Assembly (NCBI RefSeq): GCF_003002875.1
Contig: NZ_PVTH01000001.1
Location: forward strand, 248,001-312,000
DNA length: 64,000 nucleotides
Direction of reading: 5' to 3'
From: Arcticibacter pallidicorallinus
Lineage (GTDB): Bacteria > Bacteroidota > Bacteroidia > Sphingobacteriales > Sphingobacteriaceae
Shown here: positions 1-64,000 of the stretch, one piece after another
Layout: every line of letters begins with the position of its first letter
Numbering within the stretch: position 1 is the stretch's first letter
Made by a program: the position numbers and the translations under genes
Notes under the pieces: generated by a model
What the model was told of the DNA's origin: nothing
Database searches by the model: none
Seen by the model: only the letters and a program-made list of their open reading frames with translations

Positions 1-505
1 CCCATTCCTTCCATAATGCCACAAGCTGGTTCGCGCCCAGCTTATGGAATCTGACCTTTTCGTCTCCCTTGATACGGGTCAATTGCGGGATGGAAAGCGT
101 TTTAATGTTGTTCCTTTCCCAATCGTCTGTAATCACGATGTTTTCCGGATTTCGGGGCAGGGGTTTTGAAATAAATTGGAAATGACCGAAAACGTTTTGG
201 CGATCCAGATTCGATACGAGCGGCCCGAATGGAGGTGGTGGGGGAAAGGAAGCTCCCAGCTCATCCCTGCGTTCGTCTATAGTGCCCTCAAAGCCCAGTC
301 TCATAGCGACGCCATAGGATTTATTGCCTACTATCCCGTCAGGCTCCAGACGGTGCTTGTTCTGAAATTTGATTGTCGCAGCCTTCGTTCTCGGCCCGAA
401 ATCTCCGTCTATGAGCCCAAAATAATACCCTTTTCCTCTTAAAAAAGCTTGCCAGAGCTCGACAGAAGGACCGCTACTTCCGATCTGAATTACTTTTAAT
501 TCCAT
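1..505 (-). CDS. Peptidoglycan-binding protein, probably with an M15-type peptidase domain (partial, runs off left edge)
   Basis: From the ATG at 503-505 the complement is open for 168 codons and leaves the window, so the C-terminus is missing. Residues 5-75 look like a PG_binding_1 domain: GPSVELWQAFL, then IDGDFGPRTKAA, then DGIVGNKSYG. After a Pro-rich linker comes a stretch ending VRFHKLGANQLVALW, which I associate with the entry to M15-like D-Ala-D-Ala carboxypeptidase domains in similar proteins; the zinc ligands would lie beyond the edge. No signal peptide is visible. It starts 22 bp after the patatin gene stop on the same strand, so the two are probably co-transcribed. The PG-binding call is firm; the peptidase call is inference. 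Confidence 0.75.
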   Translation of the reverse strand, partial: MELKVIQIGSSGPSVELWQAFLRGKGYYFGLIDGDFGPRTKAATIKFQNKHRLEPDGIVGNKSYGVAMRLGFEGTIDERRDELGASFPPPPPFGPLVSNLDRQNVFGHFQFISKPLPRNPENIVITDDWERNNIKTLSIPQLTRIKGDEKVRFHKLGANQLVALWKEW

Positions 506-527
506 GTCTGTATATTATTTTCCGCTA

Positions 528-2327
528 TTACTTAATCAAATCCCTTTCCTTCAGATCTTTTATTACATAGTCGAGTGCTTTGTCTGCAATCTTGTCATCG
601 AGAATTTTAGACACAGCGTTGATGGCGACGTCAATAGGCCACCTGCCGTCGATAAGACTATTGATAATCTTTCGGATCCTGGATTTCAGCAGGTCCCGGT
701 AGTCGGCAAAAAAGTGTTCGTCCAGCTTATCCAGTTTGTACAAAGGCAAGGGATTCGGATCTCTATACCGTATGGTCTTCGTTCCATCGGCGTTCTGAGT
801 CTTTTCCAAACGGATAGGTTCTTTAATAGTTATATCAGGAATAATCGGCACCAATGTCCGGCCTTGCTCATCAGTGTATGAATATTTCGCTATTCTGTCC
901 GGATGGTTTTTATAGCCGCGTATGACCGATTCCACACATTTGTAGTTTTCAGAAGAGTCAGGCTCATTCAAGTCAACGACAAAGTATTTTCTTAAAAAAC
1001 TTTGACAATTGTGGCGCCCGAGAAAAAAGTCGTGGATTCTAAACTCCTTTTTGAAAAAGCCGCCGAAGCCGCCCAAGGACCCGCAGGCTATCGCATGATC
1101 AGGCCTGGCGACCCCATCCTTTGAAGGGGCGATGATATGCAGCCCGTAGTTGTTTATATCATACGCTTCGAAGGCGTCTTTTGCGTCAAATATCAGTTGG
1201 GAGTTCAGCGCAGAAACAAATTTAGGTATATAGTCAAGCAAGTTAGCTGAGCGATCGTCTGGCACCTTCAAATCGTAATCCAGAGAGGGGAAGGGGTCAA
1301 TCAGGATGACGGAGCTATCCGTCAACTTTCTTTTTTGGAGGGTTTTTTCCGCGTCATTGCTGTTGTCGAGATCGACGTCGGTTTGTATGTCTTTATAATG
1401 CTTGATCCGGATATTCAGAAGCAACTCTTTGCAAAGCTCAATGGGCTCATTGTTAGCCGTACCACCATCACCGTTTACCGTCTTGTAGATATGGTCCTCC
1501 TTCGAAATGCCATTTCCAAGATTAATGCTCTCCCGATCGAATTTGCCGTTTTTTTTGAAATAGGGATTGTCCCAAATGTATTTTGCCTCCCGTTCGACGA
1601 TTCTGGCTTTCAATCCGACAGGAAAGGCGCCCGTAGCCTTTGCTGAATCCAATAAGGCTTGTAGATTTTTCCGGTTCTCCGATGAGATCTCCATTCGTCC
1701 GTCGTTCTCATATTTATCCGACCATCGGAAATGCGATATGTCGCGGTGTTCAGAAATAAATTGTTCGGTTGTTGCCGGTGATTTGCTTCTCAATTTGTAC
1801 TTAATACCGGTAATATTGAAGAGCGTCAAAAAGAGTTCTGCCTCTGCGTTTAAAAAGGTCGGAATAGTTGATTTGGGATTGTTGTTTTGAATATAGCGCT
1901 TAAACGTTTCCGCGACTTCGTCAACGAAGCCGGCATTCAAAAGCGAGGGAATGAATCCTTCCTGAATATCCTGTTCTGCGAGAAGCTCATTCAATACGTC
2001 CGTTTGGGTCATCTCAACCCATGTTCTCCAATAAATGTTTTGCTCTTTGTCGACGTGATAATCCTTTCCGTCTGGTCCAAGCGAAGCGTGAGGAACGTCG
2101 TTCCGGAGACCGAAAAAGGCAAGGGCCGCAGTAATACCGCCGCCTGAAGCCCCGCCCAAAAGATCTATCACCACATCATGATCGGGTACGGAGGGGTTCC
2201 CGTTATCTTTCTCCTTCTGCCAGTTTTCGAGAGCCTCGTGTAAATAGTCAATAACTCCTGCTGTGTACGCACCGGCTGATATAGATCCAGCCATACAAAG
2301 AGCCAGATGAAATACGTTTTTCTCCAT
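528..2327 (-). CDS. Patatin-like phospholipase family protein
   Basis: The 599-residue protein is a probable serine lipid acyl hydrolase of the patatin fold. The N-terminus carries a glycine-rich oxyanion segment (AGSISAGAYTAG, about residues 13-24). The nucleophile elbow is GGASGGG, with Ser61 in a GASGG form of GxSxG. SAKATGAFPVG (228-238) matches the conserved block after the nucleophile. The catalytic Asp is probably D287 in DGGT, giving the Ser-Asp dyad. No signal peptide is seen, so it is probably cytosolic. At 599 residues it is about twice a minimal patatin domain; the C-terminal 300 residues are unassigned. It lies upstream of the peptidoglycan-binding gene with 22 bp between them. 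Substrate unknown. Confidence 0.85.
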   Translation of the reverse strand: MEKNVFHLALCMAGSISAGAYTAGVIDYLHEALENWQKEKDNGNPSVPDHDVVIDLLGGASGGGITAALAFFGLRNDVPHASLGPDGKDYHVDKEQNIYWRTWVEMTQTDVLNELLAEQDIQEGFIPSLLNAGFVDEVAETFKRYIQNNNPKSTIPTFLNAEAELFLTLFNITGIKYKLRSKSPATTEQFISEHRDISHFRWSDKYENDGRMEISSENRKNLQALLDSAKATGAFPVGLKARIVEREAKYIWDNPYFKKNGKFDRESINLGNGISKEDHIYKTVNGDGGTANNEPIELCKELLLNIRIKHYKDIQTDVDLDNSNDAEKTLQKRKLTDSSVILIDPFPSLDYDLKVPDDRSANLLDYIPKFVSALNSQLIFDAKDAFEAYDINNYGLHIIAPSKDGVARPDHAIACGSLGGFGGFFKKEFRIHDFFLGRHNCQSFLRKYFVVDLNEPDSSENYKCVESVIRGYKNHPDRIAKYSYTDEQGRTLVPIIPDITIKEPIRLEKTQNADGTKTIRYRDPNPLPLYKLDKLDEHFFADYRDLLKSRIRKIINSLIDGRWPIDVAINAVSKILDDKIADKALDYVIKDLKERDLIK

Positions 2328-2482
2328 AGTCTCAGTAAAAGTCTGTTATGTCCTTATTAAAGACAATAGCTACTCCTAGCCATTTTTAAGCCCGCTCTTT
2401 CAGGCGGAATTGTTACGTAAAGTTTCTTTGGGTTTATTCTATATTTATCGGTTAAGCGGGTTAATCCCGGCGATAAGAAAGA

Positions 2483-3598
2483 ATGAGGTCGAAACTGAAA
2501 AGAGCACTGGGGATTTTCTCTCTGGTAGTATTAATATTATTGGTTGCTGTAGCATGGCATGTGAACGATCAGATAGGAGAGCGATACTCCCATGACGAAA
2601 GCAAGACGAAGTTCGCAGCAATTCCCTATTATAATTCCGCGCTAAATGAGTTTGTGAGTCCGCAGAAGCTGGTCTATGCAAAGGATAGCACCACGGGCGG
2701 AGATCCCGGATTCATGAGATTTTTTAAAAGATCGCCTAACGCACCTCAAACCGCGCTTCCGACAATGCCGCTCAGCAAATCAGACTTTCCGAGAGTTCCT
2801 GAGGACCTGGCCTTTTATTGGTTCGGACATTCCACCGTCCTTATTGAGCTGGACGGCCGGCGACTTCTGATAGATCCCGTCTTTGAAAACGCAGGACCTC
2901 TGCCTTTTATAGCGCAGCGGTTTGCCAATCCTCCCCTGAAAAGGGAAGACCTGCCCGAAATCGATGTCTTAATGATTACCCACGATCATTACGATCACCT
3001 GGAAACCAATACCATCAAATATTTTGCTGATAAGAATGTGAACTTTGTGGTTCCCTTAGGAGTAGGGGCGAGGTTGAAGGGATGGGGAGTGCCGGAAAAT
3101 AAGATAACCGAACTGGCCTGGCATCAAAGCTATCAACACGACAGCATCGATATCACAGCAACACCTGGGGTGCATTATTCCGGCAGAAGCAATAAGGATA
3201 GGAACAAGACGCTTTGGGCGTCCTATGTAATCAAGGGCGGGTACAAGAATATTTTCTGGAGCGGTGACACAGGCTATAGCAACCATTTTAAAGAGATCGG
3301 CGCGCAGTACGGTCCATTTGACGTTGCCTTCGTCGAGATCGACGCCTGGAACAAAGGTTGGCCTAATACGCACCTCTTTCCTGAAGAGGTGATAAATGTT
3401 ATCTCGGATGTAAAGGCTGAATACCTGGTTCCCATTCACCTGGCAACGTTTGATCTGGCATTGCATCCCTGGAAGGAATCCATCCGGATGGTATCTGATC
3501 TGGCCGGGAAAACGAATACAAAGATCCTGACGCCTGTCATGGGACAAAAGACAGTGCCGGGAGTTACCAGCACGGGAAAGTGGTGGGAAATGCGCTGA
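2483..3598 (+). CDS. MBL-fold metallo-hydrolase (NAPE-PLD/UlaG-like)
   Basis: 371 residues with an N-terminal membrane segment (about 8-26), then a metallo-beta-lactamase fold. The strand WFGHSTVLIELDG (113-125) is followed by the metal motif HDHYDH (167-172), a later SGDTGYS block carrying the bridging Asp, and PIHLATF near the C-terminus carrying a further His. This order resembles N-acyl-phosphatidylethanolamine phospholipase D-like and UlaG-like proteins, which hydrolyse phosphodiesters or lactones. The membrane anchor favours a membrane-lipid substrate facing the periplasm, but this is inference. It is transcribed divergently from the patatin gene across 155 bp, where I see no clear promoter consensus. 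The DUF421 gene follows on the same strand. Confidence 0.85.
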   Translation: MRSKLKRALGIFSLVVLILLVAVAWHVNDQIGERYSHDESKTKFAAIPYYNSALNEFVSPQKLVYAKDSTTGGDPGFMRFFKRSPNAPQTALPTMPLSKSDFPRVPEDLAFYWFGHSTVLIELDGRRLLIDPVFENAGPLPFIAQRFANPPLKREDLPEIDVLMITHDHYDHLETNTIKYFADKNVNFVVPLGVGARLKGWGVPENKITELAWHQSYQHDSIDITATPGVHYSGRSNKDRNKTLWASYVIKGGYKNIFWSGDTGYSNHFKEIGAQYGPFDVAFVEIDAWNKGWPNTHLFPEEVINVISDVKAEYLVPIHLATFDLALHPWKESIRMVSDLAGKTNTKILTPVMGQKTVPGVTSTGKWWEMR

Positions 3599-3651
3599 TT
3601 GACAAATGCTAAACTTTTCCATGGAAGCTTTGTAGACTATAGAAAGTGTCT

Positions 3652-4176
3652 ATGGAAAAACTACTGTTCAAAGATTGGGAAAGTTTATGGCATATTTTAT
3701 TCTGTGCCGTCATATCGTATCTAAGCCTTTTCCTCTTCATTCGCATATCAGGAAAAAGAACGCTCGCCAAACTAAACGCTTTTGATTTCGTGGTGACGGT
3801 TACTCTCGGCTCGACCTTGTCTTCCATGATTCTAGCCAAGGTAACAATCGCGGAAGGCGCTGTTGCCTTGATCGTGATCATCGTTTTACAATATCTCCTG
3901 GCATGGCTGGCCAAAGAGTCGCCAATCATGGAAAAAGCGATAAACTCTTCTCCGACGCTTTTATTCTATGACGGAAAATTTCTTGAAGAACCAATGAAGA
4001 AAGAGGTTATCACCCGCGAAGAAATTTATGCAGAGATCAGAAAGTTCCGCATAGAGCGCATGGAGGATGTTAAGGCTGTCGTGATGGAACTGAATGGTGA
4101 AATTACGGTAGTGAAAAGAACTCCCCCTGGAAGCGATCACACCTCATTGGAAGACCTTGATGTAGAAGAGAAATAA
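3652..4176 (+). CDS. DUF421 (YetF-type) membrane protein
   Basis: About 174 residues. Three hydrophobic segments (roughly 14-32, 42-62 and 68-86) precede a soluble C-terminal domain containing SSPTLLFYDGKF and ITREEIYAEIRK, the layout of DUF421/YetF proteins. Function is unproven; relatives are linked to the envelope and stress. The ATG at 3652 was chosen because it has a purine-rich AGAAAG just upstream; a GTG at 3646 in the same frame is an alternative two codons earlier. It starts about 50 bp after the MBL-fold gene and may be co-transcribed with it. Length is typical for the short form of the family. Confidence 0.8.
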   Translation: MEKLLFKDWESLWHILFCAVISYLSLFLFIRISGKRTLAKLNAFDFVVTVTLGSTLSSMILAKVTIAEGAVALIVIIVLQYLLAWLAKESPIMEKAINSSPTLLFYDGKFLEEPMKKEVITREEIYAEIRKFRIERMEDVKAVVMELNGEITVVKRTPPGSDHTSLEDLDVEEK

Positions 4177-4201
4177 TCGTCAACTGAATTTTCGTCAGGG
4201 G

Positions 4202-4237
4202 CAAAAAAAAACCAGATGCCGGCAGCGCATCTGGTTT
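4202..4237 (-). terminator. Rho-independent terminator of the DUF4374 gene
   Basis: An 11-bp perfect inverted repeat (AAACCAGATGC at 4209-4219, GCATCTGGTTT at 4227-4237) with a 7-nt loop. On the minus strand the hairpin is followed by a run of T (the A-run at 4203-4210), the orientation needed to end the gene at 4262. On the plus strand no T-run follows, though the hairpin may also slow transcripts from the DUF421 gene. Confidence 0.85.
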
Positions 4238-4261
4238 CAGAACTAAAAACTAACGATTGTA

Positions 4262-5638
4262 TTAGTAGACCCCAATATAACGGTTGCCGGGCTTGTTCGC
4301 CAGCTTAGCGCCAACACTCATTTCTCCGGTTTTTCTGTTAAAGATGTAGACGTTTCCATCCTGGCCAACTGGCGTTACCGCAACAAAGACATCGTCTCCA
4401 TGCGTTGCAATAGACTGAATCTGACCGAAGTCAAGCGTTGCTTCAGACGGTATCGAATATTTGGTGGCGGTTTTGGCATTTAAGTCAACCCGCGCGATAT
4501 AGCCACCTGCACGTTCGGTTCCTTTTCCGGTGTATTTGCTGTAAACAACAAAGCCTATTCCGTCGCCCGCATATTTCCAGGTCTCGATGTAAGTATCTTT
4601 TTCCCCCAGGGCCTGATCCAGACTGAACACGTAGCCATTATCATAATCATTCGTGGCCGAACTCAAACGCAGGATCTTAGACCCCTCGTTACCGGGTCCT
4701 TCACCCGAAGTCGCCTGATAGACATGACCGTCAGAACCAATATACTGCATGGTGCTTCTGTATCCGTTGGTATTACCCCTGGTTTGTGTAGAAGTCAGCA
4801 GCTTCGGATTTTCAAGAGAAGGATAGTCGAGCACCAGGGTTCTTGCCCAGCTTTTCGGACTCTTATTATCCGCCGCAAATACAGGAATTCCGTCTTCACC
4901 GATCTCAAAAGAAGTCGTATTCGTTTTCGACACCTGGACCCCAATGAACACCTTATTGCCAGCTTTATTCACAACAGGAACATCGATACGGCTCACATGG
5001 TATCCGGCTGCTATTTCTTCAGCCGACAGGGGTAGCCTGAAGTCAGTAATTTTAGTGATCCTCGGATTGTTCAGGTCAAGTGTGATCACATCCACATCCG
5101 CTATTCTTTCCTTGAAAGTAAAATTCGGACTTACCCCTTCGTACACCACGTTGGCTTCTGCTTTCACTGCTACGCCAACACCTTCCGTGGCTTTCAGCCA
5201 ACGCGGAGAGGCGCTCACATAGGGCTCTGTATCCACTTCCGCGCCATCGGCTCTGAAGTCCTTTCCGCCATGTACACTATATTTATTGAAAATTCCCCCG
5301 TCTTCTCCAACATACTGAATGTTGTACAGGAATTTGCCGTCTGCTGAAGCTTGCAGACGCGCAGTACGCTGTGATTTAACATGCATACCCTGGTCAAAAA
5401 CGTTTATTGTTACCCCCGGATTTTTAACGTCTTCCACCGATAAGCTATACACCATCGTTCCGGCATTACCGTCAGCAACCGTTGTATTGGAAGGGTCGTC
5501 CATAGCACCCGACACGGTGATCCAGCGATCAGCTTCACTTATGTTTTCTCCGTTACTGTCGTCTTTCTGGCAACTTGATAATGTAAAGGCAGTTACTGCT
5601 GCACCTAACACTATGGTCTTCAATAGATCTGTTTTCAT
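4262..5638 (-). CDS. DUF4374 domain-containing lipoprotein
   Basis: 458 residues with a lipoprotein signal (FTLSSCQK, Cys at about 23), so it should be anchored to a membrane, probably the outer one. The body is rich in short beta motifs such as SADGKFLYNIQYVG and GDDVFVAVTPVG, consistent with a beta-propeller-like fold as expected for DUF4374. In Bacteroidota these genes sit next to TonB siderophore receptors, as here (23 bp downstream of the receptor stop). Probable role: surface or periplasmic accessory to iron-siderophore uptake, inferred from context. A strong terminator follows at 4202-4237, closing the two-gene operon. Confidence 0.85.
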   Translation of the reverse strand: MKTDLLKTIVLGAAVTAFTLSSCQKDDSNGENISEADRWITVSGAMDDPSNTTVADGNAGTMVYSLSVEDVKNPGVTINVFDQGMHVKSQRTARLQASADGKFLYNIQYVGEDGGIFNKYSVHGGKDFRADGAEVDTEPYVSASPRWLKATEGVGVAVKAEANVVYEGVSPNFTFKERIADVDVITLDLNNPRITKITDFRLPLSAEEIAAGYHVSRIDVPVVNKAGNKVFIGVQVSKTNTTSFEIGEDGIPVFAADNKSPKSWARTLVLDYPSLENPKLLTSTQTRGNTNGYRSTMQYIGSDGHVYQATSGEGPGNEGSKILRLSSATNDYDNGYVFSLDQALGEKDTYIETWKYAGDGIGFVVYSKYTGKGTERAGGYIARVDLNAKTATKYSIPSEATLDFGQIQSIATHGDDVFVAVTPVGQDGNVYIFNRKTGEMSVGAKLANKPGNRYIGVY

Positions 5639-5661
5639 GAGTTATTGTTTGATATATGGTA

Positions 5662-8088
5662 TTAAAAACTGTTGATGGTGTAATTTAACTTGACATAGAA
5701 TGCCCGTCCGGGCTTCTGCACCCCGAAATTGTCATAGATCTCGGAGTTGAATATATTCTTTGCATCCAGGCTAAGCACAATTTTTCTGTCCGGGAACCTG
5801 TAATTCATGCCCAGGTCATGAGAAAACTGGGTAGGCGTAGTGAACCATTCCGACTCAGGCCAAACCGTTCTGAAAGGTGCAACATAACCGAAGTTGTAAA
5901 ACAGATGAACGATAGACTTTTTCTGAATCAGGTTGTCTAACCGGTACTGCGCATTCCCGTTCATGGTGAAGAATGGTTCGTTGGGAAGCTGCTTATTCTC
6001 ATACTGCGACAGACGCTGTCCGGTTGCCGAAGCATCTCCCTGTTTAAATACAGAGTTAAACTTCGAGAGCGAGAACATGGTATGCAGGCGGTTATTGTAC
6101 GAATAGCTCAGTTCTCCTTCAAACCCGATCGATTTGGCGCGGCCCAGGTTCATATAGGGCGAAGTTTCCACCTCCTGGTCCGATAAGGTCGTGTTCACCT
6201 GACGTACGATCCTGTCCTTTACATTCCTGGAGAAGAAGTTCCCCGAAACGGAGACCCGGTGCTTCGTTAATTCAAAAGTACCCAGTCTGAATCCCAGGTT
6301 GTAATTCTTGCTTACTTCCGGACGAATGGAGAAGTTAGACAGGATATTTTCATTGGGATCTCCCATGATCTCCGTATCGCCGGGCATCCTCACCGCCTGC
6401 TCGGCAGAACCGATCAGAACAACCCGTGGAACTGCTGTGAAAGATGCCGCCAGTCCGTAACCCGTAGCGTCGACCTCCGCATCGGCGCGCTCCATGCTCA
6501 GCACATTATTTCCACCGACCACGGTTATGATGGGTGTGATGCGGCTTAAGTTCTGCTGGTAGTACTTTACAAAAGCGTTCGTCTTCAGTCTGTTCTCAAA
6601 TACCTGCGTTTCATAGTTGAAAGCCGTAACGTTCTTGGCCAGGTCACTGATGGTTTTTAAGGAGCCGTTCTCTATAGGTCTCAGAAGATCCGCATCATCA
6701 CGGTCAACGGTATAATACACATGGTTTACCGAAAGCTTGTGTCCGGAGAAGATCTCATAACTCAGGTTAGAACGCAGCGTGGTAATCTTCCGGGTGATGT
6801 CGGTCATCACGTCAAGACCCTGCTGGCCGCGTCCCTCGCGGTACATCGGCCTGTTATAAAAATCCAGGCGGTAGTTTCCGTCCCAGTTATACACATACCC
6901 TACGGTATCCTGCAAATAGGTGCTGCGGTTACTGTAAACCCCGTTGAAACTCAGGTCCAGCCCCTTCACAAGAAGATTGCGTTTATTATAGATCAGGTTG
7001 AAGACATGTGCCTGCGACTCGCTGGTTCTTCCCACGTAAGGCTTTGACATGACCTGGCCGTGCGGTATTTCATTATCCGTTGCTGAGCCGTTATATCCCA
7101 GCAGGAGCGCGTCTGCCCATTTAACGTTCGTAAACCCGGCCTCGAAGCGACCGCCTGCAGACTGGTAAGAATCGTTAAAGCGCTTCGCCCTGTAAAATCG
7201 CTCCACCTGTCCGTCGGGAGCAATAAACTTGGAGAACTTTCCCCAGGTTTCATAACTGTTATCCGTATAGGTGTAGAAGCCCGAAGCCTTGGCCGTGAAA
7301 CCATTCTTTGGATTTCGATACATGCCGCTGCCGTCGGCCTGATAGGTGTTGAAAGAGCCGTAAGACATGGAGGCTGTGACCGTATTCTGAGCGACGTCCT
7401 TTTTTAGTATGACGTTGATCGCTCCGCCCATATAATCACCCGAAAGATGCGAAGGCAGAACACCCTTATAAACTTCGATCCGCTCGATCATAGAAGGAGG
7501 GATGTTGTTCAGATTAAAGGAAGATCCATAGGTAGATATCTCAATGCCGTCGATGAAGATTCCCACTGATCTGCCCGACATACCGTTCAGATTGTATTCC
7601 ACAGCTGAACCCAGACCACCATTCTGGCGGATCCTGACCCCAACCGTGCGATCCAGCAGTTCATTCGTTTGTACGTTCCGCAGCGATGCTTCCTTGGTCT
7701 CCACCACATTCACCGCGAAGCCCGAGGTTTCGATAAGTCTCTTCTCCGATTTTACTTCCACCGATACCTGATTCAGCATCTTTTCCCCCGAAGCCTTTAC
7801 TTTTACATTCGCTACCGTCTGCGCATCCTTGATCTGTATGCTGAGGCTTTTCTTTTCGATCAAAATGGAGCTGACGATGAGCGTGAAGTTTCCCGGCCTG
7901 ACAGCCTTTATTTCATACCTCCCTTTCGGATCGGTCATGGTCGACTGGCCCAATTCTTTCAGCGTCACGGTCGCACCGTCAACAGCCTTGCCCTGCTCAT
8001 CGCTCACAACACCCGACAGAGATCCTGTCTGAGCATTTGTCGCCTGATGCAAGAGTATGAATAGAACGATCAGTAGAATTTTGTGCAT
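5662..8088 (-). CDS. TonB-dependent siderophore-type outer membrane receptor
   Basis: About 808 residues from the ATG at 8086-8088, which begins a clear signal peptide (MHKILLIVLFILLHQ ending TNAQ). An upstream extension of 29 codons is possible but would bury the signal. Order: carboxypeptidase-regulatory-like domain (SGVVSDEQGKAVDGATV), plug domain (ETKEASLRNVQTNELLDRT, FIDGIEI, IERIEVYKG, GGAINVI), then a 22-strand type barrel ending in an aromatic-rich strand (AFYVKLNYTINSF). The FecA-like length, the DUF4374 neighbour and the divergent PchR-like regulator point to ferric siderophore import. The ligand cannot be read from sequence. Confidence 0.9.
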   Translation of the reverse strand: MHKILLIVLFILLHQATNAQTGSLSGVVSDEQGKAVDGATVTLKELGQSTMTDPKGRYEIKAVRPGNFTLIVSSILIEKKSLSIQIKDAQTVANVKVKASGEKMLNQVSVEVKSEKRLIETSGFAVNVVETKEASLRNVQTNELLDRTVGVRIRQNGGLGSAVEYNLNGMSGRSVGIFIDGIEISTYGSSFNLNNIPPSMIERIEVYKGVLPSHLSGDYMGGAINVILKKDVAQNTVTASMSYGSFNTYQADGSGMYRNPKNGFTAKASGFYTYTDNSYETWGKFSKFIAPDGQVERFYRAKRFNDSYQSAGGRFEAGFTNVKWADALLLGYNGSATDNEIPHGQVMSKPYVGRTSESQAHVFNLIYNKRNLLVKGLDLSFNGVYSNRSTYLQDTVGYVYNWDGNYRLDFYNRPMYREGRGQQGLDVMTDITRKITTLRSNLSYEIFSGHKLSVNHVYYTVDRDDADLLRPIENGSLKTISDLAKNVTAFNYETQVFENRLKTNAFVKYYQQNLSRITPIITVVGGNNVLSMERADAEVDATGYGLAASFTAVPRVVLIGSAEQAVRMPGDTEIMGDPNENILSNFSIRPEVSKNYNLGFRLGTFELTKHRVSVSGNFFSRNVKDRIVRQVNTTLSDQEVETSPYMNLGRAKSIGFEGELSYSYNNRLHTMFSLSKFNSVFKQGDASATGQRLSQYENKQLPNEPFFTMNGNAQYRLDNLIQKKSIVHLFYNFGYVAPFRTVWPESEWFTTPTQFSHDLGMNYRFPDRKIVLSLDAKNIFNSEIYDNFGVQKPGRAFYVKLNYTINSF

Positions 8089-8148
8089 ATAATAAGTATA
8101 TCTATATTCGTGTTCTTTAGAAATGATCTTAATAAGAATAATTTCACG

Positions 8149-8175
8149 CAAATATAGAAGACACGAATGACGCAA
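8149..8175 (-). promoter_or_regulatory. Candidate promoter of the TonB receptor operon
   Basis: On the minus strand TATATTTG (8149-8156) matches the Bacteroidota -7 box TAnnTTTG. A TTG at 8173-8175 is a possible -33 element, with 16 nt between them, shorter than the usual spacing. It lies in the 78-bp divergent gap with the AraC regulator gene, about 60 bp from the receptor start. Confidence 0.4.
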
Positions 8176-9066
8176 TCGGGAGAAGAATTAACGCTAAAGG
8201 GAGAAATTAGATCCGTAGAAATCACGTACTCCCGAACTGGTGTTGATCAGGCTGAACCGGAGATGCCGCTTCCTCCATCAGAAAAACCAGGGGGATGGAT
8301 CTACCAGATGATCTTCGTACTGAAAGGAGAAGCCCTGTTTTTTAAGAGAGGTGCAACAAGCGAATCTGCCCGTATTGGCTCTCAGCTGCATAACCTATGC
8401 TGCATAAAACCCGGGTCCCTGACCATGGCTTTGAGCAGTCCGGGGGATGAAATCATCTGCATCAATCTGAGCGCTGCCTTCCTGGACCGGTATCTGTACA
8501 ACGATCCTGCCTGGCAGAAGATCAGGACAGCATCAAAACGTCCGGCTTTGGTTACGCTTGCAAAATCCAATATGCATATTACCCCCGAGATCAGCGCCGT
8601 CCTGCATCGGCTTGACCAGAGCTCCGGCGATCCGGTTTGCGACCGGCTCCTGCTAGAGTCGAAAGTGATGGAACTTCTCGCTTTACAGATCTCGCAACGC
8701 GGACAGCTGCAGAACGCATCCCGGTCGCTTAACCTGAAAAAAGAAGAGATGGACAAAATGGTGGCAGCCCGGGATATCCTGATAAATGCTGACGGAGAAC
8801 AGCTGTCATTAAGGTCATTGGCGCATCTGGTGGGTACCAACGAATTCAATCTGAAGCGCGATTTCAAGATCGCTTTTGGCAGCACCGTCTACAACTATCT
8901 GACCCGGCATAAAATGGAACAAGCGAAGAGGATGCTCGAAGAGGAAGACATCAGCGTTGCCGAAGTTGCCTCCAAACTGAATTACAAATATGCCACCCAT
9001 TTCAGTGTAGCCTTTAAAAAGTATTTCGGCTACCTGCCCAGCCGTCTGAAATCGGCAAAGCCCTAG
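8167..9066 (+). CDS. AraC-family regulator, PchR-like
   Basis: 299 residues. The C-terminal 100 residues form the two helix-turn-helix AraC domain: LSLRSLAHLVGTNEFNLKRDF, then ISVAEVASKLNYK and FSVAFKKYFGYLPS. The N-terminal part (IYQMIFVLKGEA, KPGSLTMALSSPG) looks like the ligand-sensing region of PchR-type regulators that respond to ferric siderophores. It is divergent from the TonB receptor with a 78-bp gap, the usual arrangement for a local activator. Inference: it controls receptor and DUF4374 expression in response to the imported siderophore. Confidence 0.85.
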   Translation: MTQSGEELTLKGEIRSVEITYSRTGVDQAEPEMPLPPSEKPGGWIYQMIFVLKGEALFFKRGATSESARIGSQLHNLCCIKPGSLTMALSSPGDEIICINLSAAFLDRYLYNDPAWQKIRTASKRPALVTLAKSNMHITPEISAVLHRLDQSSGDPVCDRLLLESKVMELLALQISQRGQLQNASRSLNLKKEEMDKMVAARDILINADGEQLSLRSLAHLVGTNEFNLKRDFKIAFGSTVYNYLTRHKMEQAKRMLEEEDISVAEVASKLNYKYATHFSVAFKKYFGYLPSRLKSAKP

Positions 9067-9123
9067 CCCGCCTGATGTAGCATATTGCAGCCTGCGTACG
9101 TATTTGCATGATAACTAGAAATT

Positions 9124-9672
9124 ATGACCAGAAGACTTTACGTTTTGACCCTATTGATTGCCGCGCTCCTTTCTTCATGTAAAAAAAGCGATTTCGAATA
9201 TGAGAACAGTTTTGAAAAAAGTCATCGCGCCTGGCTCGACTACAAAAAAGCAAGCGATAACTCCTATTCCTATACCGTGACAGGTGGCAGCTGGACAGGT
9301 ATATCCTGGGAAACTAACCTGCTCGTTTTCAAGGGAGAGGTTATCTCACGCCGCTTTCGATATACCCGTGTCGACGACCTTATTAAGAAAAATATTCCCG
9401 CAGAACAACTGGAATGGGCGGAGATGGAAGGCGAGCTTAACTCACATCAGACGACACCTGCCGCAGAGGTCATCACAGTGGATGAGGTATATAAGCGGGC
9501 AAAAAGCGACTGGCTGAAAAAGCGGGAAGGGGTCAAAGTGATTTTCGAGGCCAACAACAACGGGTTGATATCTTCCTGTGGATATATCCCTGATGGCTGT
9601 CAGGATGACTGCTTCTCCGGAATAACCATTTCGAAGATAGAACCTGTTGCGGTTCTATTCGGCCCGCATTAG
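9124..9672 (+). CDS. Hypothetical lipoprotein
   Basis: 182 residues with a lipoprotein signal (LLIAALLSSCKK, Cys at about 19). The mature part has SHRAWLDYKKASDNSYSYTV near the N-terminus and a Cys-rich tail (SSCGYIPDGCQDDC) that could form disulfides. The start WxxYxxxxxxxYxYTV resembles DUF6174-type lipoproteins, but I am not certain. It is downstream of the AraC gene by 57 bp and upstream of the glycosyltransferases by 42 bp. Function unknown. Confidence 0.65.
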   Translation: MTRRLYVLTLLIAALLSSCKKSDFEYENSFEKSHRAWLDYKKASDNSYSYTVTGGSWTGISWETNLLVFKGEVISRRFRYTRVDDLIKKNIPAEQLEWAEMEGELNSHQTTPAAEVITVDEVYKRAKSDWLKKREGVKVIFEANNNGLISSCGYIPDGCQDDCFSGITISKIEPVAVLFGPH

Positions 9673-9714
9673 AAACAATTTCGCCCTACGATTGTATTAT
9701 AAGCAAATCGTTCA

Positions 9715-11997
9715 TTGATGAAAATTGCTTACATATCAACTTACCCCCCAAGGGAATGCGGCCTCGCTACGTTTAATCAGAATCTCATTCAGGCTATATC
9801 CTCCAACCAGAAAGAAAACGTATCAACAAAAAACGGGTACGTCATCGCACTAAATGATTCCGAAAGTCTTGATGAATACAACTATCCCGAAGAAGTAAAA
9901 GTAATTATCAGACAACAGCATATCGAAGATTATAATCAGGCTGCTGAGTATATCAATAAAGGCGATACAGACTGTTGTATCCTGCAGCATGAATTTGGAA
10001 TCTTCGGCGGAGATTGCGGAGTATATGTACTTCCCTTCATTAAGAAGATTGATAAACCCATCATCTCCATCTTCCACACGGTACTGAAAAGTCCCTCATA
10101 TCTGCAAAAAATGATCATCCAGGAAATTGCGCGGGTATCCGCCAAGGTTGTGGTGATGGGCAGATGCGCCGTCGGATTTCTTAAAGACATCTATGACGTG
10201 CCGGAGGAAAAAATAGAATTTATAGAGCACGGTGTACCCGACCTGGAAGCTCCTGTGCTAAATCAGGTAAAGGCCTCGCCCATGTTCGCTGGCAGGAAAG
10301 TGCTGCTCACATTCGGCTTGTTGAGCAGGAACAAAGGTCTGGAAACGGTGGTCAGGGCGTTGCCCGCAATAGCGGCCGTTCATCCCGAGATACTGTACGT
10401 CATCCTTGGAAACACACATCCCGGAATCCGAAAGAGCTCAGGTGAAGAGTATCGCGAATCGCTGATCAGTCTGGCCGAGGAACTTGGTGTGAGGGATAAT
10501 CTGGCCTTCATCAACAAGTTTGTGACTGAAGAAGACCTCATTCAATATCTTACCGCCACCGATATATATGTAACACCTTATCTGAATGAAGCGCAAATCA
10601 CCAGCGGTACCCTGTCTTACGCCGTGGGTGCCGGTGCAGCAGTCCTTTCTACGCCTTACTGGCATGCAACCGAGCTGCTGGATGAGGACCGCGGACGTTT
10701 GTTCAATTTCAAAGACCATACCCGGCTTTCTGATCTCGTACTTGAACTCCTGGAAGATCCGGAAAAGCTTAAAGCCATAAAGAGCAATGCCTACAACTAT
10801 GGTCTGGGACTAAGATGGCCGGTTATCGGAAAAAGATACATCTCCATCGCGAAAGATGCTATCGAGAATCCTGATCTGAGTGATAAGATATTCAGTCAGA
10901 TTATGGATGCAGAAGTGCTGCCTCCGTTTAGCTTGAAATACATAAAACTGCTTACAGACAGTACGGGTATTATTCAGCATGCCAAATACGGAATTCCGAA
11001 CTGGAAAGAGGGCTATTGTCTCGATGATAATGCCAGAGCGCTTGTCATGGCCTTGATGTCTTACCAGCTCGACGGCAATGAGGATGCATTAAAATTGATG
11101 AATCCTTACATGAGCTTTATTCATTACATGCAGAATGAAGATGGCAGCTTCAGAAACTTTCTGAGTTACGGAAGGGAGTACCTGGATGAGCTTGGCTCCG
11201 AAGATGCATTTGGACGGGCTGTTTGGGCCCTGGGATACCTGGTGCGCTACTCTCCCGGTAACAGTTATGCGGAGTTTGGCGAAGAATTGCTCTGGAAAGC
11301 ACTACCTCAGGCAGAAAACCTGAGATACCTGAGAGGGATCGCCAATTCCATCATTGGTATCTGCCATTATCTGAAAACGCATTCATCCGATAAGGAGATG
11401 ATGAAGGTAATGCTCAGTCTCACAAAGAAATTAACCGACGCTTACGATACTACAAGCGGAGAAAACTGGCACTGGTTTGAAAATTACCTGACCTACGACA
11501 ATGCCATACTTCCCCTTGCATTATATCATTCTGCCGAAATAACCGCTGATAAGAAGGTACTGGAGATCGCTATAAAGACGACGGACTTCCTTGAACTCCA
11601 TACGGTAAACGATAAATATCTCAACCCGATCGGCAACGACGGCTGGTATTTCAGAGAAGGAGAGAAACCTTTAAATGATCAGCAGGCCATCGAAACCATG
11701 GCTATGGTGCTGATGTATTCACAGGCATTTTCCGTCACCGGAAAAGAAGAGTACATGAAAAAAATGACCCTGAGCTACCTATGGTTCCTGGGTGAGAATT
11801 CATTACGTACCCCGCTTTACGATCAGGAGACCGGCGGCTGCTGCGATGGTTTGCAGATGCATGGCGTCAACCGTAATCAGGGTGCCGAAAGTACGCTGGC
11901 CTATCTCATCTCACATCTCAGCGTGATGCTGGCCTTTAAACAAAACTATAAAAACAGCCAGGATGTCGGCAAGCTAGAGAAAGTGATGTTGAAATGA
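9715..11997 (+). CDS. Glycosyltransferase (GT4-like) fused to a C-terminal glycosidase-like helical domain
   Basis: 760 residues, about twice a normal GT4 enzyme. Residues 1-390 are GT-B: MKIAYISTYPPRECGLATF at the N-terminus, LLTFGLLSRNKGLETVV as the start of the nucleotide-sugar half, then ITSGTLSYAVGAGAAVLSTPYWHATEL in place of the usual EPFGL block, so the first Glu of the EX7E motif is not obvious. Residues 400-760 are helical with repeated motifs such as YCLDDNARALVMAL and WHWFENYLTYDNAILPLAL, like an alpha/alpha toroid. It overlaps the next GT gene by 4 bp and lies opposite a GH130 gene. Role inferred: oligosaccharide synthesis, probably mannose-based. Confidence 0.8.
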   Translation: MMKIAYISTYPPRECGLATFNQNLIQAISSNQKENVSTKNGYVIALNDSESLDEYNYPEEVKVIIRQQHIEDYNQAAEYINKGDTDCCILQHEFGIFGGDCGVYVLPFIKKIDKPIISIFHTVLKSPSYLQKMIIQEIARVSAKVVVMGRCAVGFLKDIYDVPEEKIEFIEHGVPDLEAPVLNQVKASPMFAGRKVLLTFGLLSRNKGLETVVRALPAIAAVHPEILYVILGNTHPGIRKSSGEEYRESLISLAEELGVRDNLAFINKFVTEEDLIQYLTATDIYVTPYLNEAQITSGTLSYAVGAGAAVLSTPYWHATELLDEDRGRLFNFKDHTRLSDLVLELLEDPEKLKAIKSNAYNYGLGLRWPVIGKRYISIAKDAIENPDLSDKIFSQIMDAEVLPPFSLKYIKLLTDSTGIIQHAKYGIPNWKEGYCLDDNARALVMALMSYQLDGNEDALKLMNPYMSFIHYMQNEDGSFRNFLSYGREYLDELGSEDAFGRAVWALGYLVRYSPGNSYAEFGEELLWKALPQAENLRYLRGIANSIIGICHYLKTHSSDKEMMKVMLSLTKKLTDAYDTTSGENWHWFENYLTYDNAILPLALYHSAEITADKKVLEIAIKTTDFLELHTVNDKYLNPIGNDGWYFREGEKPLNDQQAIETMAMVLMYSQAFSVTGKEEYMKKMTLSYLWFLGENSLRTPLYDQETGGCCDGLQMHGVNRNQGAESTLAYLISHLSVMLAFKQNYKNSQDVGKLEKVMLK

Positions 11998-13004
11998 AGA
12001 TAGCTGTACTTGCTCCGGTAGCCTGGAGAACCCCACCAAGACATTATGGGCCCTGGGAACAGGTTTCTTCTAATATCGCCGAGGGCCTGCTGAAAGAAGG
12101 CTTCGATGTAACCTTGTTCGCAACGGGAGATTCTCTTACCGATGGGAGCCTGGAATGGGTAACTGAAAGGGGTTATGAAGAAGATAAAGGCGTCGATGCC
12201 AAGGTGGTAGAATGCCTGCACATCAGCCATTTGATGGAGCGTGCAGATCAGTTCGATCTCATACACAACAACTTCGACTTTCTGCCTCTCACATATTCAT
12301 CCCTGGTGAAAACCCCTTTTCTAACCACGATACACGGGTTTTCGTCTGAAAAAATAGTCCCTGTTTACAAGAAATATAACCGCTCTACCAGCTATGTATC
12401 CATCAGCAATGCCAACCGGCATGCTGATCTGGATTATCTGGGTACAGTTTATAACGGTCTGCAAACCGAACAATTCTCATTCAACGCTCATCCGGAAGAT
12501 TACCTGCTTTTTTTTGGCAGGATTCATCCCGACAAGGGAACAGCAGAGGCGATACAGATTGCGCAAAGATCTAACCGCCGACTCATTATAGCCGGGATCA
12601 TTCAGGATGCTGAATATTTCAGGGAGAGGGTGGAGCCATTCCTCAGCGATACCATTGTATTTGTTGGGGATGCCGGTCCGGAAAAACGCAACGACCTGCT
12701 GGGTAAAGCGTCAGCCCTGCTGCATCCGATCAGTTTTGAAGAGCCTTTCGGATTAAGCGTTGCCGAATCGATGCTTTGTGGCACTCCCGTAATAGCCTTC
12801 AACCGGGGTTCCATGCCTGAACTGATCAGACATGGAGAAACCGGATTTCTTGTCGCTTCACCAGACGAAGCCGTTGAAGCGGTAGAATTGCTCAATGATA
12901 TCAGCCGGCAAGAATGCCGTGACTGGTCGTTTAGTCAATTCTCTAAAGAAAAGATGGTCAAAGACTATATACTGCTTTATCGAAAAATCCTATCCGGCTT
13001 TTGA
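11994..13004 (+). CDS. Glycosyltransferase family 4 protein
   Basis: 336 residues, a GT-B glycosyltransferase. The N-terminal half has PPRHYGPWEQVSSNIAEGL, typical for GT4 acceptors, and LIHNNFDFLPL. The C-terminal half has YLLFFGRIHPDKGTAEAI and the conserved EX7E block FEEPFGLSVAESMLCGTPVIAF (split here: catalytic region about residues 248-268), followed by GSMPELI. No membrane segment. It starts inside the preceding GT gene (ATGA overlap), so the two are translationally coupled. Its 3' end overlaps the convergent GH130 gene by 15 bp. Sugar donor and acceptor unknown. Confidence 0.88.
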   Translation: MKIAVLAPVAWRTPPRHYGPWEQVSSNIAEGLLKEGFDVTLFATGDSLTDGSLEWVTERGYEEDKGVDAKVVECLHISHLMERADQFDLIHNNFDFLPLTYSSLVKTPFLTTIHGFSSEKIVPVYKKYNRSTSYVSISNANRHADLDYLGTVYNGLQTEQFSFNAHPEDYLLFFGRIHPDKGTAEAIQIAQRSNRRLIIAGIIQDAEYFRERVEPFLSDTIVFVGDAGPEKRNDLLGKASALLHPISFEEPFGLSVAESMLCGTPVIAFNRGSMPELIRHGETGFLVASPDEAVEAVELLNDISRQECRDWSFSQFSKEKMVKDYILLYRKILSGF

Positions 13005-14462
13005 GTCGCTGATGATTTTTTCAATTAAGGCATTTACATTAACAGAAGCGAAGGCCGATCCGTAGTCAGACAATCCGTAAGGGAATATCAGTTCGCCGTT
13101 ATTGATGATAGCACCGCAGGAATAAACAACATTTGGCACATATCCTTCGCGCTCATCATGATTAGGAGCCAGCAAAGGATGCTTCAATCGGCCGATCTCA
13201 ACCGAAGGGTCGTCCAGTTGAAGCAAGCTTGCTCCCAGGCAGTATTTCCTCATCGGGCCCACGCCGTGCGTGATCACCAGCCAGCCATGTTCGGTTTCCA
13301 ATGGAGATCCGCAATTGCCTATCTGTGTGAATTCCCATGAATGCTGAGGCTGCTGCAGCATTTGAGGCTCCTCCCAGAAATTAATATCATGCGAGTACAT
13401 GATGTAATTATTCCATCCGTCAATTCGCGACAGCATAGCGTATTTGCCATTAATCTTACGGGGGAACAGCGCAAGGTTTTTATTCTGAGCGCCTGCGCCA
13501 TGCAGAGGTCTCATTTTGAAGTTGTAAAAGTCCGACGTCTGCAGCAGTTTAGGCATGATCATAGATCCATCGTATGCCGTATAAGTGGCGTAATATATTG
13601 CACTTCCGCTATCATTTACAAATTTTACAAAGCGTGCGTCTTCAATGCCTTTGCGTTCCAGCTCCGAAATAGGAAATATCACCCGGTCAGACAGGTCGGT
13701 GTCCAGTGAAAACGTAATCTCGTTATAAGAGTCAGACAGCCAGAGGATTTTTTCATACGCCAGCTTCTTCAGATCATCGGTCTCCAGACGCTGTGAGTCG
13801 AGTACAATTCTTCTGAGGGCAACATAGTCAAACTCTTCGTTTAACTTGTCCGACAGCTCTCCCAGGATGGTTGCGTCAATACGCGAAACTGCCGCCTTTT
13901 CAAAAAACAGCTCCTTCTTATAAACAGCACTTCTTATAATCTCTGCTTCATCTACGTAATTTCCCACCGGCAATACCTGGATGTTCTGATTACTGTCGAT
14001 AATCGCTTTCCTGAACGCGATGGAAGATATATGGCCCTCACCTACAGCCCTGAAACTGATGATTAGTCGCTTTTGACCTTCCTCCAGATCAGACTGGTCG
14101 GGGTCTTCCACGATAGACGGGTTGAAAAATGCAGCCGACTCAATGGAATATTCATGCGTAAAATAGGCGCCCAGCAGCAAACGTCTGTTTTGCTGCAGCT
14201 CATCAAAGTCGAGGCCCATTCCCACGACAATGGGTTTGAGTCTGTTGCAGTGGCGGTACCATACCTTGGTTATATTTCTGTGCCTGCGGGAGTATTCTTG
14301 CAAAAGAGGAGAAAGGATCGCGAAAACCTCATCCTCGCTAAGATTCATGACTCGTTGTACGACATCCCTCGCACGCACTTCTCCATTGAAAAAGAAGCGT
14401 GCGATCACGCGTTTAGAATCCGGATAAACTTTAATTTGATGTCTTTTTATAGGAATGCGCAT
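12990..14462 (-). CDS. GH130-family glycosidase/phosphorylase
   Basis: 490 residues. The region 115-490 matches the GH130 five-bladed propeller: SAAFFNPSIVEDPDQ, then ISFRAVGEGHISSIAFR, SRIDGWNNYIMYS, TQIGNCGSPLETEHGWLVITHGVG and VVYSCGAIINNGELIFPYG. GH130 members cleave or phosphorolyse beta-mannosides, mainly beta-1,2- and beta-1,4-linked. The N-terminal 115 residues are extra compared with short phosphorylases and seem typical of the longer subgroup found beside GT genes. No signal peptide, so cytosolic. It converges with the GT4 gene with a 15-bp overlap. Whether it is a hydrolase or phosphorylase cannot be decided here. Confidence 0.85.
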   Translation of the reverse strand: MRIPIKRHQIKVYPDSKRVIARFFFNGEVRARDVVQRVMNLSEDEVFAILSPLLQEYSRRHRNITKVWYRHCNRLKPIVVGMGLDFDELQQNRRLLLGAYFTHEYSIESAAFFNPSIVEDPDQSDLEEGQKRLIISFRAVGEGHISSIAFRKAIIDSNQNIQVLPVGNYVDEAEIIRSAVYKKELFFEKAAVSRIDATILGELSDKLNEEFDYVALRRIVLDSQRLETDDLKKLAYEKILWLSDSYNEITFSLDTDLSDRVIFPISELERKGIEDARFVKFVNDSGSAIYYATYTAYDGSMIMPKLLQTSDFYNFKMRPLHGAGAQNKNLALFPRKINGKYAMLSRIDGWNNYIMYSHDINFWEEPQMLQQPQHSWEFTQIGNCGSPLETEHGWLVITHGVGPMRKYCLGASLLQLDDPSVEIGRLKHPLLAPNHDEREGYVPNVVYSCGAIINNGELIFPYGLSDYGSAFASVNVNALIEKIISDSKAG

Positions 14463-14521
14463 AAAAAAATAATGTATTTCTGAAAATGTGATAATAAGGA
14501 AAAGGAAGCTTAAGAAAGAAT

Positions 14522-14713
14522 TTAGTCTGCAGAATTTTCGTCGTCCAAAACAAAATAGACGCTTCCGATATAAATGTCGTTATCTGCAGCAATTTTTATT
14601 CGCATTCTTTCGAGCTCGTTATCGTTGGCGGATGAGCTTTCCGGTAGGGATAAAAAATAAATAACGTTTCCCGTCTCACTGTTAATAAATTTGTAATGCT
14701 TAAGCTTGTCCAT
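14522..14713 (-). CDS. Small hypothetical protein
   Basis: 63 residues, acidic, no signal or membrane segment. It has a beta-rich centre (KFINSETGNVIYFLSL) and a C-terminus YIGSVYFVLDDENSAD. The open frame fills the gap between GH130 and the YoaK-like gene and is read in the same direction as GH130, 59 bp upstream of it. I do not recognise it. The composition is protein-like, but a gene this short is supported only by its position and frame. Confidence 0.5.
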   Translation of the reverse strand: MDKLKHYKFINSETGNVIYFLSLPESSSANDNELERMRIKIAADNDIYIGSVYFVLDDENSAD

Positions 14714-14834
14714 AGTTCTATATTTTTGGAGAGAGGGGGGAGTATATCTATAATACAGATAAGAGCGCCGTATAGTTTTTTATTTCCGTTCCGTCTCCGC
14801 AGGTTGCAGCATGTAAAAGCAAATTCTAATAAAT

Positions 14835-15581
14835 ATGTTCAGGCATCATGGTAAAGGTCGCACCTATTTGCACAATCTAAAACTGGCTTCTCTTCTTTCC
14901 TGCGTGGCCGGTATTGTCAATATCACCGGTGTGCTTTCCTTAGGCACACTGACCACAAATGTTACGGGTCATTTCGCCTTTTTTTCTGAATCGTTCTTTC
15001 TCAAGGACTATAGAATGGCCTGCATTTATCTGATTTATACCTTGCTTTTTCTTTTGGGAGCTTTTGTTTCCAACACGCTTTTGGAACTGGCATTAAAATA
15101 CAGGCCTGATACTTCCTATATGTTTCCCATAGCCTTAGAAATCGGCGTGCTTTTCCTGGTAGCTTGCTCTAACCTACTGGGATTTAATCATTGGGCAATG
15201 AGTTCCGTGATCCTCTCATGCGCCCTGCTTTTTGCCATGGGACTTCAAAATGCACTGGTAACAACCGTATCCAGGTCAGTCGTAAGGACAACCCATCTGA
15301 CCGGCTTATTCACCGATCTGGGTATTGAATTGTCACAATTATTCTTTTACAAAGGGCCTGCCGAACGAAAGAAGCTTCATAAAGCGATATCCTTAAAGGG
15401 GGCCATTATCGGCTGTTTTTTCTCAGGAGGATTAATCGGAGGATTTACTTTTCTGCTTATCGGACAGATTACGCTGTTTATCCCTATCGGAATCCTGTTT
15501 TTTAGTTTGTGGTATGATAGGTTGCTGCTCCGCTTTTATCATGTAAAAAGAAAGCTGAGACACCATCCAGCCCACAAATAG
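14835..15581 (+). CDS. YoaK/DUF1275 family membrane protein
   Basis: 248 residues with six hydrophobic segments: about 18-38, 52-76, 90-108, 114-136, 180-202 and 205-222. Family marks are the N-terminal CVAGIVNITGVLSLGTLTTNVTGH and the central AMGLQNALVTTVSRSVVRTTHLTGLFTD, which together identify the UPF0700/DUF1275 (YoaK) family. Function in the family is unknown. It ends in a basic tail (KRKLRHHPAHK). It is flanked by the small hypothetical gene and a convergent AraC gene, with no obvious functional link. Confidence 0.88.
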   Translation: MFRHHGKGRTYLHNLKLASLLSCVAGIVNITGVLSLGTLTTNVTGHFAFFSESFFLKDYRMACIYLIYTLLFLLGAFVSNTLLELALKYRPDTSYMFPIALEIGVLFLVACSNLLGFNHWAMSSVILSCALLFAMGLQNALVTTVSRSVVRTTHLTGLFTDLGIELSQLFFYKGPAERKKLHKAISLKGAIIGCFFSGGLIGGFTFLLIGQITLFIPIGILFFSLWYDRLLLRFYHVKRKLRHHPAHK

Positions 15582-15664
15582 AAAAGAAACCGATCCGTCC
15601 TCCCTGTTATCTCGCCGTCATATTTCTTGACAAAAGTAACAGGCTCATCCTGACAGCCCCCCTC

Positions 15665-16552
15665 TCAATTCATTTTATTCTGATTACGGTAATGCACCGG
15701 AGAAACCCCCATGAGCTTCTTGAAAAAGCGCGAGAAATAGAAAGGGTCTCCAAAGCCCAGTTCGCGGCAGATCTCTTTAATGCTCTTGTCCGTAAAATAC
15801 AGGTACTGACAGGCTGATTGCACCTTAATCTCCATGAAATACTGGTTGGGAGAGCTTCCCGTCTTCGCGCGGAAAAGCCTGGAGTAATGCGTAACCGAGA
15901 GATTTTGCTGAGAAGCCAGTTCCTGAACCGAATACAGGGCACGCGGATTCTTTTTCATGAATTGAATAGACCGGCTGATTTTATCCCCCGGAGGCGTTAA
16001 AAGGTCTACTTCACGTGGATACAGCAGGCTGGATATAAATTCCAGGTATTTAATATTGACGATTTCCAGGTTCCGTTCTTCAAAGCTGTTTTCCATCATG
16101 CTGAAGATGCGCTCGAAGTTTTCAATCCTGTTTGCGTCATAAGCGAGGAAAACGGGTTCCTGCTGCAGCTCTGCATACTTTTGAAACAAATGATCAGCAT
16201 ACTCTCCAATAAAATGCAGCCAGTAGATCGTCCATGGATCTACCAGAGAACTCTTGTAGTGATGAGCAAGATCTTTAGGTAAAATCACGAAGTGATTCGG
16301 CCCCAGCTCGACGGTTTTGTCGCCAATGCTGACCGTTCCGGTTCCCGCCGTGCAGTAAAGGAGGATATATTCGCTGCATCCCGACTTCCTTTCCCGGTCA
16401 TGATAGGCCGCATGTGGAAAGTAGCCGCTAGCCACCACATGGAAGCGGCTGATCAGGTCGTTTTTTAAAATATTACGCCTGATGTTGGGTGGCAAGACAA
16501 TCATCTTTTGCCCAACGAAACCGTCTTTAATTTTCTTCTGTGCTGATTTCAT
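15665..16552 (-). CDS. AraC-family regulator of the adjacent polysaccharide utilisation locus
   Basis: 295 residues. The N-terminal half is a cupin sensor (AAYHDRERKSGCSEYILLYCTAGTG, then VELGPNHFVILPKDLAHHY), typical of arabinose-type ligand binding. The C-terminal 100 residues are the double helix-turn-helix (YSVQELASQQNLSVTHYSRLF; IKEICRELGFGDPFYFSRFFKK; MGVSPVHYR). It is divergent from SusC with a 188-bp gap that contains a perfect inverted repeat and a -7 box. Most likely it activates the SusC-SusD-GH2 operon on sensing a sugar released from the substrate. Confidence 0.88.
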   Translation of the reverse strand: MKSAQKKIKDGFVGQKMIVLPPNIRRNILKNDLISRFHVVASGYFPHAAYHDRERKSGCSEYILLYCTAGTGTVSIGDKTVELGPNHFVILPKDLAHHYKSSLVDPWTIYWLHFIGEYADHLFQKYAELQQEPVFLAYDANRIENFERIFSMMENSFEERNLEIVNIKYLEFISSLLYPREVDLLTPPGDKISRSIQFMKKNPRALYSVQELASQQNLSVTHYSRLFRAKTGSSPNQYFMEIKVQSACQYLYFTDKSIKEICRELGFGDPFYFSRFFKKLMGVSPVHYRNQNKMN

Positions 16553-16651
16553 CTGGCGGCATCTTCGTGCGGAGCTAAGATAAAACAGTTTTCGTTTCCT
16601 TTACCTGTAAAATGGTATGATAATCCATTTCTTGAAATGAAAATTCCATTC

Positions 16652-16679
16652 AAAATAATGTGTTGTCACATTATTTTTG
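16652..16679 (+). promoter_or_regulatory. Operator-like inverted repeat overlapping the SusC promoter
   Basis: AAAATAATGTG (16652-16662) and CACATTATTTT (16667-16677) form a perfect 11-bp inverted repeat with a 4-nt centre. TATTTTTG at 16672-16679 fits the Bacteroidota -7 box TAnnTTTG and overlaps the right arm. Transcription would start near 16686, leaving a leader of about 55 nt before the SusC ATG at 16741. The TGTG/CACA core resembles Crp/Fnr-type sites but is more compact. I could not find a good -33 element. Confidence 0.55.
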
Positions 16680-16740
16680 ATATACTAACTGAAACCAGAA
16701 ACCAATCAATTACAACATTCTTTCATAAACGTAAAATCCC

Positions 16741-19700
16741 ATGAAAAGAAAACTAACTTTTAGGTCTTTCATTATACTCATGACCATTCCGGCCATGTGT
16801 CCGCTTTACGGCTATTCGAACAATAATCTGGTCGGAGCGGCAGGCGCGGGTGGCAGGCAGGTGCGGGCTGAGCAACGTTCCGGTGTCCTCCCACAGCAAG
16901 TCGTGGTCGCAGGTACCGTCAGAGATGAAAAGGGCGAGTCACTGCCCGGAGTAAGCGTAAAGATCAAGAACGCTCCGGGAGGTGTCAGCACCGACGTCAA
17001 CGGAAGGTTCAGCATCTCCGTTCCCAATTCCAACAGCACCCTGGTCTTTAGCTATGTCGGCTATACCCCCCTCGAAGTAGCCGTAGGAGGAAGAAGCAGC
17101 CTGAACGTGGTGCTGAAAGAATCTTCCACCGCGCTGACCGAAGTGGTCGTCATCGGTTACGGAACCCAGTCAAAGGGAAATAATACCGGCTCTATCGCCA
17201 AGATCACGTCCGAAAGTATTGAAGAACGCCCCATCGCGAGAATTGAACAGGCTTTGCAGGGACAAATGGCAGGTGTCGCCATCAGGAACACCTCCGGAGC
17301 GCCCGGCAGCGATATCTCCATACGCGTCCGCGGTGCTTCCTCCATTTCCGGAGATGCTACCCCGCTTTATGTGGTCGACGGCGTTCCGCTGGATAATTTA
17401 TCGGGTATTAACCCCGCCGACATTCAGTCCATCGACGTCTTAAAAGATGCCGCTTCTGCCGCCATCTATGGCTCCAGGGGCTCCAACGGGGTTGTACTGG
17501 TAACTACCAAAAGAGGGAAGACCGGCACGCCTGTTATTACCGCGTCGGCATATACTGCCGTATCCAACATCGAAAGAAAAGTAGATGTTCTGGATTCCGA
17601 CCAATGGATAGAGTTCAATCAGAAATGGCTCGACAGACAATGGCAGATTAATAATCCTACCCAGGATCCAAACGCTACACAGGAGCAGCGTATCGCGTAC
17701 GCGCAGAGCCGGGCTCCTCAGGGAACAGTTTACAACACGCGTCAATCACTGGTGCCTATCCGCGCCAGCTACGGGATCTATGACCCTTATTGGGGAACCG
17801 ATGCGCTGGAGCCTATCGACTGGCAGGATGAGCTCTTCCGTTCCGCTCCCAGCAGAGATATTCAGCTGAATGCCTCCGGAGCGACAGAGGCCCTTTCCTA
17901 CGCCATCTCCGCAGGCGTGTTCCAGCAGGATGGGGTGGTTCACGCTTCTTCATTTGACAGGTATTCCCTTCGCGCGAACCTCGATGCGAAGATCAATAAG
18001 TTCATCCGCGTGGGCCTGGTGCTCGCACCCTCTCTCGGCCTGAGGGAAGGAGCGAACGTAGACGGAAAGGATAACGCCGTTTCCCGCTCGCTGAGTTATG
18101 CAGGATGGGCATTAGCGGGCTCAGGAAGAATGGCTGGCGCAGATCCATACAAGTTTTATGGCGAGTGGGGCGCAGGAGCAAATAACGTAAGTCCCTATGT
18201 CCAGGCAGTCTACAACGAACGCCTGAACCGCGATGTGCGGATGAACAGTTCCTTTAATGCCACCATCGATATCGCGAATGGTTTGAATGTCAACGCCCTG
18301 GTTGGCTGGAACTACAGAGGCAACAGAGAGCGTTCCTACAGCCCTACATGGATCCAGGGAACCTGGGATACATCGGTACCGGGCGAAAGGTCTTCTTCCC
18401 GATATACCACCGTGCAGGGACATTCGCTCCTGACTCAGGCCACGATGAACTACGACAAAACCTTTGGCGATCATAACTTCAACGCTTTGCTGGGTATCGC
18501 CCGGGAGACCTATAATCAGGAAAATACCGATCAGGGACTAAGCGGTTTCCCTAACGACAAGACCTGGGTGTTCAACAAAGAGCGGGCAACCACCGTTAAT
18601 TTTAACACCATAGGAGCCTCAGAAAACGCCCTGCTTTCCTACTTCAGCCGGCTGCAATACAACTATAAAAGCAAATACCTGTTCGCCGCCTCCCTTCGTA
18701 GTGACGGTTCATCTAAATTCGGAGAGAAAAACCGCTGGGGCCTATTCCCGGCTCTTTCCGCAGGATGGCGAATTGATCAGGAAGATTTCCTGAGTAGCAT
18801 GGACTGGCTGAGCACCACGAAGCTGAGCGCCAGCTGGGGACAAACAGGAAACGACCGCATCGGTAACTCCACATTCGTTTCGAATATGGCTGCCCTGAAC
18901 TACGTCTTCGGAGATAACCAGGCAATCAGCAACGGATACGTGGTAGGCAATATTTCCAACTCCCTGCTCAGATGGGAAAAAACAGATAGCTATAACCTGG
19001 GTCTTGACCTCGGATTCCTGCGCGATCGCTTCACCTTATCCGCAGCCTACTATTACAAAAAGACCAGCGACCTGCTGCTCAGCGCGCCTGTTTCACTTAC
19101 AACCGGCTTTTCCAATATGATGGACAATATCGGTAACGTGGAAAATAAGGGTTTTGAGCTCGAGCTGAGAACCTTCAATACCGTTGGAGCCTTCAAATGG
19201 AACAGCGGCCTGAACGTAACCATCAACAGAAACAAGATCACCAAGCTGGGTTCAGGCGATGCCGACATCCGTATCGGTCAGGGAAATACCATCATTCAGC
19301 GCGTGGGTCACGCCATCAATTCCTATTATCTGCTCGATGCAGTCGGCGTCTTGCGTGAGGCAGACTTCGACCGCGACGCCAGCGGAACCTGGCTTGCGAA
19401 GGTGCCGGTCTGGTCAGGTCAGAAACCGGGTGACACCAGGTACCGCGATGCAAACGGCGACGGCAGGATCAACGCTTCCGACTATATCGTAGCCGGTAAT
19501 TATCAGCCCGACTTCGAATGGGGATTCACCAACAACTTTAGCTACAAAAGCTTCGACCTGTCCATCCTGCTCCAGGGACGAGTGGGAGGAGATCTTCTTG
19601 CTATCGGTTCAAGAGGCTGGAACAGGCCAACGAACGATCCGAAGTGGTTGTACATGGAGCAATGGCTTACGAAAGCCTACTGGTCAGAAGAAGAGCCGGG

Positions 19701-19995
19701 CAACGGTAAGGTTCCTGCATTCTTCTCCGCCGTTACCAGCGAATACGATACCAACTGGATGTACGATGCAGGTTACCTGAGAATCAAGAACATCAATCTG
19801 GGATACAACCTGCCCCTAAAAGCCAAATTCATCAACCGGGCACGCTTGTATGTATCCTGCGACAATGTGTATATGTGGGATAACTACTATCCGGGCTTCT
19901 CTCCCGAAGGCGCATCGCAGGATAACGCCTCTGCCGATTGGGGATCCTATCCGCAGGCACGCACATTATCTTTAGGTTTTACCGCAACATTTTAA
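16741..19995 (+). CDS. SusC/RagA-family TonB-linked outer membrane transporter
   Basis: 1084 residues. A signal peptide is followed by a carboxypeptidase-regulatory-like domain (VAGTVRDEKGESLPGVSV to VFSYVGYTPLEV, about 57-117), then the SusC plug signature (TEVVVIGYGTQSKGNNTGS, then DVLKDAASAAIYGSRGSNGVVLVTT) and a barrel ending ARTLSLGFTATF. It should import oligosaccharides through the outer membrane with its SusD partner, which starts 18 bp downstream. First gene of the locus, downstream of an operator-like repeat and divergent from the AraC regulator. The substrate is suggested only by the neighbours (GH2-type hydrolase, DUF5107 protein, sugar porter). Confidence 0.93.
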   Translation: MKRKLTFRSFIILMTIPAMCPLYGYSNNNLVGAAGAGGRQVRAEQRSGVLPQQVVVAGTVRDEKGESLPGVSVKIKNAPGGVSTDVNGRFSISVPNSNSTLVFSYVGYTPLEVAVGGRSSLNVVLKESSTALTEVVVIGYGTQSKGNNTGSIAKITSESIEERPIARIEQALQGQMAGVAIRNTSGAPGSDISIRVRGASSISGDATPLYVVDGVPLDNLSGINPADIQSIDVLKDAASAAIYGSRGSNGVVLVTTKRGKTGTPVITASAYTAVSNIERKVDVLDSDQWIEFNQKWLDRQWQINNPTQDPNATQEQRIAYAQSRAPQGTVYNTRQSLVPIRASYGIYDPYWGTDALEPIDWQDELFRSAPSRDIQLNASGATEALSYAISAGVFQQDGVVHASSFDRYSLRANLDAKINKFIRVGLVLAPSLGLREGANVDGKDNAVSRSLSYAGWALAGSGRMAGADPYKFYGEWGAGANNVSPYVQAVYNERLNRDVRMNSSFNATIDIANGLNVNALVGWNYRGNRERSYSPTWIQGTWDTSVPGERSSSRYTTVQGHSLLTQATMNYDKTFGDHNFNALLGIARETYNQENTDQGLSGFPNDKTWVFNKERATTVNFNTIGASENALLSYFSRLQYNYKSKYLFAASLRSDGSSKFGEKNRWGLFPALSAGWRIDQEDFLSSMDWLSTTKLSASWGQTGNDRIGNSTFVSNMAALNYVFGDNQAISNGYVVGNISNSLLRWEKTDSYNLGLDLGFLRDRFTLSAAYYYKKTSDLLLSAPVSLTTGFSNMMDNIGNVENKGFELELRTFNTVGAFKWNSGLNVTINRNKITKLGSGDADIRIGQGNTIIQRVGHAINSYYLLDAVGVLREADFDRDASGTWLAKVPVWSGQKPGDTRYRDANGDGRINASDYIVAGNYQPDFEWGFTNNFSYKSFDLSILLQGRVGGDLLAIGSRGWNRPTNDPKWLYMEQWLTKAYWSEEEPGNGKVPAFFSAVTSEYDTNWMYDAGYLRIKNINLGYNLPLKAKFINRARLYVSCDNVYMWDNYYPGFSPEGASQDNASADWGSYPQARTLSLGFTATF

Positions 19996-20013
19996 CGATC
20001 AATCTATCAGGAC

Positions 20014-21537
20014 ATGAAACCATTTAGAAATCATATAGTCACTGTAATGACCATGATGTCGGCTCTTTTAGTAAGCTGCGATAAGGACATTATAGATATC
20101 GATCCCATCGAGAACAATACCGCAAATGCCTTTTATCAAAATGAGATAGAGGCCAGGCAGGCCATCACCGGCATCTATGCGCGTCTCGGCAGAAACGGAA
20201 CCAATACCGATTTCGCCACCGACTACTACTGGCTGGCTTCCGAGAACCGTTCAGACCTGCTCTACTTGTCCGAAGGAACTTCCGCACAGAACGACCAGCT
20301 GGAGCTCCGGAAATACCTCATCTCTGCCAACTCAGGAACCGTTTCCGGTATCTTCGGAAGGCTTTACAGCCTGATCAAAGACGCAAACAGTTTATTGTTC
20401 AGAACCAAGGAAGGGGAGTACACCCGCTACAGGGCCGAAGCCAGATTCTTGAGAGCATTCGCTTACTTTGAACTGCTCCGCTCATTCGGTCCGGTTGCCC
20501 TCATCACCGAACCCATTGAAAACCGCGATGCCGTTGCTTTACCCCGGGAAGAACCGCAGGTCATCTATGCGCAGATCATCGCCGACCTGGAGTACGCAGC
20601 CGCGAACCTGAATAAATTCTATACAGGAGCCGATGCCGGAAGAATCGGCAGTGTGGCAGCCAATGCGCTGCTGGGCCAGGTGTACATGACAATGGCGGGA
20701 TATCCCCTGAATGATGCAACCGCATACGCTAAGGCGGAAAGCGTGTACGCCGGGATCATCGCCGACGTGGACACCCGCTTCAATCCCGACTATACCAAGC
20801 TTTTTATCCTCGCAAACGAGAACAAGAACGATATCTTCTCTATTCAGTTTGCCTCCGGCGGATCTAACGTAGGCTCCAGCCTTCCCGGTTTCATCACCAA
20901 CTCGCCCTCCTCCGGCTCTCCGTTCCCGGAGTGGACCTATGCCACTTACAATCTGCAGGGGCAGGACGTACGCGTGGATACCATGCTCGTCAACCGCATG
21001 AAGGCAAGAGGCGACAAGCGCCTGATGGCCAGCATCGATACGGGCTACTGGAACAGCACCAATGCCGCTACACGCAGCTGGGTAACACGTAATATCGTGA
21101 CCAAGTTCCTCGAAAAGGATAATACCAATACCACGATCAAAGCCTGGAATGACTTTCCGCGAAATTTTACGATCATCCGTCCAGCCGACGTATATCTGTA
21201 TTATGCCGAGGCCCTCATCGCCAATGGAAAAGCCGCTGCGGCCAAACCCTATGTGGATAAGCTGAGAACGCGTGCGGGTCTAACGCCCCTGGCTGCTGCT
21301 CCTACACTGGAGAATATCAAAGAAGAACGGAAATACGAGTTCATCGGAGAGGGAAGACGTTACTTTGACCTGGTCAGATGGGGACAGACAGAAGCCATCA
21401 ATACGCTGAGCGCTTTTGCAAGGCATTACCATTCCAATACGAACGGACAGCTGCCATCCGCAAAAGACCTGCTGCTGCCTATTCCTCAGAATGAGCTGAA
21501 CACCCGCAATAACTGGATCCAGAATCCCGATTATTAA
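20014..21537 (+). CDS. SusD/RagB-family nutrient-binding outer membrane lipoprotein
   Basis: 507 residues with lipoprotein signal (MMSALLVSCDKD, Cys at about 22). The TPR-like helical body shows the SusD marks ANAFYQNEIEARQAITGIYARL near the start, EARFLRAFAYFELLRSFG (about 143-160) and the C-terminal ENIKEERKYEFIGEGRRYFDLVRWG. It caps the SusC barrel at the cell surface and binds glycan. Co-transcribed with SusC (18 bp gap) and the GH2 gene (4 bp gap). Confidence 0.93.
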   Translation: MKPFRNHIVTVMTMMSALLVSCDKDIIDIDPIENNTANAFYQNEIEARQAITGIYARLGRNGTNTDFATDYYWLASENRSDLLYLSEGTSAQNDQLELRKYLISANSGTVSGIFGRLYSLIKDANSLLFRTKEGEYTRYRAEARFLRAFAYFELLRSFGPVALITEPIENRDAVALPREEPQVIYAQIIADLEYAAANLNKFYTGADAGRIGSVAANALLGQVYMTMAGYPLNDATAYAKAESVYAGIIADVDTRFNPDYTKLFILANENKNDIFSIQFASGGSNVGSSLPGFITNSPSSGSPFPEWTYATYNLQGQDVRVDTMLVNRMKARGDKRLMASIDTGYWNSTNAATRSWVTRNIVTKFLEKDNTNTTIKAWNDFPRNFTIIRPADVYLYYAEALIANGKAAAAKPYVDKLRTRAGLTPLAAAPTLENIKEERKYEFIGEGRRYFDLVRWGQTEAINTLSAFARHYHSNTNGQLPSAKDLLLPIPQNELNTRNNWIQNPDY

Positions 21538-21541
21538 CAAC

Positions 21542-24448
21542 ATGACTATGAGCATAAAACTGCCCACCATCTGCATGCTATTCATCGCCCTGCTGGCGAT
21601 GAATAGCCTTAAGGCGGATGTCATCCCTTTGCAAGGTACCTGGAAGTTTGAGATCGACCGGGAAGATAAAGGCGTCGACGGTAAATGGTTTAGCCGGAAC
21701 CTCGCCGATCAGATCAAACTACCCGGTTCTATGGCCGAAAACCGGAAGGGCGATCCCATAACGCTGGAGACAAAGTGGACGGGCAGCATTTACGACAGCT
21801 CCTTTTATTTCAATCCGCGGCTCGAAAAATACCGCCAGCCCGGCAATATCCATATCCCTTTCTGGCTCACTCCCGCAACGCATTATGTAGGTGCCGCCTG
21901 GTACCAGAAAGAGGTGACCATTCCCGAGGACTGGAAGAACAAGCACATCATCCTCAACCTCGAAAGGGCACATACCGAAACCAGGGTCTGGATTGACGAT
22001 CAGGAAGCAGGAACACGAAACTCCCTTGCCGCAGCGCATGTTTATGAGCTCAGTTCCCTGCTTAAACCCGGCAAACACCGCATCACCATCCGCGTCGATA
22101 ATCGCATCAAAGAAGTCAACGTGGGTCCCGATTCACACAGTATCAGCGACCATACCCAGGGTAACTGGAATGGAATCGTCGGGAGTATGTTCCTGGAAAG
22201 TACGCCACAGGTCTTTATTCAGGACATCCGCATCTTTCCCGACGTGGCCAACCGTAAGGCCCGGATAAAGATGCTCATCGCCAACCGCTCCGGCGCAAAA
22301 GTCAGCGGCGAGGTCAGACTGAGTGCCAAAAGCTTCAACGTAGCCGAAAATCATGAAACCGTTCCGCTCAGCGCCCGCTTTACGGCAGCACAATCAGACA
22401 GCACCGAACTGGATCTGGAACTCCCCTTCGGAGAAGGCATGCTGACCTGGGACGAGTTCGAACCGGCCCTGTACAGGCTTAAGGCGACACTCCTCAGCAA
22501 GGGACTCAGCACAGAAAAGCAGGTACAGTTTGGTATGCGCGATTTCAAAATCAAGGGAAAGCAGTTCCTCCTCAACGGCAGACCGGTGTTCCTGCGGGGC
22601 ACCCTGCATAATGCGGAAGCACCCTTGACCGGCTACCCGGAAATGAAAGCCGAAGGATGGGAGAAACTCTTCCGTACCGCGAAGCAATATGGCCTTAACC
22701 ATGTCAGGTTTCACTCCTGGTGCCCGCCTGAAGCCGCGTTTATCGCTGCCGACATCGTAGGGATCTTCCTGCAGCCCGAAGCGCCGAGCTGGCCGAACCA
22801 CGGACCGAAGATCGGCCTGGGGCAGCCTATCGACAAATACCTCTACGAGGAGACCGAGCGCATGATCCGCTCCTATGGCAACTACGCTTCCTATACCATG
22901 CATTCCGCCGGCAATGAGCCTGCGGGTAACCAGGTGAAGTATCTGAACGATTTCGTGGACTTCTGGAAAAAACAAGACCCGCGCCGGGTATATACCGGTA
23001 TGTCGGTCGGCGGCAGCTGGCCCGTTGTCCCTAATGCCGAGTTTCAGGTACGCGGCGGCGTAAGAGGCCTCCCCTGGAACAAAAGACCGGAAAGTATCAC
23101 CGATTTCCGGGAGGGTATAGCGCCCTTCAGCGTCCCTTTTATCGCACATGAAATGGGGCAGTGGTGCGTCTTCCCCAACTTTGAAGAGATCAAAAAATAC
23201 ACGGGCGTCTACCGCGCCAAAAACATGGAGATGTTCCGGCAGGATCTCCGCGACCAGGGCATGGGAGAGCAGGGACGCGACTTCTTTATGGCCTCCGGTA
23301 AATTGCAGGCGCTGTCCTATAAGCACGAAATGGAGAAGGCATTGCGGACACCCGGTTACGCCGGGTTCCAGCTACTGGGACTGCAGGACTTCCCCGGACA
23401 GGGAACCGCACTCGTCGGCCTCATTGACGCCTTCTGGGAGCCTAAAGATTATATCTCTGCCGAAGAGTTTTCGCGCTTCTGCAATTCCACCGTCCCTCTG
23501 GCGCGACTCTCCAAATTCGTGTTTACCAACAACGAGAACTTCCAGGCACAAATCGACCTCTTCCGTTCCGAGAAGAACGAGCTGCAAAACGGCCTTCTGC
23601 GCTGGAAGATAAAAGATGCTGCCGGCAAGGAGCTGAAAAGCGGAAGCTTCAGTCCCAAAACCTACGGCAACGGAAACGGCATGCCCGTTGGCAATATCGA
23701 CTTCTCATTAGCAGAAATAACACAGCCATCCCAACTGAACCTCGAAGTATCCCTGGATCAGACAGCCTTCGTTAACGACTGGAACTTCTGGGTGTATCCC
23801 GCTAAAACTCCCGAACCATCCCCGGCGGTCCATTACACCACCGAGCTGGATCAGAAAGCCAAAGATGTACTGAAGCGCGGAGGGAAGGTCTTCCTGAACG
23901 CCGCAGGCAAGGTAGTGAAAGGCAAGGAAGTGCAGATGTATTTCCAGCCCGTCTTCTGGAACACCTCCTGGTTCAAGATGCGCCCGCCTCACGTAACCGG
24001 AATGCTCATTCAGGAAAAGAGCCCCGCATTCGCGGATTTCCCAACCAGCTATCACAGCGATCTGCAGTGGTGGGACATCCAGCACAACGCCCAGCCCATG
24101 ATCCTCGAAGATTTCCCGGCAGGCTTTAAGCCGCTGATCCAGCCCATCGATACCTGGTTCCTGAACCGGCGACTGGCTTTGGTCTACGAAGCCAAAGTAG
24201 GCAAAGGAAAGCTTATGGTGAGCAGTGCCGATCTGCGTAAAGACACCGACGACCGCCCTGCAGCCAAACAGTTATTCTATTCACTGCAGAAATACATGGC
24301 TTCCGACAAGTTTAACCCGGCACAGGAAATCGATATCAAGGTCATCGAAGATGTATTCCGTACACCATCCCGGCAACAGTTCGATACCTACACGAAGGAC
24401 AGTCCGGATGAGCTGAAGCCCAATTCCAACAAGAACAAGGTAAAATAA
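21542..24448 (+). CDS. Glycoside hydrolase family 2-type enzyme
   Basis: 968 residues with an N-terminal signal peptide (to about residue 25), so exported. A jelly-roll sugar-binding domain (QGTWKFEIDRED; WYQKEVTIPEDWKNKHIILNLE; about 30-220) and an Ig-like domain (225-335) precede the TIM barrel (340-640: FLLNGRPVFLRGTLH, GLNHVRFHSWCPPEAAF). The acid/base is probably E459 in AGNEP and the nucleophile E537 in AHEMGQW. About 300 further C-terminal residues are beta-rich. Specificity within GH2 (galactosidase, mannosidase, glucuronidase and others) is not readable. It sits between SusD and the sugar porter and starts 4 bp after the SusD stop. Confidence 0.85.
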   Translation: MTMSIKLPTICMLFIALLAMNSLKADVIPLQGTWKFEIDREDKGVDGKWFSRNLADQIKLPGSMAENRKGDPITLETKWTGSIYDSSFYFNPRLEKYRQPGNIHIPFWLTPATHYVGAAWYQKEVTIPEDWKNKHIILNLERAHTETRVWIDDQEAGTRNSLAAAHVYELSSLLKPGKHRITIRVDNRIKEVNVGPDSHSISDHTQGNWNGIVGSMFLESTPQVFIQDIRIFPDVANRKARIKMLIANRSGAKVSGEVRLSAKSFNVAENHETVPLSARFTAAQSDSTELDLELPFGEGMLTWDEFEPALYRLKATLLSKGLSTEKQVQFGMRDFKIKGKQFLLNGRPVFLRGTLHNAEAPLTGYPEMKAEGWEKLFRTAKQYGLNHVRFHSWCPPEAAFIAADIVGIFLQPEAPSWPNHGPKIGLGQPIDKYLYEETERMIRSYGNYASYTMHSAGNEPAGNQVKYLNDFVDFWKKQDPRRVYTGMSVGGSWPVVPNAEFQVRGGVRGLPWNKRPESITDFREGIAPFSVPFIAHEMGQWCVFPNFEEIKKYTGVYRAKNMEMFRQDLRDQGMGEQGRDFFMASGKLQALSYKHEMEKALRTPGYAGFQLLGLQDFPGQGTALVGLIDAFWEPKDYISAEEFSRFCNSTVPLARLSKFVFTNNENFQAQIDLFRSEKNELQNGLLRWKIKDAAGKELKSGSFSPKTYGNGNGMPVGNIDFSLAEITQPSQLNLEVSLDQTAFVNDWNFWVYPAKTPEPSPAVHYTTELDQKAKDVLKRGGKVFLNAAGKVVKGKEVQMYFQPVFWNTSWFKMRPPHVTGMLIQEKSPAFADFPTSYHSDLQWWDIQHNAQPMILEDFPAGFKPLIQPIDTWFLNRRLALVYEAKVGKGKLMVSSADLRKDTDDRPAAKQLFYSLQKYMASDKFNPAQEIDIKVIEDVFRTPSRQQFDTYTKDSPDELKPNSNKNKVK

Positions 24449-25810
24449 ATGGCATACAGCCCTAAGCATCACATGAAAGAAACGTATAATAGTCGTTATA
24501 TTCTCGGTATATCGTTTATCTCCGCTCTTGGAGGATATCTATTCGGCTTTGACTTCGCGGTCATCTCCGGCGCGCTCCCCTTTCTGCGGGAGCAGTTTCA
24601 GCTCAACGCCTACTGGGAAGGCTTCCTGGCCGGCTCGCTGGGACTCGGATGTATGCTCGGCTGCCTCATTGCCGGAAAGCTGGCAGAAAAATACGGCCGT
24701 AAACCCGGACTAGCGCTAGCCGCAGTAATCTTCGCCCTCTCATCTCTGGGCATGGCCTTATCCACCGGACTGAACGTCTTCATCCTGATGCGCTTTGTCG
24801 CCGGCATAGGGGTCGGCATGGCCTCCATCCTGAGTCCGCTCTACATCGCCGAAATTTCCCCCGCCTCCGTAAGAGGGCGCAACGTCGCCATTAACCAGCT
24901 CACCATTGTTTTCGGGATCCTCATCACCAACCTGGTCAATTATAAGCTGGCAGGCTATGGCGATCAGGCCTGGCGACTGATGTTCGGCTTTGGCTTCATC
25001 CCTTCCGTGCTCTTTCTGATCGGCGTGGCCTTTCTGCCCGAAAGTCCCCGCTGGCTGATGGCCCATGCGCGGGAAGCACAGGCAGCAGCCATTCTGCAAA
25101 AGATCGGTAGTCGCGACTATGCAGTAAAAGCCGTTTCCGACTTCAAACAAAGTTTCAACAGCGGGCAGGCCCAAACCTTTTCCGCCGTATTCTCCAAAGC
25201 CGTTCGTCCCGCCATCACGATCGGTATTATTCTGGCCGTATTTCAGCAGCTATGCGGTATCAACGTCGTCTTTAATTTCACCTCTACCATCTTCGAATCC
25301 GTCGGTGCCGATCTCGACAGGCAACTCTCCGAAACCGTAGCCATCGGCATTGTCAACACCCTGTTTACCCTGCTGGCCATGTGGCAGGTCGACAAGCTGG
25401 GCAGAAGGCCGCTGATGCTGGCCGGCTCACTCGGCCTGGCCATCGCCTATCTGGTTCTGGCAGCACTGCTGCAGGGCCAGGCCGCCCCAATATGGATCAG
25501 CCTGGTCGTATTGATCGCCATAGCCCTGTATGCCACCTCCCTGGCGCCCGTTACCTGGGTGCTCATCAGCGAGATCTTTCCCAACCACATCCGGGGCCTG
25601 GCCTCTTCGGTCGCCATCGTATGCCTCTGGGGAGCGTATTTCGTACTCGTCTTCACCTTCCCGATCCTGGCCGAGCTATTGGGTACCTACGGTCCCTTTT
25701 ATCTCTACGCAGTGATTTGCCTGGCGGGATTTATTTTCATCAAAGCCCGGGTCAGGGAAACCAAGGGACAGACCCTCGAAGAACTGGAGAATAATTTCGT
25801 CGCACACTAA
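24449..25810 (+). CDS. MFS sugar porter (sugar/H+ symporter)
   Basis: 453 residues with 12 hydrophobic segments. Sugar porter signatures: FGFDFAVISGALPFL in TM1, KYGRKPGL in the loop 2-3, LPESPRWLM at the end of TM6, FQQLCGINVVFNF in TM7, KLGRRPLM in loop 8-9. It carries the monosaccharide freed by the GH2 enzyme across the inner membrane. The ATG at 24449 directly follows the GH2 stop; an internal ATG at 24473 (MKETYNSRY) is an equally likely start. Fourth gene of the locus. Confidence 0.92.
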   Translation: MAYSPKHHMKETYNSRYILGISFISALGGYLFGFDFAVISGALPFLREQFQLNAYWEGFLAGSLGLGCMLGCLIAGKLAEKYGRKPGLALAAVIFALSSLGMALSTGLNVFILMRFVAGIGVGMASILSPLYIAEISPASVRGRNVAINQLTIVFGILITNLVNYKLAGYGDQAWRLMFGFGFIPSVLFLIGVAFLPESPRWLMAHAREAQAAAILQKIGSRDYAVKAVSDFKQSFNSGQAQTFSAVFSKAVRPAITIGIILAVFQQLCGINVVFNFTSTIFESVGADLDRQLSETVAIGIVNTLFTLLAMWQVDKLGRRPLMLAGSLGLAIAYLVLAALLQGQAAPIWISLVVLIAIALYATSLAPVTWVLISEIFPNHIRGLASSVAIVCLWGAYFVLVFTFPILAELLGTYGPFYLYAVICLAGFIFIKARVRETKGQTLEELENNFVAH

Positions 25811-25821
25811 CAAGCATTTTC

Positions 25822-28800
25822 ATGAATCCTCCTATAGTAAAAGTATGGACCGAAAAGGTCACCATCCCGACGTATGAAACAGGCGCAGCGGACAAAAACC
25901 CGATGTTCTTCGAAAAAAGGATCTATCAGGGAAGCAGTGGCGTGGTATATCCCAACCCCATTATCGAAAAGATATGCGACGAAAAAATCGACCGCGACTA
26001 TCAGGCTGTCTTTCTCGAAAACGAATATATCAAGATCATGATCCTTCCCGAGCTGGGAGGGAGGGTGCAAATGGCCTGGGACAAAATCAAGGAAAGACAT
26101 TTCATCTATTACAACCAGGTCATCAAGCCCGCACTGGTCGGCTTATGCGGACCCTGGATCTCCGGAGGCATCGAGTTCAACTGGCCACAGCACCATCGCC
26201 CCAGCACCTTTGAGCCTGTAGACTTCAGCATAGAAGAAAATGCCGATGGCAGCAAAACCCTATGGGTTAACGAAGTGGAGAAGATGTTCCGCACCAAGGG
26301 CATGGCCGGCTTTACGCTGCATCCGGGCAAAGCCTACCTGGAGATCAAGGCGAAGTTGTACAACCGCACAGATCTGCCCCAGACCTTCCTGTGGTGGGCC
26401 AACCCCGCCGTCGCCGTGAACGACCACTACCAGTCGGTATTCCCACCCGACGTCAATGCGGTCTTCGACCACGGTAAGCGCGATGTGTCGACCTTTCCGA
26501 TAGCCACCGGAACGTATTACAAAGTCGATTACTCCCCCGGCACCGATATATCCCGCTACAAGAACATACCCGTGCCCACATCCTATATGGCTGTGAACTC
26601 CCGCTACAACTTTGTGGGCGGCTACGAACACGATACCCAATCCGGTTTATTACACGTAGCCGATCACCATGTCTCGCCCGGAAAGAAACAGTGGACCTGG
26701 GGAAACGGCGACTTCGGCAAAGCCTGGGACCGTAACCTGACCGACGAAGACGGACCCTACATCGAACTGATGACCGGCGTCTTTACCGATAATCAGCCCG
26801 ACTTCAGCTGGCTGATGCCCTACGAAGAAAAGTCCTTTACCCAGTACTTTTTACCCTACAGGGAGCTGGGAATGGTCAGGAATGCCAGCGAAGATCTCCT
26901 CTTGAGCCTGGATCTGGAAGGGCGGCAGCTGAGCCTCCGGATCTTTGCCACCAGCAAAATGAGCATTCAGGCCATCGTGCAGGTAAAAGGCTCCCCATTC
27001 ATCCGGCAGGAAATCACGCTGAGTCCCGAAAAGTCATACGAAAATGCCTTTGAACTCTGCATCGACGCAACAGAGCAGGATCTCCTCGTTCGCCTCCTGG
27101 ACGTAAACGGAGCAGAGCTGTTACGCTACGAACCCGCAGCAGATGTGGAAAGACCCATACCTGAAGCCGCCAAAGCAGCCAGGACGCCCGAAGAAACCGA
27201 AAATTGCGAGCAGCTCTTTCTAACCGGGCAGCATCTCGAGCAGTACCGCCACGCCACATTCAGTCCGGTTCCCTATTATACCGAAGCGCTGAGACGGGAT
27301 GCAGGCGATATCCGCAACAACAACGCCCTTGGAGCATGGTATTTACGCAGGGGGCAGTTTAAGAAATCGGAAGCCTTTTTCCGCAAGGCCATCGAAACCA
27401 TCACCCAAAGAAATCCCAATCCCTACGACGGCGAGCCCTATTACAACCTGGGCTTAAGCCTGAAATATCAGGGTCGGATGGACGAAGCCTACGAAGCCTT
27501 TTACAAAGCCAGCTGGAACAGCGCCTGGCAAGACGCCGCCTTTTTCTCGCTGGCCCAGATCAGCTTCCAGCGCTCAGAATATTCTTCCGCCCTCGGGCAT
27601 ATCCATGCATCCCTGGACCGTAACGCCCGCAATGCGAAAGCCTACGTGCTCAAAGCCCTTGTTCTGCGCAGCACAGGCCGTCCCGATGAAGCGCTACAGG
27701 TAGCCGAAACCGGCTTGCAACGCGATCCCTTCAATATCGGCCTGCTCTTTCAGAAATCAGGCAGCCTATCCGGTTCCGGTCAGCACGAGCATGCCGGGGA
27801 AGTCCTTCAAACCCTTCAATCACGGAGTCGCGGGTCGGCAAACACCCTGATCGAATACGCCGCCGACCTGGCTTGCTGCGGCGAATATGCGCAGGCCATT
27901 CAGCTCCTGTCGCATGTGCGGCCGGAAGAGCATCAAAATCCGATGCTGCTATACTACCTGGCTTACTATCATGAGCGCTCTGCCCAACACGAGGCGGCAC
28001 AGCAATACCAGGAGAAAGCCCAAAAGGCAGACCCCGCTTATTGCTTCCCCAATAAGCTCGAAGACATCCCGGTGCTGCAAATGGCCCTGCGCCTGAATCC
28101 CCGCGACGCGATGGCTTCCTATTACCTCGGCAACCTGTGGTACGACAAACGCCAATACCGGGAAGCCATAAAAGCCTGGGAGCATTCTGCCGCTTTGCAG
28201 CCCCGCTTCCCTACGGTATGGAGAAATCTCGGTATCGCACAGTTCAACCATTTGCAAAATCCGAAAAACGCCTTGCAATGCTTTGAGCGGGCCTATACGC
28301 TGAACAAAAACGATCACCGCGTCTTGATGGAGCTCGACCAGTTGTATAAGCGCTTGAATTACCCGCCCGCCAAACGGCTGGCCTTCCTCACCGAGCAGCT
28401 CGAAGTAGCCACGCAGCGGGACGACCTGTACCTGGAGATCGCAGCCCTGTATAACTTTCAGGGGCAATATGACCAGGCACATGCGCTGATCACCTCACGC
28501 AAGTTCCATCCCTGGGAAGGAGGAGAGGGGAAAGTGCCCGGACAATATCTCTACAGTCTGACCGGGATGGCCAAGCAACACCTCGGCAGTAACGCGCCCC
28601 AGTCGGCTATCGACTGCCTGATGGCAGCGCAAACCTACCCCGAAAACCTCGGCGAAGGGAAACTCTTCGGTGCGCGGGAGAACGATATCCATTACTGGCT
28701 CGGACGGGCCTATGAAAACCTGGGGCAGACGGCAGAAGCAACACAGTGGTATCAGCAGGCAGCAGTTGGAGCGTCAGAGCCCGGCGCCGCCATATTTTAC

Positions 28801-29151
28801 AACGACCAGCAGCCCGACAAAATCTTCTATCAGGGGCTGGCCCGCTACAAGCTGGGTGACAAAGCCGGCGCGGAACAGTTGTTTCATCATCTGATCCGTT
28901 ACGCTAAGGAGCATCAGGACGATGAGGTAAAGATGGATTATTTTGCGGTGTCTTTACCCAACCTGCTCGTGTTCGACGACGATCTGAGCCTTCGCAACCG
29001 GATTCATTGCCTGTACCTGCAGGGACTGGGCGAACTCGGTTTGTTCCGGAAGGAGGAGGCAGCAAAAACCTTCAATACGATACTGCAAATGGATGCCATG
29101 CACTTCGGAGCCAGGACCCACCAGCAAATGCTGGAGAGGAATGAGCCTTAG
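25822..29151 (+). CDS. DUF5107 domain protein with tetratricopeptide repeats
   Basis: 1109 residues, no signal peptide. Residues 1-350 are DUF5107, with an aldose-epimerase-like look (MILPELGGRVQMAWDKIK; GPWISGGIEFNWPQHHRPSTF; FLWWANPAVAVNDHYQSVFP). Residues 470-1100 carry many TPR-like helical pairs (NNALGAWYLRRGQFKKSEAFFRKAI is one; catalytic motifs are absent there). This two-part design is usual for the family. It starts 11 bp after the sugar porter, so it belongs to the locus. Function unproven; the epimerase-like domain suggests binding or conversion of a sugar or glycoside. It is probably cytoplasmic, acting after import. Confidence 0.82.
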   Translation: MNPPIVKVWTEKVTIPTYETGAADKNPMFFEKRIYQGSSGVVYPNPIIEKICDEKIDRDYQAVFLENEYIKIMILPELGGRVQMAWDKIKERHFIYYNQVIKPALVGLCGPWISGGIEFNWPQHHRPSTFEPVDFSIEENADGSKTLWVNEVEKMFRTKGMAGFTLHPGKAYLEIKAKLYNRTDLPQTFLWWANPAVAVNDHYQSVFPPDVNAVFDHGKRDVSTFPIATGTYYKVDYSPGTDISRYKNIPVPTSYMAVNSRYNFVGGYEHDTQSGLLHVADHHVSPGKKQWTWGNGDFGKAWDRNLTDEDGPYIELMTGVFTDNQPDFSWLMPYEEKSFTQYFLPYRELGMVRNASEDLLLSLDLEGRQLSLRIFATSKMSIQAIVQVKGSPFIRQEITLSPEKSYENAFELCIDATEQDLLVRLLDVNGAELLRYEPAADVERPIPEAAKAARTPEETENCEQLFLTGQHLEQYRHATFSPVPYYTEALRRDAGDIRNNNALGAWYLRRGQFKKSEAFFRKAIETITQRNPNPYDGEPYYNLGLSLKYQGRMDEAYEAFYKASWNSAWQDAAFFSLAQISFQRSEYSSALGHIHASLDRNARNAKAYVLKALVLRSTGRPDEALQVAETGLQRDPFNIGLLFQKSGSLSGSGQHEHAGEVLQTLQSRSRGSANTLIEYAADLACCGEYAQAIQLLSHVRPEEHQNPMLLYYLAYYHERSAQHEAAQQYQEKAQKADPAYCFPNKLEDIPVLQMALRLNPRDAMASYYLGNLWYDKRQYREAIKAWEHSAALQPRFPTVWRNLGIAQFNHLQNPKNALQCFERAYTLNKNDHRVLMELDQLYKRLNYPPAKRLAFLTEQLEVATQRDDLYLEIAALYNFQGQYDQAHALITSRKFHPWEGGEGKVPGQYLYSLTGMAKQHLGSNAPQSAIDCLMAAQTYPENLGEGKLFGARENDIHYWLGRAYENLGQTAEATQWYQQAAVGASEPGAAIFYNDQQPDKIFYQGLARYKLGDKAGAEQLFHHLIRYAKEHQDDEVKMDYFAVSLPNLLVFDDDLSLRNRIHCLYLQGLGELGLFRKEEAAKTFNTILQMDAMHFGARTHQQMLERNEP

Positions 29152-29230
29152 AAATGATGACCCCGAAAGATCATAAACTGACAGAACTATTTCACATACC
29201 GCTTGTTTATCAATAACTTAAAACAAGAAT

Positions 29231-30598
29231 ATGTATTCGTCCAAGTCCAGGTTTGCAGGGTCATCCATAGCAGCCGCCCTCTTTATCTTCAGCGCCTTCC
29301 TGTATCCCGCAGTATTGAGCGCACAGACAGATTCCCCGGCTCCCTCTCCGCAGGTTAGCGCACTGGAAGCGCAGATCCAGACAGGCGCCACCGCGGTGGA
29401 GAAAAAGCTGATCGCCTGGAGAAGGGACATACATCAGCATCCCGAACTGGGCGACTTTGAAAAGCGCACTGCGGACCTGGTGGCCAGGCACCTTAAGGCT
29501 CTTGGCCTGGAAGTTACGACCGGCGTTGCCCGCACCGGCGTGATCGGGATTCTGAAGGGAGGTAAAGCCGGCAAAGTAGTGGCACTCCGCGCCGATATGG
29601 ACGCGCTGCCTGTCACCGAGCCTGAGGGACTGCCCTTTGCTTCCAAAGCCAGGGGAATATCCCAGGGAAAGGAAGTCAGCCTGATGCATGCCTGCGGACA
29701 TGATGCGCATACCGCCATGCTGATGGCGACCGCAGAAGTGCTCTCCGGCATGAAGAAAGATATACCCGGTACGGTGATGTTCATTTTTCAACCCGCAGAA
29801 GAAGGCTCCCATACACCCGGCGCCACAACCTGGGGTGCGAAGATGATGCTCGAAGAAGGGATTTTTAAGAAACATAAGCCCGATGGTGTTTTTGGCTTAC
29901 ACGTCATGATGGGTCAGCCCGGCGAGATCTTCTATAAGCGGGGCGCCACTACCGCGAGCAGTGACATCCTGAAGATCGAGGTCAGCGGCAAGGGCGGTCA
30001 TGGCGGCATGCCCTGGAGCACCCTGGACCCCGTTCCTACAGCGGCCACCATTATATCCGGACTGCAAACCGTCGTCAGTCGTAAAGCAGACCTTACCGCA
30101 TCGCCTGCGGTGATCAGCATCGGCACCATTCAGGGCGGCACTAGTCAGAACATCATCTCCGAATCCGTTGAAATGACCGGCACCATCCGTGCCTACGACG
30201 AAAAGCTCCAGAAGCAGCTGCACGAGAACATTACGCGTATGGCCACCGGTATTGCGGCAGGCTCCGGTCAAACAGCGAAAGTGACCATCACGCCCAACTA
30301 TCCCGTGACGATCAATGACGATAAACTTGCCGCCGAGATGATGCCCGTTCTGCGTCGCGTAACCAACGATAAAGTCAGTGAAGCCCTGTTGCAGGGAGCT
30401 TCCGAAGACTTCTCTTTTTACGCCAAAGAAGTGCCCGGCCTGTTCGTTTTCCTGGGAGTCACCAAAAAGGGCGAGGACCCCGCTACGGCAGCACCCAATC
30501 ATAATCCCCGGTTTTTCGTGGAGGAGAGTGCCCTGATCGTCGGCGTTCGTGCCATGTCATCCATGGCCATGAATTTTCTGGCAGCGCGGAGCAAATAG
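29231..30598 (+). CDS. Secreted M20-family amidohydrolase
   Basis: 455 residues with a signal peptide (to about residue 31, ALSAQT-like cleavage). It is a two-domain zinc amidohydrolase of the N-acyl-amino-acid/IAA-amino-acid type: WRRDIHQHPELGDFEKRTA, then ALRADMDALPV, LMHACGHDAHTAMLM, FIFQPAEEGS, then the dimerisation domain (GKGGHGGMPW) and NHNPRFFVEE near the end. It would deacylate small N-acyl amino acids in the periplasm. 79 bp separate it from the DUF5107 gene, so it may have its own promoter. Its stop codon abuts the stop of the convergent porin gene with no gap. Confidence 0.88.
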   Translation: MYSSKSRFAGSSIAAALFIFSAFLYPAVLSAQTDSPAPSPQVSALEAQIQTGATAVEKKLIAWRRDIHQHPELGDFEKRTADLVARHLKALGLEVTTGVARTGVIGILKGGKAGKVVALRADMDALPVTEPEGLPFASKARGISQGKEVSLMHACGHDAHTAMLMATAEVLSGMKKDIPGTVMFIFQPAEEGSHTPGATTWGAKMMLEEGIFKKHKPDGVFGLHVMMGQPGEIFYKRGATTASSDILKIEVSGKGGHGGMPWSTLDPVPTAATIISGLQTVVSRKADLTASPAVISIGTIQGGTSQNIISESVEMTGTIRAYDEKLQKQLHENITRMATGIAAGSGQTAKVTITPNYPVTINDDKLAAEMMPVLRRVTNDKVSEALLQGASEDFSFYAKEVPGLFVFLGVTKKGEDPATAAPNHNPRFFVEESALIVGVRAMSSMAMNFLAARSK

Positions 30599-31831
30599 TT
30601 ATTCTTTCTTCTCCTCCGCAGAAAAAGAAAAGCTGTATTTACAGGAAAACTGGATCCTCGTGGCCGATGAACTGAAATCGTCCCGGAAATTGTTCCGCTT
30701 TCCCCACTGCAATTCCAGCCCCGCCTGAAGCTGCGGGATGGGCATGTACAGTAAATTGCCGGTCGCATAATGTCCGCTTTTAAACGCATCATCCGCCTGC
30801 GCATCCGAGTTATCGATCCGAATGTTGGAGTAGCCTGCCGTGCTGCTCCACTTATCGCTCCAGTTATGCTCGAGGAAGGCAAGTCCACCCATAACCGGCA
30901 GGGAAACACCCAGCAAAGGCGTGCTGGCACTGCCAAAATTGGTTTGTATGCCGATATCCGGACCACCATCCGTCAGGTAGTTCTCCATACCCTTGCCCGT
31001 AACCACCTGCCCTTTAAAACTGGTTTTATCACCCAGACGCTGAGTCGTGCTCAGATACAGGCCCCAGCCTACTTCATCACCGCTCAGATCGATGGAGCTG
31101 GGGGCAGTATTTTCCCACTTGATCCATTTCAACACGCCCGCCGCTTCCAGATAACCGTTCCCCATGATGCGGCGGTACTGTGCGGTGAGATCCGGCAGCT
31201 GGAAATGAGGCCTTACATTTTCGAGCTCTATCCTGTCCCGATAGATGCCGTCATCCGAAATAGCACCCGGCTGTTCCAGGGCAAGGCCCCAGCGGAACTT
31301 CTCGGCGGTGACCATATAGCGCAGCTGCACCGAGCGCAGAAAAGCCCTGCTGGGCGGCGCACCGAAATCCAGCGTGTTGGGAGTTACATCAGCATCAGTA
31401 AAAAGGCTTTCCGTCTGTCCCACCGTAAATCTCCCAAGCTCAATAAAAGCCCGGCGGAAGTGGAAGGTCGTCTGCCCCACATCCGCTCCCACGCCAAAAA
31501 GATCAAATTCAAAATTGAGTTTCAGCCGGCCCAGGGAAGTAGGGGTCCAGCTGTTGAATCCCATTCTCGTCTGACGGACCCCAAAGTAGATCTTCCCGTC
31601 CGGCGCGAACTCGTCCTCATAGCTGGGGAGCTTGGTAACCCGTAAAACGTCAAACCAGTCAGGATCACTCTGATCAAAGTTATAACCCGCGTCAGCCTTG
31701 ACAAAGCCGTAGACTTCAAAACCCTTTCTTTGTTCCTGTTCCTGGGCCAGGGCAGATTCCATAGCCATCAGCGTCAACGGCAGCAACAAAACCTGCCGGT
31801 ATTTCCAGTTTAGCAGCGGGAGAGCATCCAT
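30599..31831 (-). CDS. DcaP-like outer membrane porin
   Basis: 410 residues, signal peptide ending around ALAQEQ. After it comes GFEVYGFVKADAGYNFDQ, and then repeated amphipathic beta strands (FGVRQTRMGFNSW, LKLNFEFDLFG, TFHFRRAFIELGRFTVGQTES), ending in an aromatic strand (RIQFSCKYSFSF region) followed by a short charged tail. The opening and the FTVGQTESLF block are those of DcaP-type trimeric porins, which pass anionic or dicarboxylic molecules. Convergent with the M20 amidohydrolase and divergent from the methyltransferase. Confidence 0.8.
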   Translation of the reverse strand: MDALPLLNWKYRQVLLLPLTLMAMESALAQEQEQRKGFEVYGFVKADAGYNFDQSDPDWFDVLRVTKLPSYEDEFAPDGKIYFGVRQTRMGFNSWTPTSLGRLKLNFEFDLFGVGADVGQTTFHFRRAFIELGRFTVGQTESLFTDADVTPNTLDFGAPPSRAFLRSVQLRYMVTAEKFRWGLALEQPGAISDDGIYRDRIELENVRPHFQLPDLTAQYRRIMGNGYLEAAGVLKWIKWENTAPSSIDLSGDEVGWGLYLSTTQRLGDKTSFKGQVVTGKGMENYLTDGGPDIGIQTNFGSASTPLLGVSLPVMGGLAFLEHNWSDKWSSTAGYSNIRIDNSDAQADDAFKSGHYATGNLLYMPIPQLQAGLELQWGKRNNFRDDFSSSATRIQFSCKYSFSFSAEEKKE

Positions 31832-31943
31832 TCGATATGGTTTTAAACGTGTTGGATAAGAAGATTTTATAAATCGGGTGCGCAGTTAATTGACCAGAAA
31901 TGGTACTACAATTTACATCTATTTTAATTAACTTTCTTATAAG

Positions 31944-32624
31944 ATGACTGCAGATAAAAAAGAACTGATGCAGCAAATTGTAGGATGGGATGTGGAGAAC
32001 TGGTCGAAGGCTGTAGATTATTGGGAGAAGAACGCAGCCGTAAAGGGCAGGGAACTGGAATGTCTGGAGCTCGGCTCCGCCATGGGCGGTATGTCGCTCT
32101 GGCTGGCCCTGAATCAAAACAAGGTATTGTGCACAGATCTGAACGGTCCCGAGCCCTGGGCCCATGAGCTTCACCGAAAGTACGATTGCCATACCCGGGT
32201 ATCCTATGAGGCCCTCAACGCGATGAATATTCCCTATGAAAATGCGTTCGATCTCGTACTCTTTAAATCCATCATGGGCGGGATCTGTGCGGATGACGAT
32301 AGCAAGAAACGTTTGATCGACCAGATGCATAAGGCGCTGAAACCCGGAGGCACGTTATTATTCGCCGAAAACCTCGAGGCAACTGCCCTGCACCAGGCAG
32401 CACGAAAGCGTTTCGGTACGAAGGGTTGGAACTATCTGCGGCTGAGCGAGATGGATCAGGTGTTTGCTTCATTCAGGAGCGTTCAGTATTCCACGGCAGG
32501 ATTCCTGGGTTGTTTTGGGAGAACAGAACGCCAGCGGGCGCTGCTTGGAAAAGCAGACGCCCTGTTGGATAAACTGATCCCCGCCACCAGTAAATACATC
32601 GTATTTGGGATAGCCGTAAAATAA
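31944..32624 (+). CDS. Class I SAM-dependent methyltransferase
   Basis: 226 residues, Rossmann methyltransferase. Motif I is CLELGSAMGGMSLWLA (about 40-55), followed by an acidic loop VLCTDLNGP (motif II), FDLVLFKSIMGG (motif IV) and ALKPGGTLLFAENLE (motif VI). The substrate is unknown. It is divergent from the porin gene and convergent with the SusD-like gene at 32634, 9 bp away. It is probably a stand-alone gene. Confidence 0.85.
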   Translation: MTADKKELMQQIVGWDVENWSKAVDYWEKNAAVKGRELECLELGSAMGGMSLWLALNQNKVLCTDLNGPEPWAHELHRKYDCHTRVSYEALNAMNIPYENAFDLVLFKSIMGGICADDDSKKRLIDQMHKALKPGGTLLFAENLEATALHQAARKRFGTKGWNYLRLSEMDQVFASFRSVQYSTAGFLGCFGRTERQRALLGKADALLDKLIPATSKYIVFGIAVK

Positions 32625-32633
32625 ATCATTCTA

Positions 32634-33947
32634 TCATATCGCCGGATCTTCAGGGGTATTCGGATTGTTCAAACGCTCCTGATCCGGATAAGGGTAAAAA
32701 ATCCTGTTACGCTCAGATAAGTCTGCCGGAGGCGCCGGGCGGTTAAATCTGCGGGTATCTTCCCATTTAAGACCGCTTAAGTATAATTCGGCACAGCGCT
32801 GTTTGTAAACCTCAAGCAACAACGCGTCGCTTGTTACTTCGCCGGCGTAAGGTGGCAGTCCCGCGTTCACACCAAAAGGATCCCCGCTGATTTGCGTTCG
32901 CACGGCATTGATTTGCGCCAGCGCATCGCTCAGTGACCCGTTTAACCGTAAGATCGCCTCAGCCTTGATGAGCTTGATTTCATCGGTCAGGTAAACCGGA
33001 ATAGGAGTGGTTTGCGATGCAGCAAAGCCAGTCAAACCCACCGTAACCTCGCCGCCAACAACTGTTTTTATGCCGTTAAAGTAAAAATTATAACGCTGGT
33101 CTCCGGCGTAATAAAGATTGGCAGGCAGTCCGAAGTTATCGCGTGGCACATACGATTTCGTAACATTAAAAAGCGTATAAAGCGGATTCGGGCTTTGTGT
33201 AGTATAGGCAAACCGGGATGTTTTCGCCAGATCTACCAGGTTGGCATTGTCCAGCGCTTTCTGATAATTTCCTGCCATCAGATTAATGCGGGCCTCCATA
33301 GCGTAAAGGGTGTTGACCAGGTCGAAATCCGGTCCCGCTATCGCCGAAGTAAAACTTGCGTCAGGCGGGGTAGCGGTTACCGCAGAAACGCCCAGATCCA
33401 AAAGCCGGATGGCCTCCGCAAAAACCTGCGGACGGGCTACGAACTGTACCGGTGCCGATACATCGGTACTGATGTTCGCCTGGGGGAAAGCCATTGCCAG
33501 CTCGGCTAAGGCCATTGCTTTAAAAAGATAAGCTTGTCCCATTATACCGCTTAAAAGCGCCGGCTCAATGGACGTAATTTGCGGGGCATTGTCAATCACA
33601 TCTTCACACATGGTCATTACACGTTGCATAGCCGACCAGTAATTCAAAATACCCGCATTGGCCGTTGGTAGATCCGCGCCCCCGGCTTCCAGCTCCAGCA
33701 CCGTAGTAAAAGTGGCAAATCCCTTCATTTCACGTGCAGTTGTACTCGATGCCAGAATCACGCTGCTTAAACCCGTTGTCGAGTAGTATTGTCTTAATCC
33801 AATGCTCAGGGCGACAATACCTTCCCTGGTACCTATTACCTGCTCACCGGCAGCAGCGTTTGGATTTACCTGGTCGAGCTCGCATGAAGAAGTCAGGGCC
33901 AGCATCACGACGGTTAGAATTGTATATCTGATTTTCATAACATTCAA
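32634..33947 (-). CDS. SusD/RagB-family lipoprotein
   Basis: 437 residues, shorter than typical SusD. The lipoprotein signal is VMLALTSSCELDQVNPNA (Cys about 22). SusD marks: QAYLFKAMALAELAMAFPQ (about 139-157) and YKQRCAELYLSGLKWEDTRRFN near the end. It lies 9 bp after the SusC stop; an internal ATG at 33938 is an alternative start with an 18-bp gap. Last gene of a three-gene unit anmK-SusC-SusD, suggesting it binds peptidoglycan fragments or amino-sugar oligomers; that substrate is inference. Confidence 0.9.
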   Translation of the reverse strand: MNVMKIRYTILTVVMLALTSSCELDQVNPNAAAGEQVIGTREGIVALSIGLRQYYSTTGLSSVILASSTTAREMKGFATFTTVLELEAGGADLPTANAGILNYWSAMQRVMTMCEDVIDNAPQITSIEPALLSGIMGQAYLFKAMALAELAMAFPQANISTDVSAPVQFVARPQVFAEAIRLLDLGVSAVTATPPDASFTSAIAGPDFDLVNTLYAMEARINLMAGNYQKALDNANLVDLAKTSRFAYTTQSPNPLYTLFNVTKSYVPRDNFGLPANLYYAGDQRYNFYFNGIKTVVGGEVTVGLTGFAASQTTPIPVYLTDEIKLIKAEAILRLNGSLSDALAQINAVRTQISGDPFGVNAGLPPYAGEVTSDALLLEVYKQRCAELYLSGLKWEDTRRFNRPAPPADLSERNRIFYPYPDQERLNNPNTPEDPAI

Positions 33948-33956
33948 ATAATTAGG

Positions 33957-36956
33957 TTAAAAGCTGTAGTTGAATCCCAAAGCAATCGTTCTAGGAATCG
34001 GCACCTCAACGAAGTCGAAGCCTCTCACAGCACCACTTTGTCCCGCTGCATTGGTTTCAGGGTCCCAGCCCTTATAATTATCAATAGACAGCAGGTTACG
34101 TCCCGAGAGGGTAACCCTTACCGGTTTATTCATTAAGGATTTGAGACGAAGGTTATAAGATGCAGACAGCTCACGGAGTTTCAGATACGAGCCATCTTCT
34201 ATCCAGTTTTCCATGATGGAGAATAGTGCCGCCGACGTGCCTTTAGCCACTTCGCCCCGTAGCTCCGGCTCATAACCGGCCAGACCTCCATACAGGTCGC
34301 GGTCGCCCACCCGCCTGGTAAAGTTAAATACATCAGCACCATAAGAAGCGTCCCATTGAACCCTGAAGGAGAGATCTTTGCCTACAATAAGTTCGTTAAT
34401 AAAAGATCCCGTCCATTTCGGGTTAGGATCACCGATGACCCGGTTTACAATAGTACCGGAAGGTTGTCCCGCGGCATTACGGCCGGCAGTTTCCCGTTGC
34501 GGAAAACCAGCAGGGGTCAACAGTAACGATCCATCCGGATTCCGCGCAAAAGAAGTGGCGTAGAAGGCACCCAGAGGGTATCCTTCAACGGCCGCTACCT
34601 GTCCGAAGCCGCCGGGGAAGGTCAGCAGGCCCCCTGGAATATCAAAGACCTTATTCTTGTTTTTCGAAAAGATAAGCGATGCATTCCATTTCAGCCGCTC
34701 GCGTTGAACCGGGATACCGCGTACCATCAGCTCAAAACCTTTATTGGTCATGTTGCCGATATTCTGAAACTGGGTCGTGTAGCCGGTAGAAGGCCTCAGG
34801 TTCACCCCCAGCAGCAGGTCTTCGACAGATTTATCATAATACGAAAACTCGAAACCAAAGCGATCATTCAGGAAACTGGCGTCAACCCCCACTTCCTTTT
34901 CCGTTTGGCGCTCCGGCTTCACAGAGGCATTTCCCAGCAGGGGCGCGGGAGAAACACCCGGCAAACCCGACAGCGATACGGGGTTGTAATTCGTGAAACG
35001 ATCGTAGGCCCCTATGGCGGTTAAGTTACCTGACTGGCCATAGGAGGCCCTGAATTTGAGGGTCGACACAGCAGAGCCGATGGATGAATTTTTCCAGAAA
35101 CCTTCTTCAGAAAGCAGATAGGTGCCGCTTATCTTCGGATAATACTGCCAGCGGTTGTCCTGACCAAAAGACGAAGCCACATCATTACGCAATGCGCCGG
35201 TTAAGTATATTTTATTCTTAAAGCCGATCGTTTCCTGCGCATAGAAGCCCAGGATGTTCAGGGTTGACCGGGTGTCTGTAACGACCAGGCCGGCACCGCT
35301 CGAAGCGACCTGGCTCACCGGACTTAACTGAGTGCCGGTAATTCCCGAAGAACGGATACGCTCCGTCTGCGCTGTGGCGCCTGCTGAGGTAGAGAATTCA
35401 AAAGCACCCACTGCAGCCTTGTAATTTACGTTGAGATCATTATTCATCAGCAGCGCATTCCTGTCAGCCCTCCGTGCATAACCCGTGCTGTAAGAAGGAG
35501 AAGTATTGCCGACGGGAATAAAACCGGTAGCCAGTTGAGTGGAATTGTCATATCCCAGCGTATAGTTGACCGAAAGGTTTTTAACCGGCGTTATGCTCAG
35601 CTGGAAATCACCTATAAGCCTGCTGGTTTTCTGGCCAAAGTCGAACCTGTTAATAGCTTCCAGGGGGTTGGTACGCAGCAAACCGGCAGGTGCCAGGCTT
35701 GGGTAGATGCCGGTGGTCTGGTTAGCATGAGGGTTTGCAAAATTATTACCGAAAATGAAGCCTGTTAATGCGCCGTAAGCCTCGTTGATACCCCCGTTGG
35801 GTATCTCGTTGCTGCCACTTAGCGTATAATTTAAGCCCAGCGATACTTTGAACAAGTTATTGAACCGCTGGTCAAGCCTTAAACGTGCCGTACCTCTTTG
35901 AAAATCCGACCGGTCAATAATACCCTGATTACCCAGGTAACTACCGCTCATATAATACTGCGTATTATCGCTCCCGCCAGATACCGACACATTCGTTTCG
36001 TTGCCGTAGGCATCCCGGAAGATGAGGTCCTGCAGGTCATAACGTTCAACAGGCACCTGTGTTAAGTCCGTCGCTATATTGTTGGCAAACCGGAAAGGAT
36101 AGTCATTAAATTCAAGTTTCTTACGGATAGAATTGGATCTGAACTGGCTGGATAAGCTAACGACAGGTGCGCCCGACCTACCCCTTTTGGTAAAGATCTG
36201 CACCACACCATTGCTCGCCCTTGATCCGTAGATGGCTGCTCCGGCGGCACCTTTTATGATCTCAATGCGATCAATGTCCGCCGGGTTAATGTCCACAAGC
36301 CGGTTTTGCGAGTATCCGCCCAGGTCAATCAGTTCACTTGAGCTATTGTTGACGATCACGCCGTCAATAATGTATAAAGGATCGCTCGACCCCGAAATGG
36401 TACTGTTGCCACGCAAGCGCACGCTGATACCACCGGCAGGATTGCCCGAGTTTTGTGATATCTGCGCCCCGGCGATCTTCCCCGCCAACGCCTGATCGAC
36501 AGACGTAGCCGTACTGTTTTCCAATTCTCTGGCCGACACTGTCGATATCGCATTACCCAGCTGCTTTTTAGTGATCGCAGCTCCCGTACCGGTTACCACC
36601 ACTTCGTCCAGACTCAACGCATCTTCAGACAGCTCCGCATTTACCGTAACCGGATTCTGATTCAAGGTAACCTGTCTGCTAAAGGGTCTGTAGCCAACAT
36701 AAGTAATGCTCAGGGTATAATTACCGTTGGCAACACGGGCATTCAGGGTGTAGTCGCCGTTAGCACCTGTCGCCGTAGCGGTTGTCGTGCCGCTCAGCCT
36801 GACCACGGCACCTATAATCGCTTGTTTATTCCGGGCGTCTCTTATTACACCCTTGATCGTTTGCGTGTTTTGAGCCAGAGCAGCCTGCCCGAAACACAAA
36901 ATAAGAAGAGCTGCCAGGACTCTTACTTCTTTCAGATGTGGTAAAAAGTACTTCAT
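33957..36956 (-). CDS. SusC/RagA-family TonB-linked outer membrane transporter
   Basis: 999 residues. Signal peptide (ending QAALAQN), carboxypeptidase-regulatory-like domain (IKGVIRDARNKQAIIGAVV to ITYVGYRPF), plug (LDEVVVTGTGAAITKKQLGNA; IEIIKGAAGAAIYGSRASNGVVQIFT) and barrel ending RTIALGFNYSF. It lies 32 bp downstream of anmK on the same strand and 9 bp upstream of SusD, so one operon is likely. With an anhydro-sugar kinase as first gene, it may import anhydro-muropeptides or similar turnover products. It is unlike the SusC at 16741 in length and sequence, so not a recent duplicate. Confidence 0.93.
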   Translation of the reverse strand: MKYFLPHLKEVRVLAALLILCFGQAALAQNTQTIKGVIRDARNKQAIIGAVVRLSGTTTATATGANGDYTLNARVANGNYTLSITYVGYRPFSRQVTLNQNPVTVNAELSEDALSLDEVVVTGTGAAITKKQLGNAISTVSARELENSTATSVDQALAGKIAGAQISQNSGNPAGGISVRLRGNSTISGSSDPLYIIDGVIVNNSSSELIDLGGYSQNRLVDINPADIDRIEIIKGAAGAAIYGSRASNGVVQIFTKRGRSGAPVVSLSSQFRSNSIRKKLEFNDYPFRFANNIATDLTQVPVERYDLQDLIFRDAYGNETNVSVSGGSDNTQYYMSGSYLGNQGIIDRSDFQRGTARLRLDQRFNNLFKVSLGLNYTLSGSNEIPNGGINEAYGALTGFIFGNNFANPHANQTTGIYPSLAPAGLLRTNPLEAINRFDFGQKTSRLIGDFQLSITPVKNLSVNYTLGYDNSTQLATGFIPVGNTSPSYSTGYARRADRNALLMNNDLNVNYKAAVGAFEFSTSAGATAQTERIRSSGITGTQLSPVSQVASSGAGLVVTDTRSTLNILGFYAQETIGFKNKIYLTGALRNDVASSFGQDNRWQYYPKISGTYLLSEEGFWKNSSIGSAVSTLKFRASYGQSGNLTAIGAYDRFTNYNPVSLSGLPGVSPAPLLGNASVKPERQTEKEVGVDASFLNDRFGFEFSYYDKSVEDLLLGVNLRPSTGYTTQFQNIGNMTNKGFELMVRGIPVQRERLKWNASLIFSKNKNKVFDIPGGLLTFPGGFGQVAAVEGYPLGAFYATSFARNPDGSLLLTPAGFPQRETAGRNAAGQPSGTIVNRVIGDPNPKWTGSFINELIVGKDLSFRVQWDASYGADVFNFTRRVGDRDLYGGLAGYEPELRGEVAKGTSAALFSIMENWIEDGSYLKLRELSASYNLRLKSLMNKPVRVTLSGRNLLSIDNYKGWDPETNAAGQSGAVRGFDFVEVPIPRTIALGFNYSF

Positions 36957-36988
36957 ATCAGGGTGAATAAATTGGTTACACGTGGAGT

Positions 36989-38182
36989 TTATCGCGGAAA
37001 GCTGATTTTTCCCATAAATACCTGAGGAATGCCAACTATACCTTTCAAAGTCTCCGCATTACCTGCAACCGCTTCATTGGCTAGCAGGGCGAAAAGTACA
37101 GCTTCCTTTGCGTCGGGGTTTATACCCAGATGCGTTGTTGATTTGATGGTCCGCGAAAAATGCTTTTCGATATGAGCGATCAGAAGCGGGTTGTACATGC
37201 CGCCGCCGCTTACGTAGATCTCAAAATCTTCCGTCCGTTTGACCGTAGTCTCTATGGCATCGATGATGGTCTTTGCAGAAAACCAGGCCAGTGTTGCCAG
37301 AATATCATTTGCTGAGAGATCATGCTGCGCCGAGGCTTTCATCGCAGTATCCAGGTACGCCATATTAAACAGCTCCGGTCCGGTTGTTTTAGGGAAAGGA
37401 GCGCTGAAGAACACGTTGTCGAGCAGCGCATTTAACAGCGCTGTATTCACGGTTCCTTTCGACGCCATTGCCGAATCCCGGTCATAGTACAAACCCGGAA
37501 AGTGCGCCTGCACATACTGATCCATGAGGGTATTGCCAGGCCCTGTGTCGGTGGAGAAGAACTGCTCAGTCCTGCCTGCGGGTAAGCAGGTAAAGTTGGC
37601 GATACCACCGATATTGAGCATGATACGGCTTTCGGCAGGATCCGAAAAAATCAGGTAATCTCCGTAAACGGCCAGTGGCGCACCTTCACCGCCTGCTGCA
37701 ATATGTTTCTGACGGAAATCACTTAAGGTTATAATACCACTTTTTACCGCGAGATGATCGGCGTCGCCGATTTGCAACGTGGCATTACCGTAGGCATCAT
37801 CCGGACGATGGTGTTTGGGGGCATGAAAGATCGTTTGTCCGTGGCTGGCAATCAGGTCAACCTCTTCATTACTCACCTTCCATTCTGTAAGGCACTCCTG
37901 AATAAGCCCGGCGTAGTAATTTCCGATGAAAGCATTCAGCAGGGTGACCTTCTCCAGATCGGCGTCTTTCCTGGCAAAAACAGATTTGATTTCTTCCTTA
38001 AACGCCGGCTCGTATTCTTTCGTAACGAAGTGTTTTACGTGTACAGAAGTATGGGTTCCTGTTCCGCGGAATTCGCACAAGGCCACGTCCAGGCCATCGA
38101 ATGAGGTGCCCGACATGAGGCCGATGATCGTACGAAGCGGTTGATTGGCGATTTTATAAAGTGTTCCAATATTGGAATTCAT
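36989..38182 (-). CDS. anmK: Anhydro-N-acetylmuramic acid kinase
   Basis: 397 residues. It phosphorylates and opens 1,6-anhydro-MurNAc to MurNAc-6-phosphate for peptidoglycan recycling in the cytosol. Marks: the ATP-binding GLMSGTSFDGLDVALC (about 21-36), IASHGQTIFHAPKH, MLNIGGIANFTCLPAG, FSTDTGPGNTLMDQY and the C-terminal VSGGGMYNPLL with LGINPDAKEAVLFALLANE. Length fits the family (about 350-400). It is first in a unit with SusC and SusD, 32 bp apart. A 9-bp inverted repeat lies 26-53 bp upstream of the start. Confidence 0.95.
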   Translation of the reverse strand: MNSNIGTLYKIANQPLRTIIGLMSGTSFDGLDVALCEFRGTGTHTSVHVKHFVTKEYEPAFKEEIKSVFARKDADLEKVTLLNAFIGNYYAGLIQECLTEWKVSNEEVDLIASHGQTIFHAPKHHRPDDAYGNATLQIGDADHLAVKSGIITLSDFRQKHIAAGGEGAPLAVYGDYLIFSDPAESRIMLNIGGIANFTCLPAGRTEQFFSTDTGPGNTLMDQYVQAHFPGLYYDRDSAMASKGTVNTALLNALLDNVFFSAPFPKTTGPELFNMAYLDTAMKASAQHDLSANDILATLAWFSAKTIIDAIETTVKRTEDFEIYVSGGGMYNPLLIAHIEKHFSRTIKSTTHLGINPDAKEAVLFALLANEAVAGNAETLKGIVGIPQVFMGKISFPR

Positions 38183-38207
38183 AATGCAGGTGTTACACCA
38201 GGTTGAC

Positions 38208-38235
38208 TTAGTTAATTTAATATGTTATTAACTAA
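38208..38235 (-). promoter_or_regulatory. Inverted repeat upstream of anmK
   Basis: TTAGTTAAT (38208-38216) and ATTAACTAA (38227-38235) form a perfect 9-bp inverted repeat with a 10-bp centre. The arms are one helical turn or two apart, as for a dimeric regulator. It lies 26 bp upstream of the anmK start on the minus strand. It could be an operator or part of an AT-rich promoter; no TAnnTTTG box is clear here. Confidence 0.45.
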
Positions 38236-38328
38236 CTAGCAAGCCTTTGCACCCACTATGTATAGGATGACACCAAATTGTGTCAAAAAAGTCACAGGTT
38301 GTTGCCCTGGCATCAGCAAAGTGCTGAG

Positions 38329-38919
38329 CTAGTCGTTCCAAACCTGGTCGCGATGCCCATCCAGATACCTGGAGAGATCAACCAGCAGTTTGACGTTGCA
38401 ATCCTTGCTTGACAGCAGGGCGTAGGTTTCCTCCGTCGGGAAGAAGAAGTCATGATGAAGTTCCTCACCGCCATCCTTCCCATGGATCATCCAATAAGCG
38501 CTGGAATTGCAAAAGAACATGATATCGCTAAAGCTAACATAGATCCCCGATTTAAACTCTTCGAACGATATCTCTTCATCCGTAGACATTTCATGCTCCG
38601 GCTCCCCGAAGCAGTCAAGCAGTGGCTGCCGGTCGACTATTTCCTCATTGGAGAACTTATTGATATTCCGCAGGGAAAAGCTGATTTCCCTGATCAGGAG
38701 AATAGCCTGACCAACCGTTCTAACCGCAGGAATATCCGAAGCTTCGAAGACATCCACATACACGGGAATTTCATCTCCGTCTTCAAAAGGAACCAGTCCG
38801 TTTCGTTTATCCTCATACATGATCAGTTCCATGCCGAGAACCAAAAGTCTTTGATAGTTGTCTTCGATGACGATCAGGGCATCGATGAGTGCGTCGCGAT
38901 AAGATTTTTCTGTGTTCAT
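38329..38919 (-). CDS. Hypothetical acidic protein
   Basis: 196 residues, very acidic, no signal peptide or membrane segment. It has helical stretches (RDALIDALIVIEDNYQRLLVLG; IRTVGQAILLIREISF-like) and an aromatic patch HHDFFFPTEETYALL. I do not recognise it. A 157-codon frame on the opposite strand covers most of the same DNA, but the minus-strand translation has ordinary soluble composition and a better start, so I prefer it. It may end without a strong terminator before anmK; the 146-bp gap argues for separate transcription. Confidence 0.65.
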   Translation of the reverse strand: MNTEKSYRDALIDALIVIEDNYQRLLVLGMELIMYEDKRNGLVPFEDGDEIPVYVDVFEASDIPAVRTVGQAILLIREISFSLRNINKFSNEEIVDRQPLLDCFGEPEHEMSTDEEISFEEFKSGIYVSFSDIMFFCNSSAYWMIHGKDGGEELHHDFFFPTEETYALLSSKDCNVKLLVDLSRYLDGHRDQVWND

Positions 38920-39115
38920 GTATGAATGATGTTAGCGATCAAATGTAGCAGTCGGAAACAGAAAAAAAATTGAAAAGCAAATATTTTTTCCTCGAGGCTG
39001 CATCCGGAGCAGAATGAGAAATTGTTAAATGACGCACGATTGCGGCAGCTGTATTTTAATATTTTTATAGTTAAGGGTATTTAATTATAAAATATTCATA
39101 AAAGTTCAAATATAA

Positions 39116-39146
39116 TTTGCATTTATTTAATTTGTGTCTACTTTTG
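39116..39146 (+). promoter_or_regulatory. Bacteroidota-type promoter of the secreted protein gene
   Basis: TTTG at 39116-39119 (-33) and TACTTTTG at 39139-39146 (-7, consensus TAnnTTTG) are 19 bp apart, a close match to the sigma-ABfr promoter layout. Transcription would begin near 39152, which places ATG 39149 outside the transcript and supports the start at 39170. Confidence 0.75.
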
Positions 39147-39169
39147 TTATGAAAATAAAAACACACGTT

Positions 39170-39661
39170 ATGAAAAAGATTTTACTCGCCTGCTTAATCA
39201 CTGTTCTGTCTGCTACAGGCTTTGCTGCCGACAAGAATGACAAAAAGGATGCGGAAGTTTCTTATTTCGCTGAAAACAACTTTTTAAACAAATACTACGG
39301 TGCTGAAAACGTAAAGTGGACAGTAACCAGCAACTTCCAGAAAGCAGTATTTACGCTAGAGGGAAAAACCATGTCGGCTTTCTTTGACAGAAACGGAGAA
39401 TACATTGCAACAACCCAGTATGTTGCTGCAGAGAAGATTCCAGCTGTTGGTAAGAAGAGACTGGCAAAGCTTTACGGAGACTACAAAGTAAATGAAGTGG
39501 TTCGTTACGACTACGATGGCCAGGCTGATGCTCATATGCAACTGCTGACCGGAAAAAGATTCTACAACACCAGCTACTTTGTGAATCTGAAGAACGAAAA
39601 AGAAAATGTACTGGTAAAGGTTACTCCGGACGGAGACGTATCTTACATCAGAAGTTTATAA
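39170..39661 (+). CDS. Small secreted protein of unknown function
   Basis: 163 residues from the ATG at 39170, which opens a clean signal peptide (MKKILLACLITVLSATGFA). In-frame starts at 39134 (GTG) and 39149 lie in or before the promoter. The mature part has NNFLNKYYGAENVKWTVT, MSAFFDRNGEYIATTQYV and a C-terminus VLVKVTPDGDVSYIRSL, reminiscent of small periplasmic proteins with a BLIP/KTSC-like beta sheet, but I cannot name the family. A matching promoter and terminator show it is a single-gene unit, perhaps highly expressed. Confidence 0.8.
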   Translation: MKKILLACLITVLSATGFAADKNDKKDAEVSYFAENNFLNKYYGAENVKWTVTSNFQKAVFTLEGKTMSAFFDRNGEYIATTQYVAAEKIPAVGKKRLAKLYGDYKVNEVVRYDYDGQADAHMQLLTGKRFYNTSYFVNLKNEKENVLVKVTPDGDVSYIRSL

Positions 39662-39748
39662 AATACTGAAGGTAATAGGTGGAAGGTTAAAGAGCTTATT
39701 ATCTGATAAAGATCCTTTCAATAATTTAGGTTTATAATTGGTTAGTTT

Positions 39749-39780
39749 GAGCTCCCGCCCATCGAGAGCTCTTTTTTTTT
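39749..39780 (+). terminator. Rho-independent terminator
   Basis: GAGCTC at 39749-39754 pairs with GAGCTC at 39766-39771 around an 11-nt loop and is followed by nine T (39772-39780). It lies 88 bp after the stop of the small secreted protein gene. The stem is short, but the T-run is strong. Confidence 0.75.
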
Positions 39781-39808
39781 GTGCTATGCCTAATGCGGAA
39801 TTGGTGCT

Positions 39809-39857
39809 TGTCTTGAAAAATTTGTAAAAATAGGTGGCTATGTCTTGAAAAATTTGT
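39809..39857 (+). repeat. Two 17-bp direct repeats upstream of an AbiEi-like remnant
   Basis: TGTCTTGAAAAATTTGT occurs at 39809-39825 and again at 39841-39857, identical, with starts 32 bp apart (three helical turns). The second copy ends 45 bp before the ATG of the AbiEi-like fragment. This is the layout of operator repeats bound by an autoregulating antitoxin; that role is inference. Confidence 0.65.
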
Positions 39858-39902
39858 GTATAAGGGGATTTATTTCGTATTTAGCCTTAAATTTTTGTAG
39901 AT

Positions 39903-40160
39903 ATGGATAAGAATACTCCCTTGCATCTTCAGGAAATTATATTCTCCTCCAGCGATGCTGAGATAAGTCGCGCCATATCCACACTTTTCAGGAGCGGGAA
40001 ATTAAAGAAACTGGCTCCAAGAATCTATTCTCCAAATCTGGACGAAGATAGCCGACGATTTCTTTTTTTCGCCCATAAGTAACCGCTATGCTTACCCCCG
40101 CTTTTACCTGTTCAAGTACGAATGTGTAAAATTTTGTGTAGTTTATTTCGAAACTACACA
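39903..40160 (+). pseudogene. Decayed AbiEi-like winged-helix (antitoxin-type) gene
   Basis: From ATG 39903 a 59-codon frame ends at TAA 40080-40082. It encodes a winged-helix start: EIIFSSSDAEISRAISTLFRSG then KLKKLAPRIYSPNL, as in AbiEi/DUF6088-type antitoxins and related Fic-linked N-terminal domains. The family continues well beyond this point. Here the frame breaks in a T-rich run (around 40061-40069); the shifted frame reads on as SPISNRYAYPRFYLF and stops soon after. A frameshift followed by deletion fits best. No cognate toxin is nearby. The end coordinate is approximate. Confidence 0.5.
40135..40160. repeat. Perfect 10-bp inverted repeat
   Basis: TGTGTAGTTT (40135-40144) and AAACTACACA (40151-40160) are separated by ATTTCG. 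The centre also contains the palindrome TTTCGAAA. No T-run follows on either strand, so it is more like an operator or a structured RNA than a terminator. It lies between the AbiEi-like remnant and the zinc ribbon gene. Confidence 0.6.
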
Positions 40161-40321
40161 CCAATCATAGACCTGTAATATCCTGGTTGCCTGAGGAAGA
40201 AGGGGAAAAAATCACCACCAATTGTCCACATTATTATCCTTGATTTTTTTCATCGCACCGACTTTGTGCTTCCCTGTTTTACGGCTCTTTTATTGCCTTA
40301 TATATAAGACATACTTAAATT

Positions 40322-40495
40322 ATGCCTCAAGCACACGAATCCCTTGTCACAAAAATGCACAAATGCCCACGCTGCAGCACCGTTGATACCGTGCGAATCA
40401 AAAGAGGTGCTATAGTAAAGTCACTTGTCCCTTTTCTGAACCTGAAAAGATACATGTGCATGAAGTGCTTCAACCGGTTCTACGAGAGAGGATAG
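40322..40495 (+). CDS. Small zinc ribbon protein
   Basis: 57 residues. Four cysteines form two knuckles, CPRC (15-18) and CMKC (46-49), separated by a basic stretch (VRIKRGAIVKSLVPFLNLKRY). The pattern CPxC-x27-CxxC with a C-terminal NRFYERG is typical of small treble-clef or ribbon proteins that bind zinc and sometimes nucleic acid. It is short enough to be missed by length cut-offs. A 12-bp palindrome (CTTATATATAAG, 40297-40308) sits just upstream. It stands alone between the AbiEi-like remnant and the DUF6266-type gene. Function unknown. Confidence 0.7.
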   Translation: MPQAHESLVTKMHKCPRCSTVDTVRIKRGAIVKSLVPFLNLKRYMCMKCFNRFYERG

Positions 40496-40680
40496 GTTCA
40501 GTGGTTGTGACAGATGGCTTATATCAAGCCGGTAAAAGGCAGCTTCCATCCCCTGATAAGTCCGACTGTAGTTATTCCAGGTGGGACTTTTGACTGACTC
40601 TAATCTCCACATATAGTTCCTCATTTAAAGGAGTACAAAGCTGAGTCTCTGCTATGCATGACGGCTTTTGAGCTACGGAA

Positions 40681-40730
40681 TTTTAAAAAATCCATAAAAT
40701 TTTGTCGATTTTGGCTAAAAAATCGTCATC
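40681..40730 (+). promoter_or_regulatory. Conserved 50-bp upstream element, copy 1
   Basis: Matches 47 of 50 positions of the element at 45774-45823, starting TTTTAAAAAATCCATAAAAT and ending AAATCGTCATC. It contains an imperfect hairpin (CGATTT pairing with AAATCG) whose loop holds all three differences. It ends 43 bp before the ATG of the 40774 gene. Non-coding conservation between otherwise different flanks suggests a promoter, operator or leader RNA for DUF6266-type genes. Confidence 0.7.
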
Positions 40731-40773
40731 TGATTTCCGCCGGATTACCTTGTTCTAAAAATCAAACAACGTT

Positions 40774-41760
40774 ATGGCAAAAGTAGATAAGAAAGGCATA
40801 GTACGCGGAACAGCAGGTTCCGTAGTATATCGCGGTTACCGCGAATTGAACATCATCCAGGGGAAACCCCGCAAATTCGAACAGACCAGTGCCAGCATCC
40901 GGGCCTCCACGGAGTTTGGGCTTTCCAGTACCACGGCGGCAGTAATCAGGCAGGCCTTCGAGCCGGCCTACGTGCACCGGGACGGCGAGGCGGTCAGCCG
41001 CAGCACGCAGCTGGTGTATCGGGGTCTTCGGGGCAGCCTCACAGGAAGCGTTGGTCAGCGTGACCTGCATGATGCGGATCTGGAGAGCCTCATCGGGATG
41101 GACTTCAACATCAAAAGCCGGCTGAGCGAAGTGCTGCAGGTTAGCCAGCGGGTAGAGCGGGATGAAGAGGGTCGACTCAGCGTTTTCATGGGGGCTTTGA
41201 ACGCCAAAACCGACCTGAAGGTGCCCCTAAGCATCAGCAAACCGGTGAGCAAGTACAGGCTCCGTTTCAGTCTGATCGGTTTTAACTTCCGCAAGGAGTA
41301 TTATGAATATCTGGAAGTAAAGGATCTGGAATTCCGCTGGCAGGCTCAGCTGGAGGCCCGGGAAATCCGTTTTGAAACCCTGCCGGAACCCGATCAGCTG
41401 CTGATGCTCAGCGTGTCACTGCTGGCTTATAGCGAAACCCGGATGGAAGAAGGTTATGTATTGCTCAACAGCAAGGAGTTCAGTCCCTGCGCTATCATTG
41501 CTGCTTTCCACGCGGAAGAACCGGGAGAATATCCCGCAAGACCTGTAAATATGGAACTCAACGAGGCGCAACAAACACGGGGAGCGTCTATTCACAACAT
41601 GTGCTATGAGGGTAACAGGCTACTGCGGGATCAGGAACGGAGGAGCTTGAAAATGCTTGCGAAGACGACGACGATAACCACGAAGCGACTACCGAAAGAA
41701 GATGAAAATAAAGTGCATTTCCAGCCAGGGAAGCGGGTATCGTTTTCGTCCAGGTCATAG
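40774..41760 (+). CDS. Long DUF6266-like protein
   Basis: 328 residues, no signal peptide. The N-terminus (KKGIVRGTAGSVVYRGYRELNII, then PRKFEQTSASIRASTEFGLSS) follows the DUF6266 plan of a GxxGxVVxxxxxxxxxxR start and a basic segment with a Q/S-rich helix. The body is beta-rich. It is about 120 residues longer than the two 211-213 residue DUF6266 proteins at 45925 and 48055 and only distantly similar to them. It shares the 50-bp upstream element with the 45925 gene. The C-terminal 50 residues are basic. Role unknown; see the lysis-cassette finding. Confidence 0.65.
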   Translation: MAKVDKKGIVRGTAGSVVYRGYRELNIIQGKPRKFEQTSASIRASTEFGLSSTTAAVIRQAFEPAYVHRDGEAVSRSTQLVYRGLRGSLTGSVGQRDLHDADLESLIGMDFNIKSRLSEVLQVSQRVERDEEGRLSVFMGALNAKTDLKVPLSISKPVSKYRLRFSLIGFNFRKEYYEYLEVKDLEFRWQAQLEAREIRFETLPEPDQLLMLSVSLLAYSETRMEEGYVLLNSKEFSPCAIIAAFHAEEPGEYPARPVNMELNEAQQTRGASIHNMCYEGNRLLRDQERRSLKMLAKTTTITTKRLPKEDENKVHFQPGKRVSFSSRS

Positions 41761-41772
41761 ATTTGTGAAACC

Positions 41773-42306
41773 CTACTCCTCCACCTTCTTATACGCCGGC
41801 TTCTTGGCATTGCCGGTTTGGGTTTTGTAGATGATGCCTTCTTCGGCGAGGTTATTTAAGATGCGGGATACATCGTTGGTCTTGTAAGATGTGCCTTTAG
41901 CCTGGTTGCAGAGGTTCTTGATTTCTGCGGCCTCCAGCGGACCGAATGGTTCAGATTCTGCAATAAACTCTTCGACAATATAAGCAGGTCCCAGTTTTTT
42001 AAAACCGGGTGTGGGATTGTATCCGAGAACTTTGAAATATTTGCGGATGTTTTGCTGAAGATCTTCGCGACTGGGTACTGAACCATCAAAGCGTAACAGT
42101 TCAGATGCGGATACGCCGAACAAGTTGGCATAGCTTTCTACGTGTAAAAGCGTCGGGTTTCTCTTTCCGTTAATCGTATCGGTGACGTAATTGACGCTGA
42201 TGGAGGTTGCGTAACTGATTTTTGCGATCGAAATATTGGCTTTTTTCTTAAATTTTCCGAGTCTCTCTCCAAAAAGGGCGTTTATACTCTTTTTTGCTTC
42301 AGGCAT
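41773..42306 (-). CDS. XRE-family transcriptional regulator
   Basis: 177 residues from the ATG at 42304-42306 (MPEAKKSINALFGERL); an upstream start adds 13 hydrophobic residues that do not fit. The N-terminal 75 residues are a Cro/C1-type helix-turn-helix (ISIAKISYATSISVNYVTDTINGKRNPTL). The C-terminal part (LEAAEIKNLCNQAKG; VSRILNNLAEEGIIYKTQTG) looks like a winged helix. It is convergent with the long DUF6266-like gene, 12 bp away. It is a candidate regulator for the accessory cluster. Confidence 0.85.
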   Translation of the reverse strand: MPEAKKSINALFGERLGKFKKKANISIAKISYATSISVNYVTDTINGKRNPTLLHVESYANLFGVSASELLRFDGSVPSREDLQQNIRKYFKVLGYNPTPGFKKLGPAYIVEEFIAESEPFGPLEAAEIKNLCNQAKGTSYKTNDVSRILNNLAEEGIIYKTQTGNAKKPAYKKVEE

Positions 42307-42543
42307 GAGGCAAAAGGAAGAACATATAAAGGCGATTAAAATCAATTATAGTGTGATTTGTTGCGTTTTGCAGGACATTTCATCAGATTTCATCTACAAA
42401 AGTTCGTCCTACGTTCTCTTACCCGACCGTTAAGTAACAAGAAAACTTAATTACAGGTTAACAAAGAACTTGCGAACACTTTCCAGGCGACTTTTATTTT
42501 TATAAGGAGGAAATTTCTTTAATTGCTGTCCATACTAACCATT

Positions 42544-43959
42544 ATGGACGATCTCTCAAAAACCCTTCTTTATCAACCTCTTAATTCCGCCTTGTGCCTC
42601 AGAAAGCAGATAGTCGACAGAATTATCCTGCTGCGGGAATCTTTAGCTCCGGGCTCCGAAGTGCGCCTTCCTCCATCGCGATATCTCGCCAAAATTTACC
42701 GGACCTGCCATATTACCGTATATCACGCCTACAGGCGATTGAAAGAAAAAGGTATTATCATCGTAAAAGGCTCGCGAACCTATCTCGTGCCGCTGATTAA
42801 AGAGGAGATCTCCACAATTAACCAGTTTTCCAGCGCTCAGGAAGAGCCCGCCGGATACAGGCGGTTGGCGAGTTTCCTTCCCCCGAGCCTCGACGTTGCG
42901 ATCCTTGAAATGCGGGCAGAACCGAATCTGGGAACGATTAGCGATAAGATGCATAAAGCGGTCTACTCCAGAGCGAGAGGTAAGTTAGCGGGCGTTTGTT
43001 CCGAGAAAGTTCTTTCCGAACAGATCGTTAAAAAGCTTTATGCGCTCGGCCTGTACACGGGGATGGAGAATATTTTCATTCCGGGCAGAGGAACCGCCTT
43101 GAAAGCGGTGGCTGCCGCCATACTGGAGAGAGACGATCTGGTGGTGATGGAGAGCGAGCAGGACGCCTGTCCGTACACCATTTTTCGAAGCCTGGGTTGT
43201 GAGGTAGCTGTCACGGGCAGCGAAGAAGAGCACGGCATGGATATGGATGCGCTTCAGGAGATCTGCCGGAGCAGGAAAGTCAGGGCTGTATTTATCCGTC
43301 CAGACTCCTCCTGGCCTTTCGGGATGATCACCAGCGAGAGGAACCGCGACCGGCTGATTGAATTATCAAAAGCGTACAACTTTAGGATCATTGCGTATGA
43401 ATTTGAGTCGGAATACGCCATGACCAATCTGCCGCGCCGCTTATCGGTAAAGCAACATGCAGGCAGGGTGATCTTCGTGTCGGTGGTCAGCAGGGCGAGC
43501 CGCCTCTGGGAGCAGGCCGGATTTGTTGTTGCAGAGACAGGACTAGTGCGGGTATTAAAAGAGAACGACGCCTTGCTGGATGGACCCCGATGCCGGTCAA
43601 TGGATCAGATAGCCATTATCATGCACAAGAACGGTTCATTATGCACGGAAGCCAATAAGCTTATCCGCGGTCATTCCTCCAGAATCGAAACCATATCCAA
43701 TATATTGAAAGCAAGGCTTGCCAAAAGAGCCAGGGTCATTGAACCTTCGTGCGGCCGTTTCATCGTTATCCAACTCCAGCAAGCCATTCACGTGAAGCAC
43801 CTTGTTTCACTATCCGTTCACCAAAACCTGAATTATCATGAAAGAAACCATCACCTGAAAGAAGACCAGACGGTAAGCTGCCTCCGCATCGAATACACGT
43901 TATTCAATAAGGCAGAATGGGTAAACCTTGCGAATGCATTAACTGAAATATTATTATGA
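42544..43959 (+). CDS. MocR/GntR-type regulator with a degenerate aminotransferase domain
   Basis: 471 residues from ATG 42544; a TTG at 42523, 12 bp after an AAGGAGG sequence, is an alternative. The N-terminal 75 residues are a GntR winged helix (GSEVRLPPSRYLAKIYRT; HITVYHAYRRLKEKGII). The rest follows the fold type I aminotransferase of MocR proteins, but key PLP sites are changed: the FSK motif that holds the lysine reads VSRAS (Arg at about 317), and the usual HPSHQFPTG block reads RPDSSWPFGM. PLP binding is therefore doubtful. The stop overlaps the next gene's ATG (ATGA), so it leads the three small DNA-binding genes. Confidence 0.82.
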   Translation: MDDLSKTLLYQPLNSALCLRKQIVDRIILLRESLAPGSEVRLPPSRYLAKIYRTCHITVYHAYRRLKEKGIIIVKGSRTYLVPLIKEEISTINQFSSAQEEPAGYRRLASFLPPSLDVAILEMRAEPNLGTISDKMHKAVYSRARGKLAGVCSEKVLSEQIVKKLYALGLYTGMENIFIPGRGTALKAVAAAILERDDLVVMESEQDACPYTIFRSLGCEVAVTGSEEEHGMDMDALQEICRSRKVRAVFIRPDSSWPFGMITSERNRDRLIELSKAYNFRIIAYEFESEYAMTNLPRRLSVKQHAGRVIFVSVVSRASRLWEQAGFVVAETGLVRVLKENDALLDGPRCRSMDQIAIIMHKNGSLCTEANKLIRGHSSRIETISNILKARLAKRARVIEPSCGRFIVIQLQQAIHVKHLVSLSVHQNLNYHERNHHLKEDQTVSCLRIEYTLFNKAEWVNLANALTEILL

Positions 43960-44282
43960 TGAACAACCAAGTATCATCCTACAAGATGAAGAATCATCTG
44001 CTGTCTTTAAGCAGAAACGTTTTTAAAGCCGTCAACCTGTTTGACAGCCTGCTGTCGCAAACCTTCGTGATCCTGAGCGAGCTGCGGGAGATCAGGCAAC
44101 TATTGTTTGAGCAGAGGCCGGCCGGCGAAGAATTACGTGTTTTCTCGGTCGCCGAAGCCGCAGAAAAGCTGCATGTAAAGCCCAGGACCCTGCGGACCTG
44201 GGTAGCCCAAGGCAAGCTGACCTCCATACTGATCGGCCGAAAATTTTATTACAAAGTCTCAGAAATCCTCCCAAATCCCTGA
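43956..44282 (+). CDS. Helix-turn-helix (excisionase/MerR-type) protein, tandem copy 1
   Basis: 108 residues. An N-terminal helix (about 15-50, with ILSELREIRQLLFEQ) could be a short coiled coil. Residues 60-105 are an HTH_17-type domain: VFSVAEAAEKLHVKPRTLRTWV then LTSILIGRKFYYKVSE. Start codon overlaps the MocR-like stop by 4 bp. It is the first of three consecutive paralogues. Such domains occur in excisionases and in small regulators of mobile elements. No integrase is in the window. Confidence 0.8.
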   Translation: MMNNQVSSYKMKNHLLSLSRNVFKAVNLFDSLLSQTFVILSELREIRQLLFEQRPAGEELRVFSVAEAAEKLHVKPRTLRTWVAQGKLTSILIGRKFYYKVSEILPNP

Positions 44283-44285
44283 ATC

Positions 44286-44621
44286 ATGAAAACAAGCATA
44301 TTGAATATGAGCAGAAGTCTGTTCCAATCCGTCAGCATTATGGAAAGCCTGGTTGCGCGGGCATCGGACGTCCTTGCCGAGTTAAAAGAAATAAAAGCAC
44401 TTCTTCAGCAGCAGAACGAGCAGGGGCTGGATACCCGGCTGCTGACCCAGGAGGAAACCGCAGAGAAGTTAAGAGTGACCCTGCAAACGCTGTATAACTG
44501 GAAGCAGGCGGGCGTACTGCTACCTATCCTAATCGGGTCCCGCAGTTACTACAGGCTCTCCGACATTATCAAAAGCGGTATAAAAGCAAACGAAGATGAA
44601 GGACAGACAGATCAGCATTAG
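44286..44621 (+). CDS. Helix-turn-helix (excisionase/MerR-type) protein, tandem copy 2
   Basis: 111 residues, same plan as copies 1 and 3: N-terminal helix (VLAELKEIKALLQQQ) then HTH_17 domain (LLTQEETAEKLRVTLQTLYNWK then LLPILIGSRSYYRLSD). It starts 3 bp after the stop of copy 1. The recognition helix region (VTLQTLYNWKQAG) differs from copy 1 (VKPRTLRTWVAQG), so the copies probably read different DNA sites. The C-terminal tail is acidic. Confidence 0.8.
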   Translation: MKTSILNMSRSLFQSVSIMESLVARASDVLAELKEIKALLQQQNEQGLDTRLLTQEETAEKLRVTLQTLYNWKQAGVLLPILIGSRSYYRLSDIIKSGIKANEDEGQTDQH

Positions 44622-44883
44622 CCGCCATTCCTTTCAGGTCGTTCGTTCAGGCGAGCGGCTGCTGGCTCTGGCATTTGCCATTATATCCGAGCTGAGGGAA
44701 ATCAAAGAACTGCTGCGCATACAGAATGAGCGGGGAAACGATGCCAGGTTGTTTACGGTAGATGAGGCAGCAGAAAAAAAGAAAGTGCCCGTGCGCCTGA
44801 TGGCAGAGTGGGAAAAGGCAGGGAAGCTGCCGTCGGTACACCTGCTGGGTAAGCGTTATTACCAGGAAAAGGATCTGGAGTAG
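44596..44883 (+). CDS. Helix-turn-helix (excisionase/MerR-type) protein, tandem copy 3
   Basis: 95 residues, with N-terminal helix (IISELREIKELLRIQ) and HTH_17-like domain (LFTVDEAAEKKKVPVRLMAEWE then LPSVHLLGKRYYQEKD). Its start overlaps copy 2 by 26 bp. It is the most diverged of the three. A long inverted repeat follows at 44900-44955, probably ending the operon. Confidence 0.78.
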   Translation: MKDRQISISRHSFQVVRSGERLLALAFAIISELREIKELLRIQNERGNDARLFTVDEAAEKKKVPVRLMAEWEKAGKLPSVHLLGKRYYQEKDLE

Positions 44884-44899
44884 ATTCCGGCCAGCACAG

Positions 44900-44955
44900 G
44901 GTAGGTAATATCTTCGCTAATCCACAAATTTGCGGATTTAGCGAAGATATCTACC
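44900..44955. repeat. Long inverted repeat between convergent genes
   Basis: GGTAG and ATATCTTCGCTAATCC on the left pair with GGATTTAGCGAAGATAT and CTACC on the right, with one bulged base and about 10 nt in the loop. The stem spans about 20 bp. It lies between the stop of the third HTH gene and the stop of the convergent HAD remnant. No long T-run follows, so it may be a factor-assisted bidirectional terminator. Confidence 0.6.
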
Positions 44956-44986
44956 GCATTTGTATCAAAACTAGATCAAATAGAAT

Positions 44987-45452
44987 TTAATGCATTAAAG
45001 CTTCTTGTGTCAGCTTTGTAATCGCTTCTTCCGCTAGCTCATCTGTCAAACTTAAAGACGAACTAGTCAGTACAAGATGATCCTTGATATTCTCGGGCAG
45101 GTCGTTTAAGCATTTATCATCATCAAGAATTACGAATGCTTCAGAATGATTACCTGAATAATACCAACTTAAGATCTCATCCTTCCGGCTTAATTCACTG
45201 GAGTTTGTAAGAAGTCTATCAATACGATTTGCTCGGATATCTTTTCCTGAAGATCTCATTCCATTGAGTAGAATCATACTTGGATTTATGCGATGTGGTT
45301 AGTAGAATATTAGCTCCAGTCTCACTTATTATCCGTTTTAAAGCTTTTACAGCTTTAAAACTAAATACAGGGAATCCATCTGATAAAAACTCAGGGCGCT
45401 TCCAGGAAGTTCCAGGAACCATTACTCCGTCTATGTCTAATAAGATTAACAT
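44987..45452 (-). pseudogene. Frameshifted HAD-like phosphatase gene
   Basis: Two overlapping minus-strand frames together make one HAD-type protein. The first (from ATG 45450-45452) has the nucleophile motif LILLDIDGVMVPG and ILLTTSHKSKY. The second, in another frame, has RKDEILSWYYSGN and FVILDDDKCLNDL, the acidic motif. The break lies near 45239-45250 where the coding strand reads AGGAAAAGATATC; removing one A from the A-run would join IFRK to DIRANRIDRLL. It is either a real frameshift or a base-calling error. Its ATG overlaps the end of the 45446-45634 frame, so they form a pair. Confidence 0.7.
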
Positions 45453-45634
45453 TTGTACAAACCATCGATAATTATGCCGTCACACACCTTAATTTCATCA
45501 AACTTAATGCCAATGCGCATTTTGTTATAAATCCTTCTAATTACAGGTAAGCTTAGTTTCTTGTGACTTGAGAGCAACTCAGGTTGATTTGAACTTATAT
45601 AGTCCTCAATGGCGTTTAACGAAATTTTATTCAA
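45446..45634 (-). CDS. Small hypothetical protein, possibly truncated
   Basis: 62 residues. The translation has a helical start and KLSLPVIRRIYNKMRIGIKF, then FDEIKVCDGIIIDGLYKC at the C-terminus. IxVxDGxIIDG resembles the loop before DGHHR-type motifs in ParB-like proteins, but here it ends at once without the HHR, so it may be the stump of a longer protein. It overlaps the start of the HAD remnant by 7 bp, which suggests translational coupling in the intact ancestor. Confidence 0.5.
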   Translation of the reverse strand: MNKISLNAIEDYISSNQPELLSSHKKLSLPVIRRIYNKMRIGIKFDEIKVCDGIIIDGLYKC

Positions 45635-45924
45635 GATTGCATATTGTTTAGACGACCAAAGATAACCTTCCTTAAGCGTTAGTACAACCTGTCAAATGAT
45701 GCCTCTTAATAACCAGTCGTGATAGGTTCTTTGTGTTGAGTAAGCATCCATAGACTGCATTTGGACTATGTTTTTTTAAAAAATCCATAAAATTTTGTCG
45801 ATTTCAGCCAAAAAATCGTCATCCCTTCAGTGTCACAATACTTTTGATTCATCAGAACGACATACCGGTATATGAATGACTGATGTAAACAAATCAAGTA
45901 TTAACAATTTTAAAAATTAAAAAA
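45635..45924. other. Intergenic region upstream of the DUF6266 and lysis cassette
   Basis: 290 bp without a convincing open frame. It contains copy 2 of the 50-bp element (45774-45823) and an AT-rich stretch directly before the ATG at 45925 (AATTTTAAAAATTAAAAAA). The divergent 45446-45634 gene must also have its promoter here. Confidence 0.6.
45774..45823 (+). promoter_or_regulatory. Conserved 50-bp upstream element, copy 2
   Basis: Differs at 3 of 50 positions from copy 1 at 40681-40730 (loop TTGGCT there, TCAGCC here). It ends 101 bp before the ATG of the DUF6266 gene at 45925. The flanks of the two copies do not match, so the conservation is limited to this block. It is absent from the 45-bp gap before the second DUF6266 gene at 48055, which fits that gene being transcribed through the cassette. 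Confidence 0.7.
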
Positions 45925-46566
45925 ATGGCACAATTTAATCAAGGCGTCAATGGCGCATTTTCAGGAAAAGTAGGAAGTGTTATTGGTAGTAACTGGAGGG
46001 ACATCGATTACATGAGAGGTTTAGCAAAGAGGACTCCAAAGAATCCTACAGCCAAGCAACTGGCAGTACGAGCACGCTTCACGCTGTTGTCTCAATTCCT
46101 ATTGCTGGTGAAGAACGCAGTAGACAGGGGATTCTCCAGGCAGTACGATGGCCGGTCCACAGCCTTCAACCAGGCGTTCCGGGTCAATCAGGCAGCGCTG
46201 ATCGGAACAGAGCTGGATCCGCAGCTCGACTACACCCAGATCATTCTGAGCAAGGGGCTGACCCTGACAAAACCTTTCGGCTGTAAGCTTGGCGCAGGCC
46301 TGGACGGATCGGTGAAAGTAAGCTGGCAGATGTTCAACGGAGGTTTAGAAGACCGCTCAAAGGACAAGATCACGATTGTTGTTTACTGTCCCGAGAAGAT
46401 GGAAGCTCTTGTATCCATGGAGGAATACCTTCGTGAGGACCAGGTAGCAGAGATCGAAGTTCCGTCGAACTGGTCAAGCACCACGGTGTACGCATACCTG
46501 TTCGCCACAAGCGAGAAAGGTGAGAACTCCGCTACTGCGTATGCAGGAGGGCTGCCGATCCTGTAA
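45925..46566 (+). CDS. DUF6266 family protein
   Basis: 213 residues, no signal peptide. It has the family opening FSGKVGSVIGSNWRDIDYMRG, then the basic helix KRTPKNPTAKQLAVRARF (about 36-53). The C-terminal half is beta-rich (VKVSWQMFNGG; KITIVVYCPEKMEALVSMEE; TTVYAYLFATSEKGENS) and may be an Ig-like sandwich. Function unknown. It is clearly paralogous to the protein at 48055. A strong terminator follows, and then a holin-like, endolysin and spanin cassette. It carries copy 2 of the 50-bp element upstream. Possibly the cargo of the cassette; that is inference. Confidence 0.85.
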   Translation: MAQFNQGVNGAFSGKVGSVIGSNWRDIDYMRGLAKRTPKNPTAKQLAVRARFTLLSQFLLLVKNAVDRGFSRQYDGRSTAFNQAFRVNQAALIGTELDPQLDYTQIILSKGLTLTKPFGCKLGAGLDGSVKVSWQMFNGGLEDRSKDKITIVVYCPEKMEALVSMEEYLREDQVAEIEVPSNWSSTTVYAYLFATSEKGENSATAYAGGLPIL

Positions 46567-46595
46567 GGTCGGATAAGTTCGGGTAAGATTGCCAG

Positions 46596-46625
46596 AAGGC
46601 GGAGGGTCGATCCTCCGCCTTTTTT
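46596..46625 (+). terminator. Strong Rho-independent terminator between DUF6266 and the lysis genes
   Basis: AAGGCGGAGG (46596-46605) and CCTCCGCCTT (46612-46621) form a perfect 10-bp GC-rich stem with a 6-nt loop, followed by a T-run to 46625. It lies 30 bp after the DUF6266 stop and 25 bp before the holin-like gene. Read-through would give much less lysis protein than DUF6266, or a separate promoter must serve the cassette. Confidence 0.92.
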
Positions 46626-46649
46626 ACTAACAATTAAACTAATTAGAAA

Positions 46650-47012
46650 ATGGAATTTTTAGATCTGCGGCCGGTAAGTACCGCCCGCTATAACGAACCG
46701 ATCAGCATAGCCCTTTTGCTCGTATTATTTTTAGCCTTCCCCTGGCTGTGCCGCCATGTGGATGTAACCTCCGCAGCCCTGGATCCCGGTGCGCTCAGTG
46801 CGGTGATCATGGCCATCTTGTCCTTCCTGCTTTTCAAGGCCGTCACCTGGCGGGTGATGAAGGCGATTTGGCCGGTGTTCACGGTGTATTCAGAATGCGA
46901 TTTCGAGTATGAATTCCGGGGACTGGCAGCCAGAGAGAAAGTGATGATCTACCTTGGATTCTATCTCCTGCTGCTGGCGGGTTTCGTGATGACACTCATG
47001 GCCCTGTTATGA
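46650..47012 (+). CDS. Holin-like small membrane protein
   Basis: 120 residues with three hydrophobic segments, about 18-34, 47-68 and 97-119, and charged loops (YSECDFEYEFRGLAAREK between the second and third). No enzyme motif. Size, topology and position directly before an endolysin gene fit a class I-type holin, which would form inner membrane holes for endolysin release. The call rests on context, as holins lack shared sequence. It overlaps the endolysin gene by 4 bp (ATGA). Confidence 0.6.
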   Translation: MEFLDLRPVSTARYNEPISIALLLVLFLAFPWLCRHVDVTSAALDPGALSAVIMAILSFLLFKAVTWRVMKAIWPVFTVYSECDFEYEFRGLAAREKVMIYLGFYLLLLAGFVMTLMALL

Positions 47013-47515
47013 AAGCGGGCCTGATGGTGTTGCTCAGCCTTTGGGGGATCTATACGGCTGAGATTGGTATCCGCGAACAAAGCGGGAAGAATGACGGGGA
47101 ACGGGTGGAGATGTATCTCGCCTATGTCGGGCTGAAGAAGGGGAACCCCTGGTGCGCAGCCTTTGTGTGCTGGTCATTGGGACAGGCGAAGATCCGGAAT
47201 CCGCGTTCAGGCTGGAGTCCGGATCTGTTTCCGGCAAAGAAGGTTTGCTGGCAGCGGTCAAGGATTCTTCAGATGAAGCCCGTTGATGGAGGAGCAGCGA
47301 GACGTCCCCGCAAAGGGGATGTCTTTGGGATCTACTTCCCCGATAAGAAGCGGATCGCGCATGTAGGCTTTGTCGATTCCTGGGACGATAAGTATGTGAT
47401 TACGGTGGAGGGAAATACGAATGAAGCCGGGAGCAGGGAAGGGGATGGGGTGTACCGCAAGCGGAGGCTGGTTGGTTCCATTTACCAGGTAGCCAGATGG
47501 GAGGAGGCGCTATGA
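47009..47515 (+). CDS. CHAP-type endolysin (peptidoglycan amidase/endopeptidase)
   Basis: 168 residues. Residues 30-165 read as an NlpC/P60-CHAP-like cysteine hydrolase: GNPWCAAFVCW with nucleophile C49, RIAHVGFVDSW with H118, and VEGNTNEAG with N136 as the likely third residue. Phage and TIGR02594-type endolysins share this order. The N-terminal LMVLLSLWGIYTA (5-17) is mildly hydrophobic and small-residue rich, as in signal-anchor-release endolysins, or it may be a plain signal. It overlaps holin-like and spanin genes by 4 bp on both sides, so the three are translationally coupled. Confidence 0.8.
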   Translation: MKAGLMVLLSLWGIYTAEIGIREQSGKNDGERVEMYLAYVGLKKGNPWCAAFVCWSLGQAKIRNPRSGWSPDLFPAKKVCWQRSRILQMKPVDGGAARRPRKGDVFGIYFPDKKRIAHVGFVDSWDDKYVITVEGNTNEAGSREGDGVYRKRRLVGSIYQVARWEEAL

Positions 47516-48009
47516 AAAAGGTTTTTTGTGTTTTTTCGGGATTTTTGATTTTGTTTTTTGGGGGAGGTTGTTCTTTGTTGAGGAAGGAGGTGGTGAGCAG
47601 GCAGGATAGTGTTCGAACGGATAGCCGGAAGGCTTCTCTGGATTGGAAGGTGGATTCGGTGGATTGGGCGAGTAGGGTGTTTACGTATAGCGACTCGAGC
47701 GGGGCGGAGTTTGAGGTGGAGATTGTGCCGTTGGGTCCTTTTAGTTTTTCGGCGAAAGGAGGGTTTGCAGGTTCGGCGAGTGTGCTGAGGTTACGGGGGA
47801 AAACGCAGAGCACTATTCGTTCGGCAGATTCCAGCAGCCGGCAGCAGCATGTTCAATCTACAGGATCGCAGAAAGAAGATACGAAAGCGCGGACAGAGAA
47901 GCTACAAAAGGAGACGGTAAAGAAGAACGATAAGAGCCTTTGGTGGGTGATCGCATTATTGTCGATCGGCTCATTAGTACTATTCTTCATCTACATGCGG
48001 AAGATCTGA
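47512..48009 (+). CDS. Spanin-like lipoprotein with C-terminal membrane segment (u-spanin type)
   Basis: 165 residues from ATG 47512, which overlaps the endolysin stop (ATGA); an earlier in-frame ATG at 47497 would add five residues before the signal. It has a lipoprotein signal with FFGGGC (Cys20) and a C-terminal membrane segment (about 143-161, WWVIALLSIGSLVLFFIYM) followed by basic MRKI. The middle is a beta-like part then a charged, Gln/Lys-rich helix (110-140). A lipid anchor in the outer membrane plus an inner-membrane tail is the design of single-molecule spanins that fuse the membranes in lysis. The gene is unusually poor in C at its 5' end. Confidence 0.65.
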   Translation: MKKVFCVFSGFLILFFGGGCSLLRKEVVSRQDSVRTDSRKASLDWKVDSVDWASRVFTYSDSSGAEFEVEIVPLGPFSFSAKGGFAGSASVLRLRGKTQSTIRSADSSSRQQHVQSTGSQKEDTKARTEKLQKETVKKNDKSLWWVIALLSIGSLVLFFIYMRKI

Positions 48010-48054
48010 TATGATCATGAAATCAAATACTAACCATTTAAAAAGATCGAAATT

Positions 48055-48690
48055 ATGGGCATTCTAAAGCACGGCCTGTTTGGGCCACTTTCCGGAAAGG
48101 TCGGAAACACTGTCGGTAGCAGCTGGAGAGGTATTCACTACGTGAGAAGCCTGTCTAAAAAAACGCAAAAAGAGCCTAGCGCAAAACAGCTGGCCGCAAG
48201 GGCACGTTTCGCAGCGGTAAATAAATTTTTACTGCCTTTAAAGGATGTAATTGAACGAGGATATTCCAATCAGGATCTGCGACGAGCTACTGCTTTAAAC
48301 CTGGCGGTTAAAGAGAATTACGCAACCTTAACCGGAACCGATGAGCATCCAGGACCCGATTATTCAAAGCTCGTGCTCAGCAAGGATAAGATGGTTTGCA
48401 GACCTTTGGGTTGTAAGATTGCCGCGGGCACTCCGGGGCGTGTAAAAATAAGCTGGCAGGGGGGCGATTTTCTTGGAGACCGTGTTTATGACAGGGCAAC
48501 TGTTGTGATCAGTTGCCCCGAGAAGGAAGAGGTGATCGTGAGTATGGACCAATTTTTCCGAGGGGATCAGTTAGCAGATCTGGAGATCCCATCCGGGTGG
48601 TTGAACGTTACGATTTACGGATATGCTTTTATGACAGATTATCTCGGCAGGAACTCCAGAACGGCATTTGCAGGTTCGTTGGAAGTATAA
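48055..48690 (+). CDS. DUF6266 family protein, second copy
   Basis: 211 residues, same plan as the 45925 protein: LSGKVGNTVGSSWRGIHYVRS (LSGK preceded by FGP), KKTQKEPSAKQLAARARF, then GRVKISWQGGDF, ATVVISCPEKEEVIVSMDQFF and VTIYGYAFMTDYLGRNSRTAFAG. The two align along their length with moderate identity, so the duplication is old. It begins 45 bp after the spanin-like gene with no 50-bp element and may be co-transcribed with the cassette. The next gene is convergent. Confidence 0.85.
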   Translation: MGILKHGLFGPLSGKVGNTVGSSWRGIHYVRSLSKKTQKEPSAKQLAARARFAAVNKFLLPLKDVIERGYSNQDLRRATALNLAVKENYATLTGTDEHPGPDYSKLVLSKDKMVCRPLGCKIAAGTPGRVKISWQGGDFLGDRVYDRATVVISCPEKEEVIVSMDQFFRGDQLADLEIPSGWLNVTIYGYAFMTDYLGRNSRTAFAGSLEV

Positions 48691-48713
48691 ACGATATGAA
48701 TTCCTTAAGTCTT

Positions 48714-49154
48714 TTAAAACTTAACGACTATAGTGTCTATCCATTTATCATTGACTCGAATTGTAAAACCCACTTTAAACATGTCTACGAAATAGGTGCA
48801 TTTTCTTCCATTCAAAAGATCGATGTCTGATACCTTCGTTTCTTCAACACTTCCATCCCTGCGATAGACGGATATCAATGCATTAAACCTCTTAGGAACT
48901 TTTTTGTAGGATATCGACAAGACCGCTTTTGCCGTGTCGTGTATGTTAGTTTCCGGGATCATCTCGACATAAGTATCCTTCAGTAGTTCTGTTAGCCGCA
49001 CCTTCGTGACCTCTTTGGGGATGCTACTATAGGATTCGACTTCCAACATCGTGACGACAGGTGCGTTTTCGTCTGGTTCTTCTTCATGTTTCTCCTTTTG
49101 ACAAGAAATAAGTGATAAGACGAAGAGGAATGATAATAATTTTAGGTACTTCAT
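48714..49154 (-). CDS. Hypothetical lipoprotein
   Basis: 146 residues from ATG 49152-49154, which begins the lipoprotein signal MKYLKLLSFLFVLSLISCQK (Cys18). A longer frame starts at 49232 but its extra 26 residues do not fit a signal. After an acidic linker (EEEPDENAP) it has a beta-rich region (KAVLSISYKK; FNALISVYRRDGS; CTYFVDMFKVGFTIRVND). I do not recognise the family. It converges with the second DUF6266 gene. Confidence 0.72.
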   Translation of the reverse strand: MKYLKLLSFLFVLSLISCQKEKHEEEPDENAPVVTMLEVESYSSIPKEVTKVRLTELLKDTYVEMIPETNIHDTAKAVLSISYKKVPKRFNALISVYRRDGSVEETKVSDIDLLNGRKCTYFVDMFKVGFTIRVNDKWIDTIVVKF

Positions 49155-49678
49155 TTTGATTGGTTTATGACCAAATGTAATAAGGTAAATACTTGAATTT
49201 GTGAAAATTTGGATATTTAATTTGCGAGGCACTTTATCGTCAACCTACCTGATTTTCATGAGTGCTAGCCACGGATGGAGCGGAAAGATATTCAGCTGGG
49301 CTTCGGCTAGAAATGATTTGAATATCTACTTAGGAAAGCGATAAATCAATGACACACTTAATTGAGCACTATGCCTCCTTTCTATTCAGACATTAACACG
49401 GTGAGCAGAATTGACCGTCTATAATGGCCAGTTTTTATAAACGAGAAAAAATGTGAATATTTGTACTCTTATTAGTATGCCAATTAGCCGTTCCCAATCA
49501 ATGTTCCACTAATAAGCTCATTTAAGATCGACCGATTTATTGAAAAATTATCCAATGAAATGGGTATTATATATGAATAATTAAGAAAAAGTGATCAAAA
49601 TCAAAAAAAATGGTAAATTGCGTAACTTTTACAAGCCCAAATTAGTACTATAAAAGAGAAAAAATTATCTATCAAAAT
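49155..49678. promoter_or_regulatory. Long leader region before the exopolysaccharide operon
   Basis: 524 bp, AT-rich, without a convincing gene. CTTATTAGT (49468-49476) and ACTAATAAG (49508-49516) form a perfect 9-bp inverted repeat with a 31-nt centre. It probably holds the promoter of the polysaccharide operon and the divergent lipoprotein promoter. I found no clean TAnnTTTG box on the plus strand; AATATTTG at 49457-49464 is one base off. Transcript leader structure or antitermination is possible for such a long operon. Confidence 0.45.
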
Positions 49679-50482
49679 ATGTTAAAAAGCAGAGCCTACG
49701 ACAAATTATGCCTCATTATTGCTCTTTTTGGGGTGTTAATTCTGTCCTCTTGTGTTGTAACAAAAAAGTCTGTTTACTTTACAGACATACCTGATACAGC
49801 GGCTTATCGAAAGATTATTCCCGCAGAGTTCAAAGAACCGGTTATTCAGCCGGACGACTTACTCAGTATTACAGTACAGACAATAGACCCAGCTACTTCG
49901 GCGTCGGTTAATCAGGTTTCCGCTATGCCAGCTATAGGTGCTAGTTCCGCGTCCACTGTCGGTTCCCAGACGATAAGTGGATTTCTTGTGGATAAGAATG
50001 GAACCGTGACTATGCCGATGTTGGGGAGTATGAAGCTCGCAGGCTTGACAACTTATCAAGCAAGGGATTTAATTCAGACAAAAGCGTCTGAATTCTTCAA
50101 AGAGCCAAATGTCCAAGTGAGGTTCGCAAACTATAAGATAACAATTATCGGCGAAGTTTCACGACCGGCGACATATACCTTGCCAAATGAAAAGGTTACT
50201 CTCCTTGATGCTATTGGATTGGCAGGCGACCTCACAATTTACGGGCGACGGGAAAATGTGTTATTAATCCGAGATAATAATGGGACTAAGGAGTTTACCC
50301 GTTTTAACTTAAATTCAACGGATATCTTTAAATCACCTTACTTTTTTTTGAGACAAAATGACGTGATTTATGTAGAGCCGGGCAAAGCAAAGGTAGCGGC
50401 GAACAATGCTGCGAGGACTCAGACGTTAGCGATCGTTGGGTCAATTTTATCCGTTTTGATTGTCGCTCTGAGTCGGTTATAG
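49679..50482 (+). CDS. Polysaccharide export lipoprotein (Wza-like)
   Basis: 267 residues. Lipoprotein signal VLILSSCVVTKKS (Cys25). The Poly_export domain (about 55-140: IQPDDLLSITVQTID; GFLVDKNGTVTMPMLGSMKLAGLTTYQARDLI) is followed by an SLBB domain (ITIIGEVSRPATYTLPNEKVTLLDAIGLAGDL) and a C-terminal membrane helix (TLAIVGSILSVLIVALSRL). It should form the outer-membrane exit channel. It is shorter than E. coli Wza, as usual in Bacteroidota. First gene of the operon; the Wzc-like gene starts 14 bp later. Confidence 0.9.
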   Translation: MLKSRAYDKLCLIIALFGVLILSSCVVTKKSVYFTDIPDTAAYRKIIPAEFKEPVIQPDDLLSITVQTIDPATSASVNQVSAMPAIGASSASTVGSQTISGFLVDKNGTVTMPMLGSMKLAGLTTYQARDLIQTKASEFFKEPNVQVRFANYKITIIGEVSRPATYTLPNEKVTLLDAIGLAGDLTIYGRRENVLLIRDNNGTKEFTRFNLNSTDIFKSPYFFLRQNDVIYVEPGKAKVAANNAARTQTLAIVGSILSVLIVALSRL

Positions 50483-50496
50483 GAAGATCGTTCTAT

Positions 50497-52872
50497 ATGA
50501 ACATTCATAAAGTAAATACGAGTAATAGTTTGATGAACAAAGAAGAGAATAGAGATATAATCCAGTTCTTAGGAAAGATAACTGCGAATTGGATATGGTT
50601 TTTGATAAGTGCTGGTATAGGTATACTAATAGCCTTTCTGTATGCTAGGTACCAGACCCCGGTCTACAAAATATCTGCAAAACTGCTCGTGAACGACGAG
50701 AAAAAAGGCGGGCTCGCTAGCCAGGGTGACCTTCTCGATTTGGGAGGCATTTTGGGAGCGAAGAGTTCTGTTGATAATGAAGCTGAGGTTTTGAAAACTC
50801 GGTATCTAATGGAACAAGTTACAAAGGAACTAAATGCTAACGTAACATACTATCATAAGGGGCGCATAAAAGATGTGGAGATCTATCAGGCGCCTTTCGA
50901 AGTGGTTCCACTTAGCATCGGAGATTCGGTTATTGCTACTTCCTTTGAATTGAAACAAATAGCTCCGTCCAAGATAGAGGTATCAAACGAGAGTTTTGTA
51001 AAGACGGTAAACTTCGGGGAACCTTTTGTTGTCGACGAGATGGGCAAGATTGCAATTGTTAGAAATCTTGACGTACCGTTTAAGAACAAGAAGTATCTCT
51101 TCAACATCACGTCAATAGATAATAAGGTCGCTGAACTGATGAGAAATTTTCAGGTTTCAGTTGTGAACAAACAAGTTAGCGCAATTGACCTTAGCTTTAA
51201 CTATCCGTTGCCACGAAAGGGTGAGGATTTTTTGAGAACATTGATCGAAAAGTATGTCGAAGGAAATAAAGAAGACAAAAATATCATCGCGGACAGTACT
51301 ATTGCGTTTATTGACAACCGTTTGATGCTTGTGGGCGACGAATTGGGCACTATCGAGAGTAAGATTCAGACATTCAGACAAAATAGCAGAATCGCTGATA
51401 TCGATGCGCAATCAAAATTGCTAATAGAGAATTCAAGTGAATATGTAAATAGTCTTGCAGAAATTGAAACACAGCTTAATATCCTCGCATCTTTGGAAGG
51501 CTATCTTCGAGATGCGAATGCGACTAAGAGAGTTTTACCAAGTGCTGTTTTACCAGGCGATAACGTGTTTAATAGTCTGATCGAAAAGTATAACTCAATT
51601 CTCTTAGAACGCGATAGGCTTTCACTTTCATCAACAGAAACCAACCCATATGTCCAAAATCTCGACCAGCAGATTTCTAATTTACGTAAGGATATGTTGG
51701 CAAACATTTCTAATACCAAAGCTTCTCTAACTATTAGCGGTAATGAGTTAAGAAAGAGAACGGCTCAAGCGGAAGGAGAAATCAAAAGAGTTCCTGCAAC
51801 ACAGCGAACCTATTTGGATATGGCCAGACAACAGCAGATTAAGCAGGAGCTGTACGTCTTTCTGCTACAGAAACGTGAGGAGACCGCAATTTCGAAGACA
51901 TCGAATATCTCGAATTCAAAAGTGATTGATCCACCCAAGGCGAATCCTAAACCCATCAGTCCAAAAAGGATAATAATTCTCGTATTTGGTTTAGCTTTTG
52001 GCCTTGTTTTACCTTTTGCTATATTATATTTAAGAGATCTTTTAAACACTAATATTGTGACGAAGGATGATGTTGTAAGTCGTACTAGCATCCCGATAAT
52101 AGGAGAAATCAGCAAAAGTAAAGAGACCGAAACCATTGTGGCAAGACAGCACTCTCGATCTTCGATTTCAGAGCAATTTAGGGGTCTGCGCACGAATCTC
52201 TCGTTCTTTCTCAAGCCTGGTGAAAAGACTATTTTGCTGACCTCAAGCATGTCCGGAGAGGGAAAGTCGTTTGTTTCACTCAACCTAGCAAACGTTTTGG
52301 CGATTTCAGGCAAGAAAGTTGTAGTAATGGAGATGGATTTAAGAAAGCCGAACATCTCAAACAAACTAAGCATTTCAGGAGAATATGGTTTTACTAACTA
52401 CATTATTTCGCCGAACGTTGAACCGGCTTCAGTAGTTTTACCTTCTGGCATTCATGAGAATCTTTTTATTGTTACTTCGGGTCCTATTCCGCCGAATCCT
52501 TCAGAAACGATTTTAGCATCCAGGACTGATGACCTAATGGAATTTTTGAACAAAACGTTCGATTATATAATAGTTGATGCTCCTCCCGTAGGTCTTGTTA
52601 CTGATGCCCAGCTTCTATCGAAGTATGCAGACTTGACGTTATATGTCGTAAGGCAGAATTATACAAACAAGAAACAGCTCGCAATTGCCAACGAATTAGA
52701 CATAAACAAGCGAATGACCAAAATGGCTATACTTGTTAATGATATAAAGTTGGAAGGTGGCTATGGTTATGGTTACGGCTACGGTTATGGGTATGGCTAT
52801 GGAACTTATGGAGATCAGGATCAGCCCAAGGGTTTTGCTGCATATCTAAAGAACGCGATAAAATCAAAATAA
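50497..52872 (+). CDS. Wzc-like polysaccharide co-polymerase and tyrosine autokinase
   Basis: 791 residues. Wzz domain flanked by membrane helices (about 31-50 and 494-516), with a long periplasmic coiled-coil region. The cytosolic BY-kinase follows: Walker A at about 580-590 (SSMSGEGKSF), Walker A' VVVMEMDLRKPN, Walker B YIIVDAPPVGLVTDA (about 690). The C-terminus is a run of Gly-Tyr pairs (about 755-770, YGYGYG), the tyrosine cluster that is phosphorylated. It controls chain length and export together with the Wza-like protein. It spans 14 bp after the exporter gene and 22 bp before the flippase. Confidence 0.92.
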   Translation: MNIHKVNTSNSLMNKEENRDIIQFLGKITANWIWFLISAGIGILIAFLYARYQTPVYKISAKLLVNDEKKGGLASQGDLLDLGGILGAKSSVDNEAEVLKTRYLMEQVTKELNANVTYYHKGRIKDVEIYQAPFEVVPLSIGDSVIATSFELKQIAPSKIEVSNESFVKTVNFGEPFVVDEMGKIAIVRNLDVPFKNKKYLFNITSIDNKVAELMRNFQVSVVNKQVSAIDLSFNYPLPRKGEDFLRTLIEKYVEGNKEDKNIIADSTIAFIDNRLMLVGDELGTIESKIQTFRQNSRIADIDAQSKLLIENSSEYVNSLAEIETQLNILASLEGYLRDANATKRVLPSAVLPGDNVFNSLIEKYNSILLERDRLSLSSTETNPYVQNLDQQISNLRKDMLANISNTKASLTISGNELRKRTAQAEGEIKRVPATQRTYLDMARQQQIKQELYVFLLQKREETAISKTSNISNSKVIDPPKANPKPISPKRIIILVFGLAFGLVLPFAILYLRDLLNTNIVTKDDVVSRTSIPIIGEISKSKETETIVARQHSRSSISEQFRGLRTNLSFFLKPGEKTILLTSSMSGEGKSFVSLNLANVLAISGKKVVVMEMDLRKPNISNKLSISGEYGFTNYIISPNVEPASVVLPSGIHENLFIVTSGPIPPNPSETILASRTDDLMEFLNKTFDYIIVDAPPVGLVTDAQLLSKYADLTLYVVRQNYTNKKQLAIANELDINKRMTKMAILVNDIKLEGGYGYGYGYGYGYGYGTYGDQDQPKGFAAYLKNAIKSK

Positions 52873-52894
52873 TATATAAATCATATTAGTCTTT

Positions 52895-54424
52895 ATGCGT
52901 TCTGCAAGCAAAGTCATGCTGAATACCTGCGTCCTTTATGGCAGGATGCTACTTACGGTTGGCGTGTCTTTATATACCACCCGTTTGGTGCTTAATGCTC
53001 TCGGTCATACGGATTACGGAATTTTCAACTTGGTGGCTGGAGTCATTGCAATGTTGTCATTTTTGAACACCGCGATGGCTACCTCTACTCAACGATTTTT
53101 GTCGTTCAATCAGGGCAAGAACGACCGGGCAATGCAACGCAATATCTTTATCAATAGTTTGTTTTTGCATGTCATAATAGGTGGTGTTATAGTAGTGGTA
53201 CTTGAAATGGCTGGATTAATTTTGTTCGCGGATTTTCTAAATATACCTCCTGACCGAATTGAAGCGGCTAAAACTATATTTCATTATATGTCGATTACCG
53301 TGTTTTTTTCGGTGATAAGTGTTCCGTTCGTAGGGATTTTGACATCTCATGAGAATATGATTTGGATAGCCGTCGTTAATATTACGGAAACGACTCTTCG
53401 ATTAGGAATTGCATGGGCCTTATTGTACATAGATAGCGATAAACTAATAGTCTATGGGATTTTGAATGCCGGAATATCCGTTATAAGTCTAGTCCTATAT
53501 GGAACCTACTGCTTTAATAAATATTCCGAATGTGCATTTAAGGGCCCAAAAATCATAAGTCGCGGGCTTTTGAGGAAATTGACGTCCTTTGCAGGTTGGA
53601 ATCTTTTCGGAACTGTTTGCGGCCTTAGTCGAACTCAAGGTATAGCAATCTTGCTAAACCTGTTCTTAGGTGCAGTTGTTAATGCAGCTTATGGTATTGC
53701 GAATCAAGTGGCTTCTCAGCTTAATTTTTTCTCAGCAACATTATTGAGAGTTCTTAACCCGCAAATCATGAAAAGCGAAGGTGCGAACGATCGATCGCGA
53801 ATGTTAAGATTGTCGATGATGGCGAGTAAGTTTGGTTTTTTTCTCTTAGCCTTCATCGCGGTTCCTTGCATTTTCGAAATGGAATCAATCTTAATTGTTT
53901 GGCTTGGTGATGTTCCCGATGGAGCAACCGTTTTTTGTATTCTGAATTTGGTTGGATTGTTAGTAAACCAGTTAACTATTGGCCTCCAATCAGCGATTCA
54001 GGCTACAGGAAGGATTAAGGTCTACCAAACGCTAATAGGGACCGTGTTGTTGTTGAACTTGCCTATAGCTTATCTATTATTACATTCTGGAAAAGCTGCG
54101 TATACAGTATTAGTAAGTTTTATTCTCATTGAAGCGGTAGCCTGTACCTTAAGGTTAGTAATATTAAAGAGTTTGGCTGGGCTATCAATCAACACGTTCG
54201 TGAACAGAGTTTTCATGCGTGAAATTATTCCCCTTTGTTGTGCGGTTCTTGTTTGCTTCCTCGTTACGTCTAACTTTGAAGGTGAGGGCAGATTTATTAT
54301 TACTATCGTCTGCTCTTCTCTTGTGTTTATAGTTACCGTTTATTTCCTGGGTTTATGTCAGGACGAAAAAATATTAGTTGATCAGGTGTTTTGTCGCTTA
54401 CAGAAGCGTGTATTCAGTTCATAG
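52895..54424 (+). CDS. Oligosaccharide flippase (Wzx-like)
   Basis: 509 residues with about 12-14 hydrophobic segments, of the MOP/PST family (TTRLVLNALGHTDYGIFNLV; AMATSTQRFLSFNQGKND; GWNLFGTVCGLSRTQG). It would flip the lipid-linked repeat unit across the inner membrane. Second integral membrane protein of the operon, together with the Wzy polymerase at 56657 defining a Wzx/Wzy-dependent route. Start 22 bp after the Wzc-like stop. Confidence 0.9.
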   Translation: MRSASKVMLNTCVLYGRMLLTVGVSLYTTRLVLNALGHTDYGIFNLVAGVIAMLSFLNTAMATSTQRFLSFNQGKNDRAMQRNIFINSLFLHVIIGGVIVVVLEMAGLILFADFLNIPPDRIEAAKTIFHYMSITVFFSVISVPFVGILTSHENMIWIAVVNITETTLRLGIAWALLYIDSDKLIVYGILNAGISVISLVLYGTYCFNKYSECAFKGPKIISRGLLRKLTSFAGWNLFGTVCGLSRTQGIAILLNLFLGAVVNAAYGIANQVASQLNFFSATLLRVLNPQIMKSEGANDRSRMLRLSMMASKFGFFLLAFIAVPCIFEMESILIVWLGDVPDGATVFCILNLVGLLVNQLTIGLQSAIQATGRIKVYQTLIGTVLLLNLPIAYLLLHSGKAAYTVLVSFILIEAVACTLRLVILKSLAGLSINTFVNRVFMREIIPLCCAVLVCFLVTSNFEGEGRFIITIVCSSLVFIVTVYFLGLCQDEKILVDQVFCRLQKRVFSS

Positions 54425-54448
54425 TTAATTTTATTATATAGTATATAT

Positions 54449-55456
54449 ATGAAAAAAGTGTTAAAGAAGATACTTCCGTCTAGTTTTAGAAAGGCGTATC
54501 GATCTAACAAGACGAGTTACAGAATATTTTCTGACTATTTTGAAGACTATCGAAACTACAGGAAGTACTCTGCATCACTTGATCTAAAAAGTAAGGAGAT
54601 GATACAGGCGTACCTAATTAAGGAATATCATGCAGTAGAGAAAGGGCTTGCATTGCCTATTCCTAGGCCAGGTTTTGGTATCGAACGTATTACTGAGCTG
54701 ATAAGTAAGCTGCAAATGTATATTCAGACTTATGGCAAGGACAGTATTTCTGACATTTCCGTTTCTACTCTGCAGGAGTATCTAGCGTTCGATAAAAAGC
54801 ATAACAAAGAGACTTCGCCATTAGTGCCATTGATCGAAAACTTGATACAAGCTTATAATCAAAGTGATCTAGAGTCTGTCGGCGGTACCCTTCCAATGAA
54901 TAGGCAAGATTTGTTGCCACTATTAGATTTCGATTTCGATTCATTTTTTAAATCTCGTCACAGCATTAGGGATTTTGCCGAAGAGCCAGTTGATACTAAG
55001 ATTATTCTTGATACAATCGATACGGCAAAGTATGCCCCGTCGGTATGCAACCGTCAAGCATGGAAAGTGTACGTGATCGAACATGATAATTATGCATTGA
55101 AGAAGGCTCTGCTTAACGTTCAAAACGGGAATAAGGGCTTTGGTGATAAGATTAGTTCGTTAATCGTAGTCACAGGGAAGTTATCGTCTTTTTTTTCTTA
55201 CGAAAGATATCAGGTTTACATTGATGGTGGGATGTTCGCAATGTCAATCGTACTAGGTCTACACTCTAAAGGATTGGCTACATGTTGTTTAAATACAAGT
55301 TATAATTCGTCAATGCGTGAGGCGTTTAATAATGCCTTAAAGACCGACGATGATTGCGTTCCAATTATGTTTATTGCCGTTGGACATTTAAAGGACAATT
55401 ATAAAGTCGCTAACTCAAAGAGGAGGCCACTATCTGAATTAGTTGAAGTAAGGTAA
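54449..55456 (+). CDS. Nitroreductase-family protein in the polysaccharide operon
   Basis: 335 residues, with a non-standard N-terminal helical region (1-160) before a nitroreductase domain. FMN-contacting motif SRHSIRDFAEEPV at about 169-181, then APSVCNRQAWKVYVI, DGGMFAMSIVLGLHSKGLATCCLN and VPIMFIAVGHLKD near the end. Such proteins recur inside Bacteroidota capsule loci, but their reaction is not established; a redox or sugar-modifying role is inference. 24 bp after the flippase gene. Confidence 0.82.
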   Translation: MKKVLKKILPSSFRKAYRSNKTSYRIFSDYFEDYRNYRKYSASLDLKSKEMIQAYLIKEYHAVEKGLALPIPRPGFGIERITELISKLQMYIQTYGKDSISDISVSTLQEYLAFDKKHNKETSPLVPLIENLIQAYNQSDLESVGGTLPMNRQDLLPLLDFDFDSFFKSRHSIRDFAEEPVDTKIILDTIDTAKYAPSVCNRQAWKVYVIEHDNYALKKALLNVQNGNKGFGDKISSLIVVTGKLSSFFSYERYQVYIDGGMFAMSIVLGLHSKGLATCCLNTSYNSSMREAFNNALKTDDDCVPIMFIAVGHLKDNYKVANSKRRPLSELVEVR

Positions 55457-55475
55457 ACGTTAATCAAATTAAAAC

Positions 55476-56630
55476 ATGATGCACAAAGTTAGGGTAGGTA
55501 TAATGACATTTTGGTGGACGCATTCGAATTACGGACAAGTGCTTCAAGCATATGCGTTGATGACGTTTTTAAAGAACCTGGGTTACGATGTTTTTTTCAT
55601 TAGATATCAGGGTATTGGCGATATAAAAAAGAAATCCATATTAAAGCGCTTGCTCACATTCAATTTAAAGGCTTTCGTAAACCGTAGAATCATCTCTTAC
55701 AAGCTGGCAAAAGAGAGCAAATTAACACCAAGACGCTTTGAAGATTTTAAGGCTAAATATTTAACTTATAGCGCAGAACAGTATGCGTCGCTTAAGGAGC
55801 TACAGAACAACCCGCCGATAGCAGACGTCTATATTGCAGGAAGTGATCAAGTATGGAATAACACCTTTTCACCATCATGTGAACCGTACTTATTAGGGTT
55901 TGGAGACGAAAATATCAAAAGAATAGCGTACGCTGCTAGCTTCGGACAAAAGCGGTTATCTGATACGACGAAAGATTTGTTTATTAGGAATATAGGCAGA
56001 TTTGATGCAGTTAGCGTTAGGGAATTTTCAGGCTTGGAGATTTGTAAGGATGTTGGCTGCGATAACGCAATCTGGCTTCCTGACCCCACATTTTTATTAG
56101 ATAAGGCGATCTGGTCATCATTATACCAGAGCTCTTCACCTGTGATGAATAACGTTTCGAGTATTTTTATATACACCTTAGGAAATAGCTTAATAAAGAA
56201 CAGGAGTAAGTATATTGATCATGTTTCCAGTCTGCCGAATGTTACGATTTCCCATGTATCGTCAAACTATGATTTTTCAGGGAACAGCTTCCCAACTATT
56301 GAGGAGTGGCTCAAATTGATTGATGATTCGCAATTTGTAATTACCAACTCATTTCATGGTATGGTTTTTTCTATAATCTTGAACAGAAATTTTGTTATTC
56401 TGCCTAATACTGGGGCAGCAACAGGGATGAATGAGCGCATTACCAGTCTTTTAGAAAAGCTCCAACTTGAGGATAATATGATGAGCGATTACGATTCGGA
56501 GAAGCTAAACTTGTTGATGAAAAAGCAGATAGACTGGGAGTTTGTTAATAAATCAATCTCAATATGGCGAAGTGAGGCCGAGGCGTTTTTAATTGAAAGT
56601 CTTCCAGCGCCAAAAGCACCCCTTGTTTAG
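55476..56630 (+). CDS. Polysaccharide pyruvyl transferase family protein
   Basis: 384 residues, GT-B-like ketal pyruvyl transferase (PF04230). Motifs: SNYGQVLQAYALMTFL (about 17-32), IAGSDQVWNNTF (about 121-132), IWLPDPTFLLD and TNSFHGMVFSIILNR (about 290-304). It should add pyruvate ketals from phosphoenolpyruvate to a sugar of the repeat unit, giving an acidic polysaccharide. The Met at residue 2 (55479) is an equally possible start. Located between the nitroreductase and Wzy genes. Confidence 0.9.
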   Translation: MMHKVRVGIMTFWWTHSNYGQVLQAYALMTFLKNLGYDVFFIRYQGIGDIKKKSILKRLLTFNLKAFVNRRIISYKLAKESKLTPRRFEDFKAKYLTYSAEQYASLKELQNNPPIADVYIAGSDQVWNNTFSPSCEPYLLGFGDENIKRIAYAASFGQKRLSDTTKDLFIRNIGRFDAVSVREFSGLEICKDVGCDNAIWLPDPTFLLDKAIWSSLYQSSSPVMNNVSSIFIYTLGNSLIKNRSKYIDHVSSLPNVTISHVSSNYDFSGNSFPTIEEWLKLIDDSQFVITNSFHGMVFSIILNRNFVILPNTGAATGMNERITSLLEKLQLEDNMMSDYDSEKLNLLMKKQIDWEFVNKSISIWRSEAEAFLIESLPAPKAPLV

Positions 56631-56656
56631 TTCAGTAGTGTACCAGCGTTATATGC

Positions 56657-58033
56657 TTGCGAATGGATAGAATATTTCTAATAATATTATGCGTAATTGG
56701 GCTTGCTAGGTGGTTATCGGCGGTAAAACAAGGAAAGCGAGCAAAGCATTTACTAATTAGCTGTTTTGTTCAGACGCTGCCTTTTGGATATGGATTTACT
56801 TTGTACTCTTTCATGACAGATGAACTACTTGGTCAATTTGGGAATGGAATAAGGTTAGAAGTGCCATTTTTGTTTTTTTTACTGTTCTCCGTAATCGGCT
56901 ATTATCGGCTTCCCCTGAAAGCATTTAGTTTCAAATCCAATCCTTGGTTTTACTTATTTGTTGGACTTTGCTTCGTGTCTTTTTTTAATCCCATAAATCC
57001 GTTTCCTGTTTCCGCTTTGGTGCCTTTATCGTTCGTCACTCAAATGCTATTACTGTTAAAGGTAATCGAGCGAAATTTTACGCGAGATCAAATTTATAGA
57101 GGAATATTCGACGGTCTAACCATAACCATTACGATACAATTTTTCCTTGCAATATGTTATCCGGTATTAGGCATTGAAGCGTTAGCATCGTTTTTTAAAG
57201 GTGAGGCTGCAATGCACTGGGCAGAAAGGCGAGAGGGGTATAGATCAGCAGTCGGTATATTCACACATCCAGGCCACTTGGCGTTGTATTGCTTAATTTC
57301 AGTTGTCTTTTTTCTAGCAAACTATCTAAATCATTACGAGAAAAAGCTGTCCACTGCTGTTATTGGCATGAGTTTGTTTGTCCTATTTCTAACCTACTCT
57401 CGCACTACTTATATAGTGTTGATGGCGGTTGTGATATTACTGTGGGTGATTTTCAGGCAAGGGAAGGGGGTTTTTACTTTTAAAAACATACTAATTTTCG
57501 CGATTGGTTTCTCATTTTTACTGTTTGTGTTTTATCTGAGCCCACTGAGTGAGATGTACTTGAAAAGTGATTCTGAAGAACAATTTGATAATCGGTTCAT
57601 TCATGGATTATTAGGGTACGAAATTTGGCGACAGTCGAAGCTAATAGGGATCGGGGTTAATTCTCATGTATATTATTTGGCCCATAAATTAGTTAGCGAT
57701 CCTTTCGGAGGTAAGGTGACGATGGATTTCTTTACATCAAATCCCATTCATAACATTCACGTAATAATTGCTGCTGAAGTGGGAATTCTGGGATTGTTGA
57801 CGTGGCTAAGTTATGTGATCTCCAAGGTTCATCGCCTTTCAAAACTCTGCTCGACAAGTAACTCGTATATCAATATAATTAACATGACATTCGTAGGAGT
57901 CTTGACATCTTTGTTTTTATATGGATTCTTTGGGTGGTCTCCATTTGATACATCAATATTTGGTACGGCGATTTTCATCGGCTATTTCGCGACTACCAAT
58001 ACAAATGACGAAAAGGGAATAGAAGTTTATTAG
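56657..58033 (+). CDS. O-antigen/exopolysaccharide polymerase (Wzy-like)
   Basis: 458 residues, about 11 hydrophobic segments, with a large outer loop near residues 185-205 (HWAERREGYRSAVGIFTHPGHLALY region) and another near 305-350 (SEEQFDNRFIHGLLGYEIWRQS). This matches the Wzy_C/O-antigen ligase-polymerase layout with RS..FxHPx..A. It should join repeat units in the periplasm. The start at 56657 lies 26 bp after the pyruvyl transferase stop. Confidence 0.85.
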   Translation: MRMDRIFLIILCVIGLARWLSAVKQGKRAKHLLISCFVQTLPFGYGFTLYSFMTDELLGQFGNGIRLEVPFLFFLLFSVIGYYRLPLKAFSFKSNPWFYLFVGLCFVSFFNPINPFPVSALVPLSFVTQMLLLLKVIERNFTRDQIYRGIFDGLTITITIQFFLAICYPVLGIEALASFFKGEAAMHWAERREGYRSAVGIFTHPGHLALYCLISVVFFLANYLNHYEKKLSTAVIGMSLFVLFLTYSRTTYIVLMAVVILLWVIFRQGKGVFTFKNILIFAIGFSFLLFVFYLSPLSEMYLKSDSEEQFDNRFIHGLLGYEIWRQSKLIGIGVNSHVYYLAHKLVSDPFGGKVTMDFFTSNPIHNIHVIIAAEVGILGLLTWLSYVISKVHRLSKLCSTSNSYINIINMTFVGVLTSLFLYGFFGWSPFDTSIFGTAIFIGYFATTNTNDEKGIEVY

Positions 58034-58098
58034 GAATTATCACTGTCCATGATGTCTGACTTTGAGAGGGACATATTGGTTAGTCTTCATATTATATT

Positions 58099-59280
58099 AT
58101 GACTGAAAAGACAAAGGTTGTTTATTACACCCATGTATATTATTTAGATGCAGCGTTGGAATACATCAAACAAATAAGTTTGACGCATAGTGTATACGTT
58201 TTTATTGAGCTCGGTAAAGAAGGGCTTAAGGCAAACATTTTTGATTTGGATATTGACCTTTCAGCGTATCCTCCACTTGTATCCTTTTATGACGTAAAAA
58301 GTAAATGGAATATTTCGGAGCTAGAGTCATATTTTGTAAATACCAAAGAGACTTATTTTTTGACGTATGCTAATCCCCAAAGCCTTTCTCTTCTAGCTTT
58401 TAAACGAGCGATAAATTTCGTCTCTCAATTGCGACGTATTCAGCCAGACTACGTACATTTCGAAGATTTGTCTTTAAGACAAGTTTGGATGCTGCCATAC
58501 CTTAGCCTTAATCCTCAAAAGCTGGTTATAAATGCTCATGATCCGCTTCCGCATTCCGGCGAAAGTATGATTAAACGTAAGCTTCTGAAGAGCGCTTTTT
58601 TTTTCTTCACAAAAAAATATGTTTGTTTCTCAGAATTCAGCAAAAATCAACTGAGAGGTATAGTTTCGAAAAAGAGCGATGTGTACTTGATAAAGCTTCT
58701 ACCGTATACTGTTTATTCAAACTATCAACCGTCCTTAGAGGTAATGGATCGCAATATTACCTTTGTAGGCCGGCTTTCGCCTTATAAAGGAATCGATTTA
58801 TTTCTTAATGCCATAAAATTGCTCGGAAGGGAAGATAGGGTCGGATCATACGTTGTAGCAGGTAAACGCATTGGCTCTTATGATCCTGGTTTTGCAAAAT
58901 TTACATCAAAATCGTTGCAGGTCATTGATAAACATCTTTCTAACGACGAACTAGTAAAAATCATTTTAAATTCTAAGCTAATAGTTTGCCCCTATCTTGA
59001 TGCAACACAAAGCGGCGTTATTATGACTGCTTACGCGCTGAACAGACCCGTTCTGGTAACTCCTGTGGGAGGGCTTCCTGAATATGTACAAAATGGTGTG
59101 ACGGGCTTGATTATGCATGATGTAGACACCCAGGCGCTAATCAAGAGTTTGGAGTTTTTTGAGCGCCATGAAACTGACTTTTCTGATATGTCCTTATCAA
59201 TCAAAGAATGGAGAAAACGCGCAGTTCGACAGAATAATGAGATTATAGAAAGTATTTATAAAAAACGTAAAGAACAATGA
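58099..59280 (+). CDS. Glycosyltransferase family 4 protein
   Basis: 393 residues, GT-B. N-terminal half with YYTHVYYLDAALEYI and VHFEDLSLRQVWMLPYLSL; the C-terminal half with NITFVGRLSPYKGIDLFLNAI and the nucleotide-sugar region PYLDATQSGVIMTAYALNRPVLVTPVGGLPEYV (about 295-330; the first Glu of EX7E is replaced). It should transfer a sugar to the growing repeat unit at the cytosolic face. Its stop overlaps the next GT gene by 4 bp. Confidence 0.88.
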   Translation: MTEKTKVVYYTHVYYLDAALEYIKQISLTHSVYVFIELGKEGLKANIFDLDIDLSAYPPLVSFYDVKSKWNISELESYFVNTKETYFLTYANPQSLSLLAFKRAINFVSQLRRIQPDYVHFEDLSLRQVWMLPYLSLNPQKLVINAHDPLPHSGESMIKRKLLKSAFFFFTKKYVCFSEFSKNQLRGIVSKKSDVYLIKLLPYTVYSNYQPSLEVMDRNITFVGRLSPYKGIDLFLNAIKLLGREDRVGSYVVAGKRIGSYDPGFAKFTSKSLQVIDKHLSNDELVKIILNSKLIVCPYLDATQSGVIMTAYALNRPVLVTPVGGLPEYVQNGVTGLIMHDVDTQALIKSLEFFERHETDFSDMSLSIKEWRKRAVRQNNEIIESIYKKRKEQ

Positions 59281-60392
59281 AGGAAATTTTGCTTTTGACA
59301 TACAATTTAAAGTTCGGGGGTGCCCAACAGCATCTTGTATTGTTCGCTAATTACTTGAAAGTCATTGGGGTTCCCGTTGTTATCGTCAATGTGAGTGACA
59401 ATAACGATATGTCTGATCGATTGTTGGACGGAATTGAAATTATTAATATCCCGAGGAGATATAATTTTGATTTGAAACCGAGCGTCAAAATTAAAAAATT
59501 GATAAAAGACAGGGAGATTGGCCATGTCTTTTGTAACAGTTTGTACTGCTATCTGTTTGTATTCCGATTGAACGAAGTTAAGCGGTCTGTTATTTTCCAT
59601 ACAACTGTGTATACCGACAATTACTCTTACTTGAAAGATTTTTTTACGAGGTTTCTATTGCAAAAAGATGTTCGCTTAGTAACTGTTTCCAATAACCAAC
59701 TGTTGCATCTTTCGAAGACATTACTTATACGCAAGGAGAGATTTAGTTTGGTTTATAATGGGATTGATCCCCAAGCCTTTAATTATCAAATTGCGCAAAT
59801 GTATGATAGAGATAGTATCAGGCGCGAACTAGGAATACCGACGGAAGCTTTTGTTATTATACAGGTTGCACGCTATGATGTTGAAAAGAACCACGAGCTA
59901 TCAATCGCCGTGTTGAATATCCTACGATCGAAACATAATATAGATGCGTATATGATTTTTGTCGGAGGTAACGGGATTCAAAAGAACAGAAAAGAAGCCA
60001 TAACATCATTGATTGAGGAGCAGGGTTTATCTAACTATATTAAGGTCTTAGGCATTCAGAAAGATGTCAAGTCATTCTTGGCGGCTTCTGACTTATTTAT
60101 ATTAACCTCTAAGGCGGTTGAAACATTTTCGATCGCTGCGTTGGAAGCGATGGCTATGGGCCTACCATGCGTGTTGACAGATGTAGGTGGCGCAAATGAG
60201 ATGATTTTTACCGGCAAAAACGGATATCTCAGCTCTTTTAGTGATGCCGCTGATTTTGCAGATAAAGCTAAGGATGTTTTCTTGGGCCGTCTTGAGTGGA
60301 CAAAATCTCGGATAAGTGAGGAGGTGATAAAGGAATTCAATTCAGAGAAGTCGAACAGTTCGCTATTAAAGGTGATTACTGCTGAGTACTAA
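59277..60392 (+). CDS. Glycosyltransferase family 4 protein
   Basis: 371 residues, GT-B. The glycine-rich acceptor loop is NLKFGGAQQHLVLFANYL near the N-terminus; the C-terminal half has VIIQVARYDVEKNHELSIAVL and the EX7E block TSKAVETFSIAALEAMAMG (E288 and E296 region) followed by LPCVLTDVGGANEMI. It starts at the ATGA overlap with the preceding GT gene. Specificity unknown. Confidence 0.9.
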   Translation: MKEILLLTYNLKFGGAQQHLVLFANYLKVIGVPVVIVNVSDNNDMSDRLLDGIEIINIPRRYNFDLKPSVKIKKLIKDREIGHVFCNSLYCYLFVFRLNEVKRSVIFHTTVYTDNYSYLKDFFTRFLLQKDVRLVTVSNNQLLHLSKTLLIRKERFSLVYNGIDPQAFNYQIAQMYDRDSIRRELGIPTEAFVIIQVARYDVEKNHELSIAVLNILRSKHNIDAYMIFVGGNGIQKNRKEAITSLIEEQGLSNYIKVLGIQKDVKSFLAASDLFILTSKAVETFSIAALEAMAMGLPCVLTDVGGANEMIFTGKNGYLSSFSDAADFADKAKDVFLGRLEWTKSRISEEVIKEFNSEKSNSSLLKVITAEY

Positions 60393-60416
60393 TATGAGCA
60401 CTATAAGCGGACGCAT

Positions 60417-60944
60417 ATGAGTTTTAGTAAGTTAATAGACGGCATTCAGCAAGATTTCAAAGGGTATTCTGAATATTCGAAGAGTTCAGTAAAAGTCTTT
60501 TTTAAGCTGCATTTTTATTGCAACGTGCTTTTTAGGCTAAGTTCTTTTTTTTATAGACTTAAGTTGCTGCCCGTTGCTAGGATCTTTTGGTTACTCAACC
60601 GGGTAGTTTTCTCCATCGATATTGACCCTGGGGCGCAATTGCGCGGTGGAATGGTCATAATTCATGGGATCGGAGTTGTAATTGGTAGACATGTAGTCTC
60701 GATTGGATCGTTTAGGATTTATCAGGGTGCAACGTTGGGTGGAAATAACGGGAAGACGGCTAATACAATCTTTGGTGACATATCGCAACCAATTATCGGA
60801 AATAACGTAGTAATAGGGATCAACTCGGTTGTTATTGGCCCTGTAATAATCGGAGACAGGGCCGTTATTGGCGCTAATGCGGTTGTTACTAGAGACGTAC
60901 AGGAGAATGAAAAAATTGTGGGAAGCAATAGAGTTTTGAAGTAA
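60417..60944 (+). CDS. Serine acetyltransferase-like hexapeptide acyltransferase
   Basis: 175 residues. N-terminal helical region, then left-handed beta-helix repeats from about residue 68 (IDPGAQLRGGMVIIHGIGVVIGRHV; IGNNVVIGINSVVIGPVIIGDRAVIGANAVVTRDV). The catalytic His in IIHGIGVVIG is present. Such CysE-like proteins in capsule loci usually O-acetylate sugars, not serine. Its stop overlaps the next gene's ATG (TAATG). Confidence 0.85.
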   Translation: MSFSKLIDGIQQDFKGYSEYSKSSVKVFFKLHFYCNVLFRLSSFFYRLKLLPVARIFWLLNRVVFSIDIDPGAQLRGGMVIIHGIGVVIGRHVVSIGSFRIYQGATLGGNNGKTANTIFGDISQPIIGNNVVIGINSVVIGPVIIGDRAVIGANAVVTRDVQENEKIVGSNRVLK

Positions 60945-61957
60945 TGGTCAACAAACAAATATATTCAATCACGACCAACCTGTCGAGATACGGAGGCGCT
61001 CAAAAGGTTCTATTGGATTTACACAATGGAATAAAGGGTGTTTTCGATTGTAAGATTATCGGTTTTCAATCGTTCGACGAGCTGCATCCTAAGTATAAAA
61101 TTGAAAGATCAGATTATCTTCAACTTAAAAATCCTTTCGTTCTTAACGGAAAGATAATTATAGTCCATGCACGAAACGTGATGTCATTTTTAGCAGTGCT
61201 AAAAAAGGTTTTTTTCTTGGATACTCAGATTGTTTATGTCTCTCATAACGTGTATGATAATCATCGACGAATTACATTTTTGCCTGACATAGTTGTATCA
61301 ATATCGAAGAAAGTGACTGATAATCTCGTCCGTTTCTTTAATGTAAATCCTCGGAACATTACTCTTATATACAACGGGATCAAAGATTTCTACGAAAACG
61401 AAAAGTGGGCAGCACCAACTTATAAAAAGGAGAAAATTGTGATTCTCTATCCAGCGCGTGTTAACGCGGTTAAAAGACAACTAAGTATAATCGATAATTT
61501 GGCAGGAAAGCTATCGCCGAATATTGAAATTAATTTTGCTGGAGTAGGTGATGACTATGAACTTTTGGTTGAGCGATGTCGGCAGTCTTCTAATTTTAAA
61601 GCTTTAGGTTTCATGGATAATATGGACGACGTAATTAAACGAGCAGATTACTTGATGCTCTATTCTCTTCAGGAGGGATTACCTATAGCTCTTATTGAGG
61701 GCATTATGCACGGAAAGCCGCTTTTAGTTAACAATGTAGGGGGAAACTTGGAGCTAGGTATACCTGGCTACAATGCAATTGAGCTGGACGAGGATTGGGA
61801 CAAGCTCGCGGCGACATTGAATCGGCTTGAAAGTATTACAAATCAAGAGTATGGACACATGAGCCTCAACAGTAGAAAGAATTTTTGTGAGAATTTCACT
61901 TACGGAAAAATGATTTCAAATTACATACATTTTTTAAAAAAAGTTCAATCAAGATGA
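60944..61957 (+). CDS. Glycosyltransferase family 4 protein
   Basis: 337 residues, GT-B. Start ITTNLSRYGGAQKVLLDLHNGI; C-terminal half IVILYPARVNAVKRQLSII, then YSLQEGLPIALIEGIMHGKPLLVNNVGG (EX7E at about 240-248). One of three GT4 enzymes of the operon; the start overlaps the acetyltransferase stop by one base. Its 3' end overlaps the PssD-type gene by 4 bp. Confidence 0.9.
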   Translation: MVNKQIYSITTNLSRYGGAQKVLLDLHNGIKGVFDCKIIGFQSFDELHPKYKIERSDYLQLKNPFVLNGKIIIVHARNVMSFLAVLKKVFFLDTQIVYVSHNVYDNHRRITFLPDIVVSISKKVTDNLVRFFNVNPRNITLIYNGIKDFYENEKWAAPTYKKEKIVILYPARVNAVKRQLSIIDNLAGKLSPNIEINFAGVGDDYELLVERCRQSSNFKALGFMDNMDDVIKRADYLMLYSLQEGLPIALIEGIMHGKPLLVNNVGGNLELGIPGYNAIELDEDWDKLAATLNRLESITNQEYGHMSLNSRKNFCENFTYGKMISNYIHFLKKVQSR

Positions 61958-62397
61958 AAATATTAGCCATAGCATCGGCGGGAGGTCACTGGATTCAATT
62001 GTTGCGGTTGCAACCATCCTTTGAGGGACACGAAGTCGTTTTTATGTCCACTAAGACAAGTTTTGCTTCTACTGTTTCGGGTTATAAATTTTTAGTAGTC
62101 CCGGATGCTAATAGGAAGAACCCTTTTAAAATGTTGTCCACTGTTTTGTCGGTGTTCAAGCACATCAAGGCAGTAAAGCCCCATATAATAATTACTACAG
62201 GCGCTGCACCGGGGCTGATAGGCATAGTAATAGGGAAGTTATTCGGAATAAAAACAGCATGGGTGGACAGCATTGCTAACGTTCAAACAATATCAATGAG
62301 CGGGAAAATAGCAAGATATTTCGCAACGAAAATATATACACAGTGGCCAGATTTAGCAACTAAGGGGACAATTTATAGAGGGAACGTTTTATCATGA
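61954..62397 (+). CDS. PssD/Alg14-like glycosyltransferase subunit
   Basis: 147 residues, an N-terminal GT-B half only. AIASAGGHWIQLLRLQPSF (about 5-23) and ITTGAAPGLIGIVIGKLFG (about 71-89) are those of Alg14/PssD. By itself it lacks the nucleotide-sugar half, which is encoded by the next gene with a 4-bp overlap, so they form a split glycosyltransferase at the inner membrane. Confidence 0.9.
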   Translation: MKILAIASAGGHWIQLLRLQPSFEGHEVVFMSTKTSFASTVSGYKFLVVPDANRKNPFKMLSTVLSVFKHIKAVKPHIIITTGAAPGLIGIVIGKLFGIKTAWVDSIANVQTISMSGKIARYFATKIYTQWPDLATKGTIYRGNVLS

Positions 62398-62876
62398 TAT
62401 TTATCACCATTGGTACTCAAGAACCATTTGACCGGCTTATTAAGGCCATGGACGAAGTTGCGCCGAAACTTGGAAATCCTGAGATAATAGCACAGATATC
62501 CGGTTCTTCGTATCTCGTAAAAAATATGAAAACCATGGATTTTATTGCTCCCAGCGAGTTTAACGATTTGGTTAAAAGGGCGAAGATAATTGTAAGCCAC
62601 GCGGGAATGGGAACTATAATATCTGCCTTACAGTTACGTAAACCAATCCTTGTTATGCCACGATTATTGAAGTTTGGCGAGCATCGAAACGAACATCAAT
62701 TAGCGACAGCGCGTAAGTTTGACCGCTTAAATTATATTAATGTGGCTTATGATGAACAAGAATTACAAGAGAAGATTCTCGAAATGTACTTTGGTGAATC
62801 GAAAAGTTTACATGAATTGGGTGATTTCGCATCTCCAGAGTTAATAGAATCGCTTCAAGAGTTTATAAACGAATGA
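62394..62876 (+). CDS. PssE/Alg13-like glycosyltransferase subunit
   Basis: 160 residues, the C-terminal GT-B half. FITIGTQEPFDRLIKAMDE (about 2-20) and IIVSHAGMGTIISALQLRKP (about 64-83) with MPRLLKFGEHRNEHQ match Alg13/PssE/EpsF-type catalytic subunits that bind the sugar nucleotide. It partners with the preceding PssD-like protein (4-bp overlap). Probably transfers a GlcA- or GlcNAc-type sugar; donor unknown. Confidence 0.9.
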   Translation: MIFITIGTQEPFDRLIKAMDEVAPKLGNPEIIAQISGSSYLVKNMKTMDFIAPSEFNDLVKRAKIIVSHAGMGTIISALQLRKPILVMPRLLKFGEHRNEHQLATARKFDRLNYINVAYDEQELQEKILEMYFGESKSLHELGDFASPELIESLQEFINE

Positions 62877-63037
62877 TCCGCCTTTTGGCGATTGTTAATT
62901 GATTTTATAAAATTGGATCTTATTGCTTTGTTCGATGCTCGAGATATGGTTGGGCAAAATTTTGGCTAATCTTTTAAGCTGTCTAAAATGCAGGCAACTC
63001 TTTTAACTATTGTGTAATTCTTTAACTAAATACGATT

Positions 63038-63604
63038 ATGTTTTTACTTGACGAATCAATTCGTGCTGATTTGTTTCGATATGCCGGAGCGGTGAGCTAT
63101 AAGTTATTTTTCAAGTTCCTTTTTGTCCCAGGATTCAGATTTACTTTTTTTCTACGCAAATGTAACAAGCATGGTAAGAAATCATTTAAAGGTGTTCTCT
63201 ACCGGTTACTGTACCGTCGATACCTATTTAAGTACGGAATTCAAATCTATCCTAGTACTCAAATAGGTCATGGCTTTTATATGGCCCATTTCGGAAACAT
63301 TGTCGTGAACCCACAAGCTAAAATTGGGTCAAATTGTAATGTCGCACAAGGCGTAACTATCGGTCAGTCGAACCGAGGTGCCAAAAAAGGGAGTCCTACC
63401 ATAGGAAATTGTGTATGGATAGGGCCGAATTCGGTTGTTGTTGGGAACATTGTGATAGGAGATAATGTTCTAATAGGCGGCGGCGCCATGGTTAACATCG
63501 ACATACCGAGCAATTCCATTGTAATAGGGAATCCTTGCACGGTAATCCCCAAAATGGGTGCAATAGACGGTTATATAACAAACAAGTATTTTGCAAAAGA
63601 TTGA
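63038..63604 (+). CDS. Serine acetyltransferase-like hexapeptide acyltransferase
   Basis: 188 residues. A helical N-terminal part (RTLFRYAG-like, about 1-65) is followed by beta-helix repeats (IYPSTQIGHGFYMAHFGNIVVNPQAKIGSN; GNCVWIGPNSVVVGNIVIGDNVLIGGGAMV). The His of GFYMAHFGNIVV is the probable catalytic residue. It resembles the 60417 protein only in fold. The gap of 161 bp before it is larger than elsewhere in the operon and may hold a promoter. Role: probable O-acetylation of the exopolysaccharide. Confidence 0.88.
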   Translation: MFLLDESIRADLFRYAGAVSYKLFFKFLFVPGFRFTFFLRKCNKHGKKSFKGVLYRLLYRRYLFKYGIQIYPSTQIGHGFYMAHFGNIVVNPQAKIGSNCNVAQGVTIGQSNRGAKKGSPTIGNCVWIGPNSVVVGNIVIGDNVLIGGGAMVNIDIPSNSIVIGNPCTVIPKMGAIDGYITNKYFAKD

Positions 63605-63697
63605 GTTTGTTCGCTGTTGTCAGAGGTAGCGACATTCTCATAGATGCAGTCTTATAGCAAATATAAATCTTCCAAGAATTTTTGAGCTTAGAAGAAC

Positions 63698-64000
63698 TTA
63701 AAAATCCTTCCTGATCTTGAGTATTAGCCCTGTAGAATTATATAACAATTTTCCTTTGTCAGCAGCGGCAATGTATCCGACTGAAAATCCATTTCTTAAT
63801 TTTCTATTAGCTTCCAAATATGCCGAGAACTGGCTTACGGCCCCAAATAGGCCATAACGTGGAGGAACCACCAACGAGCCAGTAGTTCGGCCTTCTGGAC
63901 TTGTTGCAAAAGTTCCATGGTTTCTTGAGAAGCTTGTTTTTAAGAGATAATCCCATCTCTCTATCGAGGCATCAAGACCGAGATGAAATGCAACGACTCT
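63698..64000 (-). CDS. Outer membrane beta-barrel protein, possibly Wzi-like capsule assembly protein (partial, cut by right edge)
   Basis: The complement from 64000 is open in frame for 100 codons and stops at TAA 63698-63700. The translation alternates polar and aromatic residues and has the look of barrel strands: VVAFHLGLDASIERWDYLL, LFGAVSQFSAYLEANRKL, FSVGYIAAADKGKLLY and a final LILKIRKDF. Ending in Phe fits an outer membrane barrel. Wzi-like capsule proteins have such a C-terminus and often neighbour polysaccharide loci, so that is the likely identity, but only the C-terminus is present. It is convergent with the acetyltransferase gene. Confidence 0.6.
   Translation of the reverse strand, partial: RVVAFHLGLDASIERWDYLLKTSFSRNHGTFATSPEGRTTGSLVVPPRYGLFGAVSQFSAYLEANRKLRNGFSVGYIAAADKGKLLYNSTGLILKIRKDF

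What the first reader, a model, noticed from the sequence alone, without database searches (positions are those of the whole stretch)
45925..48690. DUF6266 genes flanking a holin-endolysin-spanin cassette without phage genes
Seen: DUF6266 gene, terminator, 3-TM small protein, CHAP-type cysteine hydrolase with C49/H118/N136, lipoprotein with C-terminal TM, second DUF6266 gene. The three middle genes overlap by 4 bp each. Known: phage lysis cassettes use holin, endolysin and spanin in this order, and type 10 secretion (e.g. Serratia chiWXYZ) uses the same three functions to export proteins. Inference: the cassette is domesticated and releases DUF6266 proteins or a particle from a subset of cells. 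No capsid, tail, terminase or integrase is visible in 64 kb.
Basis: partly seen in the sequence, partly recalled or inferred. Interest (0 to 1): 0.88.

Follow-up and report, generated by a model that had tools for sequence, protein, structure and literature searches.

The report
Borrowed phage lysis genes with partners
Many Bacteroidota carry, often several times per genome, a set of cell-bursting genes taken long ago from viruses and kept beside genes for small two-part proteins, which suggests that a few cells may burst on command to release those proteins.

Summary
DUF6266 (D), a 3-TM protein (H), a CHAP endolysin (E), a lipoprotein with C-terminal TM (S, u-spanin topology) and a second D lie where stated. 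Tailed phages carry the same H-E-S module without D. Outside phages it is a separate, conserved chromosomal unit: of 68 non-phage loci found by the endolysin alone, 32 have D, 25 an unrelated family (F), none both; 18 of 20 further loci, from single-contig genomes, show D-H-E. An HTH_17 gene (X) usually lies upstream. D and F have no signal peptide and both end in an FN3 domain. D also pairs with a second phage cell-wall family, DUF5675. Active-site residues are conserved, dN/dS is low, and sampled flanks show no phage structural genes. In one near-identical locus pair the lysis genes are the same but D and X are swapped at a sharp junction. Best reading: a type-10-secretion-like lysis unit with exchangeable FN3 cargo. 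Release of D is not shown, and most D genes have no such lysis neighbour.

The parts
42523..43959 (+). M: MocR/GntR-type regulator with aminotransferase-like domain
   Evidence: NCBIfam PdxR-type 1.7e-24 (below that model's cut-off), Pfam GntR 4e-4. Relatives lie near some other cassettes.
43956..44282 (+). X1: N-terminal helical stretch plus HTH_17 domain, putative regulator
   Evidence: Pfam HTH_17 2.7e-9. X-type genes lie upstream on the same strand in 35 of 57 D/F cassettes, with 3 other hits elsewhere in those loci.
44286..44621 (+). X2: tandem paralogue of X1
   Evidence: HTH_17 8.8e-6.
44596..44883 (+). X3: tandem paralogue of X1
   Evidence: HTH_17 1.5e-4.
45925..46566 (+). D1: DUF6266 protein, putative released partner; no signal peptide or TM by hydropathy; C-terminal FN3 fold
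   Evidence: PF19781 7.2e-28; AlphaFold model pLDDT 93.6; FN3 matches over residues 112-213.
46596..46625 (+). Terminator-like hairpin between D1 and H
   Evidence: Read directly in the sequence; not listed by the tool's scan.
46650..47012 (+). H: 3-TM membrane protein, putative holin
   Evidence: Three hydrophobic segments. Homologues precede the endolysin in many viral loci.
47009..47515 (+). E: CHAP endolysin, C49/H118/N136
   Evidence: PF05257 1.2e-6, phrog_9589 4.6e-18; residue conservation.
47512..48009 (+). S: lipoprotein with C-terminal TM, u-spanin topology
   Evidence: Hydropathy and weak lipobox GGGC; only weak Rz/spanin profile hits; homologues follow E in phages.
48055..48690 (+). 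D2: second DUF6266 protein
   Evidence: PF19781 9.3e-19, 47% identical to D1.
40774..41757 (+). P280-type relative of partner proteins; membership in this unit uncertain
   Evidence: Aligns with the 280-aa genes that precede lone DUF6266 genes elsewhere; profile match of that family to C3, which precedes DUF5675.

Best explanation
The cassette is a chromosomal, phage-derived lysis unit that works like a type 10 secretion system. An upstream HTH_17 protein (with a MocR-type regulator in some loci) decides when it is expressed. D (or F in other loci) builds up in the cytoplasm, since it has no export signal. H then disturbs the inner membrane, E cuts peptidoglycan, and S, anchored in both membranes, brings down the outer membrane, so that the cell, presumably one of a minority, releases D. 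Shown here: gene content, homology to phage lysis modules, recurring linkage, separation from phages, purifying selection, partner exchange. Inferred: holin role of H, lysis, release, minority expression, and what D does outside.
For: Same H-E-S order in viral contigs with E up to 63% identical. Non-phage loci: 32 with D, 25 with F, none with both, 11 with neither, of 68; the 7 loci scored as phage have no DUF6266, and the one F call there is a multi-FN3 lipoprotein. 18 of 20 further loci from single-contig genomes show D-H-E, 15 of them with S called after E. E-D proximity 20 observed, 0.48 expected. E tree: 5 label changes for D/F/phage. Flanks lack head, tail and portal families among those shown; the prophage control has them. 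dN/dS for E 0.12-0.29 in eight pairs, for F 0.05-0.07 in two. D and F lack signal peptides and share an FN3 C-terminus. DUF5675, annotated as transpeptidase-like in some phages, lies beside D in 9 loci. X upstream in 35 of 57. Published T10SS are holin/endolysin/spanin clusters outside phages with coupled cargo (PMC10847048).
Against: 63 of 83 D clusters have no E relative within 5 kb, and G005 (same genus) has 7 D but no E and no DUF5675 match, so D can exist without these modules. No enzymatic domain or known binding function is seen in D. H and S carry no strong profile match to known holins or spanins. Many E relatives have an N-terminal hydrophobic segment, so E may not need a large-hole holin. 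The small gene that precedes H in phages is missing here. No expression or release data exist. A non-lytic mode has been argued for Salmonella T10SS (PMC13284979).
Confidence: 0.52

Rival explanations
1. Programmed self-destruction for defence or competition: the unit kills the carrier (abortive infection) or releases an antagonistic protein, and D/F and X act as sensor, trigger or recognition part.
For: Partner and regulator exchange at a constant lysis module (L225/L228: E 97%, S 88%, D 22%, X 30%, sharp junction inside H) and divergence of the cassette beside a 96% identical upstream flank (L224/L233) look like conflict-type turnover. Many paralogues per genome.
Against: No PADLOC match beyond weak HTH hits. 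No immunity gene or toxin domain recognised. Enrichment near defence genes was not tested.
Confidence: 0.2
2. D and F are not cargo but regulators of lysis, for example antiholin-like or timing proteins that hold H in check until a signal comes.
For: Either D or F is nearly always beside the lysis genes, in variable positions (before H, between H and E, after E or S).
Against: D has no TM and many copies stand alone, some in genomes with no E match. D and F have unrelated sequences.
Confidence: 0.15
3. Matrix building: lysis of a few cells supplies DNA and FN3 proteins to a polysaccharide matrix.
For: In the window and in L078 (same genus) the cassette lies next to an exopolysaccharide export gene set; FN3 folds are common in adhesive proteins (general knowledge).
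Against: Neighbours elsewhere are varied (SusD, FecR, regulators), so the association is not general.
Confidence: 0.1
4. Prophage remnant that happens to keep lysis genes.
For: The lysis module is of phage origin.
Against: Conserved partners and order across genera, low dN/dS, intact active-site residues, tree separation, no phage structural genes in sampled flanks.
Confidence: 0.03

Closest known systems
Type 10 secretion systems (Serratia chiWXYZ, Yersinia entomophaga YenLC)
   Same: Holin-like, endolysin and spanin-type genes in a row outside a prophage, descended from phage lysis modules, with regulators nearby and a candidate cytoplasmic cargo (definition from PMC10847048).
   Different: CHAP enzyme and single-gene u-spanin topology instead of an i-spanin/o-spanin pair; partner genes D or F in the same row; no known enzyme or toxin as cargo; many copies per genome; Bacteroidota.
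Lysis modules of Bacteroidota tailed phages
   Same: H-E-S order and homology, E up to 63% identical.
   Different: Phages have an extra small TM/coil gene before H and structural genes around, and lack D and F.
Unimolecular spanins (T1 gp11)
   Same: N-terminal lipoprotein signal and C-terminal TM (definition from PMC6139136).
   Different: No detectable sequence match to curated spanins; lipobox in the window copy is weak.
DUF5675 phage proteins, annotated as transpeptidase-like in some records
   Same: Also sit beside D, F or the C3 family in chromosomes, often followed by two small proteins.
   Different: Unrelated enzyme family; no spanin seen; catalytic role not tested.

Membership tests
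Type 10 secretion system | Holin/endolysin/spanin cluster outside a bacteriophage | tested here: met
   H-E-S present; flanks of sampled chromosomal loci lack phage structural families among those shown. Holin and spanin roles rest on topology and phage synteny.
Type 10 secretion system | Descent from phage lysis cassettes | tested here: met
   Homologous H-E-S in tailed phages; chromosomal and phage copies separate in the E tree, whose root is unknown.
Type 10 secretion system | Transcriptionally coupled cargo released by the system | not testable with these tools
   D/F linkage is shown; co-transcription and release are not. A terminator separates D1 from H in the window.
Type 10 secretion system | Dedicated regulator and expression in a subset of cells | tested here: inconclusive
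   X upstream in 35 of 57 cassettes; expression pattern not testable.
Unimolecular spanin | N-terminal lipoprotein signal and C-terminal TM domain | tested here: met
   Window S: GGGC at 17-20 and TM 142-160; 30 of 49 S homologues meet both simple criteria. Lipobox in the window copy is weak.
CHAP endolysin | CHAP domain with conserved Cys/His/Asn | tested here: met
   PF05257 over cut-off; H118 and N136 invariant, C49 over 90%.
DUF6266 (PF19781) | Match over curated cut-off | tested here: met
   D1 97.9 bits and D2 68.2 bits, cut-off 23.4.
Prophage or gene transfer agent | Head, tail, portal or terminase genes nearby | tested here: not met
   None among the listed families of 124 sampled flank proteins, while 40 flank proteins of phage loci gave head, tail sheath and portal. 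Only the first 25 of 52 families were shown.

The most novel reading that the evidence does not exclude
A modular family of domesticated lysis units in Bacteroidota in which a constant phage-derived lysis module is paired with exchangeable partner proteins (DUF6266, an FN3 family F, C3/P280) and matching regulators, swapped by recombination, so that different strains release different FN3 proteins by controlled lysis for recognition or competition.
Probability: 0.3. Interest if true: 0.88.

Novelty: new variant of a known kind. Interest (0 to 1): 0.77.

Why it matters
Homologues of the endolysin occur in 114 of 300 sampled genomes of the order, often in several copies, so if the reading is right, controlled lysis is a common trait in these bacteria and not a rarity of a few enterobacteria. 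It would give DUF6266, a family of unknown function, a testable role, and it offers a natural set of lysis modules with interchangeable partners in which cargo, regulator and lysis can be studied apart. Literature searches found no paper naming DUF6266 and none joining type 10 secretion with Pedobacter; the library lacks most subscription journals.

Tried and rejected
DUF6266 as a phage or plasmid gene: no match in the phage and plasmid collections, and one viral-contig scan found none. F likewise absent from the phage and plasmid collections. D and F as one sequence family: no profile similarity. D versus C3: no real match; D versus P280: weak N-terminal match only. Defence system: no PADLOC support. 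Mobile element with fixed ends: three DUF5675 units in G009 are 88-89% alike over about 1.9-2.5 kb in different surroundings, but pairwise ends differ and no terminal repeat stood out in the stretches I read; no systematic repeat search was made. Solved relatives: none for E by sequence, none significant for D. A general link with polysaccharide operons did not hold up in neighbour counts.

Full report
Observation.

Is it more than chance? E relatives are present in 27 of 100 relatives, often in several copies, 22 in G024. In 60 genomes searched for DUF6266, 20 of 56 E loci have DUF6266 within 5 kb, with 0.48 expected from gene density. Most of the E loci without DUF6266 belong to G024 and G008; in nearly all of the G024 and G008 loci mapped, a different family, F, lies between E and S.

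Wider survey. A scan of genome contigs with the E alignment alone gave 80 loci; 75 had a recognisable E gene in my gene calls. By similarity of neighbours to viral contigs 7 were scored as phage and 68 as not. Of the 68, 32 carry DUF6266 within 3.5 kb, 25 carry F, none both, 11 neither; some of the 11 are contig ends or look like phage fragments. As a second sample I took 20 loci from 14 genomes listed with a single contig, picked by their E match and contig number before their neighbours were looked at. In 18 of them D-H-E is present in order, 15 of these with S called after E, and X is called upstream in 13. The two exceptions are a locus with only S and E, and one with phage-like gene order around it. 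In 300 genomes of the order 114 have an E match at 1e-20.

Origin. IMG/VR contigs hold E relatives up to 63% identical, usually with H before E and, mostly in the closer ones, S after it, with large virion-type genes and a further small TM/coil gene upstream. None of these 80 viral loci has DUF6266; the two F hits there are multi-FN3 lipoproteins, not F. In the E tree labels D, F and phage need 5 changes, and the phage rows fall together with only unlabelled loci among them (branch support 86); the root is not known and several inner branches are weak. Flanking proteins of sampled D/F loci gave regulators, SusD, FecR and the like and no head, tail or portal family among those shown, whereas 40 proteins from the phage loci did.

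Selection. Active-site residues are kept and dN/dS for D, F, H and E is mostly under 0.3 in related pairs; S is less constrained, up to 0.61 in one pair. Two pairs in that table compare D genes only 22-25% identical, which are not orthologues and say nothing about selection.

Partners. D has a confident model (pLDDT 93.6): an N-terminal strand and helix part and a C-terminal FN3 fold. The F model is less sure overall (pTM 0.48) but its C-terminal part also matches FN3. Neither has a TM or signal segment by hydropathy in most copies. The two families show no sequence relation. A shared FN3 fold is common and does not prove shared function. D genes also sit beside DUF5675 genes in 9 loci; in other chromosomal DUF5675 loci the preceding gene is F or a third family, C3, and two small proteins often follow. 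C3 is related to P280, a family that precedes some lone D genes and has a member in the window at 40774-41757.

Partner exchange. In two Pedobacter glucosidilyticus assemblies 10.7 kb from inside H onwards is 98% identical, with E 97% and S 88% identical as proteins, while the aligned D genes are 22% and the X genes 30% identical; identity jumps from background to near 100% about 120 bases into H. The D of L228 is closest to the D of another cassette of the same species (70%). This is one clear case; a second pair (L236/L237) shows similar H and E with unlike D but more rearrangement. It shows that partner and regulator can change while the lysis module stays.

Mechanism. Regulator X, and M in some loci, upstream; D or F made without an export signal; H, E and S attack inner membrane, wall and outer membrane in turn. 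Release of D by lysis is the simplest reading and matches T10SS biology (PMC10847048), but nothing here shows expression, lysis or release. The strongest point against a strict cargo reading is that 63 of 83 D clusters have no E nearby and some genomes with D have no E match. D may act alone there, or be released by other means.

Membership. By gene content and phage descent it meets the genetic description of a T10SS; the functional features could not be tested. S meets the u-spanin topology with a weak lipobox and no sequence match.

Limits. Gene maps come from my own ORF caller and profiles built here; counts shift with thresholds. The 57 D/F loci in the X count are a subset of the same 68. 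Genome samples are mostly of one order and share ancestry, so counts are not independent events.

Noticed in passing
window 40774-41757: Gene related to the ~280-aa P280 family that precedes lone DUF6266 genes elsewhere, and by profile to the C3 family that precedes DUF5675.
   Followed up: partly
window 44987-45452, minus strand: Two overlapping reading frames, the upstream one starting like a HAD-type hydrolase; may be a gene broken by a frameshift.
   Followed up: no
window 49679-62876: Polysaccharide export gene set right after the cassette; the same kind of neighbour follows the cassette in L078.
   Followed up: partly
G024 (bacterium A37T11): 22 E-type matches in one genome, most mapped ones with F as partner.
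   Followed up: partly
L290, L292, L293 (G009): C3-DUF5675-small-protein units 88-89% alike in different surroundings.
   Followed up: partly
L225 and L228: Same locus with the lysis genes conserved and D plus X exchanged at a sharp junction inside H.
   Followed up: yes
BFVD A0A8S5RM31 (virus sp. ctQiC1): Uncharacterised 288-aa viral protein aligned along its length with the D model (TMq 0.47); may be a relative of P280.
   Followed up: no
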